DNA from: Herbidospora yilanensis
GTDB taxonomy: Bacteria; Actinomycetota; Actinomycetes; Streptosporangiales; Streptosporangiaceae
Length of the DNA stretch: 64,000 nucleotides
Assembly: GCF_001570565.1 (NCBI RefSeq)
Contig: NZ_BBXE01000030.1
Coordinates: 1 to 64,000 of the forward strand
Reading direction: 5' to 3'
Shown here piece after piece: positions 1-64,000 of this stretch. The notes beneath the pieces were generated by a model. The model was given only the letters and a program-made list of their open reading frames with translations. It did no database searches and was not told where the DNA came from. The translations under genes were made by a program, and so were the position numbers. How positions within the stretch are numbered: position 1 is the stretch's first letter; each line of letters opens with the position of its first letter.

Positions 1-809
1 TCTGCGCCCGGCACCGGGTGACCGCGCTGACCTGCGTGCCGCCGCTGTGGACCCAGCTCGCCACCCAGCGATGGCCGGCCGAGGCGACCCGGAACCTGCG
101 CTACTTCGCGAACACGGGCGGCCGCCTGCCCAAGACCACCCTGGCCTGGCTGCGCGAGACCTTTCCCCAGGCCACCCCCTTCCTGATGTACGGCCTGACC
201 GAAGCCTTCCGATCCACCTACCTGGACCCGGCGGAGATCGACCGCCGGCCCGGATCGATCGGCAAGGCGATCCCCCGCGCGGAGGTCCTCGTCGTACGGC
301 CGGACGGTTCGATCTGCGACCCCGGCGAGGAGGGGGAGATCGTGCACAGGGGACCGCTGGTGTCACTCGGCTACTGGAACGACCCGGTCCGCACCGCGGC
401 GCGGTTCCGGCCGTTCCCGCCCGGCGCCGACGAGATCGCCGTCTGGTCGGGCGACGTCGCCTACCGGGACGAGGACGGCTTCATCTACTTCGTCGGACGC
501 ACCGACGACATGATCAAGACCTCCGGTTACCGGCTGAGCCCGACCGAGGTGGAGGAGGCGGCCTACGCCACCGGCCTGGTCACCGAGGCCGTCGCGGTCG
601 GCGTGCCGGACGAGGACCTGGGCGAGCGGGTGACGCTGCACGCCGTGCTCGCCGCCGCCACCACGACCCTCGACGAGCTGCGCCGGGCGATGGAACACGA
701 CCTGCCCCGGTACATGGTGCCGCGCCGGTTCATCCTCGCCGACGCGTTGCCCCGCTCGGGAAACGGCAAGTTCGACCGCGCCGAACTCCGCCGCCGGGCG
801 ATGCGATGA
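1..809 (+). CDS. AMP-forming acyl/aminoacyl ligase, 5' truncated by window
   Basis: The reading frame is open to the first base, so the start lies outside the window. What remains is the C-terminal half of an ANL-superfamily adenylating enzyme. It has the MYGLTEAFRSTYL stretch (A5 region), then WSGDVAYRDEDGF and GRTDDMIKTSGYR (A7/A8 hinge), and a C-terminal PRSGNGKFDR with the catalytic lysine (A10). The wording of these motifs matches the ligase family annotated as 'acyl-CoA ligase, exosortase A system-associated' more closely than NRPS A domains, and no carrier protein is fused to it. The stop overlaps the start of the PLP decarboxylase (ATGA), so the two are coupled. Inferred role: activating an amino or carboxylic acid and loading it on a carrier or CoA for the next enzyme. 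The substrate cannot be read from the sequence. Confidence 0.85.
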   Translation, partial: CARHRVTALTCVPPLWTQLATQRWPAEATRNLRYFANTGGRLPKTTLAWLRETFPQATPFLMYGLTEAFRSTYLDPAEIDRRPGSIGKAIPRAEVLVVRPDGSICDPGEEGEIVHRGPLVSLGYWNDPVRTAARFRPFPPGADEIAVWSGDVAYRDEDGFIYFVGRTDDMIKTSGYRLSPTEVEEAAYATGLVTEAVAVGVPDEDLGERVTLHAVLAAATTTLDELRRAMEHDLPRYMVPRRFILADALPRSGNGKFDRAELRRRAMR

Positions 810-2020
810 CCTGGGAAGGTCACTGGGAAGGTCACCGGGACGGGCGGCTGACCGTCGGCGGAATCCCCGTCGGGAGGCTCGCCGCCCGAGCCGGGAGCAC
901 GCCGTTCTTCGCCTACGACCGCGACCTCGTCACCCGCAGGGTCGCCTCCCTCCGCGCCGCCCTGCCCGCCGGAGTCGAGCTGAGCTACGCGGTCAAGGCC
1001 AACCCGATGCCCGCCCTGCTCCAGCATCTGAGCGGGCTGGTCGACGGCTTCGACGTGGCCTCGGCGGGAGAGTTGCGGCATGCGCTCGACACGCCGGTGC
1101 CCGCCGGGCGGATCGGTTTCGCCGGGCCGGGCAAGACCGTCGGGGAACTGACCCAGGCGGTCGCGGCCGGCGTGACGGTGGAACTGGAATCGGAGACCGA
1201 ACTGGCCAGGGTGCGCGCGATCGGCGCCACCCTCGGGGTTCGCGCCCGGATCGCGATCCGGGTCAATCCCGACTTCACGGTGCGAGGCTCCGGGATGCGC
1301 CTGGGTGGCGGGCCGCAGCAGTTCGGGATCGACGCGGAACGGGTGCCCGAGGTGCTCGCCCGGCTGGGCGACGACGTCGACTTCCAGGGCTTCCACGTCT
1401 TCGCCGGTTCGCAGAACCTGCGCGCCGACCACATCTGCGAGGCGCAGCGGCGCACCGTCGACCTGGTCCTCGGGCTCGCCGACGTGTCGCCGCCCATCCG
1501 CTACCTCAATCTCGGCGGCGGGTTCGGCATCCCGTACTCGCGCCGGGATCAGCCCCTCGACCTGGAGCCGATCGGCGACAACCTGGCGCGGCTCATGCGC
1601 GAGCGCGTCACTCCGCTGCTGCCGGACGCCCGCGTCGTCATCGAACTCGGGCGCTATCTGGTCGGCGAGGCCGGCGTGTACGTCACGCGGGTCGTGGACC
1701 GGAAGGAATCCCGCGGGACGACCTTCGTGGTCGTCGATGGTGGGATGCACCACCAGCTCGCGGCCTCGGGGAACCTCGGGCAGGTGATCCGGCGCAACTA
1801 TCCGATGGCCGTGGCCGACCGTATGGGCCGGCCCGCGGACGCGCCGGTCACCGTGGTCGGCCGCCTGTGCACCCCGCTCGACCTGCTCGGCGACCGGGTG
1901 GAACTGCCGAGAGCCGAGATCGGCGACCTGATCGTGGTGTTCCAGGCCGGCGCGTACGGCCTCACGGCGAGCCCCACCGCGTTCCTCAGCCATCCGGCGC
2001 CGGTCGAAATACTCGTGTGA
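806..2020 (+). CDS. PLP-dependent (fold type III) amino acid decarboxylase
   Basis: This 404-residue protein is of the alanine-racemase/LysA fold. The PLP lysine is in SYAVKANP (K64). The glycine-rich phosphate loop (LNLGGGFGIPY) and the C-terminal LCTPLD and GAYG motifs of group IV decarboxylases follow. The stretch VVDGGMHHQLAASGNLGQVIRRNYP is typical of the 'PLP decarboxylase, exosortase A-associated' family. BtrK (butirosin) and VinO (vicenistatin) are fold-III relatives that decarboxylate amino acids tethered to a carrier protein. The start ATG lies inside the upstream ligase stop (ATGA), which fits a joint activate-then-decarboxylate step. The inferred product is an amine or omega-amino acyl unit for the polyketide. 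The exact amino acid is unknown. Confidence 0.85.
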   Translation: MTWEGHWEGHRDGRLTVGGIPVGRLAARAGSTPFFAYDRDLVTRRVASLRAALPAGVELSYAVKANPMPALLQHLSGLVDGFDVASAGELRHALDTPVPAGRIGFAGPGKTVGELTQAVAAGVTVELESETELARVRAIGATLGVRARIAIRVNPDFTVRGSGMRLGGGPQQFGIDAERVPEVLARLGDDVDFQGFHVFAGSQNLRADHICEAQRRTVDLVLGLADVSPPIRYLNLGGGFGIPYSRRDQPLDLEPIGDNLARLMRERVTPLLPDARVVIELGRYLVGEAGVYVTRVVDRKESRGTTFVVVDGGMHHQLAASGNLGQVIRRNYPMAVADRMGRPADAPVTVVGRLCTPLDLLGDRVELPRAEIGDLIVVFQAGAYGLTASPTAFLSHPAPVEILV

Positions 2021-2041
2021 GACGGAACGTGTGAGACGGAA
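2014..2041 (+). repeat. 14-bp tandem duplication spanning a stop codon
   Basis: CGTGTGAGACGGAA occurs twice back to back. The first copy contains the TGA stop of the PLP decarboxylase (2018-2020). The second copy lies directly downstream, so it looks like a recent slip-duplication with no effect on the protein. Confidence 0.9.
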
Positions 2042-2043
2042 GG

Positions 2044-2066
2044 GGTGCCGGGCCGCGCCCGGCACC
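2044..2066. terminator. Hairpin between convergent genes, likely bidirectional terminator
   Basis: A perfect 10-bp inverted repeat (GGTGCCGGGC / GCCCGGCACC) with a 3-nt loop lies between the rightward decarboxylase stop and the leftward condensation-protein stop. It has no long T tract, as is common for actinomycete terminators, and works from either side. Confidence 0.75.
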
Positions 2067-2068
2067 GC

Positions 2069-3439
2069 TCACTCCGGCATGGGCACGGTCGCCGGGAACA
2101 GCGACGGCGCCAGGGCCTCGTGGCCGATGTCCCACAGGTCCTTGAGGCTGGTCTCCGGGGCCGTCGCGGCCACCTGGACGCCGAGCGCGATCGTGCGCAG
2201 CATGCCGGCCATGCTCCCGGCCGGCATGATCGCCGGGTCGGCGAGCATGAAGATGCTGGTCCGGCCGTTGGACACCGTCACCCTGACCCGGAACGGCTGG
2301 CCGTACTGCTGCGCCAGCGGCGTCCACGACATCTCGGCCGGGGTATCGGCGGTGGCGTCGGACGGCCGGCGGTCGAGCTGCACGTAGTTGAACCAGCAGC
2401 GGAACAACTGGTTCACCCAGCAGTCGTGCGTCAATTCGTCGCCGCGCTGCGCGGCGACCTCCGCGGCGAGCGCGGCGATCCGGTCGAAGTCGTAGGAGGA
2501 GTAGCGGTAGGCCCTCGCCCCGGCCCAGTGGAGGCGCTTGACGTGCTCGCCCAGCGGCGCTCCCGGGTCGACCGTCGCGACGACCGGGATGAGCTGGTTC
2601 ATCGTGCCGATCACATGGTGGTGTTCCGGCGAGAACCGGTTGGAGGCCATCAGGCTCATCGTCACCTTGTCGGTGTCGGTGTGCCGGGCCAGCCCCGCGG
2701 TGACCAGCGCCATCACCAGCGCGGGCGCGGTGACGCCGAGCCGTCTGGCGGCCAGCGAGGCCAGCCCGCCGAGGCGGTGCGAGTGCAGGGTGGCCTCAAG
2801 GCGGTCGCGCTTCGCCTTGGCCGGCAGCGTCGGCAGCGGGTCGGCCAGGACGTCGCCGAGGGTGCGCCGCCAGTACCGTTCCGACGCCTCCTGCCGTTCC
2901 CGCCACCGCTCGGTGCGCTGCTCGCGGGCCAGCTCGCTCGGTGTCGGCCCGAGTTCGGCGACCGCGCCCGGGTCGGCGATCAGGGCGCTGAACTGGTCGG
3001 TCAGGTGGTTGATCGACCAGACATCCATGATCAGGTGCGAGAAGGACAGCGCCAGGAACACCGCCGACCCGTTGGTGGTGATCATGCGCCCGCGCCAGCA
3101 CAGGCCGCCCTCCATCGCGAACGGCACCGCGCAGAGTTCGTCCTTGGTGTCCTCCGGGTCCTCCCAGTCGCGGACCACCCGGTCCACCCGCTCGATCGGC
3201 AGTTCGGCCGACTCGTGCACACGCTGCACCGGCTGCCCGTCCACGATGTGATAGGTGGTGCGCAGCGGCTCGTGCCGGTCCATCAGCACACGCAGCGCGT
3301 GCTCGACCCGGGCCATCGGCAACCCCCGCAGGTCGCAGACGATGGGGAGGTTCGCGTCCTGCATCCAGTCGTCCGGATATCGCTCGATCTCACGCCAGCT
3401 GAAGAGTTGACCGTGGCTGAGGGGGGCGTCGGCGGGCAT
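2069..3439 (-). CDS. Stand-alone condensation-domain protein
   Basis: This 456-residue protein consists of a single NRPS-type condensation/acyltransferase fold. The N-terminal C1-like motif is PLSHGQLFSW (residues 6-15). The HHxxxDG active-site motif appears as S134-H135-LIM-D139-V140, so the second (catalytic) histidine and the aspartate are kept while the first His and the Gly are replaced. The downstream part (MNQLIPVVATVD; FNYVQLD) also fits the family. An ATG preceded by AGGAG sets the start. It overlaps no PKS and carries no carrier domain. Free C domains are known to release or acylate carrier-bound chains by forming amides or esters (for example PapA5). No module in this cluster ends in a thioesterase, so chain release or coupling to the amine from the neighbouring decarboxylase is a reasonable inference. 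It is probably co-transcribed with the membrane protein just upstream. Confidence 0.85.
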   Translation of the reverse strand: MPADAPLSHGQLFSWREIERYPDDWMQDANLPIVCDLRGLPMARVEHALRVLMDRHEPLRTTYHIVDGQPVQRVHESAELPIERVDRVVRDWEDPEDTKDELCAVPFAMEGGLCWRGRMITTNGSAVFLALSFSHLIMDVWSINHLTDQFSALIADPGAVAELGPTPSELAREQRTERWRERQEASERYWRRTLGDVLADPLPTLPAKAKRDRLEATLHSHRLGGLASLAARRLGVTAPALVMALVTAGLARHTDTDKVTMSLMASNRFSPEHHHVIGTMNQLIPVVATVDPGAPLGEHVKRLHWAGARAYRYSSYDFDRIAALAAEVAAQRGDELTHDCWVNQLFRCWFNYVQLDRRPSDATADTPAEMSWTPLAQQYGQPFRVRVTVSNGRTSIFMLADPAIMPAGSMAGMLRTIALGVQVAATAPETSLKDLWDIGHEALAPSLFPATVPMPE

Positions 3440-3447
3440 CGGTTCTC

Positions 3448-4005
3448 CTAGCGGTTCGGGACGGACTGCCGTCCGTGCCACAACACGAAGATGGCGACGG
3501 CGACGGCGATCTCGAACATGGTCCCCAGCGTGACCAGGCTCGCCACATCGGGATGGATCAACGGCAACCCCCGCAGATCCTGCATCAGGCTGAACACGAT
3601 CAGGCCGGCGTAGGAGCCCGCGACGGTCCACGTCAGCCGCACCCTGACCGCCCCGGGCCGCACCCAGCCGGTACGGCGGGCCAGCGGCCGGAGCACCGCG
3701 GCGGACAACACGACGACCGGCAGCGCCTGCGCCGCCAGGAACAGCGTGACGTCGCCGCCGATGGCGAGTGCGGCCGCGCCCCCGGCCAGGGTGACCGCGG
3801 AACCCCACCACAACGCCGACAGCGGCTCCGGCTCGGTCCGCCGCGCCACGACCAGGAGCACACAGGCCACCAGACCGGCCGCCCAGACGGCGGACACGAG
3901 CGGATCGAGCCCCCGGAGCAGGAACAGCACGCCGCCGGCGACCGGCCAGATCCCGGCCGAGGCGGCCCAGACCAGCGCGGACCGGATGGGCGCCTCTTCT
4001 CCCAA
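3448..4005 (-). CDS. Six-helix membrane protein of unknown function
   Basis: This 185-residue protein is almost entirely hydrophobic, with about six predicted transmembrane segments arranged in three pairs. Charged loops such as ARRTEPEPLS and RPLARRTGWVRPGAVRVRL separate the pairs. I do not recognise a family motif. The start is taken as TTG at 4005, placed a few bases after GGGAGAA. No ATG gives a better start. The stop is 8 bases before the condensation-protein start, so the two form an operon transcribed away from the PKS genes. It could be a small exporter or immunity component, or a membrane partner of the condensation protein. Nothing in the sequence decides this. Confidence 0.7.
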   Translation of the reverse strand: MGEEAPIRSALVWAASAGIWPVAGGVLFLLRGLDPLVSAVWAAGLVACVLLVVARRTEPEPLSALWWGSAVTLAGGAAALAIGGDVTLFLAAQALPVVVLSAAVLRPLARRTGWVRPGAVRVRLTWTVAGSYAGLIVFSLMQDLRGLPLIHPDVASLVTLGTMFEIAVAVAIFVLWHGRQSVPNR

Positions 4006-4287
4006 AGAGTTCTCCCAAGAGATTAATTCTGTGCAGGGCGTCTATTCGATTTCGGCCAATAATAGCGCGTCGTACCAGCATCAGAGCTCGCGCGCGCGGT
4101 CATGTCAAGGCGTTTCCCCGGGGCGGCGATGACAGCTAGCTACTGGCAACAAGGTGCCAGCACGCGGTCGTGGCCCGGTGCGGGGAGCCGCCCGTAGGGT
4201 CGCAGTGACTTCCAGTGGTGACCATTTGAATAACGCTAGTGTCCATCATTTTCGCCGTATGGATATTAGGCTTGAGGTGGCGCATTC
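4006..4287. other. Divergent intergenic region upstream of PKS A
   Basis: This 282-bp stretch has no supported gene. It lies between the leftward membrane/condensation pair and the 38-kb rightward PKS operon, so promoters for both should be here. It is markedly more A+T-rich than the genes around it, notably at 4017-4065 and 4224-4270. A GAGGTGG ribosome site at 4274-4280 serves the PKS A start. I could not assign -35/-10 boxes convincingly. Confidence 0.6.
4143..4160. promoter_or_regulatory. Inverted repeat, candidate operator
   Basis: CTGGCA and TGCCAG form a perfect 6-bp inverted repeat around a 6-nt spacer in the divergent promoter region. The geometry suits a dimeric regulator. No regulator gene for the cluster lies inside the window, so the partner is unknown. 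Confidence 0.35.
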
Positions 4288-12667
<8,380 letters not shown>

Positions 12668-12678
<11 letters not shown>

Positions 12679-15600
12679 GGACAAACTGCGCGAATATCTC
12701 AAGCGCGCGATCGTCGAGTTGGCGGAGACCCGGCAACGGCTCAGCGACAGCGACGACCGCCGGCACGAACCCATCGCGATCGTCGGCATGGCCTGCCGTT
12801 ATCCGGGCGGGGTCACCAGCCCGGAGGAGTTGTGGGACCTGGTCGCCGCGGGCGGCGACGCCATCGGGGAGATGCCCGCCGACCGGGGCTGGGACGTCGA
12901 GGGTCTCTACGACCCCGACCCGGAGGCGATGGGCAAGACGTACTCCCGGCACGGCGGTTTCCTCTACGACGCGGGCGACTTCGACCACGCGTTCTTCGGG
13001 ATGAGCCCGCGTACCGCGCTGGCCACCGACCCGCAGCACCGGCTCGTGCTGGAGACCTCCTGGGAGGCCTTCGAACGGGCCGGCATCGACCCGGCCACGC
13101 TGCGCGGCAGCCTGACCGGGGTCTACGTCGGCAACATGTACAGCGACTACTCCTCGCGGTTCACCGACGGCGCGGTCCCGGAGGGGGTCGAGGGCACGCT
13201 GCTGGTGTCGAGCGCGCCGAGCGTGCTGCCGGGGCGGGTGTCCTACACCTTCGGGCTGGAGGGCCCGTCCATCTCGGTGGACACGGCCTGCTCCTCCTCG
13301 CTGGTCGCGATCCACCTGGCGGTGCAGGCGCTGCGGCGCGGCGAGTGCACGATGGCTCTCGCGGGCGGCGTCACCGTGATGGCCACCCCCGACTCCTTCG
13401 TCGAGTTCTCCCGCCAGCGCGCGCTGGCGCCCGACGGGCGGTGCAAGTCGTTCTCCGCCGACGCGGACGGCGTGGCCTGGGGCGAGGGCGCCGGCATCCT
13501 GCTGCTGGAGCGGTTGTCGGACGCGCGCCGCAACGGCCGCCGCGTGCTGGCCCTCATCCGCGGCTCGGCCGTCAACCAGGACGGCGCCAGCAACGGGCTC
13601 ACCGCCCCGAACGGCCCCGCCCAGGAGAAGGTCGTCGAGCAGGCGCTCGCCGACTCCCGGCTGGACACCCGCGACATCGACGCCGTCGAGGCGCACGGCA
13701 CCGGCACCCGGCTCGGCGACCCGATCGAGGCGGGCGCGCTGCTCGCCACGTACGGGCAGGGCCGCGCCAAGGACGGCCCGCTCTGGCTGGGCTCGGTGAA
13801 GTCGAACATCGGCCACTCCCAGGCCGCCGCCGGGGTGGCCGGCATGATCAAGATGGTGCTGGCCATGCGGCACGGCGTACTGCCCCGCACGCTGCACGTG
13901 GAGGACCAGCCGGACCTGGCGGGCCAGGAAGGTCAGACGGACGGAATCCGGCTGCTGACCAGCGCGCGCCGCTGGTTCCGCGAAGGCCACCCGCGCCGGG
14001 CCGGCGTCTCCTCGTTCGGCATCGGCGGCACGAACGCGCACGTCATCATCGAAGAGGCCCCCGAGCAGCCGGAGCCGCCGATCCAGGCTCCCGCGGTCGC
14101 CGGCGCCCCGCACGCGTGGCCGCTCAGCGCCCGCACCGCCACGTCGCTGCGCGAACAGGCCGCCCGGCTGCACAGACTGGTCAGCGACGACCCGGCGATG
14201 ACCCCCGCCGACGTCGCGCACGCCCTCGCGACCCGGCGGGCCAGGTTCGAACACCGCGCCGTCGTCGTCGGCCACGACCGGGAAGCCCTGCTGGCCCGCC
14301 TCGGCGGGCACCTCCAGAACGAGTGGATCACCGGCACCGCGCCGGACCGCCCCCGGCTGGCGTTCCTGTTCACCGGGCAGGGCGGCCAGCGGGCCGGCAT
14401 GGGCCGTGAACTGGCCGCCGCCTCACCCGTCTTCGCCGCCGCGCTCGACGAGGTCTGCGCCGCCCTGGACCGCTACCTGGACCGGCCGCTCCGCCAGGTC
14501 ATGTGGGCCGACCCCGGCACGCCGGACGCGGCGCTGCTGAACAAGACCCGCTACACCCAGCCCGCGCTGTTCGCCTACGAGGTGGCCGCCTACCGGCTGC
14601 TCGAATCGCTCGGCGTGACCCCCGACTTCGTGGCCGGCCACTCCGTCGGCGAGTTCGCCGCCGCGCACGTGTCCGGCGTCTGGTCGCTCGCCGACGCGGC
14701 CCGGCTGATCGCCGCCAGGGGGCGGCTCATGCAGGCGCTGGACGTGCCCGGCGCGATGGTCGCCATCGAGGCGAGCGTCGATGAGGTGCGGCCCGGGCTG
14801 ACCGGCCAGGTCGGCCTCGCGGCCGTCAACGGGCCCGCCTCCGTCGTCGTGTCGGGCCCCGAGGAGGCGACGCTCGCGGTGGGGGCGCGCTGGCGCGAAC
14901 TCGGCCGCCGCACCCGCAGGCTGCCGGTCAGCCACGCGTTCCACTCCGCGCTGATGGAGCCCATGCTGGCCGCGTTCGAGGCCGAGCTCCGCACCGTCCT
15001 GTTCACCGAACCGCAGTTCCCGGCCGCCACCAACCTGGGCGGCGACGCCACCTGGACGCAGCCGTCGTACTGGCTGGACCAGATCCGGCACGCGGTCCTG
15101 TTCCAGCCGATGATCGCCCGGCTGGAGGCGGAGGGCGTCCGCGCCTTCCTGGAGGTCGGGCCCGAGGCGGTGCTGGCCGGGATGGCGCACGACTGCGTCA
15201 CCGGCCCCGGCACGGTGATCGCCTCACTGCACCGCCGGCAGCGTCCCGAGCCCGACTCGCTCGTCGACTGCCTCGCGCGGGTGGCCGTCGCCGGCGTCCC
15301 GGTCGACTGGGCGGCGCTGTCCGGTGGCGGCGCGCACGTAGAGCTGCCCACCTACGCCTTCGACCGCGAGCGGTTCTGGCTCAGCTCGCTCCTCCGCGCC
15401 GGCGACGTGACCTCGGCCGGACTGCGCGATGCCGGGCATCCCCTGCTGGGCGCGGCCGTCGACCTCGCCGACGACGGCACCACGATCCTCACCGGCCGGC
15501 TCGCCGTCTCGTCCGCGCCCTGGCTGGGCGAGCACGTGATGCTCGGCTCGGCCGTGCTGCCCGGCGCCGCGCTGGTGGACCTGGTGCTGGACGTGGGCGG

Positions 15601-18070
15601 CCGGATCGGCTGCGACGAGATCGAAGAGATCATGTTCGAGGCCCCGCTGGTGCTGCCCTCCCGCGGCGCGGTCGACGTGCAGGTCGTGCTCCAGCACGCC
15701 GACGGCCCCCGCCCGATCCGGGTCTACTCCCGGCCCGCCGGCGAGCCGGAGGCCGTCTGGACCCGGCACGTCTCCGGCCTCGTCGGCGCGGCGCCCGCGC
15801 CGGTGACGGCCGCCGCCTGGGCCGCCGAATGGCCTCCCGCCGACGCCGTTCCCCTCCCCGTCGACGGCGGCTACGAGCGGCTGGCCGACCTCGGCTACGA
15901 GTACGGCCCCGCCTTCCAGGCCGTCCGCGCCCTCTGGCGGCAGGGCGAGGACCTGCTCGCCGAGGTCGCCCTCGACGACGACCAGGAGGTCGCGGGTTAC
16001 GGCGTCCACCCCGCGCTCCTGGACGCGATGTTCCACCCCCTGCTGCTGGCCGACACCGCCGCCGCCGGTGAACTCCGCCTCCCGTTCGAGTTCCGCGGCG
16101 TGCGGTTGCTCGCCGCCGGGGCCCGTCGCCTGCGGGTCCGGCTCACCTCCATCGACGCCGACGGGTGCGCCGTCCAGGCGGCCGACGGCCTGGGGCGGCC
16201 GGTGTTCTCGATGGACTCCCTCCGGGCCCGGCCGGTCCCGGCGTCCGCGCTGGCCGCCTCGACCGGCCCGGTGCCGCACGGGGTGGACTGGGTGGAGGTG
16301 AGCGTGCCGGCCGGAAACGGTTCCGGGTTCGCGTTCCCGGACCCGGCCCACCTCCCGTCGCTGGAACCCGTGCCCGAGTTCGTGGTGGCCACCCTGACCG
16401 CCGATGGCCGGGATGTGCCCGCGGCCCTGCGCGAACTGTCCGGTCAGGCGCTCGACCTGATCCAGACCTGGGTGTCGGGCGACCGTTTCGCCGGTTCCCG
16501 CCTGGTGTTCCGCACCCGCCCCGGCGATCTGGCCGGCGCCGCCGTGCCGGGCCTGGTGCGGTCGGCGCAGTCCGAGCACCCCGGCAGGTTCGTCCTGCTG
16601 GACGCGGGGCCCGACTTCACCGACTGGGGTTCGGTCGCCGCGGCGGTGGAGGCGGGGGAGACGCAGCTCGTGGCCCGCGACGGCGTGCTGCTGGCCCCCC
16701 GGCTGGCCCGCAGGACCGCCGGACCCGCAGGTGGGTTCGGCGACGGCACGGTGCTGGTCACGGGCGGCACCGGCGGCCTCGGCAGCCTGGTCGCCCGGCG
16801 GCTGGTGGAGCGGCACGGCGTGCGGGATCTGCTGCTCGTCTCCCGGCGCGGCCTGGACGCGCCCGGCGCGGGGCTGCTCGTCTCGCACCTGGGCGGTTAC
16901 GGCGCCCGGGTGGTGGTCGCCGCGTGCGACGTGTCCGACCCGGACGCGCTGGCCGCCGCGCTCGCGCTCGTCCCGCCCGACCGGCGGCTCACCGCGGTCG
17001 TGCACACGGCCGGTGTGCTCGACGACGCCACCGTCGAGGGACTCACCCCCGCCCGCCTCGGCACCGTGTTCGCGCCCAAGGCCGACGCCGCCTGGTACCT
17101 GCACGAGCTCACCCGCGACCTGCCGCTGTCGGCCTTCGTGCTCTTCTCCTCGCTGGCCGGCGTGCTCGGCAACCCGGGGCAGGGCAACTACGCCGGCGCG
17201 AACGTGTTCCTGGACGCGCTGGCCGCGCACCGCCGCGAGGCGGGCCTGCCCGGCGTGTCGATCGCGTGGGGGCTCTGGGAGACCGAATCGGGCATGTCCG
17301 GCACGCTGACCGAGGCCGACACGGCCCGGCTGGCCCGCGCCGGCATCGCCCCGCTCACCGTCGAACAGGGCCTCGACCTCCTGGACGCGGCACTCGGCAG
17401 CCCGGAACCGCTCGTCGTGGCGGCCAGATGGGACACCGCCGGGCTGCGGGCCAGGGCCGAGGCGGGAGACCTGCCCCCGATCGCGCACGGCCTGGTCCGC
17501 CTCCCGCGCCGGGTCGCCGCCGGAGGACCGGCGGCGGGACCGGGCGCGTCCGGCGGGCTCGGGGAACGGCTGGCCGGTCTGTCCGAGCCCGACGCGCTGC
17601 GCCTGCTCACCGACACCGTCCGCCACCACGTCGCGGCCGTCCTGGCGCACGGGAACGCCGCCAGCGTCGGCGTCGACCGGGCCTTCAGCGAACTCGGCTT
17701 CGACTCGCTCACCGCGGTCGAACTCCGCAACCGGCTCAACGCCGAGACCGGCCTGCTGCTCCCGGCCACGCTGGTCTTCGACCACCCGACCGTGAACGCG
17801 CTGACCGACTACCTGTTCAAGAGCCTCGCGCCGGCCACCCACTCGCCCGTGGAGATCCTGCGCGGCGCGCTGGAACACGTCGAATCGATGATCACGGCGG
17901 CGGCCGGAGACGCGATCAGGAACAAGGTCGTCGCGATCCTGCAGAACGGTCTCAACCGTTTCACCGCCGCCGATGCCGCACGCGACGCAGACGACGTGGA
18001 CGACGTGGCCGGCCGGATCGACTCGGCCTCCGACGAGGAGATCTTCGCGCTCATCGACAACGAGGGGTGA
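12668..18070 (+). CDS. Type I PKS B: module 2 (KS-AT-DH-KR-ACP)
   Basis: This 1800-residue protein begins with a coiled-coil docking helix ([19 protein letters not shown]) that should pair with the PKS A tail. The KS is active (C208 in TACSSSL). The AT has GHSVG (S659) and HAFH (756-759), the malonyl-CoA signature, and differs from its neighbours. The DH keeps H956 ([10 protein letters not shown]) and D1119. The KR has LDD at 1451-1453 and Y1508, so B-type reduction followed by dehydration is expected. The ACP serine is S1680. It ends in [15 protein letters not shown], the same C-terminal docking tail as PKS A and C. The ATG follows GGAAAGG by 7 bases and lies inside the PKS A 3' end, so translation is coupled. 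A 194-bp KR segment is nearly identical to PKS C. Confidence 0.95.
16679..16872 (+). repeat. Near-identical KR tract, copy 1 (in PKS B)
   Basis: This 194-bp stretch matches 22079-22272 in PKS C with only two base differences, while the DNA on both sides diverges at once. It covers the end of the KR structural part and the NADPH-binding TGGTGGLG. Confidence 0.9.
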
Positions 18071-18073
18071 CCC

Positions 18074-21000
18074 GTGACCACTGAGGACAGACTTCGCGAC
18101 TACCTCAAGCGCGCGATCATCGAGCTGGAGGACACCCGCGAGCACCTCGCGGAGCTGGAGGAACGCCGGCACGAGCCCATCGCGGTCGTCGGCATGGCCT
18201 GCCGCTACCCCGGCGGGGTGACCAGCCCGGAAGAACTGTGGGAGCTGGTGGCCGGCGGCGTGGACGCGATCGGCGAGTTCCCCACCGACCGGGGCTGGGC
18301 CACCGACCTGTACGACCCGGACCCGGAGGCGGTGGGCAAGTCGTACACCCGCCACGGCGGTTTCGTGTACGACGCGGGCGACTTCGACGCCGCGTTCTTC
18401 GGGATGAGCCCGCGTACCGCGCTGGCCACCGACCCGCAGCACCGGCTCGTGCTGGAGTCGTCCTGGGAGGCGTTCGAGCGGGCCGGCATCGACCCGGCCA
18501 CGCTGCGCGGCAGCCTGACCGGGGTCTACGTCGGCAACATGTACGAGCACTACGCCGGCCGCTTCATCGGCACGGTCCCGGCCACGGTCGAGGGGACGCT
18601 GTTCACCTCAAGCGCGTCGAGTGTGTTGTCGGGGCGGGTGTCGTACACCTTCGGGCTGGAGGGCCCGTCGATCTCGGTGGACACCGCCTGCTCCTCCTCG
18701 CTGGTGGCGATCCACCTGGCGGTGCAGGCGCTGCGGCGGGGTGAGTGCGAGCTCGCGCTCGCCGGGGGCGCCACCGTGATGGCCTCGGCGGAGCCGTTCA
18801 TCGAGTTCTCCCGGCAGCGGGCCATCTCCGCCGACGGCCGCTGCAAGTCCTTCAGCTCGACCGCCGACGGCGCGGCCTGGGCCGAGGGCGTCGGCATCCT
18901 GCTGCTGGAGCGCCTGTCGGACGCGCGGCGCAACAAACGGAAGATCCTCGCGGTGGTGCGCGGCTCGGCCGTCAACCAGGACGGCGCCAGCAACGGCATG
19001 ACCGCGCCCAACGGCCCCGCCCAGGAGCGGGTCGTGCGGCAGGCGCTGGCCGACGCGCGGCTCGACACCCGCGACGTCGACGCCGTCGAGGCGCACGGCA
19101 CCGGCACCCGGCTCGGCGATCCGATCGAGGCCCAGGCCCTGCTCGCCACCTACGGACGCAAACGAGGAGCCGACCGGCCGCTCTGGCTCGGCTCGGTGAA
19201 GTCGAACATCGGGCACACCCAGGCCGCCGCCGGGGTGGCCGGCGTGATCAAGATGATCAAGGCGATGGAGCACCGGACCCTGCCGGCGACCCTGCACGTG
19301 GCCGAACCGACGCCGCACGTGGACTGGTCGTCGGGAGGGGTGCGGCTGCTCACCGAGCCGGTCCCGCTCCCCGCCGGCCGGGTGGTGCGGACCGCCGTGT
19401 CGAGTTTCGGCATCAGCGGCACGAACGCGCACCTCATCCTGGAGGAGGCGCCCGCCGCCGAGACCGAGACCGAGACCGAGGCCGGGACCGAGGCGCCGGC
19501 CGTCGGTCCCCTCGTCTGGGTCCTCTGCGCGAAGTCCGCCGCCTCCCTGCGCGGCCAGGCCTCCCGGCTGAGCGTGTTCGCCGGCGGCGCCCCCGAGGCC
19601 GACCTGTTCGCCGCCGGCCGGCTCCTGGCCCGCCGCTCCGGCTTCGCCCACCGCGCCGTCGTCGTCGCCGCGGACCGCGCGGAACTGGTCGCCGCGCTGA
19701 CCGCCCTCGCCGAAGGCGCGCAGCACCCCGCCGCCGTGACCGGCGTCGCCCCCGCCGACCCGCGGCCGGTCTTCGTCTTCCCCGGTCAGGGCTCCCAGTG
19801 GGCCGGCATGGCGGTCGACCTGCTCGACTCCAACGAGGCGTTCCGCGCGCAGATGCAGCGCTGCGAGAAGGCCCTGCGTGTGCACACGGGCTGGTCGGTC
19901 ACCGGTGTGCTCCGCGCCGACGAGGGAGCGCCGCCGCTTTCGGGCACCGACGTCATCCAGCCGGTCCTGTTCGCGGTGATGGTCTCCCTGGCCGCGTTGT
20001 GGCGCTCGCTCGGCGTCGAACCCTCGGCCGTGGTCGGCCACTCCCAGGGCGAGATCGCCGCCGCCTGCGTGGCGGGCGCGCTCTCCCTGGAGGACGCCGC
20101 GAAGATCGTCGCGCTGCGCAGCCGGGCCCTGCTCAAGCTGAGCGGCACCGGCGGCATGCTCGCCGTGTCGCTCCCCGCCGGGCAACTGCGCGACCTGCTG
20201 GAGCCGTGGCGGGACCGGATCTGGATCGCGGTGCACAGCAGCCCCGCCGGCTGCGTCGTCGCCGGCGACGCGGACGCGCTGGACGCGTTCACCGCCGCCC
20301 ACGGCGGCGGCGTCCAGATCCGCCGGATCGTGGTCGACTACGCCTCCCACACCCCGCACGTCGAAGTGCTCCGCGAGGAGCTGCTGGCCACCCTGGACGG
20401 CGTCGAGCCCCGCGCGACCGACATCGTGTTCAGCTCCGCCCACCGGGGCGAGTTCATCGACACGGCCGAGCTGACCACCGCCTACTGGTACGAGAGCCTG
20501 CGCAACCCGGTCCTGATCGAGTCGGCGGTGACCGCCTTCGCGGGCGCGGGCACGCCGCTGTTCATCGAGGCCAGCCCGCATCCGGTCCTCGGCCACGACC
20601 TGCGGGAGATCTGCGAGTCGGCCGGGATCACGGCGGGCGTCGCCGCGACCCTGCGCCGGGGGGCGGGCGACTGGCGTCGCTTCCTGACCGCGCTGGCCGA
20701 CGCGTACGTCCTCGGCGCGGAGGTCGACTGGACCGCGGCCGTCACCCCCGGGCCCGACCGCAACGTGGACCTGCCGACGTACGCCTTCGAGCGCCGCCGC
20801 TACTGGCTGGGCGCCGCCGGGCCGGCCGGGATCGCGCCCGCCGGGATCGACGCCTCCGGCCACCCCCTGCTCACCGCCGTGGTGCCGGCGGCCGACGACG
20901 GATTCCTGCTCACCGGGGAGCTGAGCGCGGCGACCGCGCCCTGGCTGGCCGACCACGCCGTGGACGGCGGCGTGTTGCTGCCGGGCGCGGCCTTCGTCGA

Positions 21001-23461
21001 GCTGGCCCTTGAGGGCGGCGCGCTCGCGGGCTGCGACCACCTGGAGGAACTGGTCATCGAGGTGCCGCTCTTCCTGTCCGAGGGAGACGCCGTCCCCATC
21101 CAGGTCATCGTCGGCTCGCCCGACGCCGGCGGCCGCCGCTCCGTCGGGGTCTTCTCCCGCACCGGCGTGACCTGGACGCGGCACGTGACCGGGTTCCTCG
21201 TCACCGGCTCGTCCGCCGCGGCGGACCTGCCCTGGGCGACCTCCTGGCCGCCCGCCGACGCCGAGCCGTTCCCGATCGAGGGCGGCTACGAGCGGCTGGC
21301 CGACCTCGGCTACGAGTACGGCCCGGCCTTCCAGGGCGTCCGCGCCATGTGGACCCGGGGCGCCGAACTGTTCGCGGAGATCGCCGTGGACGCGGACGTG
21401 GAGGTGACCGGCTTCGGCATCCACCCCGCCGTGCTGGACGCGGCCTTCCAGCCGATGGTGCTGGCCGCCGGGCCCGGCGGGCCGCGCCTGCCGTTCGCGT
21501 TCCGGGGCGTCGGCCTGCACGCGTCGGGGGCGACCCTGCTGCGGGTCCGGCTGGTCCCGTCGGGGGACGACGCGACGGTCGAGGCGGCGGACGCGTCCGG
21601 CCGGCCGGTGTTCTCCATCGACAACCTGCGGGTGCGGACCGCGCCGGCGCGCACGTCCGTCGCGCGGGGGCCCGTCCTCCACGGTATGGACTGGGTGAAA
21701 CCCGCCGCACCGGCCGGAGACGAGAGCGGGTTCGTCTTCCTCGGCGCCGGTCCGCTCCCCGCGGACGTGCCGGGGTTCGTCGTCACCACCGTCGGCGCCG
21801 ACCCGTCGAGCGAGTTGCCGGTCGCGCTGAGGGAGGAGTCCGGCCGGGCGCTCGACCTGGTCCGGATGTGGGCGGGCGACGAGCGGTTCTCCGGCTCCCG
21901 CCTGGTGTTCGTGATCCGGCCGGGGGATCTGGTCGGCGCGGCGGTGCGCGGGCTGGTCCGCAGCGCGATGTCGGAGCATCCCGGCCGGTTCGTGCTCCTG
22001 GAGGCCGAGGAGGGCTTCGCCGACTGGTCCGCCGTGGCCGGCGCGGTCGCGGCGGGGGAGACGCAGCTCATGGCCGTGGACGGCGTGCTGCTGGCCCCCC
22101 GGCTGGCCCGCAGGACCGCCGGACCCGCAGGTGGGTTCGGTGACGGCACGGTGCTGGTCACGGGCGGCACCGGCGGCCTCGGCAGCCTGGTCGCCCGGCG
22201 GCTGGTGGAGCGGCACGGCGTGCAGGATCTGCTGCTCGTCTCCCGGCGCGGCCTGGACGCGCCCGGCGCGGGCGAGCTGGCCGGCGACCTGGGCGCGCTC
22301 GGCGCGCGGGTCACGGTCGTCGCGGGCGACGTCGCCGACCGGGACACGCTGGCCGCCGCGCTCGCCCTCGTCCCGCCCGACCGGCCGCTGACCGGCGTCG
22401 TGCACACCGCCGGCGTCCTGGACGACGCGACCGTCGAGCACATGAACGGCGACCGCCTCGGCACCGTGTTCGCGCCCAAGGCCGACGCGGCCTGGCACCT
22501 GCACGAGCTCACCCGCGACCTGCCCCTGTCGGCCTTCGTGTTGTTCTCCTCACTCGCCGGGACGCTCGGCAACGCCGGGCAGTGCAACTACGCCGCCGCG
22601 AACGTGTTCCTGGACGCCCTGGCCGCGCACCGCCGCGAGGCCGGCCTGCCGGGCGTGTCGATCGCCTGGGGCCTGTGGGACGCCGGCAGCGGCATGACCG
22701 GCGCTCTCACCCACGGCGACGTGGCCAGGATGGCCCGCTCCGGCGTCGCCCCGCTCACCGCCGACGCCGGCCTGGACCTGTTCGACGCCGCCCTCGGCAG
22801 CGCCGAACCGCTGGTCATCGCCACCGGCTGGGACGCCGGCGGGCTGCACGCCCGCGCCGAACTGGGCGACCTGCCGCCGATGTTGCTCGGCCTGGTCCGC
22901 GCCCCGCGCCGGCAGGCCGCATCGGGCGGCGCCTCGCTCGCGCCCGTCGGCGGCGACCTGCGGGGACGTCTGGCCGGAGTGCCCGAGGCCGAGGCCAGGC
23001 GGCTGCTCACCGACCTCGTCCGCGCCCACGTCGCCGCCGTGCTCGCGCACGGCAGCGCCGCCGGGATCGACGTGGACCGGGCCTTCAACGAGCTGGGCTT
23101 CGACTCCCTGACCGCCGTCGAACTCCGCAACCGGCTCAACGCGGAGACCGGCCTGCGGCTGCCCGCGACGCTCGTCTTCGACCACCCGACCGTCACCGCG
23201 CTGACCGGCTACCTGTTCAGGAACCTGGCCCCCGCCGCGCCCTCGCCCGAGGAGACGCTGCGCGGCGCGCTGGAGCGGGTCGAGGCCGCGCTCGGCACCC
23301 TCAACGGTGAGGCGGACGCGGTCAGGAACAAGCTCGTCGCCATCCTCCAGACCGGCCTGACCAGGCTCGCGCCCGGCCCGGTCACCGCGACCGAAGTGGT
23401 GGCGAAGATCGGTTCGGCGTCCGACGAGGAGATCTTCGCGCTGATCGACAACGAATTCTGA
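18074..23461 (+). CDS. Type I PKS C: module 3 (KS-AT-DH-KR-ACP)
   Basis: This 1795-residue protein starts at a GTG 3 bases after the PKS B stop, behind GAGGGG. It has an N-terminal coiled-coil docking helix ([19 protein letters not shown]). The KS has C206. The AT has GHSQG (S657) and YASH (756-759), which indicates methylmalonyl. The DH keeps H961 ([10 protein letters not shown]) and D1122. The KR has LDD at 1449-1451 and Y1506. The ACP serine is S1678. The C-terminal tail [15 protein letters not shown] matches those of A and B. The KS-AT linker holds a short Glu-Thr repeat near 19465-19490. It is the last module of the classical actinobacterial set. The next protein keeps a matching docking helix but has a different module body. 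Expected outcome: a third dehydrated unit, so a conjugated triene with methyl branches if all domains act. Confidence 0.95.
22079..22272 (+). repeat. Near-identical KR tract, copy 2 (in PKS C)
   Basis: This is the partner of 16679-16872, exactly 5400 bp downstream, with two mismatches in 194 bp. It points to recent gene conversion or module duplication between PKS B and C. Confidence 0.9.
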
Positions 23462-23500
23462 CCACCGTCCCACCCCCTCGCCACTGGAAAGGCTCGACAA

Positions 23501-26500
23501 ATGGGGAACGAGGAAAAACTCCGCGCCTACCTCAAGCGTGTGACCGTCGAACTGACCCAGACGCGCCGCCTGCTCGCCGCCGCCGAGGACCGCACCCACG
23601 AACCGGTCGCGATCATCGGCATGGCCTGCCGCTATCCCGGCGGCGAGACGGTCGAGGGGTACTGGGACATGTTGTCGCAGGGCCGTAGCGGGGTCACCGA
23701 GGTGCCGGCCGCGCGCTGGAACATCGACGACTACTACGACCCCGACCCGCGCACCCCGGCCGCCATGTACACCCGGCACGGCGCGTTCCTGCCGGAGATC
23801 ACCACCTGGGACGCCGAGTTCTTCGGCCTGTCCCCGCGTGAGGCGCTCCGCGTCGACCCCCACCATCGGCTCCTGCTTGAGCTGACCTGGGAGGGCCTGG
23901 AGGACGCCGGCGCCTCCCCGGCCCGGGTGGCGGGCAGCCGCACCGCCGTGATCATCGGGCTGATGGACACCCTCCAGTACGGCCGTCTCCAGCTCGAACG
24001 CCAGGGCCGGGACGCGCTGGCCGACCCGTACCTGGCCTCAGGGGTGTCCGCCAGCGTCGCCGCCGGGCGGATCGCCTACCAGTTCAACCTGTCGGGCCCG
24101 ACGCTCACGGTCGACACCGCCTGCTCGTCGTCGCTGATCGCGGTGCACCTGGCCGCGGAGAGTCTGCGGCGCGGCGACTGCGACCTGGCCATCGCGGCCG
24201 GAGCGTCGCTGACCATCCACCCCACCAACTTCATCCAGGCCTGCGCCGGCGGGATGCTCTGCCCGGACGGCAGGTGCAAGACGTTCGACGCCGACGCCGA
24301 CGGCTACGTGATGGGGGAGGGCGCCGGCCTGGTCGTGCTCGAACCGCTCTCCAAGGCGATCGCCAACGGCCGCCGCATCCGGGCCGTGCTGCGCGGCTCC
24401 GCCGTCAACCAGGACGGCCGCAGCAACGGCCTCACCGCCCCCAGCCGCGGCGCCCAGGTCGCGGTGATCACCAGCGCGCTGGCCGCCGCCGGTGTGTCGC
24501 CCGACGACATCGACCACGTCGAGGCGCACGGCTCCGGCACCCACCTCGGCGACGCGATCGAGCTCGGCGCCCTGCACGACGTCTTCGGCGACCGGCCCGC
24601 CGAACGCCCCCTGCGGGTCGGCTCGGTCAAGACCAACATCGGCCACACCCAGGCCGCCGCCGGTGTCGCCGGGCTGATCAAGTCGGTGCTGATCCTGGAG
24701 AACCGGCTCATCCCCAAGACCCTCAACCTGACCCGGCCGTCCCCGGCCGTCCCCGCGGACGGCTCGATCCAGCCGGCCGCCGACGCGGTGCCGCTGCCCG
24801 GCGAGGGCACGCCGCGCCTGGTCGGAGTCAGCTCGTTCGGCCTGTCCGGCACCAACGCCCACCTGGTGCTCGAATCCGCGCCCTCACCCGAGCCGGCGAC
24901 GGCGGTCGGGGGGCCGCACGCGCTGCCCCTCTCGGCCGCCGGCGACGCGGCGTTCCGCGCGCACGCGGCCCGCCTCGCCTCCTGGCTGGAGGACCGCCCC
25001 GACGCCGACCTGGCCGACGTCGCGCACACGCTGCGGGCCGGCCGCGCCGAGCACGACCACCGCCGCGTCGTGGTCTGCGACGACGTGGCCGGGGCCGTCC
25101 GGGCACTCCGGGGCGCCGCCTCGTCCGGGGCCGCCGCGCGCGTCAAGGGGCGGCCACGCGTCGCCTTCCTCCTCCCCGGCGTCGGCGATCAGTACGCCGG
25201 CCTCGGCCGGGAGCTCTACCAGGCCGAACCCGTCTACGCCGAAGCGGTCGACCGCTGCGTCGAACTCGTCGGGGACGTCGACCTGCGCCCCCTGTTCCAC
25301 GCCACTGAGCACCCCGCTGGGCGGCCCGAGTCGGCCTCCGGCGATCTGGCCGTCCTGCTCGGCCGCGCGCACGCCCCCTCGGAGGCCGACGACCGGCTGG
25401 CGCACGCCGAGGTCGCCCACCCGTTCCTGTTCACCGTCGAGTACGCGCTGGCCCGGTTGCTCGCGCACCGGGGCGTCCGCCCGGACGCGCTGCTCGGCTA
25501 CAGCCTCGGCGAATACGTCGCCGCCACCCTCGCGGGGGTCTTCACCCTGGAGGACGCGCTGCGCGTCGTCACCGAACGCGCCCGCCTGATCAGCGCCATC
25601 CCGGCCGGCAAGATGGTCGCGGTCGCGGCCGGCGAGGACCAGGTCCGCGCCTTCGGCGCCGGGACCGGCACCGACATCGCCGCGCTGAACGGCCCGTCGA
25701 TGACCGTCCTCAGCGGCCCGCCCGACGAGATCGACGCCATCACCCACCGGCTGCTCGCCGGGGGCATCGCCTGCCGCCCGCTGCGCTCCGCGCACGCCTT
25801 CCACTCCGCGCTGCTCGAACCCGCGCGGGAGAAACTGGCCGCGCTGATCGAATCGGTGCCCCGGCGGGCGCCGGCCACCACGATCCTGTGCAACCTCACC
25901 GGCCTGCCGATGACCGCGGAACAGGCCACCAGCAGCGTGTACTGGGCCGACCAGCTCGTCAGCACGGTCAGGTTCGCGGACGCGGTACGGCACTGCGTCG
26001 AGCGGGACATCGACGTGTTCGTCGAACTCGGCGCGGGGCAGACGCTCGGCGGCCTGGTCCGGCAGAACCTCGCGGGCGGATCCATGGCCGCGGTCCTCGG
26101 CACCCTGCCGGCCTCCTGGACCGGGGGAGAACCGCGCGACTCCCGGGCCGAACTCCTGGAGACCTGTTCCCGGTTGTGGGAACTCGGCGCGAGTGTGACC
26201 TGGGAGCGGGTCCAGCCGGGACCGGGCCGCGTCGTCAGCCTGCCGGCGTACCCGTTCCAGCGCACCCGCTACTGGCCCGAGATCGTCGAGGGCAGCGGCT
26301 CGCCGGTGCCGTCCGGCCGGCCGGCCGAACCGGCGGACCTCTGCTTCGCCCCCTCCTGGCAGCGGGACCCGGCACGCCGGGCCGTCCCCGCCGACCTGCG
26401 GCTGGACGGATCGCTGATCGTGTTCGCCGACTCCGCCGGCGTCGGCGCGGCACTCGCCGACCGCGCCGCCGCGTCGGGCACGCGGGTCCTGGAGGTGGTC

Positions 26501-28222
26501 GCCGGGACCGAGCTGCGCCGCGAGGGCCGCCGCCTGGTCATCGACCCCCGCGAGCCCGGCCACTACGCCGAGGTGTTCGCTCTCCCCGAGGGTGACGGGC
26601 CGGTCCGGGTGGCCCACCTGTGGAGCCTCCTCGCCGACGACCCGCACACCGCCGTCGGGTACGGCTTCGACAGCCTGCTGCTCGCCGCCCAGGCCTTCGG
26701 CGACCGGGACGTACGGCTGCTGACCGTCACCCGGGGAGCCACCGAGATCCTCGGGGCGGACGCGACGGCCCCGTACCGGGCCGTGACCCACGGTCTGGGA
26801 CGCGCGATCCGGCACGAATACGCGGGCCTCGACTGGACCGGCGTCGACCTCGACCCCGCCGCGCCGGACGCCGACGCCGAAGCCGGTCAGATCGGCTGCG
26901 AACTGCTGCTGGACGCCGGCCGCGACGACACCGTGCACGACCGGGTCTCCGGCTGGCGGCGCGACCGGCGCTGGCTGCGCGGCTGGGCCGAGGTGCCCAC
27001 GGTCGCCGATCCACCGTCGCCGTGGCGGGAGGACGGCGTCTACCTGATCACCGGCGGCGCCCGGGGCCTGGGCATGGCACTGGCCAGGCACCTGGTCCGG
27101 GCCGGGGTGCGCAGGCTCGCGCTGGTCGGCCGGACCGCGCTCTCCCGCGGTGTCGGCCCTGGCGCCGACCCCGGCTCCAAGGCCGGGCGCAGCCTGCGGG
27201 ACGTCGCGGAACTGGAGGCCGCCGGGGCCGAGGTGCTGCTGCTCACCGCCGACGTCGGCGTTCCCGCCGAGCTGCGGGCCGCGCTGGAGCGTTGCCGCGA
27301 CCACTTCGGCACGCTCACCGGCGTCGTCCACGCCGCCGGGCTCCCCGCCGGCGGGATGGCGCGGCGCAGGGCGCTCGCGGACGCGGGAGCGGTGCTCGCC
27401 CCCAAGGTCCTCGCGATGGGCCCGCTGGCCGAACTGGTCGGCCCGGGCACCCCCGCCGACCGGCGGCCCGAGCTGCTCGTCCTGTACTCCTCCGCCGTCA
27501 CCGCGTTCGGCGGCATCGGCGAAAGCGACTACTGCGCCGCCAACACCGTCCTGGACGCCTACGGCGAGGCGCTCGCCGCCTCCGCCCCCTCCACCCGGGT
27601 CGTGTCGATCGCCTGGGGCCCCTGGCAGCACGACGACTGGCAGGTGGAGAGCCTCAAATCCGCCACCGGCCTGGCCGAACGCGTGCGCGCCTACCGCGAG
27701 CGGTACGGCTTCGCCGACGACGCCGGCTGCGCCCTGCTGGACCGGATCGTGGCCGGTGGGCACGGCAGCGTCCTGGCGGTCCGGCAGCCGCTCGCCGAGG
27801 TGCTCCGCGACTGGTCGGCGATGGTCGACATCGACGCGCTGGTCGGCGCGACCACGGCCGTCTCGCTCAGCGAGCGTTTCCCGCGCCCCGAGCTCCGCAC
27901 CGACTACGCGGCCCCCCGGACCGAGGCGGAGACCGCCATCGCCGAAGTGTGGGGCGCCTACCTCGGCATCGACCGGGTCGGCGTGCACGACCCGTTCTTC
28001 GACCTCGGCGGCAACTCCCTGGTCGGGATGGCCATGGTGATCGCCATCGAGAAGGAACTCGGCGTGCCGATCGCGCCCGCCGTGCTGTTCGAACACCCGA
28101 CCGTGGCGGAGTTCGCCGCGGCGGTGGCCGGAGACGCCGCGGAAGGCGCCCGCCAGGCATTGGACACCAGCGCGGCGCGGGGGTCGCGGCGTCGCCGCGC
28201 CCGCTCGGGGACGCGGAAGTGA
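23501..28222 (+). CDS. Type I PKS D: module 4 (KS-AT-KR-ACP)
   Basis: This 1573-residue protein keeps a coiled-coil N-terminal docking helix (NEEKLRAYLKRVTVELTQT) like PKS B and C, but the module is of another lineage. The KS has C208 in TACSSSL, with HGSGT and GHTQAA. The AT begins LLPGVGDQYAGL, contains the insert LAVLLGR and has GYSLGEY (S668) with HAFH (765-768). This is malonyl-like, but Tyr replaces the His before the active Ser. There is no DH or ER. The KR has TGGARGLG near 1185 and Y1344, and lacks the LDD motif. The carrier site is FFDLGGNSL (S1506), which resembles a peptidyl carrier. The C-terminal tail is strongly basic (GSRRRRARSGTRK), while the next protein begins acidic. The ATG follows GGAAAGG. 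Expected product of the step: a beta-hydroxy unit. Confidence 0.93.
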   Translation: MGNEEKLRAYLKRVTVELTQTRRLLAAAEDRTHEPVAIIGMACRYPGGETVEGYWDMLSQGRSGVTEVPAARWNIDDYYDPDPRTPAAMYTRHGAFLPEITTWDAEFFGLSPREALRVDPHHRLLLELTWEGLEDAGASPARVAGSRTAVIIGLMDTLQYGRLQLERQGRDALADPYLASGVSASVAAGRIAYQFNLSGPTLTVDTACSSSLIAVHLAAESLRRGDCDLAIAAGASLTIHPTNFIQACAGGMLCPDGRCKTFDADADGYVMGEGAGLVVLEPLSKAIANGRRIRAVLRGSAVNQDGRSNGLTAPSRGAQVAVITSALAAAGVSPDDIDHVEAHGSGTHLGDAIELGALHDVFGDRPAERPLRVGSVKTNIGHTQAAAGVAGLIKSVLILENRLIPKTLNLTRPSPAVPADGSIQPAADAVPLPGEGTPRLVGVSSFGLSGTNAHLVLESAPSPEPATAVGGPHALPLSAAGDAAFRAHAARLASWLEDRPDADLADVAHTLRAGRAEHDHRRVVVCDDVAGAVRALRGAASSGAAARVKGRPRVAFLLPGVGDQYAGLGRELYQAEPVYAEAVDRCVELVGDVDLRPLFHATEHPAGRPESASGDLAVLLGRAHAPSEADDRLAHAEVAHPFLFTVEYALARLLAHRGVRPDALLGYSLGEYVAATLAGVFTLEDALRVVTERARLISAIPAGKMVAVAAGEDQVRAFGAGTGTDIAALNGPSMTVLSGPPDEIDAITHRLLAGGIACRPLRSAHAFHSALLEPAREKLAALIESVPRRAPATTILCNLTGLPMTAEQATSSVYWADQLVSTVRFADAVRHCVERDIDVFVELGAGQTLGGLVRQNLAGGSMAAVLGTLPASWTGGEPRDSRAELLETCSRLWELGASVTWERVQPGPGRVVSLPAYPFQRTRYWPEIVEGSGSPVPSGRPAEPADLCFAPSWQRDPARRAVPADLRLDGSLIVFADSAGVGAALADRAAASGTRVLEVVAGTELRREGRRLVIDPREPGHYAEVFALPEGDGPVRVAHLWSLLADDPHTAVGYGFDSLLLAAQAFGDRDVRLLTVTRGATEILGADATAPYRAVTHGLGRAIRHEYAGLDWTGVDLDPAAPDADAEAGQIGCELLLDAGRDDTVHDRVSGWRRDRRWLRGWAEVPTVADPPSPWREDGVYLITGGARGLGMALARHLVRAGVRRLALVGRTALSRGVGPGADPGSKAGRSLRDVAELEAAGAEVLLLTADVGVPAELRAALERCRDHFGTLTGVVHAAGLPAGGMARRRALADAGAVLAPKVLAMGPLAELVGPGTPADRRPELLVLYSSAVTAFGGIGESDYCAANTVLDAYGEALAASAPSTRVVSIAWGPWQHDDWQVESLKSATGLAERVRAYRERYGFADDAGCALLDRIVAGGHGSVLAVRQPLAEVLRDWSAMVDIDALVGATTAVSLSERFPRPELRTDYAAPRTEAETAIAEVWGAYLGIDRVGVHDPFFDLGGNSLVGMAMVIAIEKELGVPIAPAVLFEHPTVAEFAAAVAGDAAEGARQALDTSAARGSRRRRARSGTRK

Positions 28223-28233
28223 GGACGCCCGAC

Positions 28234-31200
28234 ATGAGAGCTGACGACGTGGCTGACGACGTGGCTGACGACGTGATTGATGACGAGGGTGCCGGCACCG
28301 ACATCGCGATCGTCGGGATGTCGGGCCGGTTCCCCGGCGCCTCCGGAGTGGCCGAACTGTGGGCCGCCATCCGGGCCGGCCGATCCGGGGTGACCCGCTT
28401 CACCGACGAGGAGCTCAGGGCCGCCGGCGTGCCCGGGGAACTGCTCGCCGACCCCGGTTACGTGAAGGCCGGGGCCGTGATCGACGGAGTGGAGCTGTTC
28501 GACGCGGGCTTCTTCGGGTTCAGCCCGAAGGAGGCGCAGATCCTCGACCCGCAGCACCGGCTCTTCCTGGAGCACAGCTGGGAGGCGCTGGAGGACGCGG
28601 GCTGCGATCCCACCCGCTTCGACGGCGCGATCGGCGTCTTCGGCGGCTCGGCCTGGAGCTCCTACCTGCAGAACAACCTGGTGCCCAGCGAGATCGGCGC
28701 CGTCATGGGCGAGCTCGCGGTGGGGCTGGCCAACGACAAGGACTCCCTCACCACCCGGGTCTCGCACACGCTCGGCCTGTCCGGTCCCAGCTACTCCGTG
28801 CAGAGCTACTGCTCCACGTCGCTGGTCGCGATCTGCGCCGCCGCCAGCAGCCTGGCCGCCTTCGAGAGTGATCTCGCGCTGGCCGGCGGCGTGGCGGTTG
28901 GCGTGCCGCAGCGGGTCGGCTACCTCTACCAGCAGGGCGGCATCGCCCCGCCGGACGGCGAATGCCGCGCCTTCGACGCGGGCGGCCTCGGCGCGCCGCT
29001 CGGCAGCGGCGTCGGCGTGGTCGCGCTCCGCCGCCTGGAGGACGCGCTCGCCGACGGCGACCAGATCTACGCGGTCATCCGGGGCTGGGCGGTCAACAAC
29101 GACGCCGGTCGCAAGGTCGGCTTCACCGCGCCGGGCGTGCAGGGCCAGGCGGCCGTCATGGCCGAGGCGCTGGCCGCCGCCGGTCTGGCCCCGGCCGACA
29201 TCGACTACGTGGAGGCGCACGGCACCGGCACCGCGCTCGGCGACGCCGCCGAACTGGCCGCGCTCCAGCAGGTGTTCCAGGGCCAGAACCTGCTGATCGG
29301 CTCGGTCAAGCCCAACGTCGGCCACCTCGACCGGGCCGCCGGCGTCACCAACCTGATCAAGGCGGCGCTCGCGCTCCGGCACGGCGAGATCCCGCCGACC
29401 CGCAACCTGTCCACGCCGAACGCGCAGCTCAGCGCGGGAGAGGCCCGGCTCGACGTGGTCACCGCCCTGCGCGCGTGGCCGCACGGGGCGGGCCGGACCC
29501 GGCGGGCCGGGGTCAGCGCCTTCGGCATCGGCGGCACCAACGCCCACGTCGTGCTGGAGGAGGCCCCGCCGCTCTCCCGGCCGGCGGACACGTCCCGGCC
29601 GCAGCTCCTCATCTGGTCGGCCCGCTCGGCGAAGGCCGCCGACGAGCTGACCGCCCGTCTCGCCGACCACCTCGCCGACACGCCCGACCTGCGGCTCGGC
29701 GACGTCGCCCACACCCTGCGGGCCGGCCGCCGCGTCTTCGAGCACCGCCGGTTCCTGGTCGCCGCCACGGCCGGGGAGGCCGTCGCCGGGATGCGGGACA
29801 CCGGCGTGCAGGGGCGCGCGGAGAGCCGCGGCGACCGCCCGGTCGGCTTCCTGATCCCGGGCACCGGCGAGCAGTACCCCGGCCTGGCCGAAGACCTCTA
29901 CACCACCGAACCCGCGTTCCGGGCCGCTCTGGACGAGTGCCGCGCGATCCTGCGCGCCCGGATGAACGGCGCCGACCCGCTGGAGGAGATGCTCCGCCCC
30001 CGCGACACCCGTTCGGGAGGCGGCCTCGGCGCCCTTCTCGGCCGCGACGCCGCCGCCTCCGGTCCGATGCCGACCACGCTGCTGCACCCCGCGCTGTTCT
30101 CCGTCGAGTACGCCCTGGCCAGGACCCTCATCGGCTGGGGTGTCACACCGGCCGTGCTGGCCGGGTACAGCCTCGGCGAATACGTCGCCGCCTGCCTGGC
30201 CGGGGTGCTCTCGCTGGAGTCCGCGCTCGCGCTGGTCGCGCACCGGGCCACGCTGATCGACACGCTGCCCGAGGGCGCGATGAGCGCGGTCCCGCTCGGC
30301 GCGGCCGACCTGGCCGCCAGGATCACGCGCGCCGGCGTCGCGGGGATCGACGTGGCCGCCGAGAACGGCCCCGACCTGACCGTGCTCGCGGGCGAGCCCG
30401 CCGCCATGGAGGCGGTCCGGGCGCTGCTGGCGGCCGACGGGATCCCGTGCCGCCCGCTCGCCACCGGGCACGCCTTCCACTCCCGGATGATGGAGCCGGT
30501 CCGCGCCGGGCTGACGGCCTGGATCGCCGCCAACATCGAGTTGTCCGGGCCGCGCATCCCGTACGTGTCGAACGTCACCGGCGAGCTGATCACCGAGGCG
30601 CAGGCCACCGACCCCGGCTACTGGGCCGAGCACATGTGCGCGCCGGTCAGGTTCGACGCCATGCTGGGCACGCTGCTGGCCCAGGGCGACCACGCCCTGG
30701 TGGAGCTGGGCCCCGGCCAGTCGCTGGGCGCGATGGTCCGGGCGCACCGTGACTGCCCGCGCGAGCGCTGGCCGCTGGTCGTCTCCACCCTCCCGGCCGC
30801 CGCCGACCCGCGCCCGGCCGGGTCCGTGCTCGCCGAGGCCGTCGGGCGGCTCTGGCTGGCCGGCGCCCCGATCGACTGGCCCGGCTACCGGCAGGACCGG
30901 CCGGCCGCCAAGGTCGGGCTGCCCACCTACCCCTTCCAGCGGGAGCGCTACTGGATCGACGCCCCGGCCGGGCGTCCCGCCGAGGCGCCGCGCCTGGCGG
31001 CCGAACCCGACCATGACCACGTTCAGCTTCTGGAGTCCCGCTGGGCCGCCGAGGCGCTGCCCGCGGAAACGCACACCATCGGCCGTCACGTCCTGTTCGC
31101 CGACGGCACCGGGGTCGCCGACGCGCTGGCCCGGTCGCTCCGCGCCGACGGCGGCGAGGTGGTGACCGTACGGGCGGGCGCCTCGTTCGCCGAGATCCCC

Positions 31201-34200
31201 GGCGGTTTCACCGTCGACCCCGCCTCGGCCGCCGACCACGTCGCGCTGGCCCGGCGGCTGGCCGAGGGCGGCCCCGTCGTCGTGGCCGACCTCCGTCTCC
31301 TCGACCCTCACGACGGCCCGGACGGCCGGGCCGTGGTGCCGCTGGCCCGCCTGCTGGACGCCTTCGGCGACGAAGGCGGCGAGAGCACCCGGGTCGTCGT
31401 CGCCACGCTGGGCGGCCAGGCGGTCGCGCCGGGGGAGCACGCCGACCCGGCCCAGGCGGCCGCGGCGACGTTGCCGATCACCGGCAACCAGGAGTACCTG
31501 GCCCTCGACTGCCGGGGTGTGGACCTGGATCCGCGCGCGAGCGCCGCCGGTCACGCCGACGCCCTGGCCGCCGAGCTGCGGGGCACGTCGGCCGACGTCC
31601 TCGTCGCCTACCGGAACGGCCGCCGCCACGTGCGGGAGTTCGTCCCGGCCGCCGCGGCCAAGGCCCACACCGGCGTGCGCCCCGGCGGCACGTACCTGAT
31701 CACCGGCGGCCTCGGCGACGTCGGCCTGCTCGTCGGGGAGCACCTGATCCGGGCCGGCGCGGGCCGGCTGGTCCTGACCAGCCGGAGCGGCCCGCGCGGC
31801 GACGCCGCGGAGCGGCTGCGCGCGCTCGGCGCGGAGGTGCTCACCCCCCGCGTCGACGTCACCGACGCCGGCGCGATGCGCGCGATGCTCGCCGGCGTGG
31901 GCCGGGTCGACGGGGTGGTGCACGCCGCCGCCGAGACCGGGCCCGACACGTTCCTCCCGCTCCGGGACGTCACCGAGGCCGCCGTCGCGCGCCACTTCGG
32001 CGCGAAGGTCACCGGCGCCCGCGTGCTGGCGGCAGTGCTTGAGGGGCACGAGCCGGACTTCTGCGTGTTGTTCTCGTCCACCTCCGCCATCCTGGGCGGC
32101 ATCGCGTTCGGCAGCTACTCGGCCGCCAACGCCGCGCTCACCGCCCTGGCCCGGCGGCCGGGATGGCTGGCCGCGAGCTGGGACACCTGGTCGGTCACGC
32201 TGGAGCGCCTCGACGGCGGGATGGGCGCCGGCATGGCCGCCCACTCGATGACCGCGGCCGAGTCCCTGGCCGCGCTCGACCAGGTGATCGCGATCGGGAG
32301 GCCGGCCGTCGTGGTGGCCGCGGGCGGCCTGGCCGACCGGCTGCCGAAGGTCGCCGCCGGGCCCGCCCCGGCGCACGCCGCCGAGCGTTTCCCCCGGCCC
32401 GAGCTGCCGCAGCCCTACAGCCCGCCGCTGACCGGCACCGAGCGCGCGCTGGCCGAGTTGTGGTCGGAGGTGCTGGGCGTCGAGCCCGTCGGCACCCGCG
32501 ACAACTTCTTCGACCTCGGCGGGAACTCGCTGGTCGCGCTCCAGATGCTGGCGCTGGTCAAGAAACGCTTCGGGGTCGCCGTCCCGACGGTGCTGCTCTT
32601 CGAGGCCCCGACCGTCAACCGGCTGGCGGCCATCCTCGACGAACGCGGCGCCACGGCCTCCCCGGTCAAGCCCGCCGCCAAGCCGCCCGCCAGGCCCGCC
32701 GTCCCCGTCGCGGCGACCCGGGACGACGACGACCGGCGGATCGCCATCGTCGGCATGGCCGGCCGGTTCCCCGGCGCCGGCGACGTGGACGCCTTCTGGC
32801 GCAACCTCCGCGACGGCGTCGAGTCGATCAGCTTCTTCACCCCGGAGGAGCTCAGGGCGGCCGGCGTCGACGAGGCCCTCGTCCACGACCCCGCGTACGT
32901 GCCCGCCCGCCCGGTCCTGGACGACGTCGCCGGCTTCGACGCCCAGTTCTTCGGCATCAGCCCCCGCATGGCCGCCCTCACCGACCCGCAGCAGCGCCTG
33001 TTCCTCGAAGTCTGCTGGGAGGCCCTGGAGCACGCCGGCTACGGCGCCCCCGGCCACCGCGGCCGGGTCGGCGTCTACGGCGGCGCCAACATCAGCACCT
33101 ACCTCCTCCACATGGGCGACCGCCTGCTGCGCGAGGACGAGGACGTCAGCCACTACGAGATCATCATGGGCAACGACAAGGACGCCCTCACCACCACCGT
33201 CTCCTACCTCTTCGACCTGCACGGCCCGAGCGTCGCCGTCCAGACGTTCTGCTCCACCTCCCTGGTCGCCACCCACCTCGCGGTGCAGAGCCTGCGCGCG
33301 GGAGACTGCGAGATGGCCCTGGCCGGAGGGGTCTCGATCCGCGTCCCGGACAAGGTCGGCCACGTCTTCGGCCCCGGCGGCATGGAGTCGCCCGACGGCC
33401 ACGTCCGCACCTTCGACGCGCAGGCCAGAGGGAGCATGTTCGGCGACGGGGCCGCCGTGGTCCTGCTCAAGCGCCTGTCGGACGCGATCAGGGACGGCGA
33501 CCACGTCTGGGCCGTGATCCGCGGCTCCGCGATGAACAACGACGGCGCGCTCAAGGTCGGCTACACCGCGCCCAGCGTGGTCGGCCAGGCCAGGGTGATC
33601 GCCGACGCGATGGCCGACGCCGGGGTCACCGGTGAGGACATCAGCTACATCGAGGCGCACGGCACCGCCACCGAACTGGGCGACCCGATCGAGGTGGCCG
33701 CGCTGACCCGCGCGTTCGGCCCGACCGAGGAGACGCGCTACTGCCCGATCGGCTCGGTCAAGACCAACGTCGGCCACCTGGACCGCGCGGCCGGCGCGAG
33801 CGGCCTGATCAAGACCTCGTACGCCCTGACGAACCAGCTCATTCCGGCGAGCCTGCACTACACGGCCCCCAACCCCGAGATCGACTTCGACAACAGCCCC
33901 TTCTACGTGAACGCCGAGCTCTCCCCGTGGCGGACCCGCGACGGCCGGCCGAGGATCGCCGGGCTCAACTCGCTCGGGATGGGCGGCACCAACGTGCACA
34001 TGGTCATCGAGGAGGCCCCGGCGCGGCCCGCGCGCGTCGAGGACGAGAAGGGCCGCCGCCACCAGATCCTGCCGGTCTCGGCCCGCAACGCCGTCGCCGC
34101 CGAGCAGGCCGCCCGGCGGCTCGGCGAGCACCTGGCCGCCGCCTCCGGCACCCGGCTGGCGGACGCCGCGTACACGCTCCAGGTGGGCCGCAAGACGTTC

Positions 34201-37200
34201 GAGCACCGCAAGGTCATCGTCGCCACCACCACCGCCGACGCCGCCCGGATCCTCACCGGCGAAGCGGCCCAGGACGGACTGCTCTCCCGGGTCGACACCG
34301 TGCAGGGCCGTCAGGCGGCGTTCCTGTTCGCGGGCGTCGGCGAGCAGTACCCGGGCATGGTCACCGAGATCTACCGGCGCGAACCCGCGTTCCGCGCGGC
34401 CCTGGACGAATGCCTTGAGGTGCTGGCCGGACCGCTCGACGGCGTCGACCTGCCCGGCCTGGTCGCCGGCGGGCGCGGCGCGGGCGACGACCTGGCCGTC
34501 CTGCTCGGCCGGGCCGAGGCCGGGGCGGGGGACGGCCGGGCTGGCACGCTGCGGCGCACCGAGATCGCCCAGCCGGCCCTCTTCGCCGTCGAGTACGCCC
34601 TGGCCCGCACCCTGATGGCCTGGGGTGTCCAGCCCCGGCTGATGCTCGGCTACAGCCTCGGCGAGTACGTCGCGGCCTGCCTGGCGGGTGTGTTCTCGCT
34701 GCCGGACGCGATCGCCCTGGTCGCGCACCGGGCCAAGCTGATCGGGGCGATGCCCGCCGGGTCCATGGTGGCCGTCTCGATGTCCGCCGAGGACGTGCGC
34801 CGCAGGTTCCGGCTGGAGCGGCGCGGCCTGGACGTCGCCGCCGTCAACGGCCCGCAGGCCTCGGTCGTGGCCGGGCCGCCGGAGGAGATGGCGCGGCTCG
34901 TCGCCGAACTGCGCCGGGCCGAGATCCCGTGCCGGGCGCTGGACACCACGCACGCGTTCCACTCCCGGATGCTCCAGCCGGTCGCCGGCGAGCTGACCGA
35001 CTGGGTGAAGGCCAACATCCGGCTGAACCCGCCGGAGCTTCCCTACATCTCCAATCTGACGGGCGAGCTCGCCGACGCCGACCAGGTCTGCGACCCGGGT
35101 TACTGGGCCGAGCACATGTGCGGGACGGTGCGGTTCGGGGCGGGCGTCGAGACGCTGCTGGCCGACCCCGAGCTGGCCGTGGTCGAGATCGGGCCCGGTC
35201 AGTCGCTCGGCGCGCTGGTCCGCGGGGCGGGCTGCCCGCCGCGGCGGTGGCCGCTGATCCTGCACGCGCTGCCCGGCGCGAGCGACCGGCGGCCGGACGA
35301 CGAGGTGCTGGCCGGGTGCCTGGCCCGCCTCTGGCTGGTCGGCGCGGAGCTGGACTGGAACGCCTACCACGGGCGGTTGCCCGAGGCCGGGACCGCCGGC
35401 CTGCCGGGCCGGATCCCGCTGCCGACCTACCCGTTCCAGCGGCGCCGCTACTGGATCGAGGGCACACCGGCTGTGGCCGGGCCGAAGGCGGGCCAGCAGG
35501 CCAAGCCGGCGGCCCTGGACGGCGGCAACCTGTTCGACGCGATCGCCGGGCTGCCCAAGCTGCCCGAGGAACAGTGGCTCCACCTGCCGGTCTGGCGGCA
35601 GACGGCGGCCCCCGCGCCCAGCGTGGACCAGCCCCGCTCGTGGCTCGTCTTCACCCGCGAGGGGGCGGCCGACGAGGTGACGGCCGAACTCGCCGCGACC
35701 GGCGCGACCGTCATCCCGGTCCGCCCCGGCGGGGGCTACGCCGCCACCGGCGGCGGCCACACGGTCCGCCCGGGAAGCGTGGCCGACGCACTCGCCCTCC
35801 TGCGCGAGCTGCGCGCCGCCGGCCACGGGCTCGACCGGGTCCTGCACCTGTGGACCCTGGAGCCCGGCGACGACACCGTCGAGTACGGCCTGCACACCCT
35901 GGTCGCCCTGGCGAGGGCGGCGGGCGAGTCCGGCGTCGACGGCTGGTCGCTGGACATCGCGGTCTCCGGCACCCAGGAGGTCCTCCCCGGCGAGGTCCGC
36001 AACCCCGACGGCTCGACGTTGATCGGCCCGTCGCTGGTGATCCCGCTGGAGTACCCGAGGGTCACCACCCGTTTCATCGACGTCGACACCCCCTCCGGCC
36101 TGGTCGCCGAGCTGGCCCGCCCGCAGACGGACCGGATCGTGGCGCTCCGCCGGGGACGCCGCCACCTTCCCGGCTACGAGATCATGGCCACCCCCGAGGC
36201 GTCCCCCGAGGCCGCCCGGCTGCGCGACGGCGGCGTCTACCTGATCACCGGTGGCCTCGGCGGCATCGCGCTCGGCCTGGCCGAACGTCTGGCCCGCGAC
36301 GTCAAGGCCCGGCTCGTCCTGCTCGGCCGGTCCGGCCTGTCGGACCGGGACGAGGCCGCCCGTCGCCGCAGCGCCCAGGTCCAGGCCATCCGAGACCTCG
36401 GCGGCGAGGTCGAGATCGTGGTCGGCGACGTGTCGGATCCGGCCGCGGTGAAGCGGGCGGTGGACACGGCGATCGAGCGGTTCGGCGCGCTCCACGGCGT
36501 CCTGCACGCGGCCGGGCTCCCGGCCATGGGCCTGATGCAGTTCAAGCGCCCGAAGGAGCTGGACGCCGTGCTCGCCCCCAAGATCGCCGGAACGCGGGCG
36601 CTGGCCGAAGCCCTCCGCGTCGGCGAGCCCGGCGAGATCGAGCTGGACTTCCTGGCGCTGTTCTCCTCGATCACCTCCGCCACCGGCGGCGGCCCCGGCC
36701 AGGTGGACTACTGCGCCGCCAACGCCTACCTGGACGGCTACGCGCTGCGACTGGCCGCGACCGGCCGCAACGTCGTCTCGATCGACTGGGGCGAGTGGAC
36801 CTGGAACGCCTGGGAGGCCGGCCTGGCCGGCTACGACGAAGGTCTCCAGACCTTCTTCAGGGAGAACCGGGCCAGGGTCGGCATCGGCTTCGAGGAGGGG
36901 TACCGCTCGTTGCTGCGCGCCCTGGCCGGCGGCGAACCCCGGGTGATCGTCTCCACCCAGGACTTCGAGACCGTCGTCACCGGCAGCGCGCTGTTCAACC
37001 TGGAGGCGGTGACCGCGCCCGCCGGGGCCGGCGCCGCCGGGGACCGGCATCCCCGGCCCGAGCTGGTCACGCCCTACCAGGAGCCGTCCGGGCCGAGGGA
37101 GGAGGCCATCGCGGTCATCTGGGGCGACGCGCTCCGCCTCGACCAGATCGGGGTGCTCGACAACTTCTTCGAACTGGGCGGCAACTCGCTGCTGGGCGTC

Positions 37201-37422
37201 AGCATCGTGGCCGCCCTGCGCCGCGAGTTCGCCCTCGCCGAGCTCCCGCCACACATCTTGTACGAGGCGCCGACCGTGGCCGCGCTCGCCGTGACCATCG
37301 AGGCCCTCACCTCGGGACCCGCACCGGCGTCGGGGACGGCGGCCGAGAACGGGGGCAGCCACGTCCGCGCTCAGCTCCGCCGTTCGGGCCTGGAGTCGTC
37401 GGCCTCCCGCCGGCGCCGATGA
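28234..37422 (+). CDS. Type I PKS E: modules 5 and 6 (two KS-AT-KR-ACP)
   Basis: This 3062-residue bimodular protein has an ATG 9 bases after GAGG. An in-frame GTG at 28219 that overlaps the PKS D stop is an alternative start. The N-terminus is acidic, with ADDV repeated three times. Module 5 has a KS with C193 in SYCSTSL, an AT with GYSLG (S646) and HAFH (746-749), a KR with TGGLGDVG near 1156 and Y1295, and a carrier with GGNSL (S1432). Module 6 has a KS from about 1501 with C1673 in TFCSTSL, an AT with GYSLG (S2141) and HAFH (2240-2243), a KR with TGGLGGIA near 2674 and Y2826, and a carrier with GGNSL (S2985). Neither module has a DH, ER or methyltransferase, so both should leave hydroxyls. 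The AT substrate (malonyl or hydroxymalonyl) is not certain. The C-terminus ends in a basic tail (RAQLRRSGLESSASRRRR) and no thioesterase. Confidence 0.93.
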   Translation: MRADDVADDVADDVIDDEGAGTDIAIVGMSGRFPGASGVAELWAAIRAGRSGVTRFTDEELRAAGVPGELLADPGYVKAGAVIDGVELFDAGFFGFSPKEAQILDPQHRLFLEHSWEALEDAGCDPTRFDGAIGVFGGSAWSSYLQNNLVPSEIGAVMGELAVGLANDKDSLTTRVSHTLGLSGPSYSVQSYCSTSLVAICAAASSLAAFESDLALAGGVAVGVPQRVGYLYQQGGIAPPDGECRAFDAGGLGAPLGSGVGVVALRRLEDALADGDQIYAVIRGWAVNNDAGRKVGFTAPGVQGQAAVMAEALAAAGLAPADIDYVEAHGTGTALGDAAELAALQQVFQGQNLLIGSVKPNVGHLDRAAGVTNLIKAALALRHGEIPPTRNLSTPNAQLSAGEARLDVVTALRAWPHGAGRTRRAGVSAFGIGGTNAHVVLEEAPPLSRPADTSRPQLLIWSARSAKAADELTARLADHLADTPDLRLGDVAHTLRAGRRVFEHRRFLVAATAGEAVAGMRDTGVQGRAESRGDRPVGFLIPGTGEQYPGLAEDLYTTEPAFRAALDECRAILRARMNGADPLEEMLRPRDTRSGGGLGALLGRDAAASGPMPTTLLHPALFSVEYALARTLIGWGVTPAVLAGYSLGEYVAACLAGVLSLESALALVAHRATLIDTLPEGAMSAVPLGAADLAARITRAGVAGIDVAAENGPDLTVLAGEPAAMEAVRALLAADGIPCRPLATGHAFHSRMMEPVRAGLTAWIAANIELSGPRIPYVSNVTGELITEAQATDPGYWAEHMCAPVRFDAMLGTLLAQGDHALVELGPGQSLGAMVRAHRDCPRERWPLVVSTLPAAADPRPAGSVLAEAVGRLWLAGAPIDWPGYRQDRPAAKVGLPTYPFQRERYWIDAPAGRPAEAPRLAAEPDHDHVQLLESRWAAEALPAETHTIGRHVLFADGTGVADALARSLRADGGEVVTVRAGASFAEIPGGFTVDPASAADHVALARRLAEGGPVVVADLRLLDPHDGPDGRAVVPLARLLDAFGDEGGESTRVVVATLGGQAVAPGEHADPAQAAAATLPITGNQEYLALDCRGVDLDPRASAAGHADALAAELRGTSADVLVAYRNGRRHVREFVPAAAAKAHTGVRPGGTYLITGGLGDVGLLVGEHLIRAGAGRLVLTSRSGPRGDAAERLRALGAEVLTPRVDVTDAGAMRAMLAGVGRVDGVVHAAAETGPDTFLPLRDVTEAAVARHFGAKVTGARVLAAVLEGHEPDFCVLFSSTSAILGGIAFGSYSAANAALTALARRPGWLAASWDTWSVTLERLDGGMGAGMAAHSMTAAESLAALDQVIAIGRPAVVVAAGGLADRLPKVAAGPAPAHAAERFPRPELPQPYSPPLTGTERALAELWSEVLGVEPVGTRDNFFDLGGNSLVALQMLALVKKRFGVAVPTVLLFEAPTVNRLAAILDERGATASPVKPAAKPPARPAVPVAATRDDDDRRIAIVGMAGRFPGAGDVDAFWRNLRDGVESISFFTPEELRAAGVDEALVHDPAYVPARPVLDDVAGFDAQFFGISPRMAALTDPQQRLFLEVCWEALEHAGYGAPGHRGRVGVYGGANISTYLLHMGDRLLREDEDVSHYEIIMGNDKDALTTTVSYLFDLHGPSVAVQTFCSTSLVATHLAVQSLRAGDCEMALAGGVSIRVPDKVGHVFGPGGMESPDGHVRTFDAQARGSMFGDGAAVVLLKRLSDAIRDGDHVWAVIRGSAMNNDGALKVGYTAPSVVGQARVIADAMADAGVTGEDISYIEAHGTATELGDPIEVAALTRAFGPTEETRYCPIGSVKTNVGHLDRAAGASGLIKTSYALTNQLIPASLHYTAPNPEIDFDNSPFYVNAELSPWRTRDGRPRIAGLNSLGMGGTNVHMVIEEAPARPARVEDEKGRRHQILPVSARNAVAAEQAARRLGEHLAAASGTRLADAAYTLQVGRKTFEHRKVIVATTTADAARILTGEAAQDGLLSRVDTVQGRQAAFLFAGVGEQYPGMVTEIYRREPAFRAALDECLEVLAGPLDGVDLPGLVAGGRGAGDDLAVLLGRAEAGAGDGRAGTLRRTEIAQPALFAVEYALARTLMAWGVQPRLMLGYSLGEYVAACLAGVFSLPDAIALVAHRAKLIGAMPAGSMVAVSMSAEDVRRRFRLERRGLDVAAVNGPQASVVAGPPEEMARLVAELRRAEIPCRALDTTHAFHSRMLQPVAGELTDWVKANIRLNPPELPYISNLTGELADADQVCDPGYWAEHMCGTVRFGAGVETLLADPELAVVEIGPGQSLGALVRGAGCPPRRWPLILHALPGASDRRPDDEVLAGCLARLWLVGAELDWNAYHGRLPEAGTAGLPGRIPLPTYPFQRRRYWIEGTPAVAGPKAGQQAKPAALDGGNLFDAIAGLPKLPEEQWLHLPVWRQTAAPAPSVDQPRSWLVFTREGAADEVTAELAATGATVIPVRPGGGYAATGGGHTVRPGSVADALALLRELRAAGHGLDRVLHLWTLEPGDDTVEYGLHTLVALARAAGESGVDGWSLDIAVSGTQEVLPGEVRNPDGSTLIGPSLVIPLEYPRVTTRFIDVDTPSGLVAELARPQTDRIVALRRGRRHLPGYEIMATPEASPEAARLRDGGVYLITGGLGGIALGLAERLARDVKARLVLLGRSGLSDRDEAARRRSAQVQAIRDLGGEVEIVVGDVSDPAAVKRAVDTAIERFGALHGVLHAAGLPAMGLMQFKRPKELDAVLAPKIAGTRALAEALRVGEPGEIELDFLALFSSITSATGGGPGQVDYCAANAYLDGYALRLAATGRNVVSIDWGEWTWNAWEAGLAGYDEGLQTFFRENRARVGIGFEEGYRSLLRALAGGEPRVIVSTQDFETVVTGSALFNLEAVTAPAGAGAAGDRHPRPELVTPYQEPSGPREEAIAVIWGDALRLDQIGVLDNFFELGGNSLLGVSIVAALRREFALAELPPHILYEAPTVAALAVTIEALTSGPAPASGTAAENGGSHVRAQLRRSGLESSASRRRR
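28240..28275 (+). repeat. 12-bp tandem repeat x3 encoding the acidic N-terminus of PKS E
   Basis: GCTGACGACGTG occurs three times in tandem and encodes Ala-Asp-Asp-Val each time. It builds the acidic tail that could pair with the basic C-terminus of PKS D. Confidence 0.9.
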
Positions 37423-37463
37423 GCGCCATCCGTCAGCACGACAACCAGAGAAACGGAGAGGTC

Positions 37464-38312
37464 ATGACAGTTATCGGTGTGGTGGGCGCCGGCGTGATGG
37501 GCGTCGGCGTGGCCCAGAACCTGGCCCAGACCGGCCACGATGTGGTCCTGGTGGACAAGGACGAGGAGATCCTCGCCGCCGCCCGCGCCACCATCTGGCG
37601 CAACGCCAGGATGAGCCGCCTGATGGGCGGCCCGGCCCTGGACCCCGATGACGTGTTGTCCCGGATCACCACCGCGGTGGGCGCCGAGGCGGTCGCCAAG
37701 GCCGACGTCGTCATCGAGAACGTGACGGAGAACTGGGACGTCAAGCGGTCGGTCTACGAGACGATGGACGCGGTCTGCGGGCCGGACACCATCTTCGTCG
37801 TCAACACCTCCGCGATCCCGATCACCAAGGTCGCCGCCGTCACCGGCCGCCCCGACAAGGTGGTCGGGGTGCACTTCATGAACCCGGTCCCGGCCAAGCC
37901 GGCGTGCGAGCTGATCCCCGGCTTCCACACGACCGCCGAGACCGTCGAGCGGGTCCGCGACCTGCTGTCGGCGATGGGCAAGAAGGCCATCGACGTCAAG
38001 GACGCCTGCGGGTTCGTCTCCAACCGGGTCCTGATGCTCACCGTGAACGAGGCCGCGTTCCTCGTCCACGAGGGCGTCGCCACCGCCGAGTCGGTCGACG
38101 AGGTGTTCCGGAGCTGTTTCGGCCACCCGATGGGCCCGCTGGAGACGGCCGACCTGATCGGGGTCGACACCATCCTCTACAGCGTGGAGGTGCTCTACGA
38201 GCACTACGCCGACAGCAAGTACCGCCCTTGCCCGCTGCTCAAGCAGATGACCGACGCGGGCCTGCACGGCCGCAAGTCGGGCCGCGGTTTCTACACCTAC
38301 GACGCCAAGTAA
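37464..38312 (+). CDS. 3-hydroxyacyl-CoA dehydrogenase-like (FkbK-type) for hydroxymalonyl-ACP
   Basis: This 282-residue protein belongs to the 3-hydroxybutyryl-CoA dehydrogenase family. The Rossmann motif GAGVMGVG is at the very N-terminus, followed by VIENVTENWDVKR, NTSAIPITK, the VGVHFMNPVP catalytic-His segment and DACGFVSNRV. The start at 37464 is chosen for its GGAGAGG site. An ATG at 37419 overlapping the PKS E stop would add 15 residues with no homology. In the FK520 pathway the FkbK enzyme oxidises the C3 hydroxyl of glyceryl-ACP. The following three genes complete that route. Gene order K-J-I-H matches the known cassette, and no O-methyltransferase is present, so hydroxymalonyl-ACP rather than methoxymalonyl-ACP is the likely end product. 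Confidence 0.9.
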   Translation: MTVIGVVGAGVMGVGVAQNLAQTGHDVVLVDKDEEILAAARATIWRNARMSRLMGGPALDPDDVLSRITTAVGAEAVAKADVVIENVTENWDVKRSVYETMDAVCGPDTIFVVNTSAIPITKVAAVTGRPDKVVGVHFMNPVPAKPACELIPGFHTTAETVERVRDLLSAMGKKAIDVKDACGFVSNRVLMLTVNEAAFLVHEGVATAESVDEVFRSCFGHPMGPLETADLIGVDTILYSVEVLYEHYADSKYRPCPLLKQMTDAGLHGRKSGRGFYTYDAK

Positions 38313-38334
38313 GCGATCCCCGAAGGAGCCAGAT

Positions 38335-38583
38335 ATGTCCGGCAACGCCAAGGAACAGATCCTCGACTTCGTGCGCGCCCGCTACCCGCAGGCGGACATC
38401 GACGAGACCCAGGACATCTTCGCCCTGGGCTTCGTGAACTCGCTGTTCGCCATGGAGCTGGTGATGTTCATCGAGAAGACCTTCGAGGTCACCATCCCCA
38501 ACGACGAACTGAAGATCGACAACTTCCGGACCGCCAACACCATGGCGGAGCTGGTGGACCGGCTTTCCCCCGCGCGGGTCTGA
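38335..38583 (+). CDS. Discrete acyl carrier protein (FkbJ-type)
   Basis: This 82-residue free carrier protein has its phosphopantetheine serine in LGFVNSLFAMELV (S36). The ATG follows AAGGAG. It is flanked by the dehydrogenase and the acyl-CoA-dehydrogenase-like gene, with one base to the next start. In the FkbH pathway the glyceryl group is loaded on such a carrier and stays tethered through both oxidations until an AT transfers the finished extender unit. Confidence 0.92.
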   Translation: MSGNAKEQILDFVRARYPQADIDETQDIFALGFVNSLFAMELVMFIEKTFEVTIPNDELKIDNFRTANTMAELVDRLSPARV

Positions 38584-38584
38584 G

Positions 38585-39745
38585 ATGACGACCCTGGCTG
38601 AGACCGCGCCGGGCACGCTTCAGGTCACCGACAGGAAGTCCGCCCGCGCGTTCGTCGACACCCACATCGTCCCGTACGCCGACGCGTACGACCGGCAGGG
38701 CCGGGTCCCCGAGGAGCTGCTGGAGCGGATGACCGCCGCCGGGCTCTGGGCCCCCTTCCTCCCCCGGGACACCGGCGGCGGGGAAATGGACGGGGGGATG
38801 GACCTGGTCACCCTCGGCGAGGTCCACGAGGAGGTGGGCCGGGGCTGCTCCTCGGTGCGCAGCCTGCTCACCGTGCACACGATGGTGTCGTGGGCGGTGC
38901 AGCGGTGGGGCAGCCCGGCCCAGCGCGAGCAGTGGGTGCCGGCGCTCGGCCGGGGAGACGTGCTCGCCGCGTTCTGCCTGTCCGAGCCCGGCGCCGGCAG
39001 CGACGCCTCCGGGATCGCCAGCAACGTCGTGGAGAAGAACGGCGGCTGGGTGCTCAACGGCGTCAAGAAGTGGATCACCAACGGCCAGCGCGCCGACCTC
39101 TTCCTGGTCTTCGCCCGCACGGCCACCAGCATCGGGGCGTTCCTGGTCCCCAGGGACAGCCCCGGCGTCGAGGTGACGCCGATCGAGGACATGCTCGGCA
39201 CCCGGGCGTCGATGATCGCGGAGATCTCCTTCCGCGACGTCGCGCTCGGCCCGGACGCGCTGCTCGGCCCGAGCGGCTTCACCGCCGGCATGGTGCTGAC
39301 CGGCACCCTGGACCTCGGCCGCTACAGCGTGGCGACCGGCTCGGTCGGCATCATCCAGGCCGCGCTGGAGGCCTGCGCCGCGTACGCCTCCCGGCGCACG
39401 GTCGGCGGGTCGCTCCTCAAGGATCTGCCGCTGATCCAGGCGAAACTCTCCGACATGGTCACCGACGCGCGGGCGGCCCGCCTGCTCGTCGCGGAGGCCG
39501 GTCGGCTCAAGGACGCCGGCGAGGCGTCCACGATCATGGCGACCTGGGTGGCGAAGTACTTCGCCTCCACCGCCGCCGCCCGGCACGCGTCCGAGGCGGT
39601 CCAGATCCACGGCGCGAACGGCTGCGGCCACGACTACCCGGTGGCGCGGCTGTACCGGGACGCCAAGGTCATGGAGATCATCGAAGGCAGCAACGAGATC
39701 CAGCGCGTCACCATCGCCAGCCAGGCAGAACGGGAGATCATCTGA
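38585..39745 (+). CDS. Acyl-CoA dehydrogenase-like (FkbI-type), extender-unit oxidation
   Basis: This 386-residue flavoprotein has the full acyl-CoA dehydrogenase fold. The FAD/substrate motifs are CLSEPGAGSDASG and WITNGQRADL, then RYSVATGSVGIIQAAL in the C-terminal helical part, and the catalytic base E367 in IIEGSNEIQRV. The start lies 1 base after the ACP stop, and its own stop shares a base with the FkbH start (TGATG). In the methoxymalonyl/hydroxymalonyl route this enzyme (FkbI) oxidises the ACP-bound glyceryl derivative. The sequence supports the family and the context supports the role. Confidence 0.9.
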   Translation: MTTLAETAPGTLQVTDRKSARAFVDTHIVPYADAYDRQGRVPEELLERMTAAGLWAPFLPRDTGGGEMDGGMDLVTLGEVHEEVGRGCSSVRSLLTVHTMVSWAVQRWGSPAQREQWVPALGRGDVLAAFCLSEPGAGSDASGIASNVVEKNGGWVLNGVKKWITNGQRADLFLVFARTATSIGAFLVPRDSPGVEVTPIEDMLGTRASMIAEISFRDVALGPDALLGPSGFTAGMVLTGTLDLGRYSVATGSVGIIQAALEACAAYASRRTVGGSLLKDLPLIQAKLSDMVTDARAARLLVAEAGRLKDAGEASTIMATWVAKYFASTAAARHASEAVQIHGANGCGHDYPVARLYRDAKVMEIIEGSNEIQRVTIASQAEREII

Positions 39746-40824
39746 TGACCGTGGTCGACGAAAGCCCCCTTGTCGTCCCGGAGAAGCCGGTCCAGGGCCG
39801 GATCAAGTGCGTGGTCTGGGACCTGGACAACACGCTCTGGGACGGCGTGCTGCTGGAGGACGGCGAGGTCACCCTGCGGCCCGCGGTGGCGGCGCACATC
39901 CACCGGCTCGACCAGATGGGAGTGCTGCACTCGATCGCCAGCAAGAACGACCGCGAGGCCGCGCTGGAGAAACTGCGCGAGTTCGGCCTCGACGAGATGT
40001 TCCTGCACCCGCAGATCAACTGGAACGCCAAATCCGACTCCATCGCGCGCATCGCGAAGGCGCTCAACCTCGGGCTGGACGCCTTCGCCTTCGTCGACGA
40101 CCAGGAGTTCGAGCGCGGCGAGGTCGGGCACGGCCTGCCCGCCGTCACCCTGGTCGACATCGTGGACCTGGAGGAGGCGCTGGCCCGGCCGGAGTTCATC
40201 CCCCGGTTCGTCACCGACGAGTCCGCCCAGCGCCGCCCCATGTACCAGGCGCAGGCCGCGCGGGACGATCTGGAGTCCGGTTTCGTCGGCACCAACGAGG
40301 AGTTCCTGGCCGGGCTGGAGATGCGGTTCACCATCGCTCCGGCCGTGCGGGACGACCTCCAGCGGGCCGAGGAGCTGACGGTCCGCACCAACCAGCTCAA
40401 CTCGACCGGCCGCACCTACTCCTACGAGGAACTGGACGAGCTGCGCGAGTCGCCCGACCACCTGCTGCTGGTCGCCTCCCTGACCGACCGGTTCGGCAGC
40501 TACGGCAAGATCGGTCTCGCCCTGGTGGAGAAGGGTGAGCGGGAGTGGCGGCTCAACATGATGCTGATGTCCTGCCGGGTGATGTCCCGCGGCGTCGGCA
40601 TGGTGCTGCTCAACCACATCCTGCGGCTGGCCCAGGCGGCCGGCGTGAGCGTGCGCGCCGACTTCGTGGAGACCGGCCGGAACCGGATGATGCAGGTCAC
40701 CTACGCCTTCGCCGGATTCCGCGAGGTCAGCAGGGACGGCGTCCACGTGGTGCTGGAGGCCGACCTGACCACCGTCCAGCCGCCGCCGCCCTACGTCCAC
40801 TTGGAGATCGTCGATGAGCTTTGA
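39745..40824 (+). CDS. fkbH: FkbH-like glyceryl transferase/phosphatase
   Basis: This 359-residue HAD-superfamily protein has the DxDxT motif as VWDLDNTLWDGV (D26, D28, T30), followed by SIASKNDREAA and AFVDDQEFER. An N-acetyltransferase-like C-terminal half contains RTNQLNSTGRTYSYEEL, as in FkbH and its relatives. FkbH takes the glyceryl group from 1,3-bisphosphoglycerate, removes the phosphate and loads it on the discrete ACP. It shares one base with the upstream gene and overlaps the thioesterase gene by 11 bp. Tetronate pathways use the same enzyme to make glyceryl-ACP, but the two oxidoreductases next to it favour hydroxymalonyl-ACP here. Confidence 0.92.
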   Translation: MTVVDESPLVVPEKPVQGRIKCVVWDLDNTLWDGVLLEDGEVTLRPAVAAHIHRLDQMGVLHSIASKNDREAALEKLREFGLDEMFLHPQINWNAKSDSIARIAKALNLGLDAFAFVDDQEFERGEVGHGLPAVTLVDIVDLEEALARPEFIPRFVTDESAQRRPMYQAQAARDDLESGFVGTNEEFLAGLEMRFTIAPAVRDDLQRAEELTVRTNQLNSTGRTYSYEELDELRESPDHLLLVASLTDRFGSYGKIGLALVEKGEREWRLNMMLMSCRVMSRGVGMVLLNHILRLAQAAGVSVRADFVETGRNRMMQVTYAFAGFREVSRDGVHVVLEADLTTVQPPPPYVHLEIVDEL

Positions 40825-41590
40825 CGACGCCGGCCGGTGGATGCCGTTCGCGGGCCAGACCGGCGCCGGCCCCGGCGCGCTCGCGCTGTACTGCCTGCCG
40901 CACGCAGGTGGCGCCGCCTCCACCTACCGGAGCTGGCAGCGAGTCCTGCCGGGGGTGGCCGTCCAGCCCATCCAGCTCCCGGGCCGGGACAGCAGGCTCA
41001 GGGAGCCCGCCTACGACCGGATGGGCCCGCTGGTGGCCGACCTCGCCGAGATCATCCAGGCGGACGTCTCGCTCGGCTCGATCGACCGCAGATACGCCCT
41101 GTACGGCCACAGCCTCGGCGCGCTCGTCGTGTTCGAGCTGGCCCGGGAGATCCGCCGTCGCGGCGGCCCGCCGCCGGTGCACCTGTTCGTCTCCGGTTCG
41201 GTCGCTCCGCAGCTCGCCTACGAGGACGGCAAGCCGGTCGGGCAGATGTCCCGGCCGGAGGTCGTCTCGATGCTCCGCGAGCTGGGCGGCACGCCGGAGT
41301 GGCTGCTGACCGATCCCGGCGTGCTGGACATGATCCTCCCGGCCGTGGTCGCCGACTTCACGATCAAGGAGACCTACGAGTACCGCGACGAGAAGCCGCT
41401 GGACCTGCCCATCACGGCCATGCCCAGCACCGACGACCCCCGGATCAAGGCCGAGACCGTGACGCCGTGGGGAGAGCAGACCACCCGGGAGTACGAGCTC
41501 CAGCCGTTCGTCGGCGGACACTTCGCGGTGTTCGAGCAGGCCGCGCTGGCCCACAAGCTCATCTCCAAGGCCCTGCTCAAATGGATGTGA
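40814..41590 (+). CDS. Type II thioesterase
   Basis: This 258-residue alpha/beta hydrolase is of the discrete PKS/NRPS thioesterase class. LPHAGGAASTYRSW is the oxyanion-loop motif, GHSLG carries nucleophile S100, and GGHFAVF carries His236. It most likely edits stalled or wrongly primed carrier domains. No PKS in the window has its own terminal thioesterase, so a part in release cannot be excluded, though type II enzymes rarely do this. It overlaps FkbH upstream by 11 bp and the phosphopantetheinyl transferase downstream by 10 bp, so it belongs to the same long operon. Confidence 0.92.
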   Translation: MSFDDAGRWMPFAGQTGAGPGALALYCLPHAGGAASTYRSWQRVLPGVAVQPIQLPGRDSRLREPAYDRMGPLVADLAEIIQADVSLGSIDRRYALYGHSLGALVVFELAREIRRRGGPPPVHLFVSGSVAPQLAYEDGKPVGQMSRPEVVSMLRELGGTPEWLLTDPGVLDMILPAVVADFTIKETYEYRDEKPLDLPITAMPSTDDPRIKAETVTPWGEQTTREYELQPFVGGHFAVFEQAALAHKLISKALLKWM

Positions 41591-42225
41591 CGGACTCCTT
41601 CGTGTGGCGGGTCCACCTCGATCAGCCGGATGGCGCGAGGTGGGCCCCGCTGCTTTCCGGGGACGAACGGGCCCGCGCGGCGGCGCTGGCGACACCGGCC
41701 GAGCGCCGCCGCTTCACGGTCGCGCACGGCGTCCTGCGGGCCGTCCTCGGCGGGCTCACCGGCCTGCCGCCGGCCGGTCTCGTCTTCGGCGCGGAGCCCG
41801 GCGGCCGGCCGTACCTGGCCGGCCGGCCGATCGACTTCAACCTGTCGCACTCCGAGGAGTGGGCGCTGATCGGGGTGGCCCCGCCGGGCCTGCGGGTCGG
41901 CGTCGACGTCGAGCGCGTCCGCGACGACCTGGACCATCTGGCCATGGCCCGGCATCTGTACCGGCCCGCCGAGGTCGACCACCTGACCCGGGCCGCCTCG
42001 CCCCGGGAGGAGTACTTCCGGCTCTGGTGCGCCAAGGAGGCGTACATCAAGGCGACCGGGGCCGGCCTGGCCGGCCTGCGGGACGCGCTGGTAACGCCGG
42101 AAGGGAACGCGACGGTGGGTTCGTCGCGTTCCCTTCGCTGGCTTGAGGTGGCGCCCGGCTACGCGGGCGCCGTCGTCACGACCGCTGTCACGACCGTTGC
42201 GACACCGGCACCACGTACCGGTTGA
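41581..42225 (+). CDS. Sfp-type 4'-phosphopantetheinyl transferase
   Basis: This 214-residue protein has the Sfp family motifs: [16 protein letters not shown] with the Mg2+ ligands D109 and E111, and [15 protein letters not shown] with K152 and E153. It would convert the cluster's many carrier domains to their active holo form. It is the last gene of the rightward operon. Its 3' end overlaps the convergent acyl-CoA-dehydrogenase gene by 38 bp. The C-terminal tail after the core fold (from about residue 190) is rich in Thr, Val and Ala and seems unstructured. Confidence 0.92.
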
Positions 42226-43348
42226 ACACCAGGTCCCGCAGCACGTCGTCACCGCCCTCCACGATCGACACGTACCGCACGTCCCGCAGCAGCTTGCCGA
42301 TCACCGCGTCGTGGGTGTAGCCCACGCCGCCGAACATCTCCGACGCGGCCGAGGCGATCTGCCAGCCGGTCTGGCCGCAGAACATCTTCGTGGTCAGCGC
42401 CGCCTTCAGCGTGCCCACCCGGAGGAACTCCGCGGCCGCGTCCGGCCGGGCCGCGATCTCGTCGTACCGGCGGGCCGCCGCCAGGCACTGGTTCGCCATC
42501 ACGTCGATCTGCATCTCGAACTGGCCCAGCTTGGCCGCGAACACCGCGTTGCCGGCCAGGACGGCGCCCTTGACCTGCTTGGACCTCCCGTACTCCAGGC
42601 ACACGTCCCGGATCCGGCGGGCGATGCCGAGCGCCGTCGTGGCGATCAGGATGCGGCTGGCGTTCAGCCCCACCTCCAGCAGCCGCAGCCCGTTGCCGCG
42701 CAGCACGTTGGCGGCCGGCACCCGGCAGTCGGTCAGCGTCACCTGATAGGTCGCCGAGGAGCGCAGCCCCAGCACGTCCCAGCGTTTGTCGATCCGGATG
42801 CCCGGCGTGTCCCGGGGGACCAGCACCGCGAGGTAGCCGGCCGGGTCGTGTTCGGCGCGGGCGACCACCACCAGGAACTCGGCGAAGTCGGCGTTCGTGG
42901 AGAACGCCTTCTCCCCGTTCAGCACGACGTCGTTCCCGTCGCGGCGGGCCGTCGTGGTGATCCTGGCCAGCTCGCTGCCCGCCGCGTGCTCGCTGCCGAG
43001 CGTCGCGCAGAACCCGCTCCCGGCCACCAGCTTGCCCAGGTAGTGGTCCCGCAGTTCGGGGGAGCCGTACCAGGAGACCATGCTGGTCGTCAGAATCGGG
43101 ATGAACAGGGTGAACGCGGCGCCGGCGTCGGCGTAGGCGAGTTCGGCGACGATCCGCACGCCGTCCTCCAGGCTGAGGCCGGGGCCGCCGTGCTCCTTCG
43201 GCACCCACCAGTTCGCCAGGCCGGTGTCCGCGAACCGCTCGTACAGCGGGAGCGGCGCCTCGGCCAGCGAGTCGAGGTAGGCGTCCTTGCCGATGAGCTC
43301 CCTGCGCGCGAACGCCTGGACCGAACGCACGTGCTCCGGCTGCCTCAT
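42188..43348 (-). CDS. Second acyl-CoA dehydrogenase-like flavoprotein
   Basis: This 386-residue protein has acyl-CoA dehydrogenase motifs: [32 protein letters not shown], the C-terminal [19 protein letters not shown] and catalytic Glu364 in [10 protein letters not shown]. Its ATG overlaps the stop of PKS G (ATGA), which links it tightly to that AT-less module. The FkbI-type enzyme already covers extender-unit synthesis, so this one may oxidise a carrier-bound chain or make a second unusual extender. Zwittermicin-type clusters contain two such enzymes for hydroxymalonyl- and aminomalonyl-ACP. Which acyl group it uses cannot be read from the sequence. Confidence 0.88.
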
Positions 43349-46300
43349 CCGGTCTCCCGTTCGTCCAGCAGCTCGGCCAGCATGCGCACCGTCGGGCACT
43401 CCAGCAGTCCCGTCACCGGCACCGACGCGTTCAGCGACTTGCGGATCCTGGTGGTCAGCTCGATCGCGAGAAGCGAGTGGCCGCCCAGCTCGAAGAAGTT
43501 GTCGGTGGCGCCGATCGGCTCGATGCCCAGCACCCGCGACCAGATGTCGGCCAGCGCCGCCTCGGTGCCCTCCCTCGGCTCCACGTAGGGGTTGTTGAGA
43601 TCCGGCCTCGGATGGCGTTCCTGGTCGTCGAGGGTGTCGTCGGTGTTGTGGATGTCGCCGACGACCCACTGCGCCAGCCGGCCCTCCAGCGGACCGGTCG
43701 AGATGACCAGATGGCCGACCCGGTCGGTGGCCGACAGGGCCCGCTCGAAGACGTCGACGCCTTCGACCGGGGCCATCGCGAAGCCGACCACGGCCTCGCT
43801 GTGGCCTTCCAGACGGCTGGCGTCGATGCTCCAGGTGTCCCAGTCGACGGTCACCCAGCGGCTCGCGCCCGCCACCCGGGACTGCCGGATGTAGGCGTCC
43901 AGCGCCGCGTTGGCCGCCGCGTACGGCGCGAGCGTCATGCCGCCCAGCACCGCCGCGATGGACGACAACGTGATCCGCCGGTCGGCGGCGTGCCCGCCGA
44001 GCACCTTCTCCAGCACGTGGAAGCCCTTGACCTTGGTGGACAGGTGGGCGTCGCACTGCGCGCGGTCCATCAGGTGGGCGAAGTTGAAGTACGCCCCGTC
44101 CTGCACGCCCGCGCCGTGCACCACCACGTCGATCCCGCCGAACCGCTCGACCGCGGCCTCGACCACGGCCGCCATCCGCTCCTCGTCCGCCACGTCGGCG
44201 GACAGGCAGAGCACGGTCGCGCCCCGGCTCTCCAGGTCCAGGATGTTGCGGACGTGCCGGGCGGTGCGCTCGCCGCCGGGGGGCGTCTCGGCCAGGAACG
44301 CCTCCCACTCCTCGCGGGGCGGCAGCGGGGAGCGGGCGGTGAGGACCAGGTTGCAGCCGTAGGCGGCGGCCAGGTGCCGGGAGAGCACGAGCCCGACATC
44401 GCCGAGGCCGCCGGTGATCAGCACGGTCTCGCCGTCCCTGATCGGGCGGGTGTCGTCGGTCGGCTCGTCGATCGGGAACTGCTCGTAGGCCCGCACCCAG
44501 GTCTCGCCGGCGCGGACCGCGACCGGGCCCTCGTGCGGGGCCAGGATCGCGGCCAGGATCTGGACGGCGTCGCCGACGGCGTCGGTGTCGATCGTGCGGG
44601 CCCGGATCCGGGGGTTCTCCTGGGCCAGGCTGGGGGCCAGCGCCGCCAGCGTGGCGTGCTCCGGGTGACGCAGGTCCGAGCCGAGCACACCGACCGCCCC
44701 CGAGGTGAGCAGGGCGAGTTCGGCGCGCGGCGCGGAGCCGCTGTTGTCGACCAGTTCCCTGGCCAGCGCCAGCACGGAGTAGAAGCCGCGGCGCTGTTCG
44801 GCGTCGAAGTGCGCGGACGGGTCCTGACCCGGTCCCGGCTCGGCCGCGGCCAGGCTGAACCCGTGGACGATCGCGCGGGGCGCGACCAGCAGCGAGTACA
44901 GCAGTTCGGCCATGTCATCGGGCTGGTCCAGCCGGATGGTGAAGTCTCCCGCGTCGTCCTGGCCGAAGCTCTCGCCGCTCCGTACCGCCGTGACCTCGGC
45001 GCCCGCCGCGTTCAGCCGGTCGATCAGAGCCTCGCCCCGGGCGTCGTCGGCGAAGACCAGCCAGGGACCGGCCGCCCGCAGCCGCTCGTCCAGGTCGGCG
45101 ACCGCGAACGGCCGCTGCCGCCAGGTCGGCAGGTACGTCCACTTCGACCGGTCGAACGTCTTGTCGTCGCTCACCGGGGCGGCCTGCATGTCCGGGTTGG
45201 CCTTCACCCAGTAGCGGCGCTTCTGCCACGGGTAGGTGGGCAGCTCGACCCTGCGGCCGGCCCCCCGGTGCAGCGCGGTCCAGTCGATCGTGCTGCCGGC
45301 CTGCCACAACCGGGCCAGCGTGGCCAGCAGCCACTCGGCCGCGGGCACCCCGTCGACGGGGGCGACGGCGATCTCCTCCGACGCCTGACCGGCGTCCTCA
45401 CGCGACACCTGCACGCCGAGCCGCCGCAGCCCGTCGGCCAGCGCGCCGACCGCGTCGTGCCGGTCGGTGCCGTCCTCGATGCCGATCACGGCGTCGACCG
45501 CCGCGAGCAGCTCCGGCCACCAGGCCGCCGGCACGCCCTCCGGCGTGACCAGGCGCACCTTCGGGTTACGGCGCTGGGTCTTGGCGTTGATCCAGCGGGA
45601 GGGGTCGGTCAGCGCCACGACCGCGTCGTCGCGGTCGGCGACCACGACCGCGCGCCGCAGCGCGAACCCGCCGCGCGACATCTGCAGGGTGAACGCCACG
45701 TCCGCGACGTCCTCGCCGGAGTCGCCGGCCAGGTGGGCGGCCAGCCGCTCGCCGAGCTCGTTCAGCGCGTTCTCGTCGCCCGCCGAGAACGTCAGCAGGT
45801 GCGGGCCCGGCCGGTGCGGGCGGGCCTCGCGCGGCGGCGCCTGCTCCAGCACGACGTGCGCGTTGGTCCCGCCGAGGCCGAACGAGCTGACCCCGGCCCG
45901 GCGCGGATGCGGGCCCTCCGGCCACGGCCGGTGCTCGGTCAGCACGGTGAACCGGTCCTGCGCGGTGGCCAGCGCCGGGTTCGGCTGGACGTAGTCCGGC
46001 ACACCCTGGAGCAACTCGTGCTTGAGGCTCAGCGCGGCCCGCATCAGCCCGGTCACACCGGAGGCCCGGTCGAGGTGACCCAGGCTCGGCTTCAGCGAAC
46101 CGAGCACGGCCGGGGTCTCCCGCGGCTGGGTGAACACCCGGTTCATCGCGGCCAGCTCGATCGAGTCGCCCAGCATGGTGCCGGTGGCGTGGCACTCGAC
46201 GTAGCCGATGGTGTCGGGTTTGACCCCGGCCACGCCGAGCGCCGACTCGATCACGTCGGCCTGGCCGTCCACGCCCGGCGCGGTGTAACCGGCCCGCATC

Positions 46301-47130
46301 CGGCCGTCGTTGTTGGAGGCCGAGCCGAGGATGACTGCGTGGATCACGTCGCCGTCGGCGAGCGCGTCCGACATGCGCTTGAGCGCGACCGTGCCGACGC
46401 CGCTGCCCATCACGGTGCCGCCCGCCTCGGCGTCGAAGCTGCGGACCTTCCCGTCCGGCGACATGATGCCGCCCTGCTCGTACAGGTAGCCGGCCGGCTG
46501 GGGGAGCGGCGTGAACGCGCCGCCGGCCAGCGCCATGTCGCACTCGTACGTCAGCAGGCTCTGGCAGGCCAGATGCACCGCCACCAGCGACGTGGAGCAG
46601 AACGTCTGCACCGACACCGCCGGTCCGCGCAGCCCCAGCTTGTACGACACCAGCGACGCCAGCGAGTCGCGCTCGTTGCCGATCGCCATCAGCATCGCGC
46701 CGCCCGGCGCGTTGGTCAGGTGGAAGATGTTCTTCACCACGTAGTCGGGGAACCCGCACCCGCCGAACACCGCGACCTGCCCAGGCACGTCGGTGGGGCA
46801 GTAGCCGGCGCCCTCCAGCGCCTCCCACGAGCACTCCAGGAACAGCCGGTGCTGCGGGTCCATCATCTCGGCCTCGCGCGGGTTGATCCCGAAGACCCCC
46901 GCGTCGAAGTGCTCCAGGCCGTTCAGCGGGCCGCCGATCCGCACGTAGCGCGGGTCGGCGATCTGCCCCGGCTCGACGCCGGTCTCGCGCAGCTCCTCGT
47001 CGGTGATCTCGCGCAGGCCCTTGATCCCGGACAGTACGTTCCGCCACAGGTCGGCGACGCTGTCGGCGCCCGGGAAACGACCGGACATGCCGATCAGCGC
47101 CACCGCCGAGGCGTAGTCGGTTTCTGTCAT
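43345..47130 (-). CDS. Type I PKS G: module 8, KS-(no AT)-KR-ACP
   Basis: This 1261-residue module has an intact KS (C178 in [22 protein letters not shown]). Next comes the KS-AT linker ([13 protein letters not shown], near 447). The expected AT of about 300 residues is missing: only about 190 residues separate the KS end from the conserved post-AT linker [12 protein letters not shown] near 633, and there is no GxSxG or HAFH. The KR is complete (TGGLGDVG; Y1070). The carrier site is FFELGGHSL (S1219). The open frame is continuous, so this is a clean deletion. It ends LLDERETG with neither a basic docking tail nor a thioesterase, which suggests the terminal module. The start overlaps the PKS F stop (ATGA), preceded by AAGGA. 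The module must be loaded in trans, act without extension, or borrow a neighbouring AT. Confidence 0.93.
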
Positions 47131-50100
47131 GACGTCCTTCCGCTCCGGAGCATGTTCCGCCGCTGTTCGATGCGCGAGGTGCGCTGCTGTTCGCGCACGT
47201 CGGCCGTCTGCTCTTCGTTGGCCTCGCCCGCGGTGGCCGCTTCGGCGAGCGATGAGATCGTGGGCGACTGGTAGAGGATGTGCGGTGGGAGGTAGGTCAG
47301 GCCGAGCGCCTTCCGGACCTCCGCGATGATCTCCATGCCCAGCAGCGAGTTGCCGCCCAGCTCGAAGAAGTTGTCGTGGACCCCGACCGACTCCAGGCCG
47401 AGCGCCTCGGTCCACACCTCGGCGATCTTCTCCTCGGCCTCGTTCTGCGGCTCCACGAACGCGGTCGACAGGTCCGGCCTGGGGTGCCGGCCGAAGGCGT
47501 CCCTGAGCTTCTTGACCGTCGCCTGGTGGCTCTCGATCGACGACTTGCGGCTCATCGCGACCAGCGGCGCGAAGTCCTGCGTGGAGGCGACGACATGGCG
47601 TTCGCCGCTGTTCAGCACCCGTACGAGGGTCTCGAAGCCGTCCTCGAAGCTGAGCCCGAACAGGCCCCGGTACCAGGTGAAGTACTGCTTGGAGCCCTCG
47701 TCGTAGTTCTCCAGGCCCTCCGTCCAGCCGTTCCAGGTCCACTCGCACCAGTCGACCGAGGTGACCAGCGCGCCGGGCAGCGGGTCGCTGAGCGCGAAGG
47801 AGTCCAGGAACGCGTTGGCCGCGCAGTAGTCGACCTGGCCGGCGCCGCCGCCGGTGGCGGAGGTGGTGGAGGAGTAGAGGGCGAGGAAGTCGACCGGCAC
47901 GTCCTTCAGCACCTCGGCCAGGGCCAGCGAACCGGCCACCTTCGGCGCGAGCGTGCGCTCGATGTCGGCCACGGTCTTGAACTGCATCAGGCCGACCGCC
48001 GGCACGCCCGCGCAGTGCAGCACGCCGTTGAGCTCGCCGAACCGCTCGATCGCCGCGTCGACCGCCCGCCGCACGTCCGCGACCTTGGACACGTCGCCGG
48101 CCACGGTGACGACCCCGGCGCCGCCCGCCTCCAGCCGGCGCAGCCCCTCGACGCGCCGCCGCACCTCGTCGGCGGTGGCGGGGGCGGCCAGGATCTGGTT
48201 CCACTGGTCCTTCGGCGGGACCGCGGTGCGCCCCATGAGGACCAGGTTGGCCTGGTACTTCGTGGCCAGCAGCTCGGCCATGCCCAGGCCGATGCCGCCC
48301 AGACCGCCGGTCACCAGGTACGTCCCGCCGCGCCGCACATCCACGACCGGGGCGGTTCTGTCGATGTTGGCGGCGTCCAGCACCTCGTAGCCGGGCGTCC
48401 AGCGGCGGCCTTCGCGCAGCGCGACGACCTGGTCGGCGGGGTCGGCCCGCAGCTCGGCCAGCAGCCCCCGCAGGGCGGCCGGTCCGGTGCCCGCGTCGAT
48501 GTCGATCAGGCGGGTCTTGACCCTCGGGTACTCGACGGGGATGAGCCGGGTCGGGCCGAGCAGCGTGTTGCGCTCGGGGAGGATGTCGTCGCCGGTCAGC
48601 ACCTTCTGGCTGCCGACCGTGACGATGTCCAGCGCCCAGGCCGGCAGGCCCAGGTCGACCGCGGCCCTGGCGAACGAGACCAGCGTGTAGAGGCCGCGCT
48701 TCAGGCACTCCTGGGTGGCGTCGCCCTCGGCGGGGGCCGGGTCGGCGGTCCACAGGTGCACGACCCGCTCCGGCGTGAAGTCACGGCCGCCGAGCGTCCG
48801 CAGAGCGGCGACGATGTCGTCCTGCGAGCCGGGGCGGACGACGAAGCCGTCGGGGGTGTCGGCGTAGGCGTCGCCGGGCCGGACCAGGACGACCTCGTGG
48901 CCGAGCGCGTCCAGCGCGGCGCGGACCGATCCGGTCAGCGTGTCGGCCAGGCCCGCGTCGGTGAAGAGCAGCCACTTGGTCTGCTCCTCCTCGCGTACGA
49001 GCTGGGGCGCGGTCTGCCGCCACACCGGGACGTTGATCCACCGCTCGTCGGGCAGGCGCGGCAGCGCGGTCGCGATGCTGGTGGGGTCGCTCTCGTCCAG
49101 CATGGGCACGCCGGTGGTCAGCGCCGACTGGTCGATCTCCAGCCAGTAGTCCTGGCGGTCGAACGGGTAGGTCGGCAACGGCACCCGGCCGGGCGTCCAG
49201 CCGGTGTGCAGGGCGTCCCAGTCGATCGGAACCCCGGCCAGCCAGAGCTTGGCGACGGCGGTCGCGGTGGCGGCGAGCGTCTCCACCTGGTCGCCCTGGC
49301 CGGGCAGGGTGGTGACGATCAGCGGCCACTGGTCGCGGTCGCAGCCGGGGTGGCCGCGGGTCAGCGCGCCGAGCGACTGCCCGGGGCCGATCTCGGTCAG
49401 GGTCATGTCGCCGCCGCGCAGCACGTGCGCGAGCCCGGCGCCGAACTCGACCGTCTCGCACATGTGGCGGGCCCAGTAGCCGGGGTCGGTGATGAGCTCG
49501 GCGGTGGCGATCTCGCCGGTGACGTTGCTGACGTAGGGGATGGCCGGCGGGTTCAGCGTCACGTTGGCGCTGATCCAGGAGGTCAGCTCGGCCGCGACCG
49601 GCTGGAGCATCCGGGAGTGGAACGCGTGGGTGGTCTGGAGGCGGCGGCAGCCGATCTCGGCCGCTCTGAGCCGCGCCGCGGCGGCCTCGACGCTCTCCTC
49701 GGGCCCGGCCAGCACGAGTTGCGAGCCGGTGCGGACCGCGACGTCGAGGTCGAGGTCGCCCAGCACCGCCTTCAGCCGCTTCTCGTCGGCGGCCACGGCC
49801 AGCATGCCGCCCTCCGGCTGGGAGGTGATCAGCTTGGCCCGGTAGGCGACCAGCTTGAGCGCGTCGGCCAGCGACAACACCCCGGACAGGCAGGCCGCGA
49901 CGTACTCGCCGAGGCTGTAGCCGACCATGATCTCCGGCTTGACGCCCCAGCTCATCAGCAGCCGGGCCAGCGCGTACTCGGCGACGAACACGGCGGGCTG
50001 GATGAGATGCGCGTTCGGGGCCGACCGCGGGGAGGCGTCCCCGGTCCGCCCGAGCAGCGCGGCCAGGTCGGGGGCGTTCGCGGGTCCGGCCGGGACGAAG

Positions 50101-51848
50101 ACGTCGGACAGCTGGGACGCCTCGGTGAGGCCCAGCAGGCTGACGCACTCGTCCACGTCCGCCCGGAAGCCGGGCTCGGCCTCGTACAGGGCGGCGACCA
50201 TGCCCGGATACTGCTCGCCGACGCCGGCGATCAGGAACCCGGTCTTGCGGCCGACCGCCGTGTCGGTACGGCCCAGCGGCCCGGCGGGGTCCGCGAGCAG
50301 CGCGGCGGCCTTGGTGTTGTCGTCGGCGATGACGACCTTGCGGTGGTTGAAGACCTTGCGGCCCTTCTGGAGGGTGTAGGCGATGTCGCCCAGGTCCAGG
50401 CCGGGGTCGGCGGCGATGCTCTCGCCCAGGCGGGCCGCCATCCGCTCGGCGGAGGCGGCCGAGCGGGCCGACACCGGGAGGATCTGCCAGCGGCGGGGCC
50501 GCTCCGGGCGCGCGGCCGGGACGGGGGCCTCGACGATGATCGCGTGCGCGTTGGTGCCGCCCATGCCGAGCGAGCTGATCCCGGCGATGCGCGGCCGGTC
50601 GGCGCCGCGCGGCCAGGGGGTGGGCTGGGACGTGACGTAGAACGGGCTGGTCTCGAAGTCGATCTCGGGGTTCGGCGAGGTGTAGTGCAGCGTCCCGGGG
50701 ATCAGCTCGTGCCGCAGCGACTGGACGACCTTGATCAGGCCGGTCGCGCCGGAGGCGCGGTCGAGGTGGCCGACGTTCGGCTTGATCGAGCCGAGGATGC
50801 AGTACTGCTTCTTCTCGGTCTGGCCGAACGCCCTGGTCAGGGCCGCGACCTCCATCGGGTCGCCGACCTCGGTGGCGGTGCCGTGCGCCTCGACGTAGGA
50901 GATCTGCGACGGGTCCACGCCCGCCTTCTCGATCGCCTTGGCGACGCAGCGGCGCTGGCCGTCGATGCTGGGGGCCAGGTAGCTGAACTTCATCGCGCCG
51001 TCGTTGTTGATCGTCGATGCGCGGATCACCGCGAGCACGGTGTCCCGGTCCTCGATCGCCTTGCCCAGGCGCTTCAGCGCGACCACGGCCGCGCCGTCGC
51101 CGAACATGCTGCCCCGGCCCTGCGCGTCGAAGGTCCGCACATGGCCGTCGGGCGACTCCTGGCCGCCCTCCTCCCAGAGGTAGCCGGTCCGGTCCGGGAT
51201 CCGGACCGAAACGCCGCCCGCGAGCGCCATGTCGCACTCGTCCCGGCGCAGCGCCTCGCTCGCCAGGTGCACCGCGACCAGCGAGGTCGAGCAGAACGTC
51301 TGCACGGTCACGCTCGGCCCGGACAGGTCCAGCCGGAACGACACGTTCGTGGCCAGCGAGTCCTTGTCGTTGCCGATCATCAGCGCCGACGTGTCGATGC
51401 CCATGGCGAACGCCTGGAGGCGGGTCAGCAGGTAGCCGCTGATGTTCATGCCGGCGAACACGCCGACCGAGCCGCGGCTCTCCGGCGAGCCGTACCCGGC
51501 CGACTCCAGGACCTCCCACACGCATTCGAGGAAGAGCCGCTGCTGCGGATCGGCCAGCGTGGCCTCGCGCGGGTTGTAGCCGAAGAACGCCGCGTCGAAG
51601 CCGCGGATGTCATCGAGAATCGGCCGGCTCCGGACGTAGTTCGGTTTCGAGAACGTCGCCGCCGGCACGCCCGCCTCGATCAGTTCCTCATCGGAGAAAC
51701 GCGTGAAGGATTCGACGCCGGTGCTGATGTTCCGCCAGAACGTTTCGACGTCATTGGCTCCCGGGAATCGACCGGCCATGCCGATGATCGCAATATCGGA
51801 CTCGTCCGCGGGGTATTGCGAGTCACCAGGTGGATGTTGCTGAGTCAT
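47127..51848 (-). CDS. Type I PKS F: module 7 (KS-AT-KR-ACP)
   Basis: This 1573-residue protein starts at the ATG at 51848, placed 7 bases after AGGGG. A GTG at 51866 and an ATG at 51854 are in frame but poorly spaced. The N-terminus is short and acidic (DSQYPADESDIAIIG). The KS has C186 in TFCSTSL. The AT has GVGEQYPGM, the insert LAALLGR, GYSLG (S645) and HAFH (741-744). The KR has TGGLGGIG and Y1341 in DYCAAN. The carrier site is GGNSL (S1501). The domain sequences are closest to module 6 of PKS E. The C-terminal tail is basic ([16 protein letters not shown]). It lies 41 bp after the ABC permease gene and overlaps PKS G, so exporter, F, G and the dehydrogenase form one leftward operon. Confidence 0.93.
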   Translation of the reverse strand: MTQQHPPGDSQYPADESDIAIIGMAGRFPGANDVETFWRNISTGVESFTRFSDEELIEAGVPAATFSKPNYVRSRPILDDIRGFDAAFFGYNPREATLADPQQRLFLECVWEVLESAGYGSPESRGSVGVFAGMNISGYLLTRLQAFAMGIDTSALMIGNDKDSLATNVSFRLDLSGPSVTVQTFCSTSLVAVHLASEALRRDECDMALAGGVSVRIPDRTGYLWEEGGQESPDGHVRTFDAQGRGSMFGDGAAVVALKRLGKAIEDRDTVLAVIRASTINNDGAMKFSYLAPSIDGQRRCVAKAIEKAGVDPSQISYVEAHGTATEVGDPMEVAALTRAFGQTEKKQYCILGSIKPNVGHLDRASGATGLIKVVQSLRHELIPGTLHYTSPNPEIDFETSPFYVTSQPTPWPRGADRPRIAGISSLGMGGTNAHAIIVEAPVPAARPERPRRWQILPVSARSAASAERMAARLGESIAADPGLDLGDIAYTLQKGRKVFNHRKVVIADDNTKAAALLADPAGPLGRTDTAVGRKTGFLIAGVGEQYPGMVAALYEAEPGFRADVDECVSLLGLTEASQLSDVFVPAGPANAPDLAALLGRTGDASPRSAPNAHLIQPAVFVAEYALARLLMSWGVKPEIMVGYSLGEYVAACLSGVLSLADALKLVAYRAKLITSQPEGGMLAVAADEKRLKAVLGDLDLDVAVRTGSQLVLAGPEESVEAAAARLRAAEIGCRRLQTTHAFHSRMLQPVAAELTSWISANVTLNPPAIPYVSNVTGEIATAELITDPGYWARHMCETVEFGAGLAHVLRGGDMTLTEIGPGQSLGALTRGHPGCDRDQWPLIVTTLPGQGDQVETLAATATAVAKLWLAGVPIDWDALHTGWTPGRVPLPTYPFDRQDYWLEIDQSALTTGVPMLDESDPTSIATALPRLPDERWINVPVWRQTAPQLVREEEQTKWLLFTDAGLADTLTGSVRAALDALGHEVVLVRPGDAYADTPDGFVVRPGSQDDIVAALRTLGGRDFTPERVVHLWTADPAPAEGDATQECLKRGLYTLVSFARAAVDLGLPAWALDIVTVGSQKVLTGDDILPERNTLLGPTRLIPVEYPRVKTRLIDIDAGTGPAALRGLLAELRADPADQVVALREGRRWTPGYEVLDAANIDRTAPVVDVRRGGTYLVTGGLGGIGLGMAELLATKYQANLVLMGRTAVPPKDQWNQILAAPATADEVRRRVEGLRRLEAGGAGVVTVAGDVSKVADVRRAVDAAIERFGELNGVLHCAGVPAVGLMQFKTVADIERTLAPKVAGSLALAEVLKDVPVDFLALYSSTTSATGGGAGQVDYCAANAFLDSFALSDPLPGALVTSVDWCEWTWNGWTEGLENYDEGSKQYFTWYRGLFGLSFEDGFETLVRVLNSGERHVVASTQDFAPLVAMSRKSSIESHQATVKKLRDAFGRHPRPDLSTAFVEPQNEAEEKIAEVWTEALGLESVGVHDNFFELGGNSLLGMEIIAEVRKALGLTYLPPHILYQSPTISSLAEAATAGEANEEQTADVREQQRTSRIEQRRNMLRSGRTS

Positions 51849-51889
51849 CAACATGCCCCTATTCACCGAATTTTTAGGTGGAAATTCTT

Positions 51890-52684
51890 TTAGAGGAGCC
51901 CGCCGCGGCCCCAGCCGCGGGTGAGCCGGCGAATCGCGAACACGCCGCAGACCAGCGCGATCCCCAGCAGGATCGCCGCGGGCCGCAGGACTCCGGCGGT
52001 GTCACCGGCGACCGCGGCCTGCAACATCTCCAGGGCCCAGTAGCCGGGGGACGCCTGCGCGGCGACCTGCGCCCACTCCGGCATCAGGCTCAGCGGCACC
52101 AGCGCCCCGCCGAGCGAGCTGAGCGTCAGCGCGCCCACGTCCGTGATCACGCTGAGCTCGCCGTGGCTGCGCACGATCGCGGCCAGCAGCGCGCCGATCG
52201 CCAGCAACGTGAACGCCCAGAGCAGGATGGCCCCCAGGACCAGCGGGACGTTGCCCGGGATGGGCAGGCCGATGACCAGGCAGCCGTACACCAGCAGGAT
52301 GGTCTGCTGGGCGATCATCACCACGTAGATCGGCAGCGTCTTGCCGATCAGCAGCTCGGCGGCCGGCGCCCGGCTCACCCGGAGCCGGTCCCAGGTCTTC
52401 CAGGTGCGCTCGGCCAGGATCGCGTTGCCCGCGATGGAGATCGCGAACACCGAGAACATGACCAGCAGCCCGGTCACCACCTTGGTGGTGCCGCCGTCGA
52501 CCGCCCGCACGTAAAGCGGCTCCAGGACCAGCATCAGGACCATCGGCATGACCACGTAGCTGATCGTCTGGCCGGGGTCGCGGAGCCGGATGAGCGTGTT
52601 GTTGCCGGCCATCGCGCGGATCCGGTAAAGGGACTCGCGCAGGGCGGCGGCCGGCCCGGGACGGTAGTCGGTCTCAAGGAGCAT
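51890..52684 (-). CDS. ABC-2 type transporter permease
   Basis: This 264-residue membrane protein has about six hydrophobic segments and the ABC-2 layout. It has a cytosolic N-terminal stretch (RIRAMAGNNTLIRLRDPGQ), then VVMPMVLMLVLEPLY, a loop with AERTWKTWDRLRVS, and a C-terminal segment with PLSLMPEWAQVAAQASPGYWALE. It overlaps the ATPase gene by 11 bp, the usual arrangement of a two-gene drug exporter. As the operon also contains PKS F and G, export of or self-resistance to the polyketide is likely. Confidence 0.88.
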   Translation of the reverse strand: MLLETDYRPGPAAALRESLYRIRAMAGNNTLIRLRDPGQTISYVVMPMVLMLVLEPLYVRAVDGGTTKVVTGLLVMFSVFAISIAGNAILAERTWKTWDRLRVSRAPAAELLIGKTLPIYVVMIAQQTILLVYGCLVIGLPIPGNVPLVLGAILLWAFTLLAIGALLAAIVRSHGELSVITDVGALTLSSLGGALVPLSLMPEWAQVAAQASPGYWALEMLQAAVAGDTAGVLRPAAILLGIALVCGVFAIRRLTRGWGRGGLL

Positions 52685-53510
52685 CGCTGACCGCCAGGGA
52701 TCGGTAGAGGTCGTCCAAGGAGGGGTTGTGCACCTCGATCGTGCTGATCGGCCGCTCGGCGCGGCCCAGCAGGTCGATCAGGGTGGCCGCCGGCTGCGTG
52801 GTGGAGACGCGGACCTCCTCCTCGTTGTCGTGGATCAGCCGCACCTCCCCGGGCAGTCCGTCCACCAGCTCGTCGTAGGTGCCCCGCGCGATGATCTTCC
52901 CGTTGCGGGCCACCGCGATGGTGGCCTGCAACTCGACCAGTTCGGGCAGGTAGTGCGTGGTGTAGACGATGGCCGCGCCGTCGCCGGCGCGCTGCTTGAC
53001 GACGTCGAGCATCGCCTCGCGGGTCTCCAGGTCGGCGCCCGCGGTCGGCTCGTCGAGCAGCAGCAGACCGGGCCGGTTGATCAGCGCGGTGGCCGCCTGG
53101 ACCCGCCGCTGCTGCCCGCCGGACAACCCCGCCGTCCTGCGGTCGATGAACGAGCCGAGCCTCAGCGCGACGGTCAGCTCCTCGACGGCGCTGTCGAGCG
53201 CGGCCCGGCGCAGCCCCGCGAGCCTCCCGAACAGGTTGAGGTGCTCGCGCACGGTGACGGACGGATAGAGCGCGATGTGCTGCGGCGCGACGCCCACCCG
53301 CCCCCTGCTCGCCGACGGCGGACGTCCGTCGATGGTCACGTGACCGCCGTCCTGACGGATCAGGTACGACACGATCTCCACGAAGGTCGTCTTGCCCGCG
53401 CCGTTGTGGCCGACCAGGCCGACGATCTCACCGGCCGCCACACTCAGGCTGAATCCGTCCAGCGCCAGGACCGAGCCGTATCGCTTGACAAGATCGATGG
53501 CTTGCAGCAA
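52674..53510 (-). CDS. ABC transporter ATP-binding protein
   Basis: This 278-residue ATPase is of the DrrA/CcmA type. Walker A is GHNGAGKTT (34-42), the signature is LSGGQQRRV, and Walker B is LLLLDEPTAGAD. Then follow the switch His in YTTHYLPEL and a C-terminal domain. The start is set at TTG 53510, because a full AAGGAGGTGA ribosome site lies 4 bases upstream. An in-frame GTG at 53534 would place that site inside the coding sequence. It is the first gene of the leftward operon and pairs with the ABC-2 permease. Confidence 0.9.
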   Translation of the reverse strand: MLQAIDLVKRYGSVLALDGFSLSVAAGEIVGLVGHNGAGKTTFVEIVSYLIRQDGGHVTIDGRPPSASRGRVGVAPQHIALYPSVTVREHLNLFGRLAGLRRAALDSAVEELTVALRLGSFIDRRTAGLSGGQQRRVQAATALINRPGLLLLDEPTAGADLETREAMLDVVKQRAGDGAAIVYTTHYLPELVELQATIAVARNGKIIARGTYDELVDGLPGEVRLIHDNEEEVRVSTTQPAATLIDLLGRAERPISTIEVHNPSLDDLYRSLAVSDAP

Positions 53511-53514
53511 CGTG

Positions 53515-53524
53515 TCACCTCCTT
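53515..53524 (-). promoter_or_regulatory. Full-length Shine-Dalgarno fixing a TTG start
   Basis: On the minus strand this reads AAGGAGGTGA, fully complementary to the 16S rRNA 3' end, 4 bases before TTG. It is the strongest ribosome site noted in the window and decides the ATPase start. Confidence 0.85.
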
Positions 53525-53849
53525 GAGTATTCACCTCGAAAAGACGGTGCTTTTCGCGTGCCCGCGAATTGATAATTCAGGTGGTAATTCGACTGACGAA
53601 ATCGAGTTACCGCTACAGTAGCGGCGGGCGGCCCGGCCGCTATTGGCAGGAAGTGGCCGGATACAACAGGCCAACGGCGGGCGGCCGTTGCCGGCAGGGG
53701 TTTCCCCCTACTCGGCGGCGCCACGAAGACAGGGGTTGCGCCCGGCGGCGCGTTCAACCGATTCCTGGCAGGCTGACCTGCGAAAACGGCCATTCTCGCC
53801 TGACACCGGCGAGCTGTTCATATTGACCCGTTGCTGTCAGACTCTCCGG
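53525..53849. other. Divergent intergenic region at the right edge of the PKS cluster
   Basis: No gene is supported here. The part next to the exporter (53540-53610) is A+T-rich and contains the small palindrome GAATT-GAT-AATTC (53566-53578), so the exporter/PKS F/PKS G promoter is probably there. The part next to the glycosyltransferase (53620-53849) is G+C-rich. An open frame from 53643 runs into the glycosyltransferase but is not protein-like. Confidence 0.55.
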
Positions 53850-55358
53850 GTGGCTATCGAACGCTCTGACACGAGGTTGCCGGAGGAAGGCGACAGTCGC
53901 CTCAGGGGGCTGCCATCCCTCGCGGTGGGCCCGATCGCCGCGGTCGCGGCGTCGCTCGCGGTCCTGCTGACCGCTCTGTCCGACCGGTACGGATTCCATC
54001 GGGACGAGCTCTACTTCATGGTCGCCGGCGATCACCCCGACTGGGGCTATGTCGACCAGCCACCGCTGACCCCTCTGCTCGCCCGCGCGAGCACCGCCCT
54101 GCTCGGCGACACCCCGGCCGCGCTCCGCGTCGTCGCGACGATCCTCTGCGTGGCCTCGGTCGTGACCGTCGCCCTGATCGCCCGCGAACTCGGCGGCGAC
54201 CGCCGGGTGCAGTTCGTCGCCGCCTGCTGCGCGGCCACCTCCGGGATCGTCCTGGGCCTGGGCCACCTGCTCGCCACCGCGACCTTCGACATGCTCGCCT
54301 GGCTGGTGATCAGCCTGCTGGTGCTGCGACTGCTCCGCACCGGCGACGGCCGCTGGTTCCTGGCGATCGGCGTCGCGGTCGGCGTCGGCATGGAGAACAA
54401 GCAACTGCTGGGGCTGCTGGTGGTGACCCTGTTCCTGGCGCTCCTGCTGGTCGGGCCGAGAGACGTGCTGCGCACCCGCTGGTTGCCGATCGGCGCGCTC
54501 ATCGCCGTGGTCATCGCCGCGCCCAACCTGATCTGGAGCGCCGCGAACGGCTGGCCGCAGTTCGCGGTCGCGGCCGGGATCAGCGAAGACGGCGCGGACG
54601 ACCGCATGATGCTCTTCCCGCTTCTGATCGCGCAGCTCTCCCCGCTGTTCTTCCCGATCTGGGTGGCCGGCCTGGTCCGCCTGTGGCGGGACCGGTCGGT
54701 CCGCTGGGCCCGGCTGATCCCCGTGGCGACCCTGCTGCTGTTCACCGTCGTGCAGTTCGCGGGCGGCAAGGCCTACTACGTGCTGCCTCTGTTGATGGTC
54801 TCGCTGGCGGCAGGCGTGGCGCCCGTCGTCGGCCGGGTCCGTCCGCGTGTGCTCGTCGCGGGCATCGCGGTCGCGGCGACCGTCAACGTCATCGTCGGGC
54901 TCCCGGTCCTGCCGCCCGCCGCCGCGCGGTTCCCGAACGCGTTGAACGCCGAGGTGGGCGAGCAGATCGGCTGGCCGGAGCTCGTCAGGTCGGTCGCGGA
55001 CGCCTGGAACCAGATCCCCGAAGCCGACCGCGCCCGCGCCGTCATCTTCGCCCAGAACTACGGCGAAGCCGCCGCGATCGCGCGGTACGGCCCCGATCAC
55101 GGCCTCCCCGACGCCTATTCGGGACACATGAGTTACGCCGACTGGGGCCCGCCCCCCGACAGCGCCGACGGCCCCGTCATCCTGGTCCACGTCGCCGCGA
55201 ACCGCCGCATCCCCGCGCGGTTCACCGACTGCCGCCTCGCCGGCCCGGTCGACATCGGCCACGACATCGACAATCAGGTCAGCGAGAACGTCATCCAGAT
55301 CTGCGGCCCCGCTCCCGTCCCCTGGTCCGCCCTCTGGCCGAGCCTGCGGACCACCTGA
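53850..55358 (+). CDS. PMT/ArnT-like membrane glycosyltransferase
   Basis: This protein of about 502 residues has roughly ten transmembrane segments. After the first helix comes the loop GFHRDELYFMVAGDHPDWGYVDQPPLTPLLA. Its paired acidic residues are the usual catalytic site of GT39/GT83-type enzymes that use lipid-linked sugars. A soluble C-terminal part begins near 54960. The GTG at 53850 is preferred because the frame upstream is arginine-rich and not membrane-like. No good ribosome site is visible, so the start is uncertain. It may modify cell-envelope glycans or proteins. A link with the polyketide is not indicated. Confidence 0.75.
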   Translation: MAIERSDTRLPEEGDSRLRGLPSLAVGPIAAVAASLAVLLTALSDRYGFHRDELYFMVAGDHPDWGYVDQPPLTPLLARASTALLGDTPAALRVVATILCVASVVTVALIARELGGDRRVQFVAACCAATSGIVLGLGHLLATATFDMLAWLVISLLVLRLLRTGDGRWFLAIGVAVGVGMENKQLLGLLVVTLFLALLLVGPRDVLRTRWLPIGALIAVVIAAPNLIWSAANGWPQFAVAAGISEDGADDRMMLFPLLIAQLSPLFFPIWVAGLVRLWRDRSVRWARLIPVATLLLFTVVQFAGGKAYYVLPLLMVSLAAGVAPVVGRVRPRVLVAGIAVAATVNVIVGLPVLPPAAARFPNALNAEVGEQIGWPELVRSVADAWNQIPEADRARAVIFAQNYGEAAAIARYGPDHGLPDAYSGHMSYADWGPPPDSADGPVILVHVAANRRIPARFTDCRLAGPVDIGHDIDNQVSENVIQICGPAPVPWSALWPSLRTT

Positions 55359-55437
55359 TGCCGACACCGATCAGCGGTGAGAAGATGTCACCGGGACGCC
55401 CGCCTATCGCGGCGCCGAAACCCTTAGCCTGGCTACC

Positions 55438-56127
55438 ATGCGCGTAGGTTGCCTGATCGGGTCGGGGCGCGACTGCGACATCTACGAGGCCGGAGCGGGC
55501 AAGGTCATCCGGCGGGCCAAAGACGGCCGGAGCCTGGAACGCGAGGCGTCCGTCATGCGCCACGCCAGCCGTGGCGGCTTCCCCGCGCCGCAGGTCTACG
55601 ACGCCGACGGCCCCGACATCCTGATGGAGCGCCTCGACGGCCCGAGCCTCTACCAGGACGCCGCCGCCCACCCGCGCCGGGTCTCCGACCACGGCAGCCT
55701 CCTCGCCGACCTGCTCAAGAAGTTGTCCGCCGTACGCTCACCCGGCTGGCTCCCCGCCGTCTGCGTCGGCAACCACCTGCTCCACCTCGACCTGCACCCG
55801 CACAACGTCCTGCTCACCGGCGACGGCCCCCGCGTCATCGACTGGGCCACCGCCGGCCGGGGCGCCTCCGCCGCCGACATCGCCGCCACCTGGCTGGCCC
55901 TCGCGTCGGGCTACGTCGACCCCACGCTGCGCCGGAGCCGGGATCTCATGCTGGCGGCCTTCCTCGACCGCGTCGACCGCGAGGCGGCCCGCCCCTACCT
56001 GACCGTGATGGCGGAACGCCGCCGTACCGACCGAAACGCCGACCACGCGGAGACGGCCGCCATCGACCGCCTCCTCGCCCGCGAACACCTGACCCCCGAG
56101 GAGGCAGTCAATGGCAGATCGACGTGA
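55438..56127 (+). CDS. Aminoglycoside phosphotransferase-like kinase
   Basis: This 229-residue protein has the catalytic loop HLDLHPHNVLL (H116, D118, N123) followed by VIDW (D135), as in APH/choline-kinase folds. The N-lobe is short (GSGRDCDIYEAGAGKVIRR; EREASVMRH). TAGCCT lies 8 bases before the ATG, as if the transcript were leaderless. The 3' end overlaps the next gene by 17 bp. The substrate is unknown. It could give drug resistance or serve small-molecule metabolism. Confidence 0.75.
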   Translation: MRVGCLIGSGRDCDIYEAGAGKVIRRAKDGRSLEREASVMRHASRGGFPAPQVYDADGPDILMERLDGPSLYQDAAAHPRRVSDHGSLLADLLKKLSAVRSPGWLPAVCVGNHLLHLDLHPHNVLLTGDGPRVIDWATAGRGASAADIAATWLALASGYVDPTLRRSRDLMLAAFLDRVDREAARPYLTVMAERRRTDRNADHAETAAIDRLLAREHLTPEEAVNGRST

Positions 56128-56554
56128 AGTCCGGGTTTCTGACAATGATCGTGAGGCCGCCGTCGCCCGCCTGCTGGCCGCCGTGGACGAGGGCCGCCTC
56201 AGCCTCGACGAATACAACGACCGCATGAGCCGCGCCTACACCTCGGTGACCTTTGGCGACCTCGACAACCTCTTCCTCGACCTCCCCAGCGCCCCGGCCG
56301 TGTCGCCCACCGTGACCGCCACCCAGACCAGAACCACGGCCGTGGCGACGGCCGCGTTACCCCGCTGGCTCAAGGTCGTCTGGATCGCCTGGGTCGCCAA
56401 GGTCGCCCTCAACCTGGTCATCTGGGTCCTGCTCAGCTTCACCGAGGGCGAACTCCTCTACTTCTGGCCGATGTGGGTCATCATCCCGCCGGGCCTGGCC
56501 CTGCTCGCCGTCAGCTACGCCGTCACCGCCTCCCGGCGGAGCGTGCGTTCCTGA
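56111..56554 (+). CDS. DUF1707 membrane protein
   Basis: This 147-residue protein has the DUF1707 domain (VRVSDNDREAAVARLLAAV and DEGRLSLDEYNDRMSRAYTS), which is frequent in actinobacteria. A Thr/Ala-rich linker and two transmembrane helices (about 85-110 and 118-140) follow. It overlaps the kinase gene and is probably translated with it. The function of the family is not known. Confidence 0.85.
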   Translation: MADRREVRVSDNDREAAVARLLAAVDEGRLSLDEYNDRMSRAYTSVTFGDLDNLFLDLPSAPAVSPTVTATQTRTTAVATAALPRWLKVVWIAWVAKVALNLVIWVLLSFTEGELLYFWPMWVIIPPGLALLAVSYAVTASRRSVRS

Positions 56555-56672
56555 AGGGACCCCGGCTCAGTGGCCAGGGGTGGCATGATCTTGGTGGAGT
56601 CGGGGTCCTACGCAGGACTTCTCCCGGGAAGATCGACTGCGCCTCATTCGGGCCAGGACGCGGGAGAGAACC

Positions 56673-57158
56673 ATGCTTGCCAAATTCGCGGCGTTGAGCG
56701 TCGCCGGGATCATGACGCTGGGCACGCTCGGCGCCGCCCTCCCCTCGAAACCGGGGGACGAGGCGAAACGCCGGGTGGTCGTCTCCGGGACCGTCTACAT
56801 CATGGACGACGAGAACTTCGGAACCAACGAACGTTGCACCTACTCGCTGCTGGACAACGACCTCGTCTACAACAGCCAGCAGATGGTGATCGACCAGAGC
56901 TGGTCCTGCGGCGGGGAGGTCCTCACCGAGCTGCACGGCTTCGTCGATCTTCTGCCGGGTGACGCCATCCGCTACCACGGCGAAGTCGTGCTTCGTGAGG
57001 GGCGGTGCGGCTGCCAGGACGACACGATCCGGGTGCGCAGAAGCTTCAACCAGGTCGTCCAGCCCGACACCCAGGCCCGGGTGGCCACGGGGCGCGTCGA
57101 ATGGAGCGGCGGCGACGCCACCGACATCACTCTGCAGGTGCTGAACATCAACGCCTGA
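56673..57158 (+). CDS. Small secreted protein of unknown function
   Basis: This 161-residue protein has a signal peptide (MLAKFAALSVAGIMTLGTLG, with cleavage expected near ALP-SK). The mature part is polar and beta-rich, with four cysteines (ERCTYS, SWSCGG, GRCGC) that may form disulfides. An ATG after GGGAGAGA sets the start. It ends 16 bp from the convergent monooxygenase stop. I do not recognise the family. Confidence 0.7.
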   Translation: MLAKFAALSVAGIMTLGTLGAALPSKPGDEAKRRVVVSGTVYIMDDENFGTNERCTYSLLDNDLVYNSQQMVIDQSWSCGGEVLTELHGFVDLLPGDAIRYHGEVVLREGRCGCQDDTIRVRRSFNQVVQPDTQARVATGRVEWSGGDATDITLQVLNINA

Positions 57159-57174
57159 CGGCAGGCGGCCGGGT

Positions 57175-58596
57175 TCAGGTCCCCGCGCGACGGGGGGAGG
57201 CGCCCGCCAGGTCGGTCACGACCTGGTCGAGGTGGGTGGTGTCGGTGCCCGCCCAGCCCACGTATCCGTCTGGGCGGACGAGCATCGACGGGCCGCCGGT
57301 CGTGGCGGGCGCCGCCACGCGGACCCGGTCGTGCCGGGCGGCGACGCCGGCGGCGCGGATGAGGACGAAGTGGCCGCCGCGCAGCGCTTCGTACAGCCGG
57401 CCGCCGCCGGCGAGTGCGACGTCCGGGGCCCGGGTGCCGACCAGGGCGTGCGCGCCGCGGGGCGCGGGGTAGGTGTAGCCGACGCCGCTGACCTGCCCCA
57501 TGACCTTCGTGCGGATCCGGGCGACGGACAACGCGCGGCGTACCGCGAAGCCGCGGATCGCGCGGCCGACCGGCGACTTGAGCATGGCGCCCCTGATGAT
57601 GGCGCCGCTGCTGCGCAGCACCGAACGGCCGACCGGGTGGCGTTCGGTCTGGTAGGTGTCGAGCAGGCGGTCGGGCGCGCCGCGCAACACCGCCGCCAGC
57701 TTCCAGCTCAGGTTGGCCGCGTCCTGCAGCCCGGTGTTCATGCCCTGGCCGCCGGCGGGGGAGTGGGCGTGGGCGGCGTCTCCGGCCAGGAAGACGCGGC
57801 CCACGCGGTAGTCGGGCACCTGCCGTTCGTCGCTGTGGAAACGCGACAACCAGCGCGGGTCGTGCATGCCGAAGTCGGTGCCCAGCGCGCGTCTGGTGAC
57901 GTCCTGGACCTCTTCCAGGGTGAGCGGCTCGTCGTCGGGAACGGCGCGGCGGCGGTCCCAGGCGAAGACCCGGTAGTAGCCGTCGCCGAAGGGCGCGACG
58001 AAGGCGAACGCGTCGCCGACCCCGTTGACGGTCAGCATCTCCGCGGGCCGCTCGGCGACCCGCACGTCCGCGAGCATGATGGACTTCAGCACCGACCTGC
58101 CGGGGAAGGGCTGGCCGACGGCCTGGCGCACCGCGCTCCGGAAGCCGTCGGCGCCCACGACGTAGGCGGCGCGGCGGGTCTGGCCGGTGGTGGTGACGGT
58201 GACCCCGGTGTCGTCCTGCCGCAGGCGGACGACCTCGGCGTTGTGCACGATCTCGACGCCGGCCGCGAGCGCCCGCTCCAGGAGCAGCTTCTCCACGTTG
58301 TACTGCGGGGTGATCAGCAGGTAGGGAAAGCGGCTGGGCAGCCCGCCGAGGTCGACGGTCACCCGGTCGAACAGCCTCAGCTCACTGAGCGTCGCGCCGG
58401 TGGACACCAGGCGGTCGGCCAGGCCTCGTGCGTCCAGTTGCTCCAGAGTCCTGGCGTGCACGCCGAATGCGCGCGAGAGGTTGGAGATCCCGCCGTCGCG
58501 GCGCTCCAGGATCGTGACGGAGACGCCGGCCTCGGCCAGGTCGCCCGCCAGCAACAGCCCGGTGGGTCCCGCGCCCACCACGATCACGTCGGTCAT
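57175..58596 (-). CDS. FAD-dependent aromatic-type monooxygenase
   Basis: This 473-residue protein has the class A flavoprotein hydroxylase fold. The N-terminal GxGxxG is VVGAGPTGLLLAGDL, followed by GADGFRSAVR (the DG motif) and FLAGDAAHAHSPAGGQGMNTG (the GD motif), then a C-terminal domain ending ATTGGPSMLVRPDGYVGW. Relatives hydroxylate phenols and polyketides. The start is behind AAGGAGGGG. It is divergently transcribed from a TetR regulator across 91 bp containing operator-like repeats, so it is probably that regulator's target. It lies 3.7 kb beyond the PKS operon, so a tailoring role is possible but not supported by the layout. Confidence 0.9.
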   Translation of the reverse strand: MTDVIVVGAGPTGLLLAGDLAEAGVSVTILERRDGGISNLSRAFGVHARTLEQLDARGLADRLVSTGATLSELRLFDRVTVDLGGLPSRFPYLLITPQYNVEKLLLERALAAGVEIVHNAEVVRLRQDDTGVTVTTTGQTRRAAYVVGADGFRSAVRQAVGQPFPGRSVLKSIMLADVRVAERPAEMLTVNGVGDAFAFVAPFGDGYYRVFAWDRRRAVPDDEPLTLEEVQDVTRRALGTDFGMHDPRWLSRFHSDERQVPDYRVGRVFLAGDAAHAHSPAGGQGMNTGLQDAANLSWKLAAVLRGAPDRLLDTYQTERHPVGRSVLRSSGAIIRGAMLKSPVGRAIRGFAVRRALSVARIRTKVMGQVSGVGYTYPAPRGAHALVGTRAPDVALAGGGRLYEALRGGHFVLIRAAGVAARHDRVRVAAPATTGGPSMLVRPDGYVGWAGTDTTHLDQVVTDLAGASPRRAGT

Positions 58597-58614
58597 GACG
58601 CCCCTCCTTGAGGA

Positions 58615-58630
58615 GTCAACGTTTGTTGGC
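58615..58630. promoter_or_regulatory. Second operator-like element (GTCAACnnnnGTTGGC)
   Basis: GTCAACGTTTGTTGGC lies between the monooxygenase ribosome site and the TetR operator. It repeats the pattern found at 58658-58673 (12 of 12 fixed bases), 43 bp away, about four helical turns. Confidence 0.6.
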
Positions 58631-58656
58631 ATCAGTAGAACCCGGCGCGCCTGGCA

Positions 58657-58688
58657 TGTCAACAAGTGTTGGCCTACACTTGTTGACA
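58657..58688. promoter_or_regulatory. Perfect TetR-type inverted-repeat operator
   Basis: TGTCAACAAGTGT and its exact reverse complement ACACTTGTTGACA flank a 6-bp spacer (13-bp arms, 32 bp in all). The right arm ends on the first base of the regulator's ATG, so bound protein would block its own transcription and translation start. It also sits in the divergent promoter of the monooxygenase. Confidence 0.85.
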
Positions 58689-59266
58689 TGGCATCGACGA
58701 TCAAGGGGCGACGCTCGGACGCCACCAAGGAGGCGATACTCGCCGCCGCGCGCGAACTGTTCGCCAGCGACGGATACGAACGCGCCACCATCCGGGCCAT
58801 CGCCGCGAGCGCGGGAATCGACCCGGCCATGGTCATGCGCTACTTCGAGAACAAGGAGAAGCTCTTCGCCGCCGCCGCCGAGTTCGACCTGCGCATCCCC
58901 GATCTCGCGGGCACCCCCCGCGAGCAGATCGGCGCGAGGATCGCCGGCCACGTCATCGACCGCTGGGACGGCGACGAGACCCTCATGGCGCTGCTGCGGG
59001 CCGCGGTCACCCACCAGGCCGCCGCCGACCGCATGCGGGAGATCTTCGCCACCCAGCTCCGCCCCGCGGTCCTGGCCATCGCTCCCGACGAGGCCGTCAC
59101 CCGCGCCGGTCTGGTCGCCACCCAGGTCCTCGGCCTCGCCCTGACCCGGTACGTGCTGCGCCTGCCGCCGGTCACCGCCATGGACAGGGACGCGGTCGTC
59201 GCCTGGCTCGGTCCCACCCTGCAGAACTATCTGACCGGCCCCCGGCCGGGCCACGAGGCCCCGTGA
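58688..59266 (+). CDS. TetR-family transcriptional regulator
   Basis: This 192-residue protein has an N-terminal helix-turn-helix of the TetR family (AILAAARELFASDGYERATI and RAIAASAGIDPAMVMRYF), followed by a helical ligand-binding part with RAAVTHQAAADRMREIF. The ATG lies at the end of a perfect inverted repeat and there is little leader, so it should be translated from a very short leader and repress itself. The likely target is the divergent monooxygenase. The inducer is unknown. Confidence 0.9.
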   Translation: MASTIKGRRSDATKEAILAAARELFASDGYERATIRAIAASAGIDPAMVMRYFENKEKLFAAAAEFDLRIPDLAGTPREQIGARIAGHVIDRWDGDETLMALLRAAVTHQAAADRMREIFATQLRPAVLAIAPDEAVTRAGLVATQVLGLALTRYVLRLPPVTAMDRDAVVAWLGPTLQNYLTGPRPGHEAP

Positions 59267-59308
59267 CCGGATGCCGGGCCGCCCGCCGGTGGCACGGTCA
59301 CTCCGGGG

Positions 59309-59653
59309 GTGCGGCAACGCCGCTTCGCCCAGGGCTACGAGACGCCCGCGCGGGCGCTCGCGTCCCTGGCGGCGGCGCTGGCCGTGCTCACCCTCCCCGC
59401 GCCGTTCCTGCTCGGCCCGTGGTGGGCCGCGCCGCCGGCGCTGGCGCTGGCCGCGTGGGCGCTCGGCGACGCCGGGATGTTCCGGTTCGTGTTCGGCCGC
59501 AAGTGCCCGCTGTTCGGCGCCTACTTCGTCGCCGTCCACTTCGTGGTCGGGCTCGTCATCCTCGCGGGCGTCGCGGCCGGCGCCCTCCAGTGGCTGGCCT
59601 CCCCCTCCTTCCGGCGCCTGTACGACGCCCGCACCCCCGAGCCGGCCCGTTGA
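59309..59653 (+). pseudogene. Probable C-terminal remnant of a GT2 membrane glycosyltransferase
   Basis: This 114-residue frame has a GTG start and no good ribosome site. It encodes three hydrophobic segments and the stretch MFRFVFGRKCPLFGAYFVAVHF. This resembles the membrane tail that follows the catalytic domain in GT2 glycosyltransferases (FFRF-RRRGPLFA--VPLH pattern). No GT2 catalytic domain is present upstream, where the TetR gene stands. It may be a decayed fragment or a real small membrane protein. Its stop overlaps the next start (TTGA). Confidence 0.45.
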
Positions 59654-60669
59654 GGAAGGCGGCGGGGTTCGCGGCGGCCGGCTGGCTGGGTTTCGTGATC
59701 CTGCACCACCTGCTCACGGGCCGGTTCTGGGTATGGCTGATCCCCGACATGATCCCGCCCGCCCTCTATCTGGCCGTGCCGGTGACCATCCTGGCGGCCG
59801 CCCGGTGCCGCGGCCGGGCGGCGCTGCTGGCGGCCGGATCGTTGCTGCTCGGCGCCGCGCACGCCGGCCTCAACCCCGCCGCGCTGACCGCCCCGGACGG
59901 GCCGCCTCCGCCCGGGGCGGTGCGGGTGTTCTCGTGGAACACCGAATACTGGCACCAGGACGACGACCCCCGCGCCTTCTACCGGTTCCTCACCGACCAG
60001 CACGCCGACGTCTACGTCCTGCAGGAGTACCTCAACTGGGTCGGCGACCAGCCCCGCGAGGCCGGCGACCTGGCGGCGCTGCGGCGCGAGTTCCCCGGCT
60101 ACCACCTCGCGGCCGAGGGGGAGCTCGTCACGCTGTCGCGTTTCCCCGTCACGGCCGTCCGCCGGGTCGGCCCGGCGGCCGATCTGGGACCCCGCCCCTC
60201 GTGGCGGGCGGCCTTCGACCTCGCCAAGATCCTCCGCACCGACCTGCGGATCGGCGCCTCGACCCTGTCGGTCTACAACGTCCACGTCCCGGCCCAGTAC
60301 GTGCTGAACGAGAACCCCTTCACCGCGCGCTTCTACACGGAGCTGCGCGGCCGGGGCGAGCGCCGCGCCGCCCAGTTCGGCGGCCTGCTGGCCGACCTCG
60401 CCGCCAACCCGGCCGCAGCCCTGGTCAGCGGCGACTTCAACAGCACCGGCGCGATGGGGGAGCTGCGCCCGCTGTTCGACCGGCTGACGAGCGCGAACAC
60501 GGCGAACCGCGCGATCTACCCCACGTCGTGGTATGCGGGCGTGTTGCCGCTGTGGCAGCTCGACTGGACCTTCACCACGGGGGTGACCGTGCACACGAGC
60601 GAACTGGCGGACCCGCGCGGCCTGTCCGACCACCGGGCCCAATCGCTGGCGATCACCATGCGTCGGTAA
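59650..60669 (+). CDS. Membrane-anchored endonuclease/exonuclease/phosphatase family protein
   Basis: This 339-residue protein, with TTG start overlapping the upstream stop, has about three N-terminal transmembrane helices (residues 1-75) and then an EEP domain. The EEP domain has N97 in FSWNTEYW, E126 in LQEY, D262/N264 in SGDFNSTG and H328 in LSDHRAQS, which together form the metal-dependent phosphodiesterase site. Such proteins cleave phosphodiesters of nucleic acids or lipids. The membrane anchor places the catalytic part outside the cell or at the membrane. The exact substrate is unknown. An upstream start in the same frame is unlikely, as that part is a shadow of the preceding genes. 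Confidence 0.8.
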   Translation: MRKAAGFAAAGWLGFVILHHLLTGRFWVWLIPDMIPPALYLAVPVTILAAARCRGRAALLAAGSLLLGAAHAGLNPAALTAPDGPPPPGAVRVFSWNTEYWHQDDDPRAFYRFLTDQHADVYVLQEYLNWVGDQPREAGDLAALRREFPGYHLAAEGELVTLSRFPVTAVRRVGPAADLGPRPSWRAAFDLAKILRTDLRIGASTLSVYNVHVPAQYVLNENPFTARFYTELRGRGERRAAQFGGLLADLAANPAAALVSGDFNSTGAMGELRPLFDRLTSANTANRAIYPTSWYAGVLPLWQLDWTFTTGVTVHTSELADPRGLSDHRAQSLAITMRR

Positions 60670-60725
60670 ATGTCACCCCATGGGCAGCCGCCCGCGATGC
60701 ATCATGGGCCGACGCCAGGCGATCC

Positions 60726-60730
60726 GGAGG
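60726..60730 (+). promoter_or_regulatory. Ribosome site choosing GTG 60736
   Basis: GGAGG lies 5 bases before GTG 60736. The in-frame ATG at 60670 directly follows the upstream TAA and has no ribosome site. Confidence 0.7.
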
Positions 60731-60735
60731 TCCTC

Positions 60736-62445
60736 GTGAAGAAGAAACGTACAAAATCCGCGGACCTCCAGAACAAGAAGCAGAAGAAGGCCGACCCGAA
60801 GCAGCCTTTGATCGACAAGGTGTTCGCCCAGCTCAACACCCAGCAGGCGCCCGTGGTCATCGACCTGACGGACGACGAACCCGCCGCCCCTCCAATCGCC
60901 CCGCAGCTCCCGGTGCAGCTCCCGGTGCAGCTCCCGGTGCAGATTCCGGTCCAGATCCCCGTGCAGGTCCTCCCGGTGCAGGCGGGTCCCTCGGCGGCCG
61001 ACCTGGCCCGCCAGGCGCTCACGCAGCACACGCCGTTCGGGTCCCTGGCCGACATCCGGGCCTTCGTGACGCAGAACTCCCAGGCCGTCGCCACCCTGCT
61101 GAACCCTCCCGACGGCGAAGGGGCCAGGGCCCTGATCGCGGCGGCCCGCCTGGTGGTGACCGACCTTCCCCATGACCTGTTCGTCTCCGGGGAGGGCGAC
61201 CGGCTTCTCTGGGAGGTCATCGGCCGGGCGCTGAACCTGAAGTCGACGCATCCCGTCGAGATGTACGCCGAGATGGCCTCCTGCGTGCAGGACGTCCCGG
61301 CCAGGGACGGACGACCGGCGCCCATCGAGGCGATCAACGCGGCGGTGATCGCCGCCGAGGGCGCCAACTGGTTCGCGACCGACTTCCAGAAGATGGTCGC
61401 CGAACACGTCGCGCGGGGCGCCTACGCCAAGACCGTGCACGTCGGCGAGGCGCCCGTCAACAACGACACCAAACACGGCAAGTGGAAGGACTACCGGGAC
61501 GCGGCCAAGCGCCGCATCACGGAGGTCTTCGCGCGGCGGAAGACCGAACTGGGACCGACCTACCAGTCGGCCCTCGGCACGATGGCCAAGAGGGCCGACC
61601 TGAAGGACGACCGGTCCCGCGACCGGCTGGCAGACCTGCTCTACTGCCTCGACCCGGCGAGGTTCTGCGTCGCCGTGCTCCAGAAGGGCCGTGACATCGC
61701 CGTCTTCGCCAACGTCGGCGACGAGGGGCTCGCCGTGAGCATGGACCGGCTCCTGGCCGCCTCCCGCCTGTCGGGCCAGGCCCGCGAGGAGGCGATCGCC
61801 GAACTCATGCCCCGGCTCGTCCAGAAGACCAAGGACGAGGCCAAGTTCGTCAAGACGCGCCGCCGCCTGATCAAGACGCTCGACCATCTGGCCGAGACGG
61901 AGGCCGCCCACGGCCGGATCCGGGTCAGGGCGATCCCCACCGAGGTCGAGGGCATGCACGCCGAGATGCAGGCCGCCACCGTCGCCAAGGCCATGCCCGA
62001 CGGCGGCGGCTCACTGGGCGTCTCCAAGTTGTGCTGCATGCAGTGCTATCTGGCGCTCACCCTGGGAGACCCGAACCTGTTCGACCGCCCGCTGGCCACC
62101 CACCAGAACTCCTACCGGTGGCCGCCGCCGGCGTTCGTCAACGACCCCGAGGTGCTGCGGAGGCTGTTCGACCTGGACTCCGCGGTGCCCTACAGCAGCG
62201 CCGGCGACCTCGCCCTGCTCAAGGAGGCCATCGAGCAGAACGCGACGAGCGCCCTGGTGAACGCCTACCACTACCTCAAGATGGGCAACGCGAAGATGGA
62301 CTACCTGTCCAGCGGGGACGAGGCCGAGGGCGCCGACGCCGACGTCCACGCCGCCGCCTACCAGGAGTACCTCAGCCGCGCCGAGCCGCTGACGAAGACG
62401 AAGACGAAGAGCGTGCCGGTCAAGAAGCAGCAGCCGAAACAGTGA
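60736..62445 (+). CDS. Putative nucleic-acid deaminase-like protein with eukaryote-like motifs
   Basis: This 569-residue protein has an unusual build. The first 25 residues are strongly basic (KKKRTKS, KKQKK). VVIDLTDDEP follows, a sequence of the SUMO-interaction type, then a proline/glutamine repeat (LPVQ). A helical region of about 300 residues precedes H408-A-E410 and SKLCCMQC (C433, C434, C437). HAE plus SK-CC--C is the zinc and catalytic signature of cytidine/nucleic-acid deaminases, closest in form to the OTT_1508-like group, which occurs in toxins and fungal proteins. The C-terminus has a TKTKTKS repeat. No signal peptide or partner immunity gene is recognised. The function is uncertain: it may be a toxin or defence deaminase, and the zinc site may be structural. 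Confidence 0.6.
   Translation: MKKKRTKSADLQNKKQKKADPKQPLIDKVFAQLNTQQAPVVIDLTDDEPAAPPIAPQLPVQLPVQLPVQIPVQIPVQVLPVQAGPSAADLARQALTQHTPFGSLADIRAFVTQNSQAVATLLNPPDGEGARALIAAARLVVTDLPHDLFVSGEGDRLLWEVIGRALNLKSTHPVEMYAEMASCVQDVPARDGRPAPIEAINAAVIAAEGANWFATDFQKMVAEHVARGAYAKTVHVGEAPVNNDTKHGKWKDYRDAAKRRITEVFARRKTELGPTYQSALGTMAKRADLKDDRSRDRLADLLYCLDPARFCVAVLQKGRDIAVFANVGDEGLAVSMDRLLAASRLSGQAREEAIAELMPRLVQKTKDEAKFVKTRRRLIKTLDHLAETEAAHGRIRVRAIPTEVEGMHAEMQAATVAKAMPDGGGSLGVSKLCCMQCYLALTLGDPNLFDRPLATHQNSYRWPPPAFVNDPEVLRRLFDLDSAVPYSSAGDLALLKEAIEQNATSALVNAYHYLKMGNAKMDYLSSGDEAEGADADVHAAAYQEYLSRAEPLTKTKTKSVPVKKQQPKQ
60907..60981 (+). repeat. 12-bp repeats encoding an LPVQ linker
   Basis: CTCCCGGTGCAG occurs three times in tandem, followed by three degenerate copies. 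It encodes (L/I)PVQ units between the SUMO-motif-like site and the helical region. Confidence 0.85.
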
Positions 62446-62469
62446 CCGGGGCGTGGGCGACACATCCAC

Positions 62470-63432
62470 CTAGGACAGGGAGGCGAGCCAGCCGGTCAGG
62501 ATCTCGTTGACCTCCTCCGGGCGTTCCTGCTGGATCCAGTGGCCGCAGCCGTCGAGCAGGTGCGAGGACACCAGGCCCGGCAGGGTGACCGGGTAGGCCT
62601 CGATGGCGTCGGCCATCCACATGGTGGACGCGTCGAGGGAGCCGCCGGCGAACAGGGACGGCTGGGTGATGGCCGCGCCGTCGAAGTCGGCCAGGTCCTC
62701 CCAGTCGCGGTCCATGTTCCGGTAGCGGTTGAGCGCCCCGCGCATTCCGGTGCGCTCGAACTCGGCCGCGTAGACGTCCAGGTCGTGCTCGCTCAGCCAG
62801 GCCGGCAACCGTCCGGCGGGGAAACGCTCGCGCAGGGTGCCGCCCGGGGAGACGAAGTGGGGGTCGGGGGCGTCGCCGCGCGGCATGGTGTCGGCCGACA
62901 GGGCGGCGTACAAACCGGCGAGCCAGCCTCGGACGTCCGGCTCGATCTCGGCCTCGGCCCGGCCGGGCTCCTGGAAGTAGCTGACGTAGAACTCGTCGCC
63001 GCCGCCCATCGCCGCGAAGACCTCGCTGGGCCGGGGGCCGCCGCGCGGGGCGTAGGGCACGCTCAGCAGCCCGACCGCGCGGAAGACGTCGGGCCTGAGC
63101 AGCGCGGAGTCGGCGGCGATGACCGAGCCCCAGTCGTGCCCGACGATCACCGCCGTCCGTTCGCCCAGGGCGCGCACCACGGCGACGTTGTCGTCGACCA
63201 GCTCCCGCATCCGGTAGGCCGCCACGTCGCCGGGCTTGGACGAACGTCCGTAGCCGCGGACGTCGATCGCGACGGCGCGACAGCCCGCCCCGGCCAGCGC
63301 CGGGAGCTGGTGCCGCCACGAATACCAGGACTCGGGGAACCCGTGCACGAGCAGCACCAGCGGCCCCGACCCCTGTTCGACCAGGTGGACGCGGCCGGCG
63401 GCGCTCTCGACCAGGCGGTGGGTGATCGTCAT
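62470..63432 (-). CDS. Epoxide-hydrolase-like alpha/beta hydrolase
   Basis: This 320-residue protein has the HGFPESWYSWR oxyanion motif, GHDWGS with nucleophile Asp100, and a C-terminal GCGHWIQQERP with the catalytic His. An aspartate in the nucleophile position and the HGFPE motif are typical of soluble epoxide hydrolases, though haloalkane dehalogenases are related. A cap domain with several tyrosines (YVSYFQEPGRAEAE) supports the former. The ATG overlaps the upstream multicopper oxidase stop (ATGA), so the two are co-translated. Confidence 0.85.
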   Translation of the reverse strand: MTITHRLVESAAGRVHLVEQGSGPLVLLVHGFPESWYSWRHQLPALAGAGCRAVAIDVRGYGRSSKPGDVAAYRMRELVDDNVAVVRALGERTAVIVGHDWGSVIAADSALLRPDVFRAVGLLSVPYAPRGGPRPSEVFAAMGGGDEFYVSYFQEPGRAEAEIEPDVRGWLAGLYAALSADTMPRGDAPDPHFVSPGGTLRERFPAGRLPAWLSEHDLDVYAAEFERTGMRGALNRYRNMDRDWEDLADFDGAAITQPSLFAGGSLDASTMWMADAIEAYPVTLPGLVSSHLLDGCGHWIQQERPEEVNEILTGWLASLS

Positions 63433-64000
63433 CGGCCCTCCAGGAGCTGCCACGGGCGCATCATCTCGTTGTCCTCGTGTTCCAGCATGTGGCAGTGCTG
63501 GATGTAGGTCGCGGGCACCGCCGCGCCGGTGGGCAGGTCGAAGCGCAGGACGATCCGGGTGACCATGCCCGGCTGGGCCACCGTCGTGTCCAGCCGGCCC
63601 CGCTCCTGGTCCTCGGGTGCGATCGCCTCTCCCCGCAGGTAGCGCTCCAGGACCGGCCTGGCCTCCGGCCGCCGTCCCCCCGCGATCCACTGGTCGTACG
63701 CCGCCCGGTAGCCCTTCGTGTCGAGGCGCTGGCGGTCGAGCACGTGGAACTGCACCAGGTGGACGTGCATGGCGTGCCCGTCGCCGGACAGGTTGACGTA
63801 CTCCCAGACCTCGGTGGTGCCCACCGTGGGGAAGTCCTCCACCGGGTCGTCGAAGAAGCGCTGGTTGATCGCCAAATGGGTTGACTCGCCCTTCGCGTCC
63901 CGGTTGGCGATCAGGACGAACTGCCGCCGCGGCAGCCCCGGCGTGGGGGTCGGCGGGGGGAGTGGGCGCAGGCGCAGCCGGTCGGGCGGGGTGCTGGTGT
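63429..64000 (-). CDS. Multicopper oxidase, C-terminal part (runs off the window)
   Basis: The frame is open to the right edge, so the N-terminal domains lie outside. The visible end contains two copper-binding signatures, HAMHVHLVQFHVLDRQ and YIQHCHMLEHEDNEMMRPW, the latter giving the type 1/type 3 copper ligands. The sequence around them is like CotA and bilirubin-oxidase types. A Pro-rich stretch (near 63940-63970) precedes NRDAKGESTHLAINQRFFDD. It probably oxidises phenols or bilirubin-like compounds, possibly outside the cell. The N-terminus, and with it any signal peptide, is not visible. Confidence 0.85.
   Translation of the reverse strand, partial: TSTPPDRLRLRPLPPPTPTPGLPRRQFVLIANRDAKGESTHLAINQRFFDDPVEDFPTVGTTEVWEYVNLSGDGHAMHVHLVQFHVLDRQRLDTKGYRAAYDQWIAGGRRPEARPVLERYLRGEAIAPEDQERGRLDTTVAQPGMVTRIVLRFDLPTGAAVPATYIQHCHMLEHEDNEMMRPWQLLEGR

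Follow-up and report, generated by a model that had tools for sequence, protein, structure and literature searches.

Nine ketosynthase (KS) domains and eight acyltransferase (AT) domains are encoded in the 64 000-nucleotide stretch of Herbidospora yilanensis DNA analysed here (the window), and the module without an AT is the terminal one, PKS G. This raises the question of whether PKS G elongates and, if so, how an extender unit reaches it. The line comprises a loading module and modules M1–M3 (three genes; 4288..23461, plus strand) with GHSxG-type ATs, module M4 (23501..28222, plus strand; KS–AT–KR–ACP), a PKS with modules M5 and M6 (28219..37422, plus strand), PKS F (47127..51866, minus strand; KS–AT–KR–ACP) and PKS G (43345..47130, minus strand), which overlaps PKS F by 4 bases. 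As originally predicted, the other modules keep their ATs and no free AT was found in the window; all AT matches sit in long frames (1586 aa or more). A discrete thioesterase, a possible release or editing enzyme, is encoded at 40814..41590 (plus strand).

Architecture and conservation of PKS G

PKS G has 1261 residues and the architecture KS–(no AT)–KR–ACP, without a TE domain. A Pfam scan placed the KS at residues 8–374 (46009..47109), the retained KS–AT linker region at 383–508 (45607..45984; PF16197, PF22621 and PF22336), PF21394 at 691–854, the ketoreductase at 902–1101 (43828..44427) and the carrier domain at 1192–1255 (43366..43557), directly before the end of the protein. The post-AT linker, of the LPTYPW type, is also retained (45196..45342; 13 of 49 positions invariant), so both of the linkers described at the outset are present. 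The expected AT site is occupied by a hypervariable spacer (45343..45540), in which none of the 66 positions is invariant. All of these features lie on the minus strand.

The AT family PF00698 was not found in PKS G at E ≤ 1, and the same scan located the AT of PKS F at residues 544–828. From KS start to KR start PKS G spans 894 residues versus 1158 in PKS F, about 264 fewer. In hhalign the residual region matched the AT profile with a probability of 0.5% (0.3% for a wider slice); the controls scored 99.9 (another cis AT), 99.4 (the discrete AT described below) and 98.6 and 97.4 (two decayed ATs). Conservation was assessed in 30 full-length or nearly full-length orthologues, one of them encoded in the S. 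cattleya cluster of butyrolactol type; L024 (frameshift) and L027 and L031 (partial) were excluded from the counts. Searched without filters, the AT profile reached at most 0.1 bits in the 30 proteins, and the motif G[HYF]SxG was missing from residues 440–700 in all of them, in agreement with the reported loss of GxSxG. The absence of the AT, as first noticed from the gap in PKS G, is thereby confirmed.

The sites that had been called active-looking are under evident constraint. The seven catalytic residues checked (Cys178, His314 and His352 in the KS, Ser1056, Tyr1070 and Asn1074 in the KR, and Ser1219 in the carrier domain) are invariant in 30/30 orthologues, and dN/dS in four pairs was 0.11–0.25 in the KS and 0.24–0.35 overall. 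Conservation across orthologues and these ratios rule out a sequencing artefact or a pseudogene. Distant matches of about 3 kb were also considered as additional AT-less modules; this found no support, as 37 of the 46 such loci contain an AT-like stretch somewhere.

Relationship to the butyrolactol line

Clusters of the PKS G family occur in Streptosporangiaceae, Pseudonocardiaceae and Streptomycetaceae. A KS tree was calculated with PKS G of the window, its counterparts from eight of 31 close loci and S. cattleya Orf18. The nine PKS G proteins and Orf18 form one clade (100/100), which makes Orf18 the orthologue of PKS G. The sister of this AT-less terminal clade, in a tree without canonical trans-AT KSs, is the KS of a Tengunoibacter module with an AT (joint clade 100/99). 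The AT of PKS G would have been lost once, before the split from butyrolactol Orf18.

The strain used for butyrolactol labelling is represented here by its published table, and the sequences compared are those of S. cattleya. The table gives 11 extension modules and lists the second module of Orf16 and Orf18 without an AT. Of the S. cattleya proteins, Orf16 retains only an AT remnant in its second module (19.9 bits, with GHGVG at the expected GxSxG), and Orf18 has no AT remnant. According to the labelling data, butyrolactol is built from six acetate units, one propionate unit and four glucose-derived, hydroxymalonyl units (PMC5355916). When we compared the published shifts with the table in gene order, the reductive domains fitted the carbon state in 9/11 modules. 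Two modules did not fit: the second of Orf11, listed without a needed DH, and Orf18, for which a DH is listed; Pfam did not find this DH in the S. cattleya protein.

The terminal module of the butyrolactol line must elongate, because the 11 extension modules of that line fit the 11 labelled units, with two of the four hydroxymalonyl modules listed as AT-less. Elongation by PKS G is accordingly well supported. That PKS G instead merely passes on, reduces or helps to release the chain, a non-elongating role raised in the original prediction, would suit a protein with neither AT nor TE at the end of a line; we regard it as very unlikely, given the invariant KS and KR residues, the low dN/dS and a butyrolactol count that requires all 11 modules. 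From the labelling and the module count, the extender of PKS G would be hydroxymalonyl.

The genes expected of a butyrolactol-type hydroxymalonyl line adjoin the PKS genes. They form a cassette, all on the plus strand, of a 3-hydroxyacyl-CoA dehydrogenase-type enzyme (37431..38312), a discrete ACP that is the presumed hydroxymalonyl carrier (38335..38583), an acyl-CoA dehydrogenase-type enzyme (ACAD; 38585..39745) and FkbH, which presumably transfers the glyceryl unit to the ACP (39763..40824; TIGR01686, 287 bits with a cut-off of 147). A second ACAD-type enzyme is encoded downstream of PKS G (42188..43342, minus strand). Neighbourhoods were tabulated for 13 of 32 loci (31 close loci and S. 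cattleya). The cassette is present around PKS G in 10 of these and further out in Actinokineospora; the L027 and L031 loci are of insufficient length. Nine of the 13 loci, plus Actinokineospora, have an M6-type AT, and the second ACAD lies directly downstream of PKS G in ten.

Source of the extender unit

A discrete AT had been sought genome-wide and to the left of position 1, and one was found there, on another contig (contig 38, 12018–12884). Classical loading in trans by this enzyme, probably with malonyl, is consistent with its location in 8/9 genomes listed in full, where 18–21 kb separate it from the first PKS AT, with its presence in 18 of the 22 genomes that bear PKS G, and with the finding that all 12 family genomes with the discrete AT also have PKS G. 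It carries GHSVG and NAFH motifs, and the trans-AT enzymes PksC (129 bits) and DisD (126 bits) are among its solved relatives. The best of these relatives is FabD (154 bits). The carrier motif reads KIV and so begins, like that of FabD, with a basic residue; the enzyme looks CoA-dependent from its motifs. The dissociation from PKS G runs both ways. At E ≤ 1e-40 the discrete AT was not found in Actinokineospora, Labedaea, Sphaerisporangium or a Catenulisporales MAG of unstated completeness, all with PKS G or part of it, and no free AT was found around the complete Actinokineospora line (C34:60001-160000). Conversely, in genome G521 the discrete AT is present with a KS/ACP/GcvT cassette, and PKS G was not found; the AT adjoins a KS and an ACP of its own. 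Other free ATs may exist in some genomes: the survey covered Actinokineospora and Labedaea among the AT matches listed and, for S. cattleya, the plasmid alone; S. album has an AT–ER fusion protein on another contig. Loading by a trans AT, as initially proposed, is weakened by the motif and by both dissociations, and with this particular enzyme we consider it decidedly improbable.

The only other short-frame AT of the genome is a presumed FabD (C21:28890-29708, 337-aa frame). An AT of this kind, of 310–347 aa and of presumed FabD identity, occurs in 9/9 relatives listed in full as well as in H. yilanensis. It would supply malonyl at a position where, to judge from the labelled butyrolactol orthologue, hydroxymalonyl is expected, and of the routes weighed here this is the one to which we give least credence.

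Elongation may also proceed without any AT, the extender being protein-bound from the outset. In one variant the discrete ACP would present hydroxymalonyl straight to the KS of PKS G for condensation; in the other, FkbH and both oxidoreductases would build the unit on the carrier of PKS G. Taken together, these variants seem to us rather unlikely. They agree with the proposed butyrolactol pathway, in which the hydroxymalonyl extender is ACP-bound (PMC5355916), with the cassette that accompanies PKS G, with the incomplete distribution of the discrete AT and with the second ACAD beside PKS G in most of the tabulated loci. However, S. album and S. cattleya lack a second ACAD beside PKS G, sibling modules of the same line retain ATs, and direct use of the discrete ACP would not require the carrier of PKS G for the extender, although its serine is invariant. 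Were AT-independent elongation correct, delivery of the extender in protein-bound form would have made the AT dispensable, and the AT losses in Orf18/PKS G and, separately, in the second Orf16 module would mark a route from cis-AT to ACP-fed elongation. ACP-bound extender units would then offer simpler engineering of hydroxylated polyketides.

In the reading that we favour, and judge somewhat likelier to be right than wrong, PKS G does extend the chain, and its hydroxymalonyl unit comes by way of the AT of a sibling module upstream, F or M6. PKS G would probably be loaded by a neighbouring module because its relatives keep the other parts working, and a sibling AT as donor is inferred by exclusion. 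The cassette would form hydroxymalonyl bound to the discrete ACP. The AT of PKS F, or that of M6 in lines lacking F, would collect the unit there and load it onto its own carrier and also, in trans, onto the carrier of PKS G. Condensation and reduction by PKS G would follow, and then transfer of the chain to release. PKS G would thus function as the last extension module of a line that is related to the butyrolactol one and uses hydroxymalonyl. The original suggestion that PKS G borrows the AT of module 7 comes close to this in its sibling-AT idea. PKS F as the sole donor was rejected: between the transporter genes and PKS G it was not found in Sphaerisporangium, Labedaea or the Catenulisporales MAG, and these three lineages require the donor to be defined more broadly, as a hydroxymalonyl module upstream of PKS G, whether F or M6.

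The ATs of M4, M5, M6 and F read GYSLG and group with the two ATs of S. cattleya Orf17 (AT tree, 98/98); the butyrolactol counterparts of these two coincide with hydroxymalonyl units. In the published motifs, two ACP-dependent ATs both have GYSxG and five CoA-dependent ATs have GHSxG (PMC4207774). Several observations count against hydroxymalonyl ATs or a sibling donor. The carrier motifs of M4 to F (ACR, PCR, PCR and GCR) differ from the hydrophobic motif of ZmaA-AT, and the AT of PKS F matches other PKS structures better (217 bits) than ZmaA (195 bits). A ZmaA-like Kroppenstedtia AT falls outside the M4–F group, beside two GHSxG ATs. The 24.6 kb Tengunoibacter locus contains no cassette gene, the nearest FkbH being about 200 kb away. 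A cis AT can discriminate against ACPs other than its own. Searches of the open-licence PubMed Central literature returned no report of a sibling module being loaded by a cis AT, and published tables give the ATs of the butyrolactol and Herbidospora lines as malonyl (for Herbidospora, PMC4599437). If a sibling cis AT does feed PKS G, the reading of one AT per module, and substrate prediction built on it, fail for this cluster family.

Comparison with known systems

That a cis-AT line can work without an AT if loaded externally is known from AT-null DEBS complemented in trans; that system was engineered, and the ATs supplied were discrete ones and not the cis AT of a sibling (PMC6164871). PKS G resembles modules of trans-AT PKSs such as those for disorazole and bacillaene, which are AT-less with a kept KS–AT linker and are loaded in trans. 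In trans-AT PKSs all or most modules are AT-less, whereas the Herbidospora line lacks the AT in one of nine modules, the KS nearest to that of PKS G in the tree belongs to a module that keeps its AT, and PKS G and the region's free AT can occur without each other. With zwittermicin the Herbidospora line shares a hydroxymalonyl-ACP pathway and, presumably, ATs that depend on an ACP. ZmaF had been named as the hydroxymalonyl analogue; it is a discrete AT that acts on an ACP-bound unit, and this unit is aminomalonyl, whereas the zwittermicin hydroxymalonyl AT is ZmaA-AT (PMC4207774). ZmaF-like loading requires an ACP-type carrier motif, and the short-frame ATs of H. yilanensis are only the presumed FabD and the discrete AT, with its FabD-like motif (GHSVG, KIV).

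The cluster itself was described in 2015 as pks-1 of H. yilanensis NBRC 106371, in which PKS G is s18-orf17, tabulated as KS/KR/ACP with 1261 aa (Komaki, PMC4599437). Ordinary extender units were predicted there, and no comment on the missing AT was found in the available portion of that paper.

Although unusual, an AT-less terminal module is not without precedent: the line for the antifungal butyrolactol has one as well (Orf18) and offers a natural test case for feeding by a sibling AT. The PKS for butyrolactol A (Streptomyces sp. TP-A0882; homologous cluster on S. cattleya pSCATT) has the same cassette as the Herbidospora line. It has a second, internal module without a working AT, where by KS grouping the Herbidospora line has M4 with an intact AT; the Herbidospora line differs further in its extra module F, in having a second ACAD and in the PLP decarboxylase found next to its loading module.

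Domain content and conservation of PKS G

PKS G (43345–47130, minus strand, 1261 aa), the terminal module, matched the Pfam KS, KS–AT linker, KR and ACP families. No AT was detected in it at E ≤ 1 in the scan that found the AT of the adjoining PKS F, and it is ∼264 residues shorter than PKS F between the KS start and the KR start. A profile–profile test found no likeness to an AT in the stretch between the linkers; all four controls, two of them decayed ATs, were positive. Scan and test agree with the original prediction that the AT was removed while KS, KR, ACP and linkers were kept. The window contains nine KS and eight AT domains, and every AT lies inside a multidomain PKS frame, which bears out the claim that no free AT gene is present there. 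The PKS F and PKS G genes overlap by 4 bases. Modules M4, M6 and F and S. cattleya Orf17 (a butyrolactol PKS homologue) carry a basic C-terminal tail; PKS G stops directly behind its ACP, as expected of a terminal module.

Two further enzymes were noted in the window. One is a second acyl-CoA dehydrogenase-type enzyme (42188–43342), 28% identical to that of the hydroxymalonyl cassette. Ten of 13 loci have it beside G; neither S. album nor S. cattleya does. A PLP decarboxylase beside the loading module (806–2020) scores above the TIGR03099 cut-off (577 bits versus 478); this family is named for the exosortase A system, and the protein is perhaps a starter-unit enzyme.

One genome scan returned 31 close PKS G loci (62–96% identity) from Herbidospora, Nonomuraea, Acrocarpospora, Planobispora, Planomonospora, Microbispora, Sphaerisporangium, Actinokineospora, Labedaea and a Catenulisporales MAG; in a family survey PKS G was found in 14 of 150 genomes. 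The protein set (n = 31) comprised the window, 29 loci and S. cattleya. The 30 full or nearly full-length proteins all lack an AT; the exception in length is from Nonomuraea dietziae (L024:10001–11176), where a frameshift, either a sequencing error or the mark of a pseudogene, breaks PKS G after ∼391 residues. Across the 30, none of the 66 spacer positions is invariant, compared with 177 of 375 in the KS; the Cys and two His of the KS, the Ser, Tyr and Asn of the KR and the Ser of the ACP never vary. For four pairs, dN/dS was 0.24–0.35 overall (KS, 0.11–0.25; KR part, 0.31–0.38; ACP, 0.11–0.30; short spacer, 0.37–1.12). Judged from these sequences, PKS G is a maintained AT-less module rather than a case of decay confined to one strain.

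Candidate acyltransferases for PKS G

The own genome gave 20 AT matches, the only short frames being C21:28890, presumed to be FabD, and C38:12198. Contig 30 starts at window position 1, and by comparison with the gene order of a relative the missing left part would be on contig 38; a short-frame AT lies 18–21 kb from the first PKS AT in eight of nine genomes. The search left of position 1 proposed in the original prediction yielded a discrete AT, but it is an unlikely loader of G, dissociating from G both ways in the genomes compared. Of 22 G-bearing genomes, 18 have this AT; it was not found at E ≤ 1e-40 in those of Actinokineospora, Labedaea, Sphaerisporangium and the Catenulisporales MAG. 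Genome G521 has its cassette (AT 61%, KS 69%), and PKS G was not found there. Its motifs, GHSVG and KIV, class it as FabD-like by the rule of PMC4207774, and its solved relatives are FabD enzymes followed, slightly lower, by the trans-AT enzymes PksC and DisD. Its neighbours are an ACP, a GcvT-like protein and a large FabF-like KS. The cassette on contig 38 (L079:10724–19787), which also includes SnoaL, may make a separate building block; its KS scored 258.7 bits against the NCBIfam cispentacin AmcF model (cut-off 325) and is not a member.

Free ATs elsewhere in these genomes are possible; S. album, for example, encodes an AT–ER fusion protein on another contig. No free AT was found in 100 kb around the complete Actinokineospora line (load, M1–M6, F and G); the Actinokineospora and Labedaea genomes may encode ATs beyond the matches listed.

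We take PKS G as an active module that the AT of an upstream sibling, F or M6, would load in trans with hydroxymalonyl; this donor is inferred by exclusion, and the substrate calls come from motifs. In the Sphaerisporangium, Labedaea and Catenulisporales MAG loci (L022, L023 and L031), no PKS F was found in the stretch from the transporter genes to G; every locus whose sequence reaches far enough has an M6-type AT as well as the hydroxymalonyl cassette. The main alternative to a sibling donor is a direct, AT-free route to charging or elongation by PKS G.

Ancestry of the lost AT

A tree of 38 KS domains unites nine G proteins with S. cattleya Orf18 in a single clade (100/100), which joins a Tengunoibacter module still equipped with an AT (100/99); M5 and M6/F have separate Tengunoibacter counterparts. 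On this tree, the modules that lack a working AT require four changes, at least three being forced by well supported branches. Because the second module of S. cattleya Orf16 groups with M4, which has an intact AT, the AT loss in that module is separate from that of G. The Tengunoibacter AT reads GYSLG/HAFH, as do those of M4, M5, M6 and F. The AT tree places the ATs of M4, M5, M6 and F in one group with those of S. cattleya Orf17, S. album and Tengunoibacter (98/98). A ZmaA-like AT from Kroppenstedtia branches just outside this group, next to two GHSxG ATs. Given the KS sister with a GYSLG AT and this grouping, the lost AT of G most likely belonged to the M4–F/Orf17/Tengunoibacter group. The GYSxG motif and the Orf17 modules suggest that this group takes hydroxymalonyl; the carrier motif, structure matches and published malonyl calls oppose this, as does the absence of the cassette near the Tengunoibacter modules.

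The Tengunoibacter locus (L032:548–19390) encodes four consecutive modules with GYSLG ATs, those of modules 2 and 4 being almost identical, which we read as recent duplication or conversion. Modules with decayed ATs also occur in NRPS–PKS lines of Kroppenstedtia (L061:10001–14149) and Paenibacillus (L062:10001–14140). By eye, neither shows the active-site Ser or the catalytic His motif; an FkbH gene lies 8–15 kb away on the same numbered contig, and the Kroppenstedtia module after the decayed one has a ZmaA-AT signature. These lines are perhaps zwittermicin-like. An Opitutaceae MAG has a module with an apparently decayed AT (L044:16522–20742).

Comparison with pks-1 and the butyrolactol cluster

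Five of the seven window PKS frames (2796, 1800, 1795, 1573 and 1261 aa) have exactly the sizes tabulated for pks-1 of H. yilanensis NBRC 106371 (Table 2 of PMC4599437); the others are 3067 and 1579 aa, depending on the starts chosen here, versus 3062 and 1573. For each of the five type strains, the same paper tabulates KS/KR/ACP for orf17, so the absence of the AT is already in print as a table entry, without discussion in the parts consulted. No explanation for the AT-less terminal module was found in open-licence PubMed Central papers.

The butyrolactol cluster has the same hydroxymalonyl cassette, and its last PKS, Orf18, is 1169 aa (PMC5355916). In the published domain table, Orf16 reads KS/AT/DH/ER/KR/ACP-KS/KR/ACP, both Orf17 modules have an AT and Orf18 reads KS/DH/KR/ACP; the table gives 11 extension modules (Orf11, three; Orf14, one; Orf15, Orf16 and Orf17, two each; Orf18, one). 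Labelling likewise identified 11 units: acetate supplied six pairs, propionate one unit and glucose four pairs (C1/C2, C3/C4, C5/C6 and C7/C8; PMC5355916). With modules read in gene order, 9 of 11 have listed reductive domains that suit the state of the carbon acted on, the states being judged by us from shifts and the labelled strain being known here through published tables. The misfits are the second Orf11 module, which lacks a needed DH, and the DH listed for Orf18 versus a hydroxylated C3; Pfam found no DH in the S. cattleya Orf18 homologue. One predicted specificity also disagrees: the table calls the first AT of Orf11 methylmalonyl, but the corresponding unit is acetate-derived. Under gene-order collinearity, each of the two AT-less butyrolactol modules would elongate with a hydroxymalonyl unit, Orf18 adding C1–C2; the results section of PMC5355916 does not state this. 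In S. cattleya, the second Orf16 module retains an AT remnant (19.9 bits, reading GHGVG), and no AT was found in the Orf18 homologue. By the published table, butyrolactol lacks an AT in both the second Orf16 module and the terminal Orf18, whereas in the window line it is the terminal G that lacks one.
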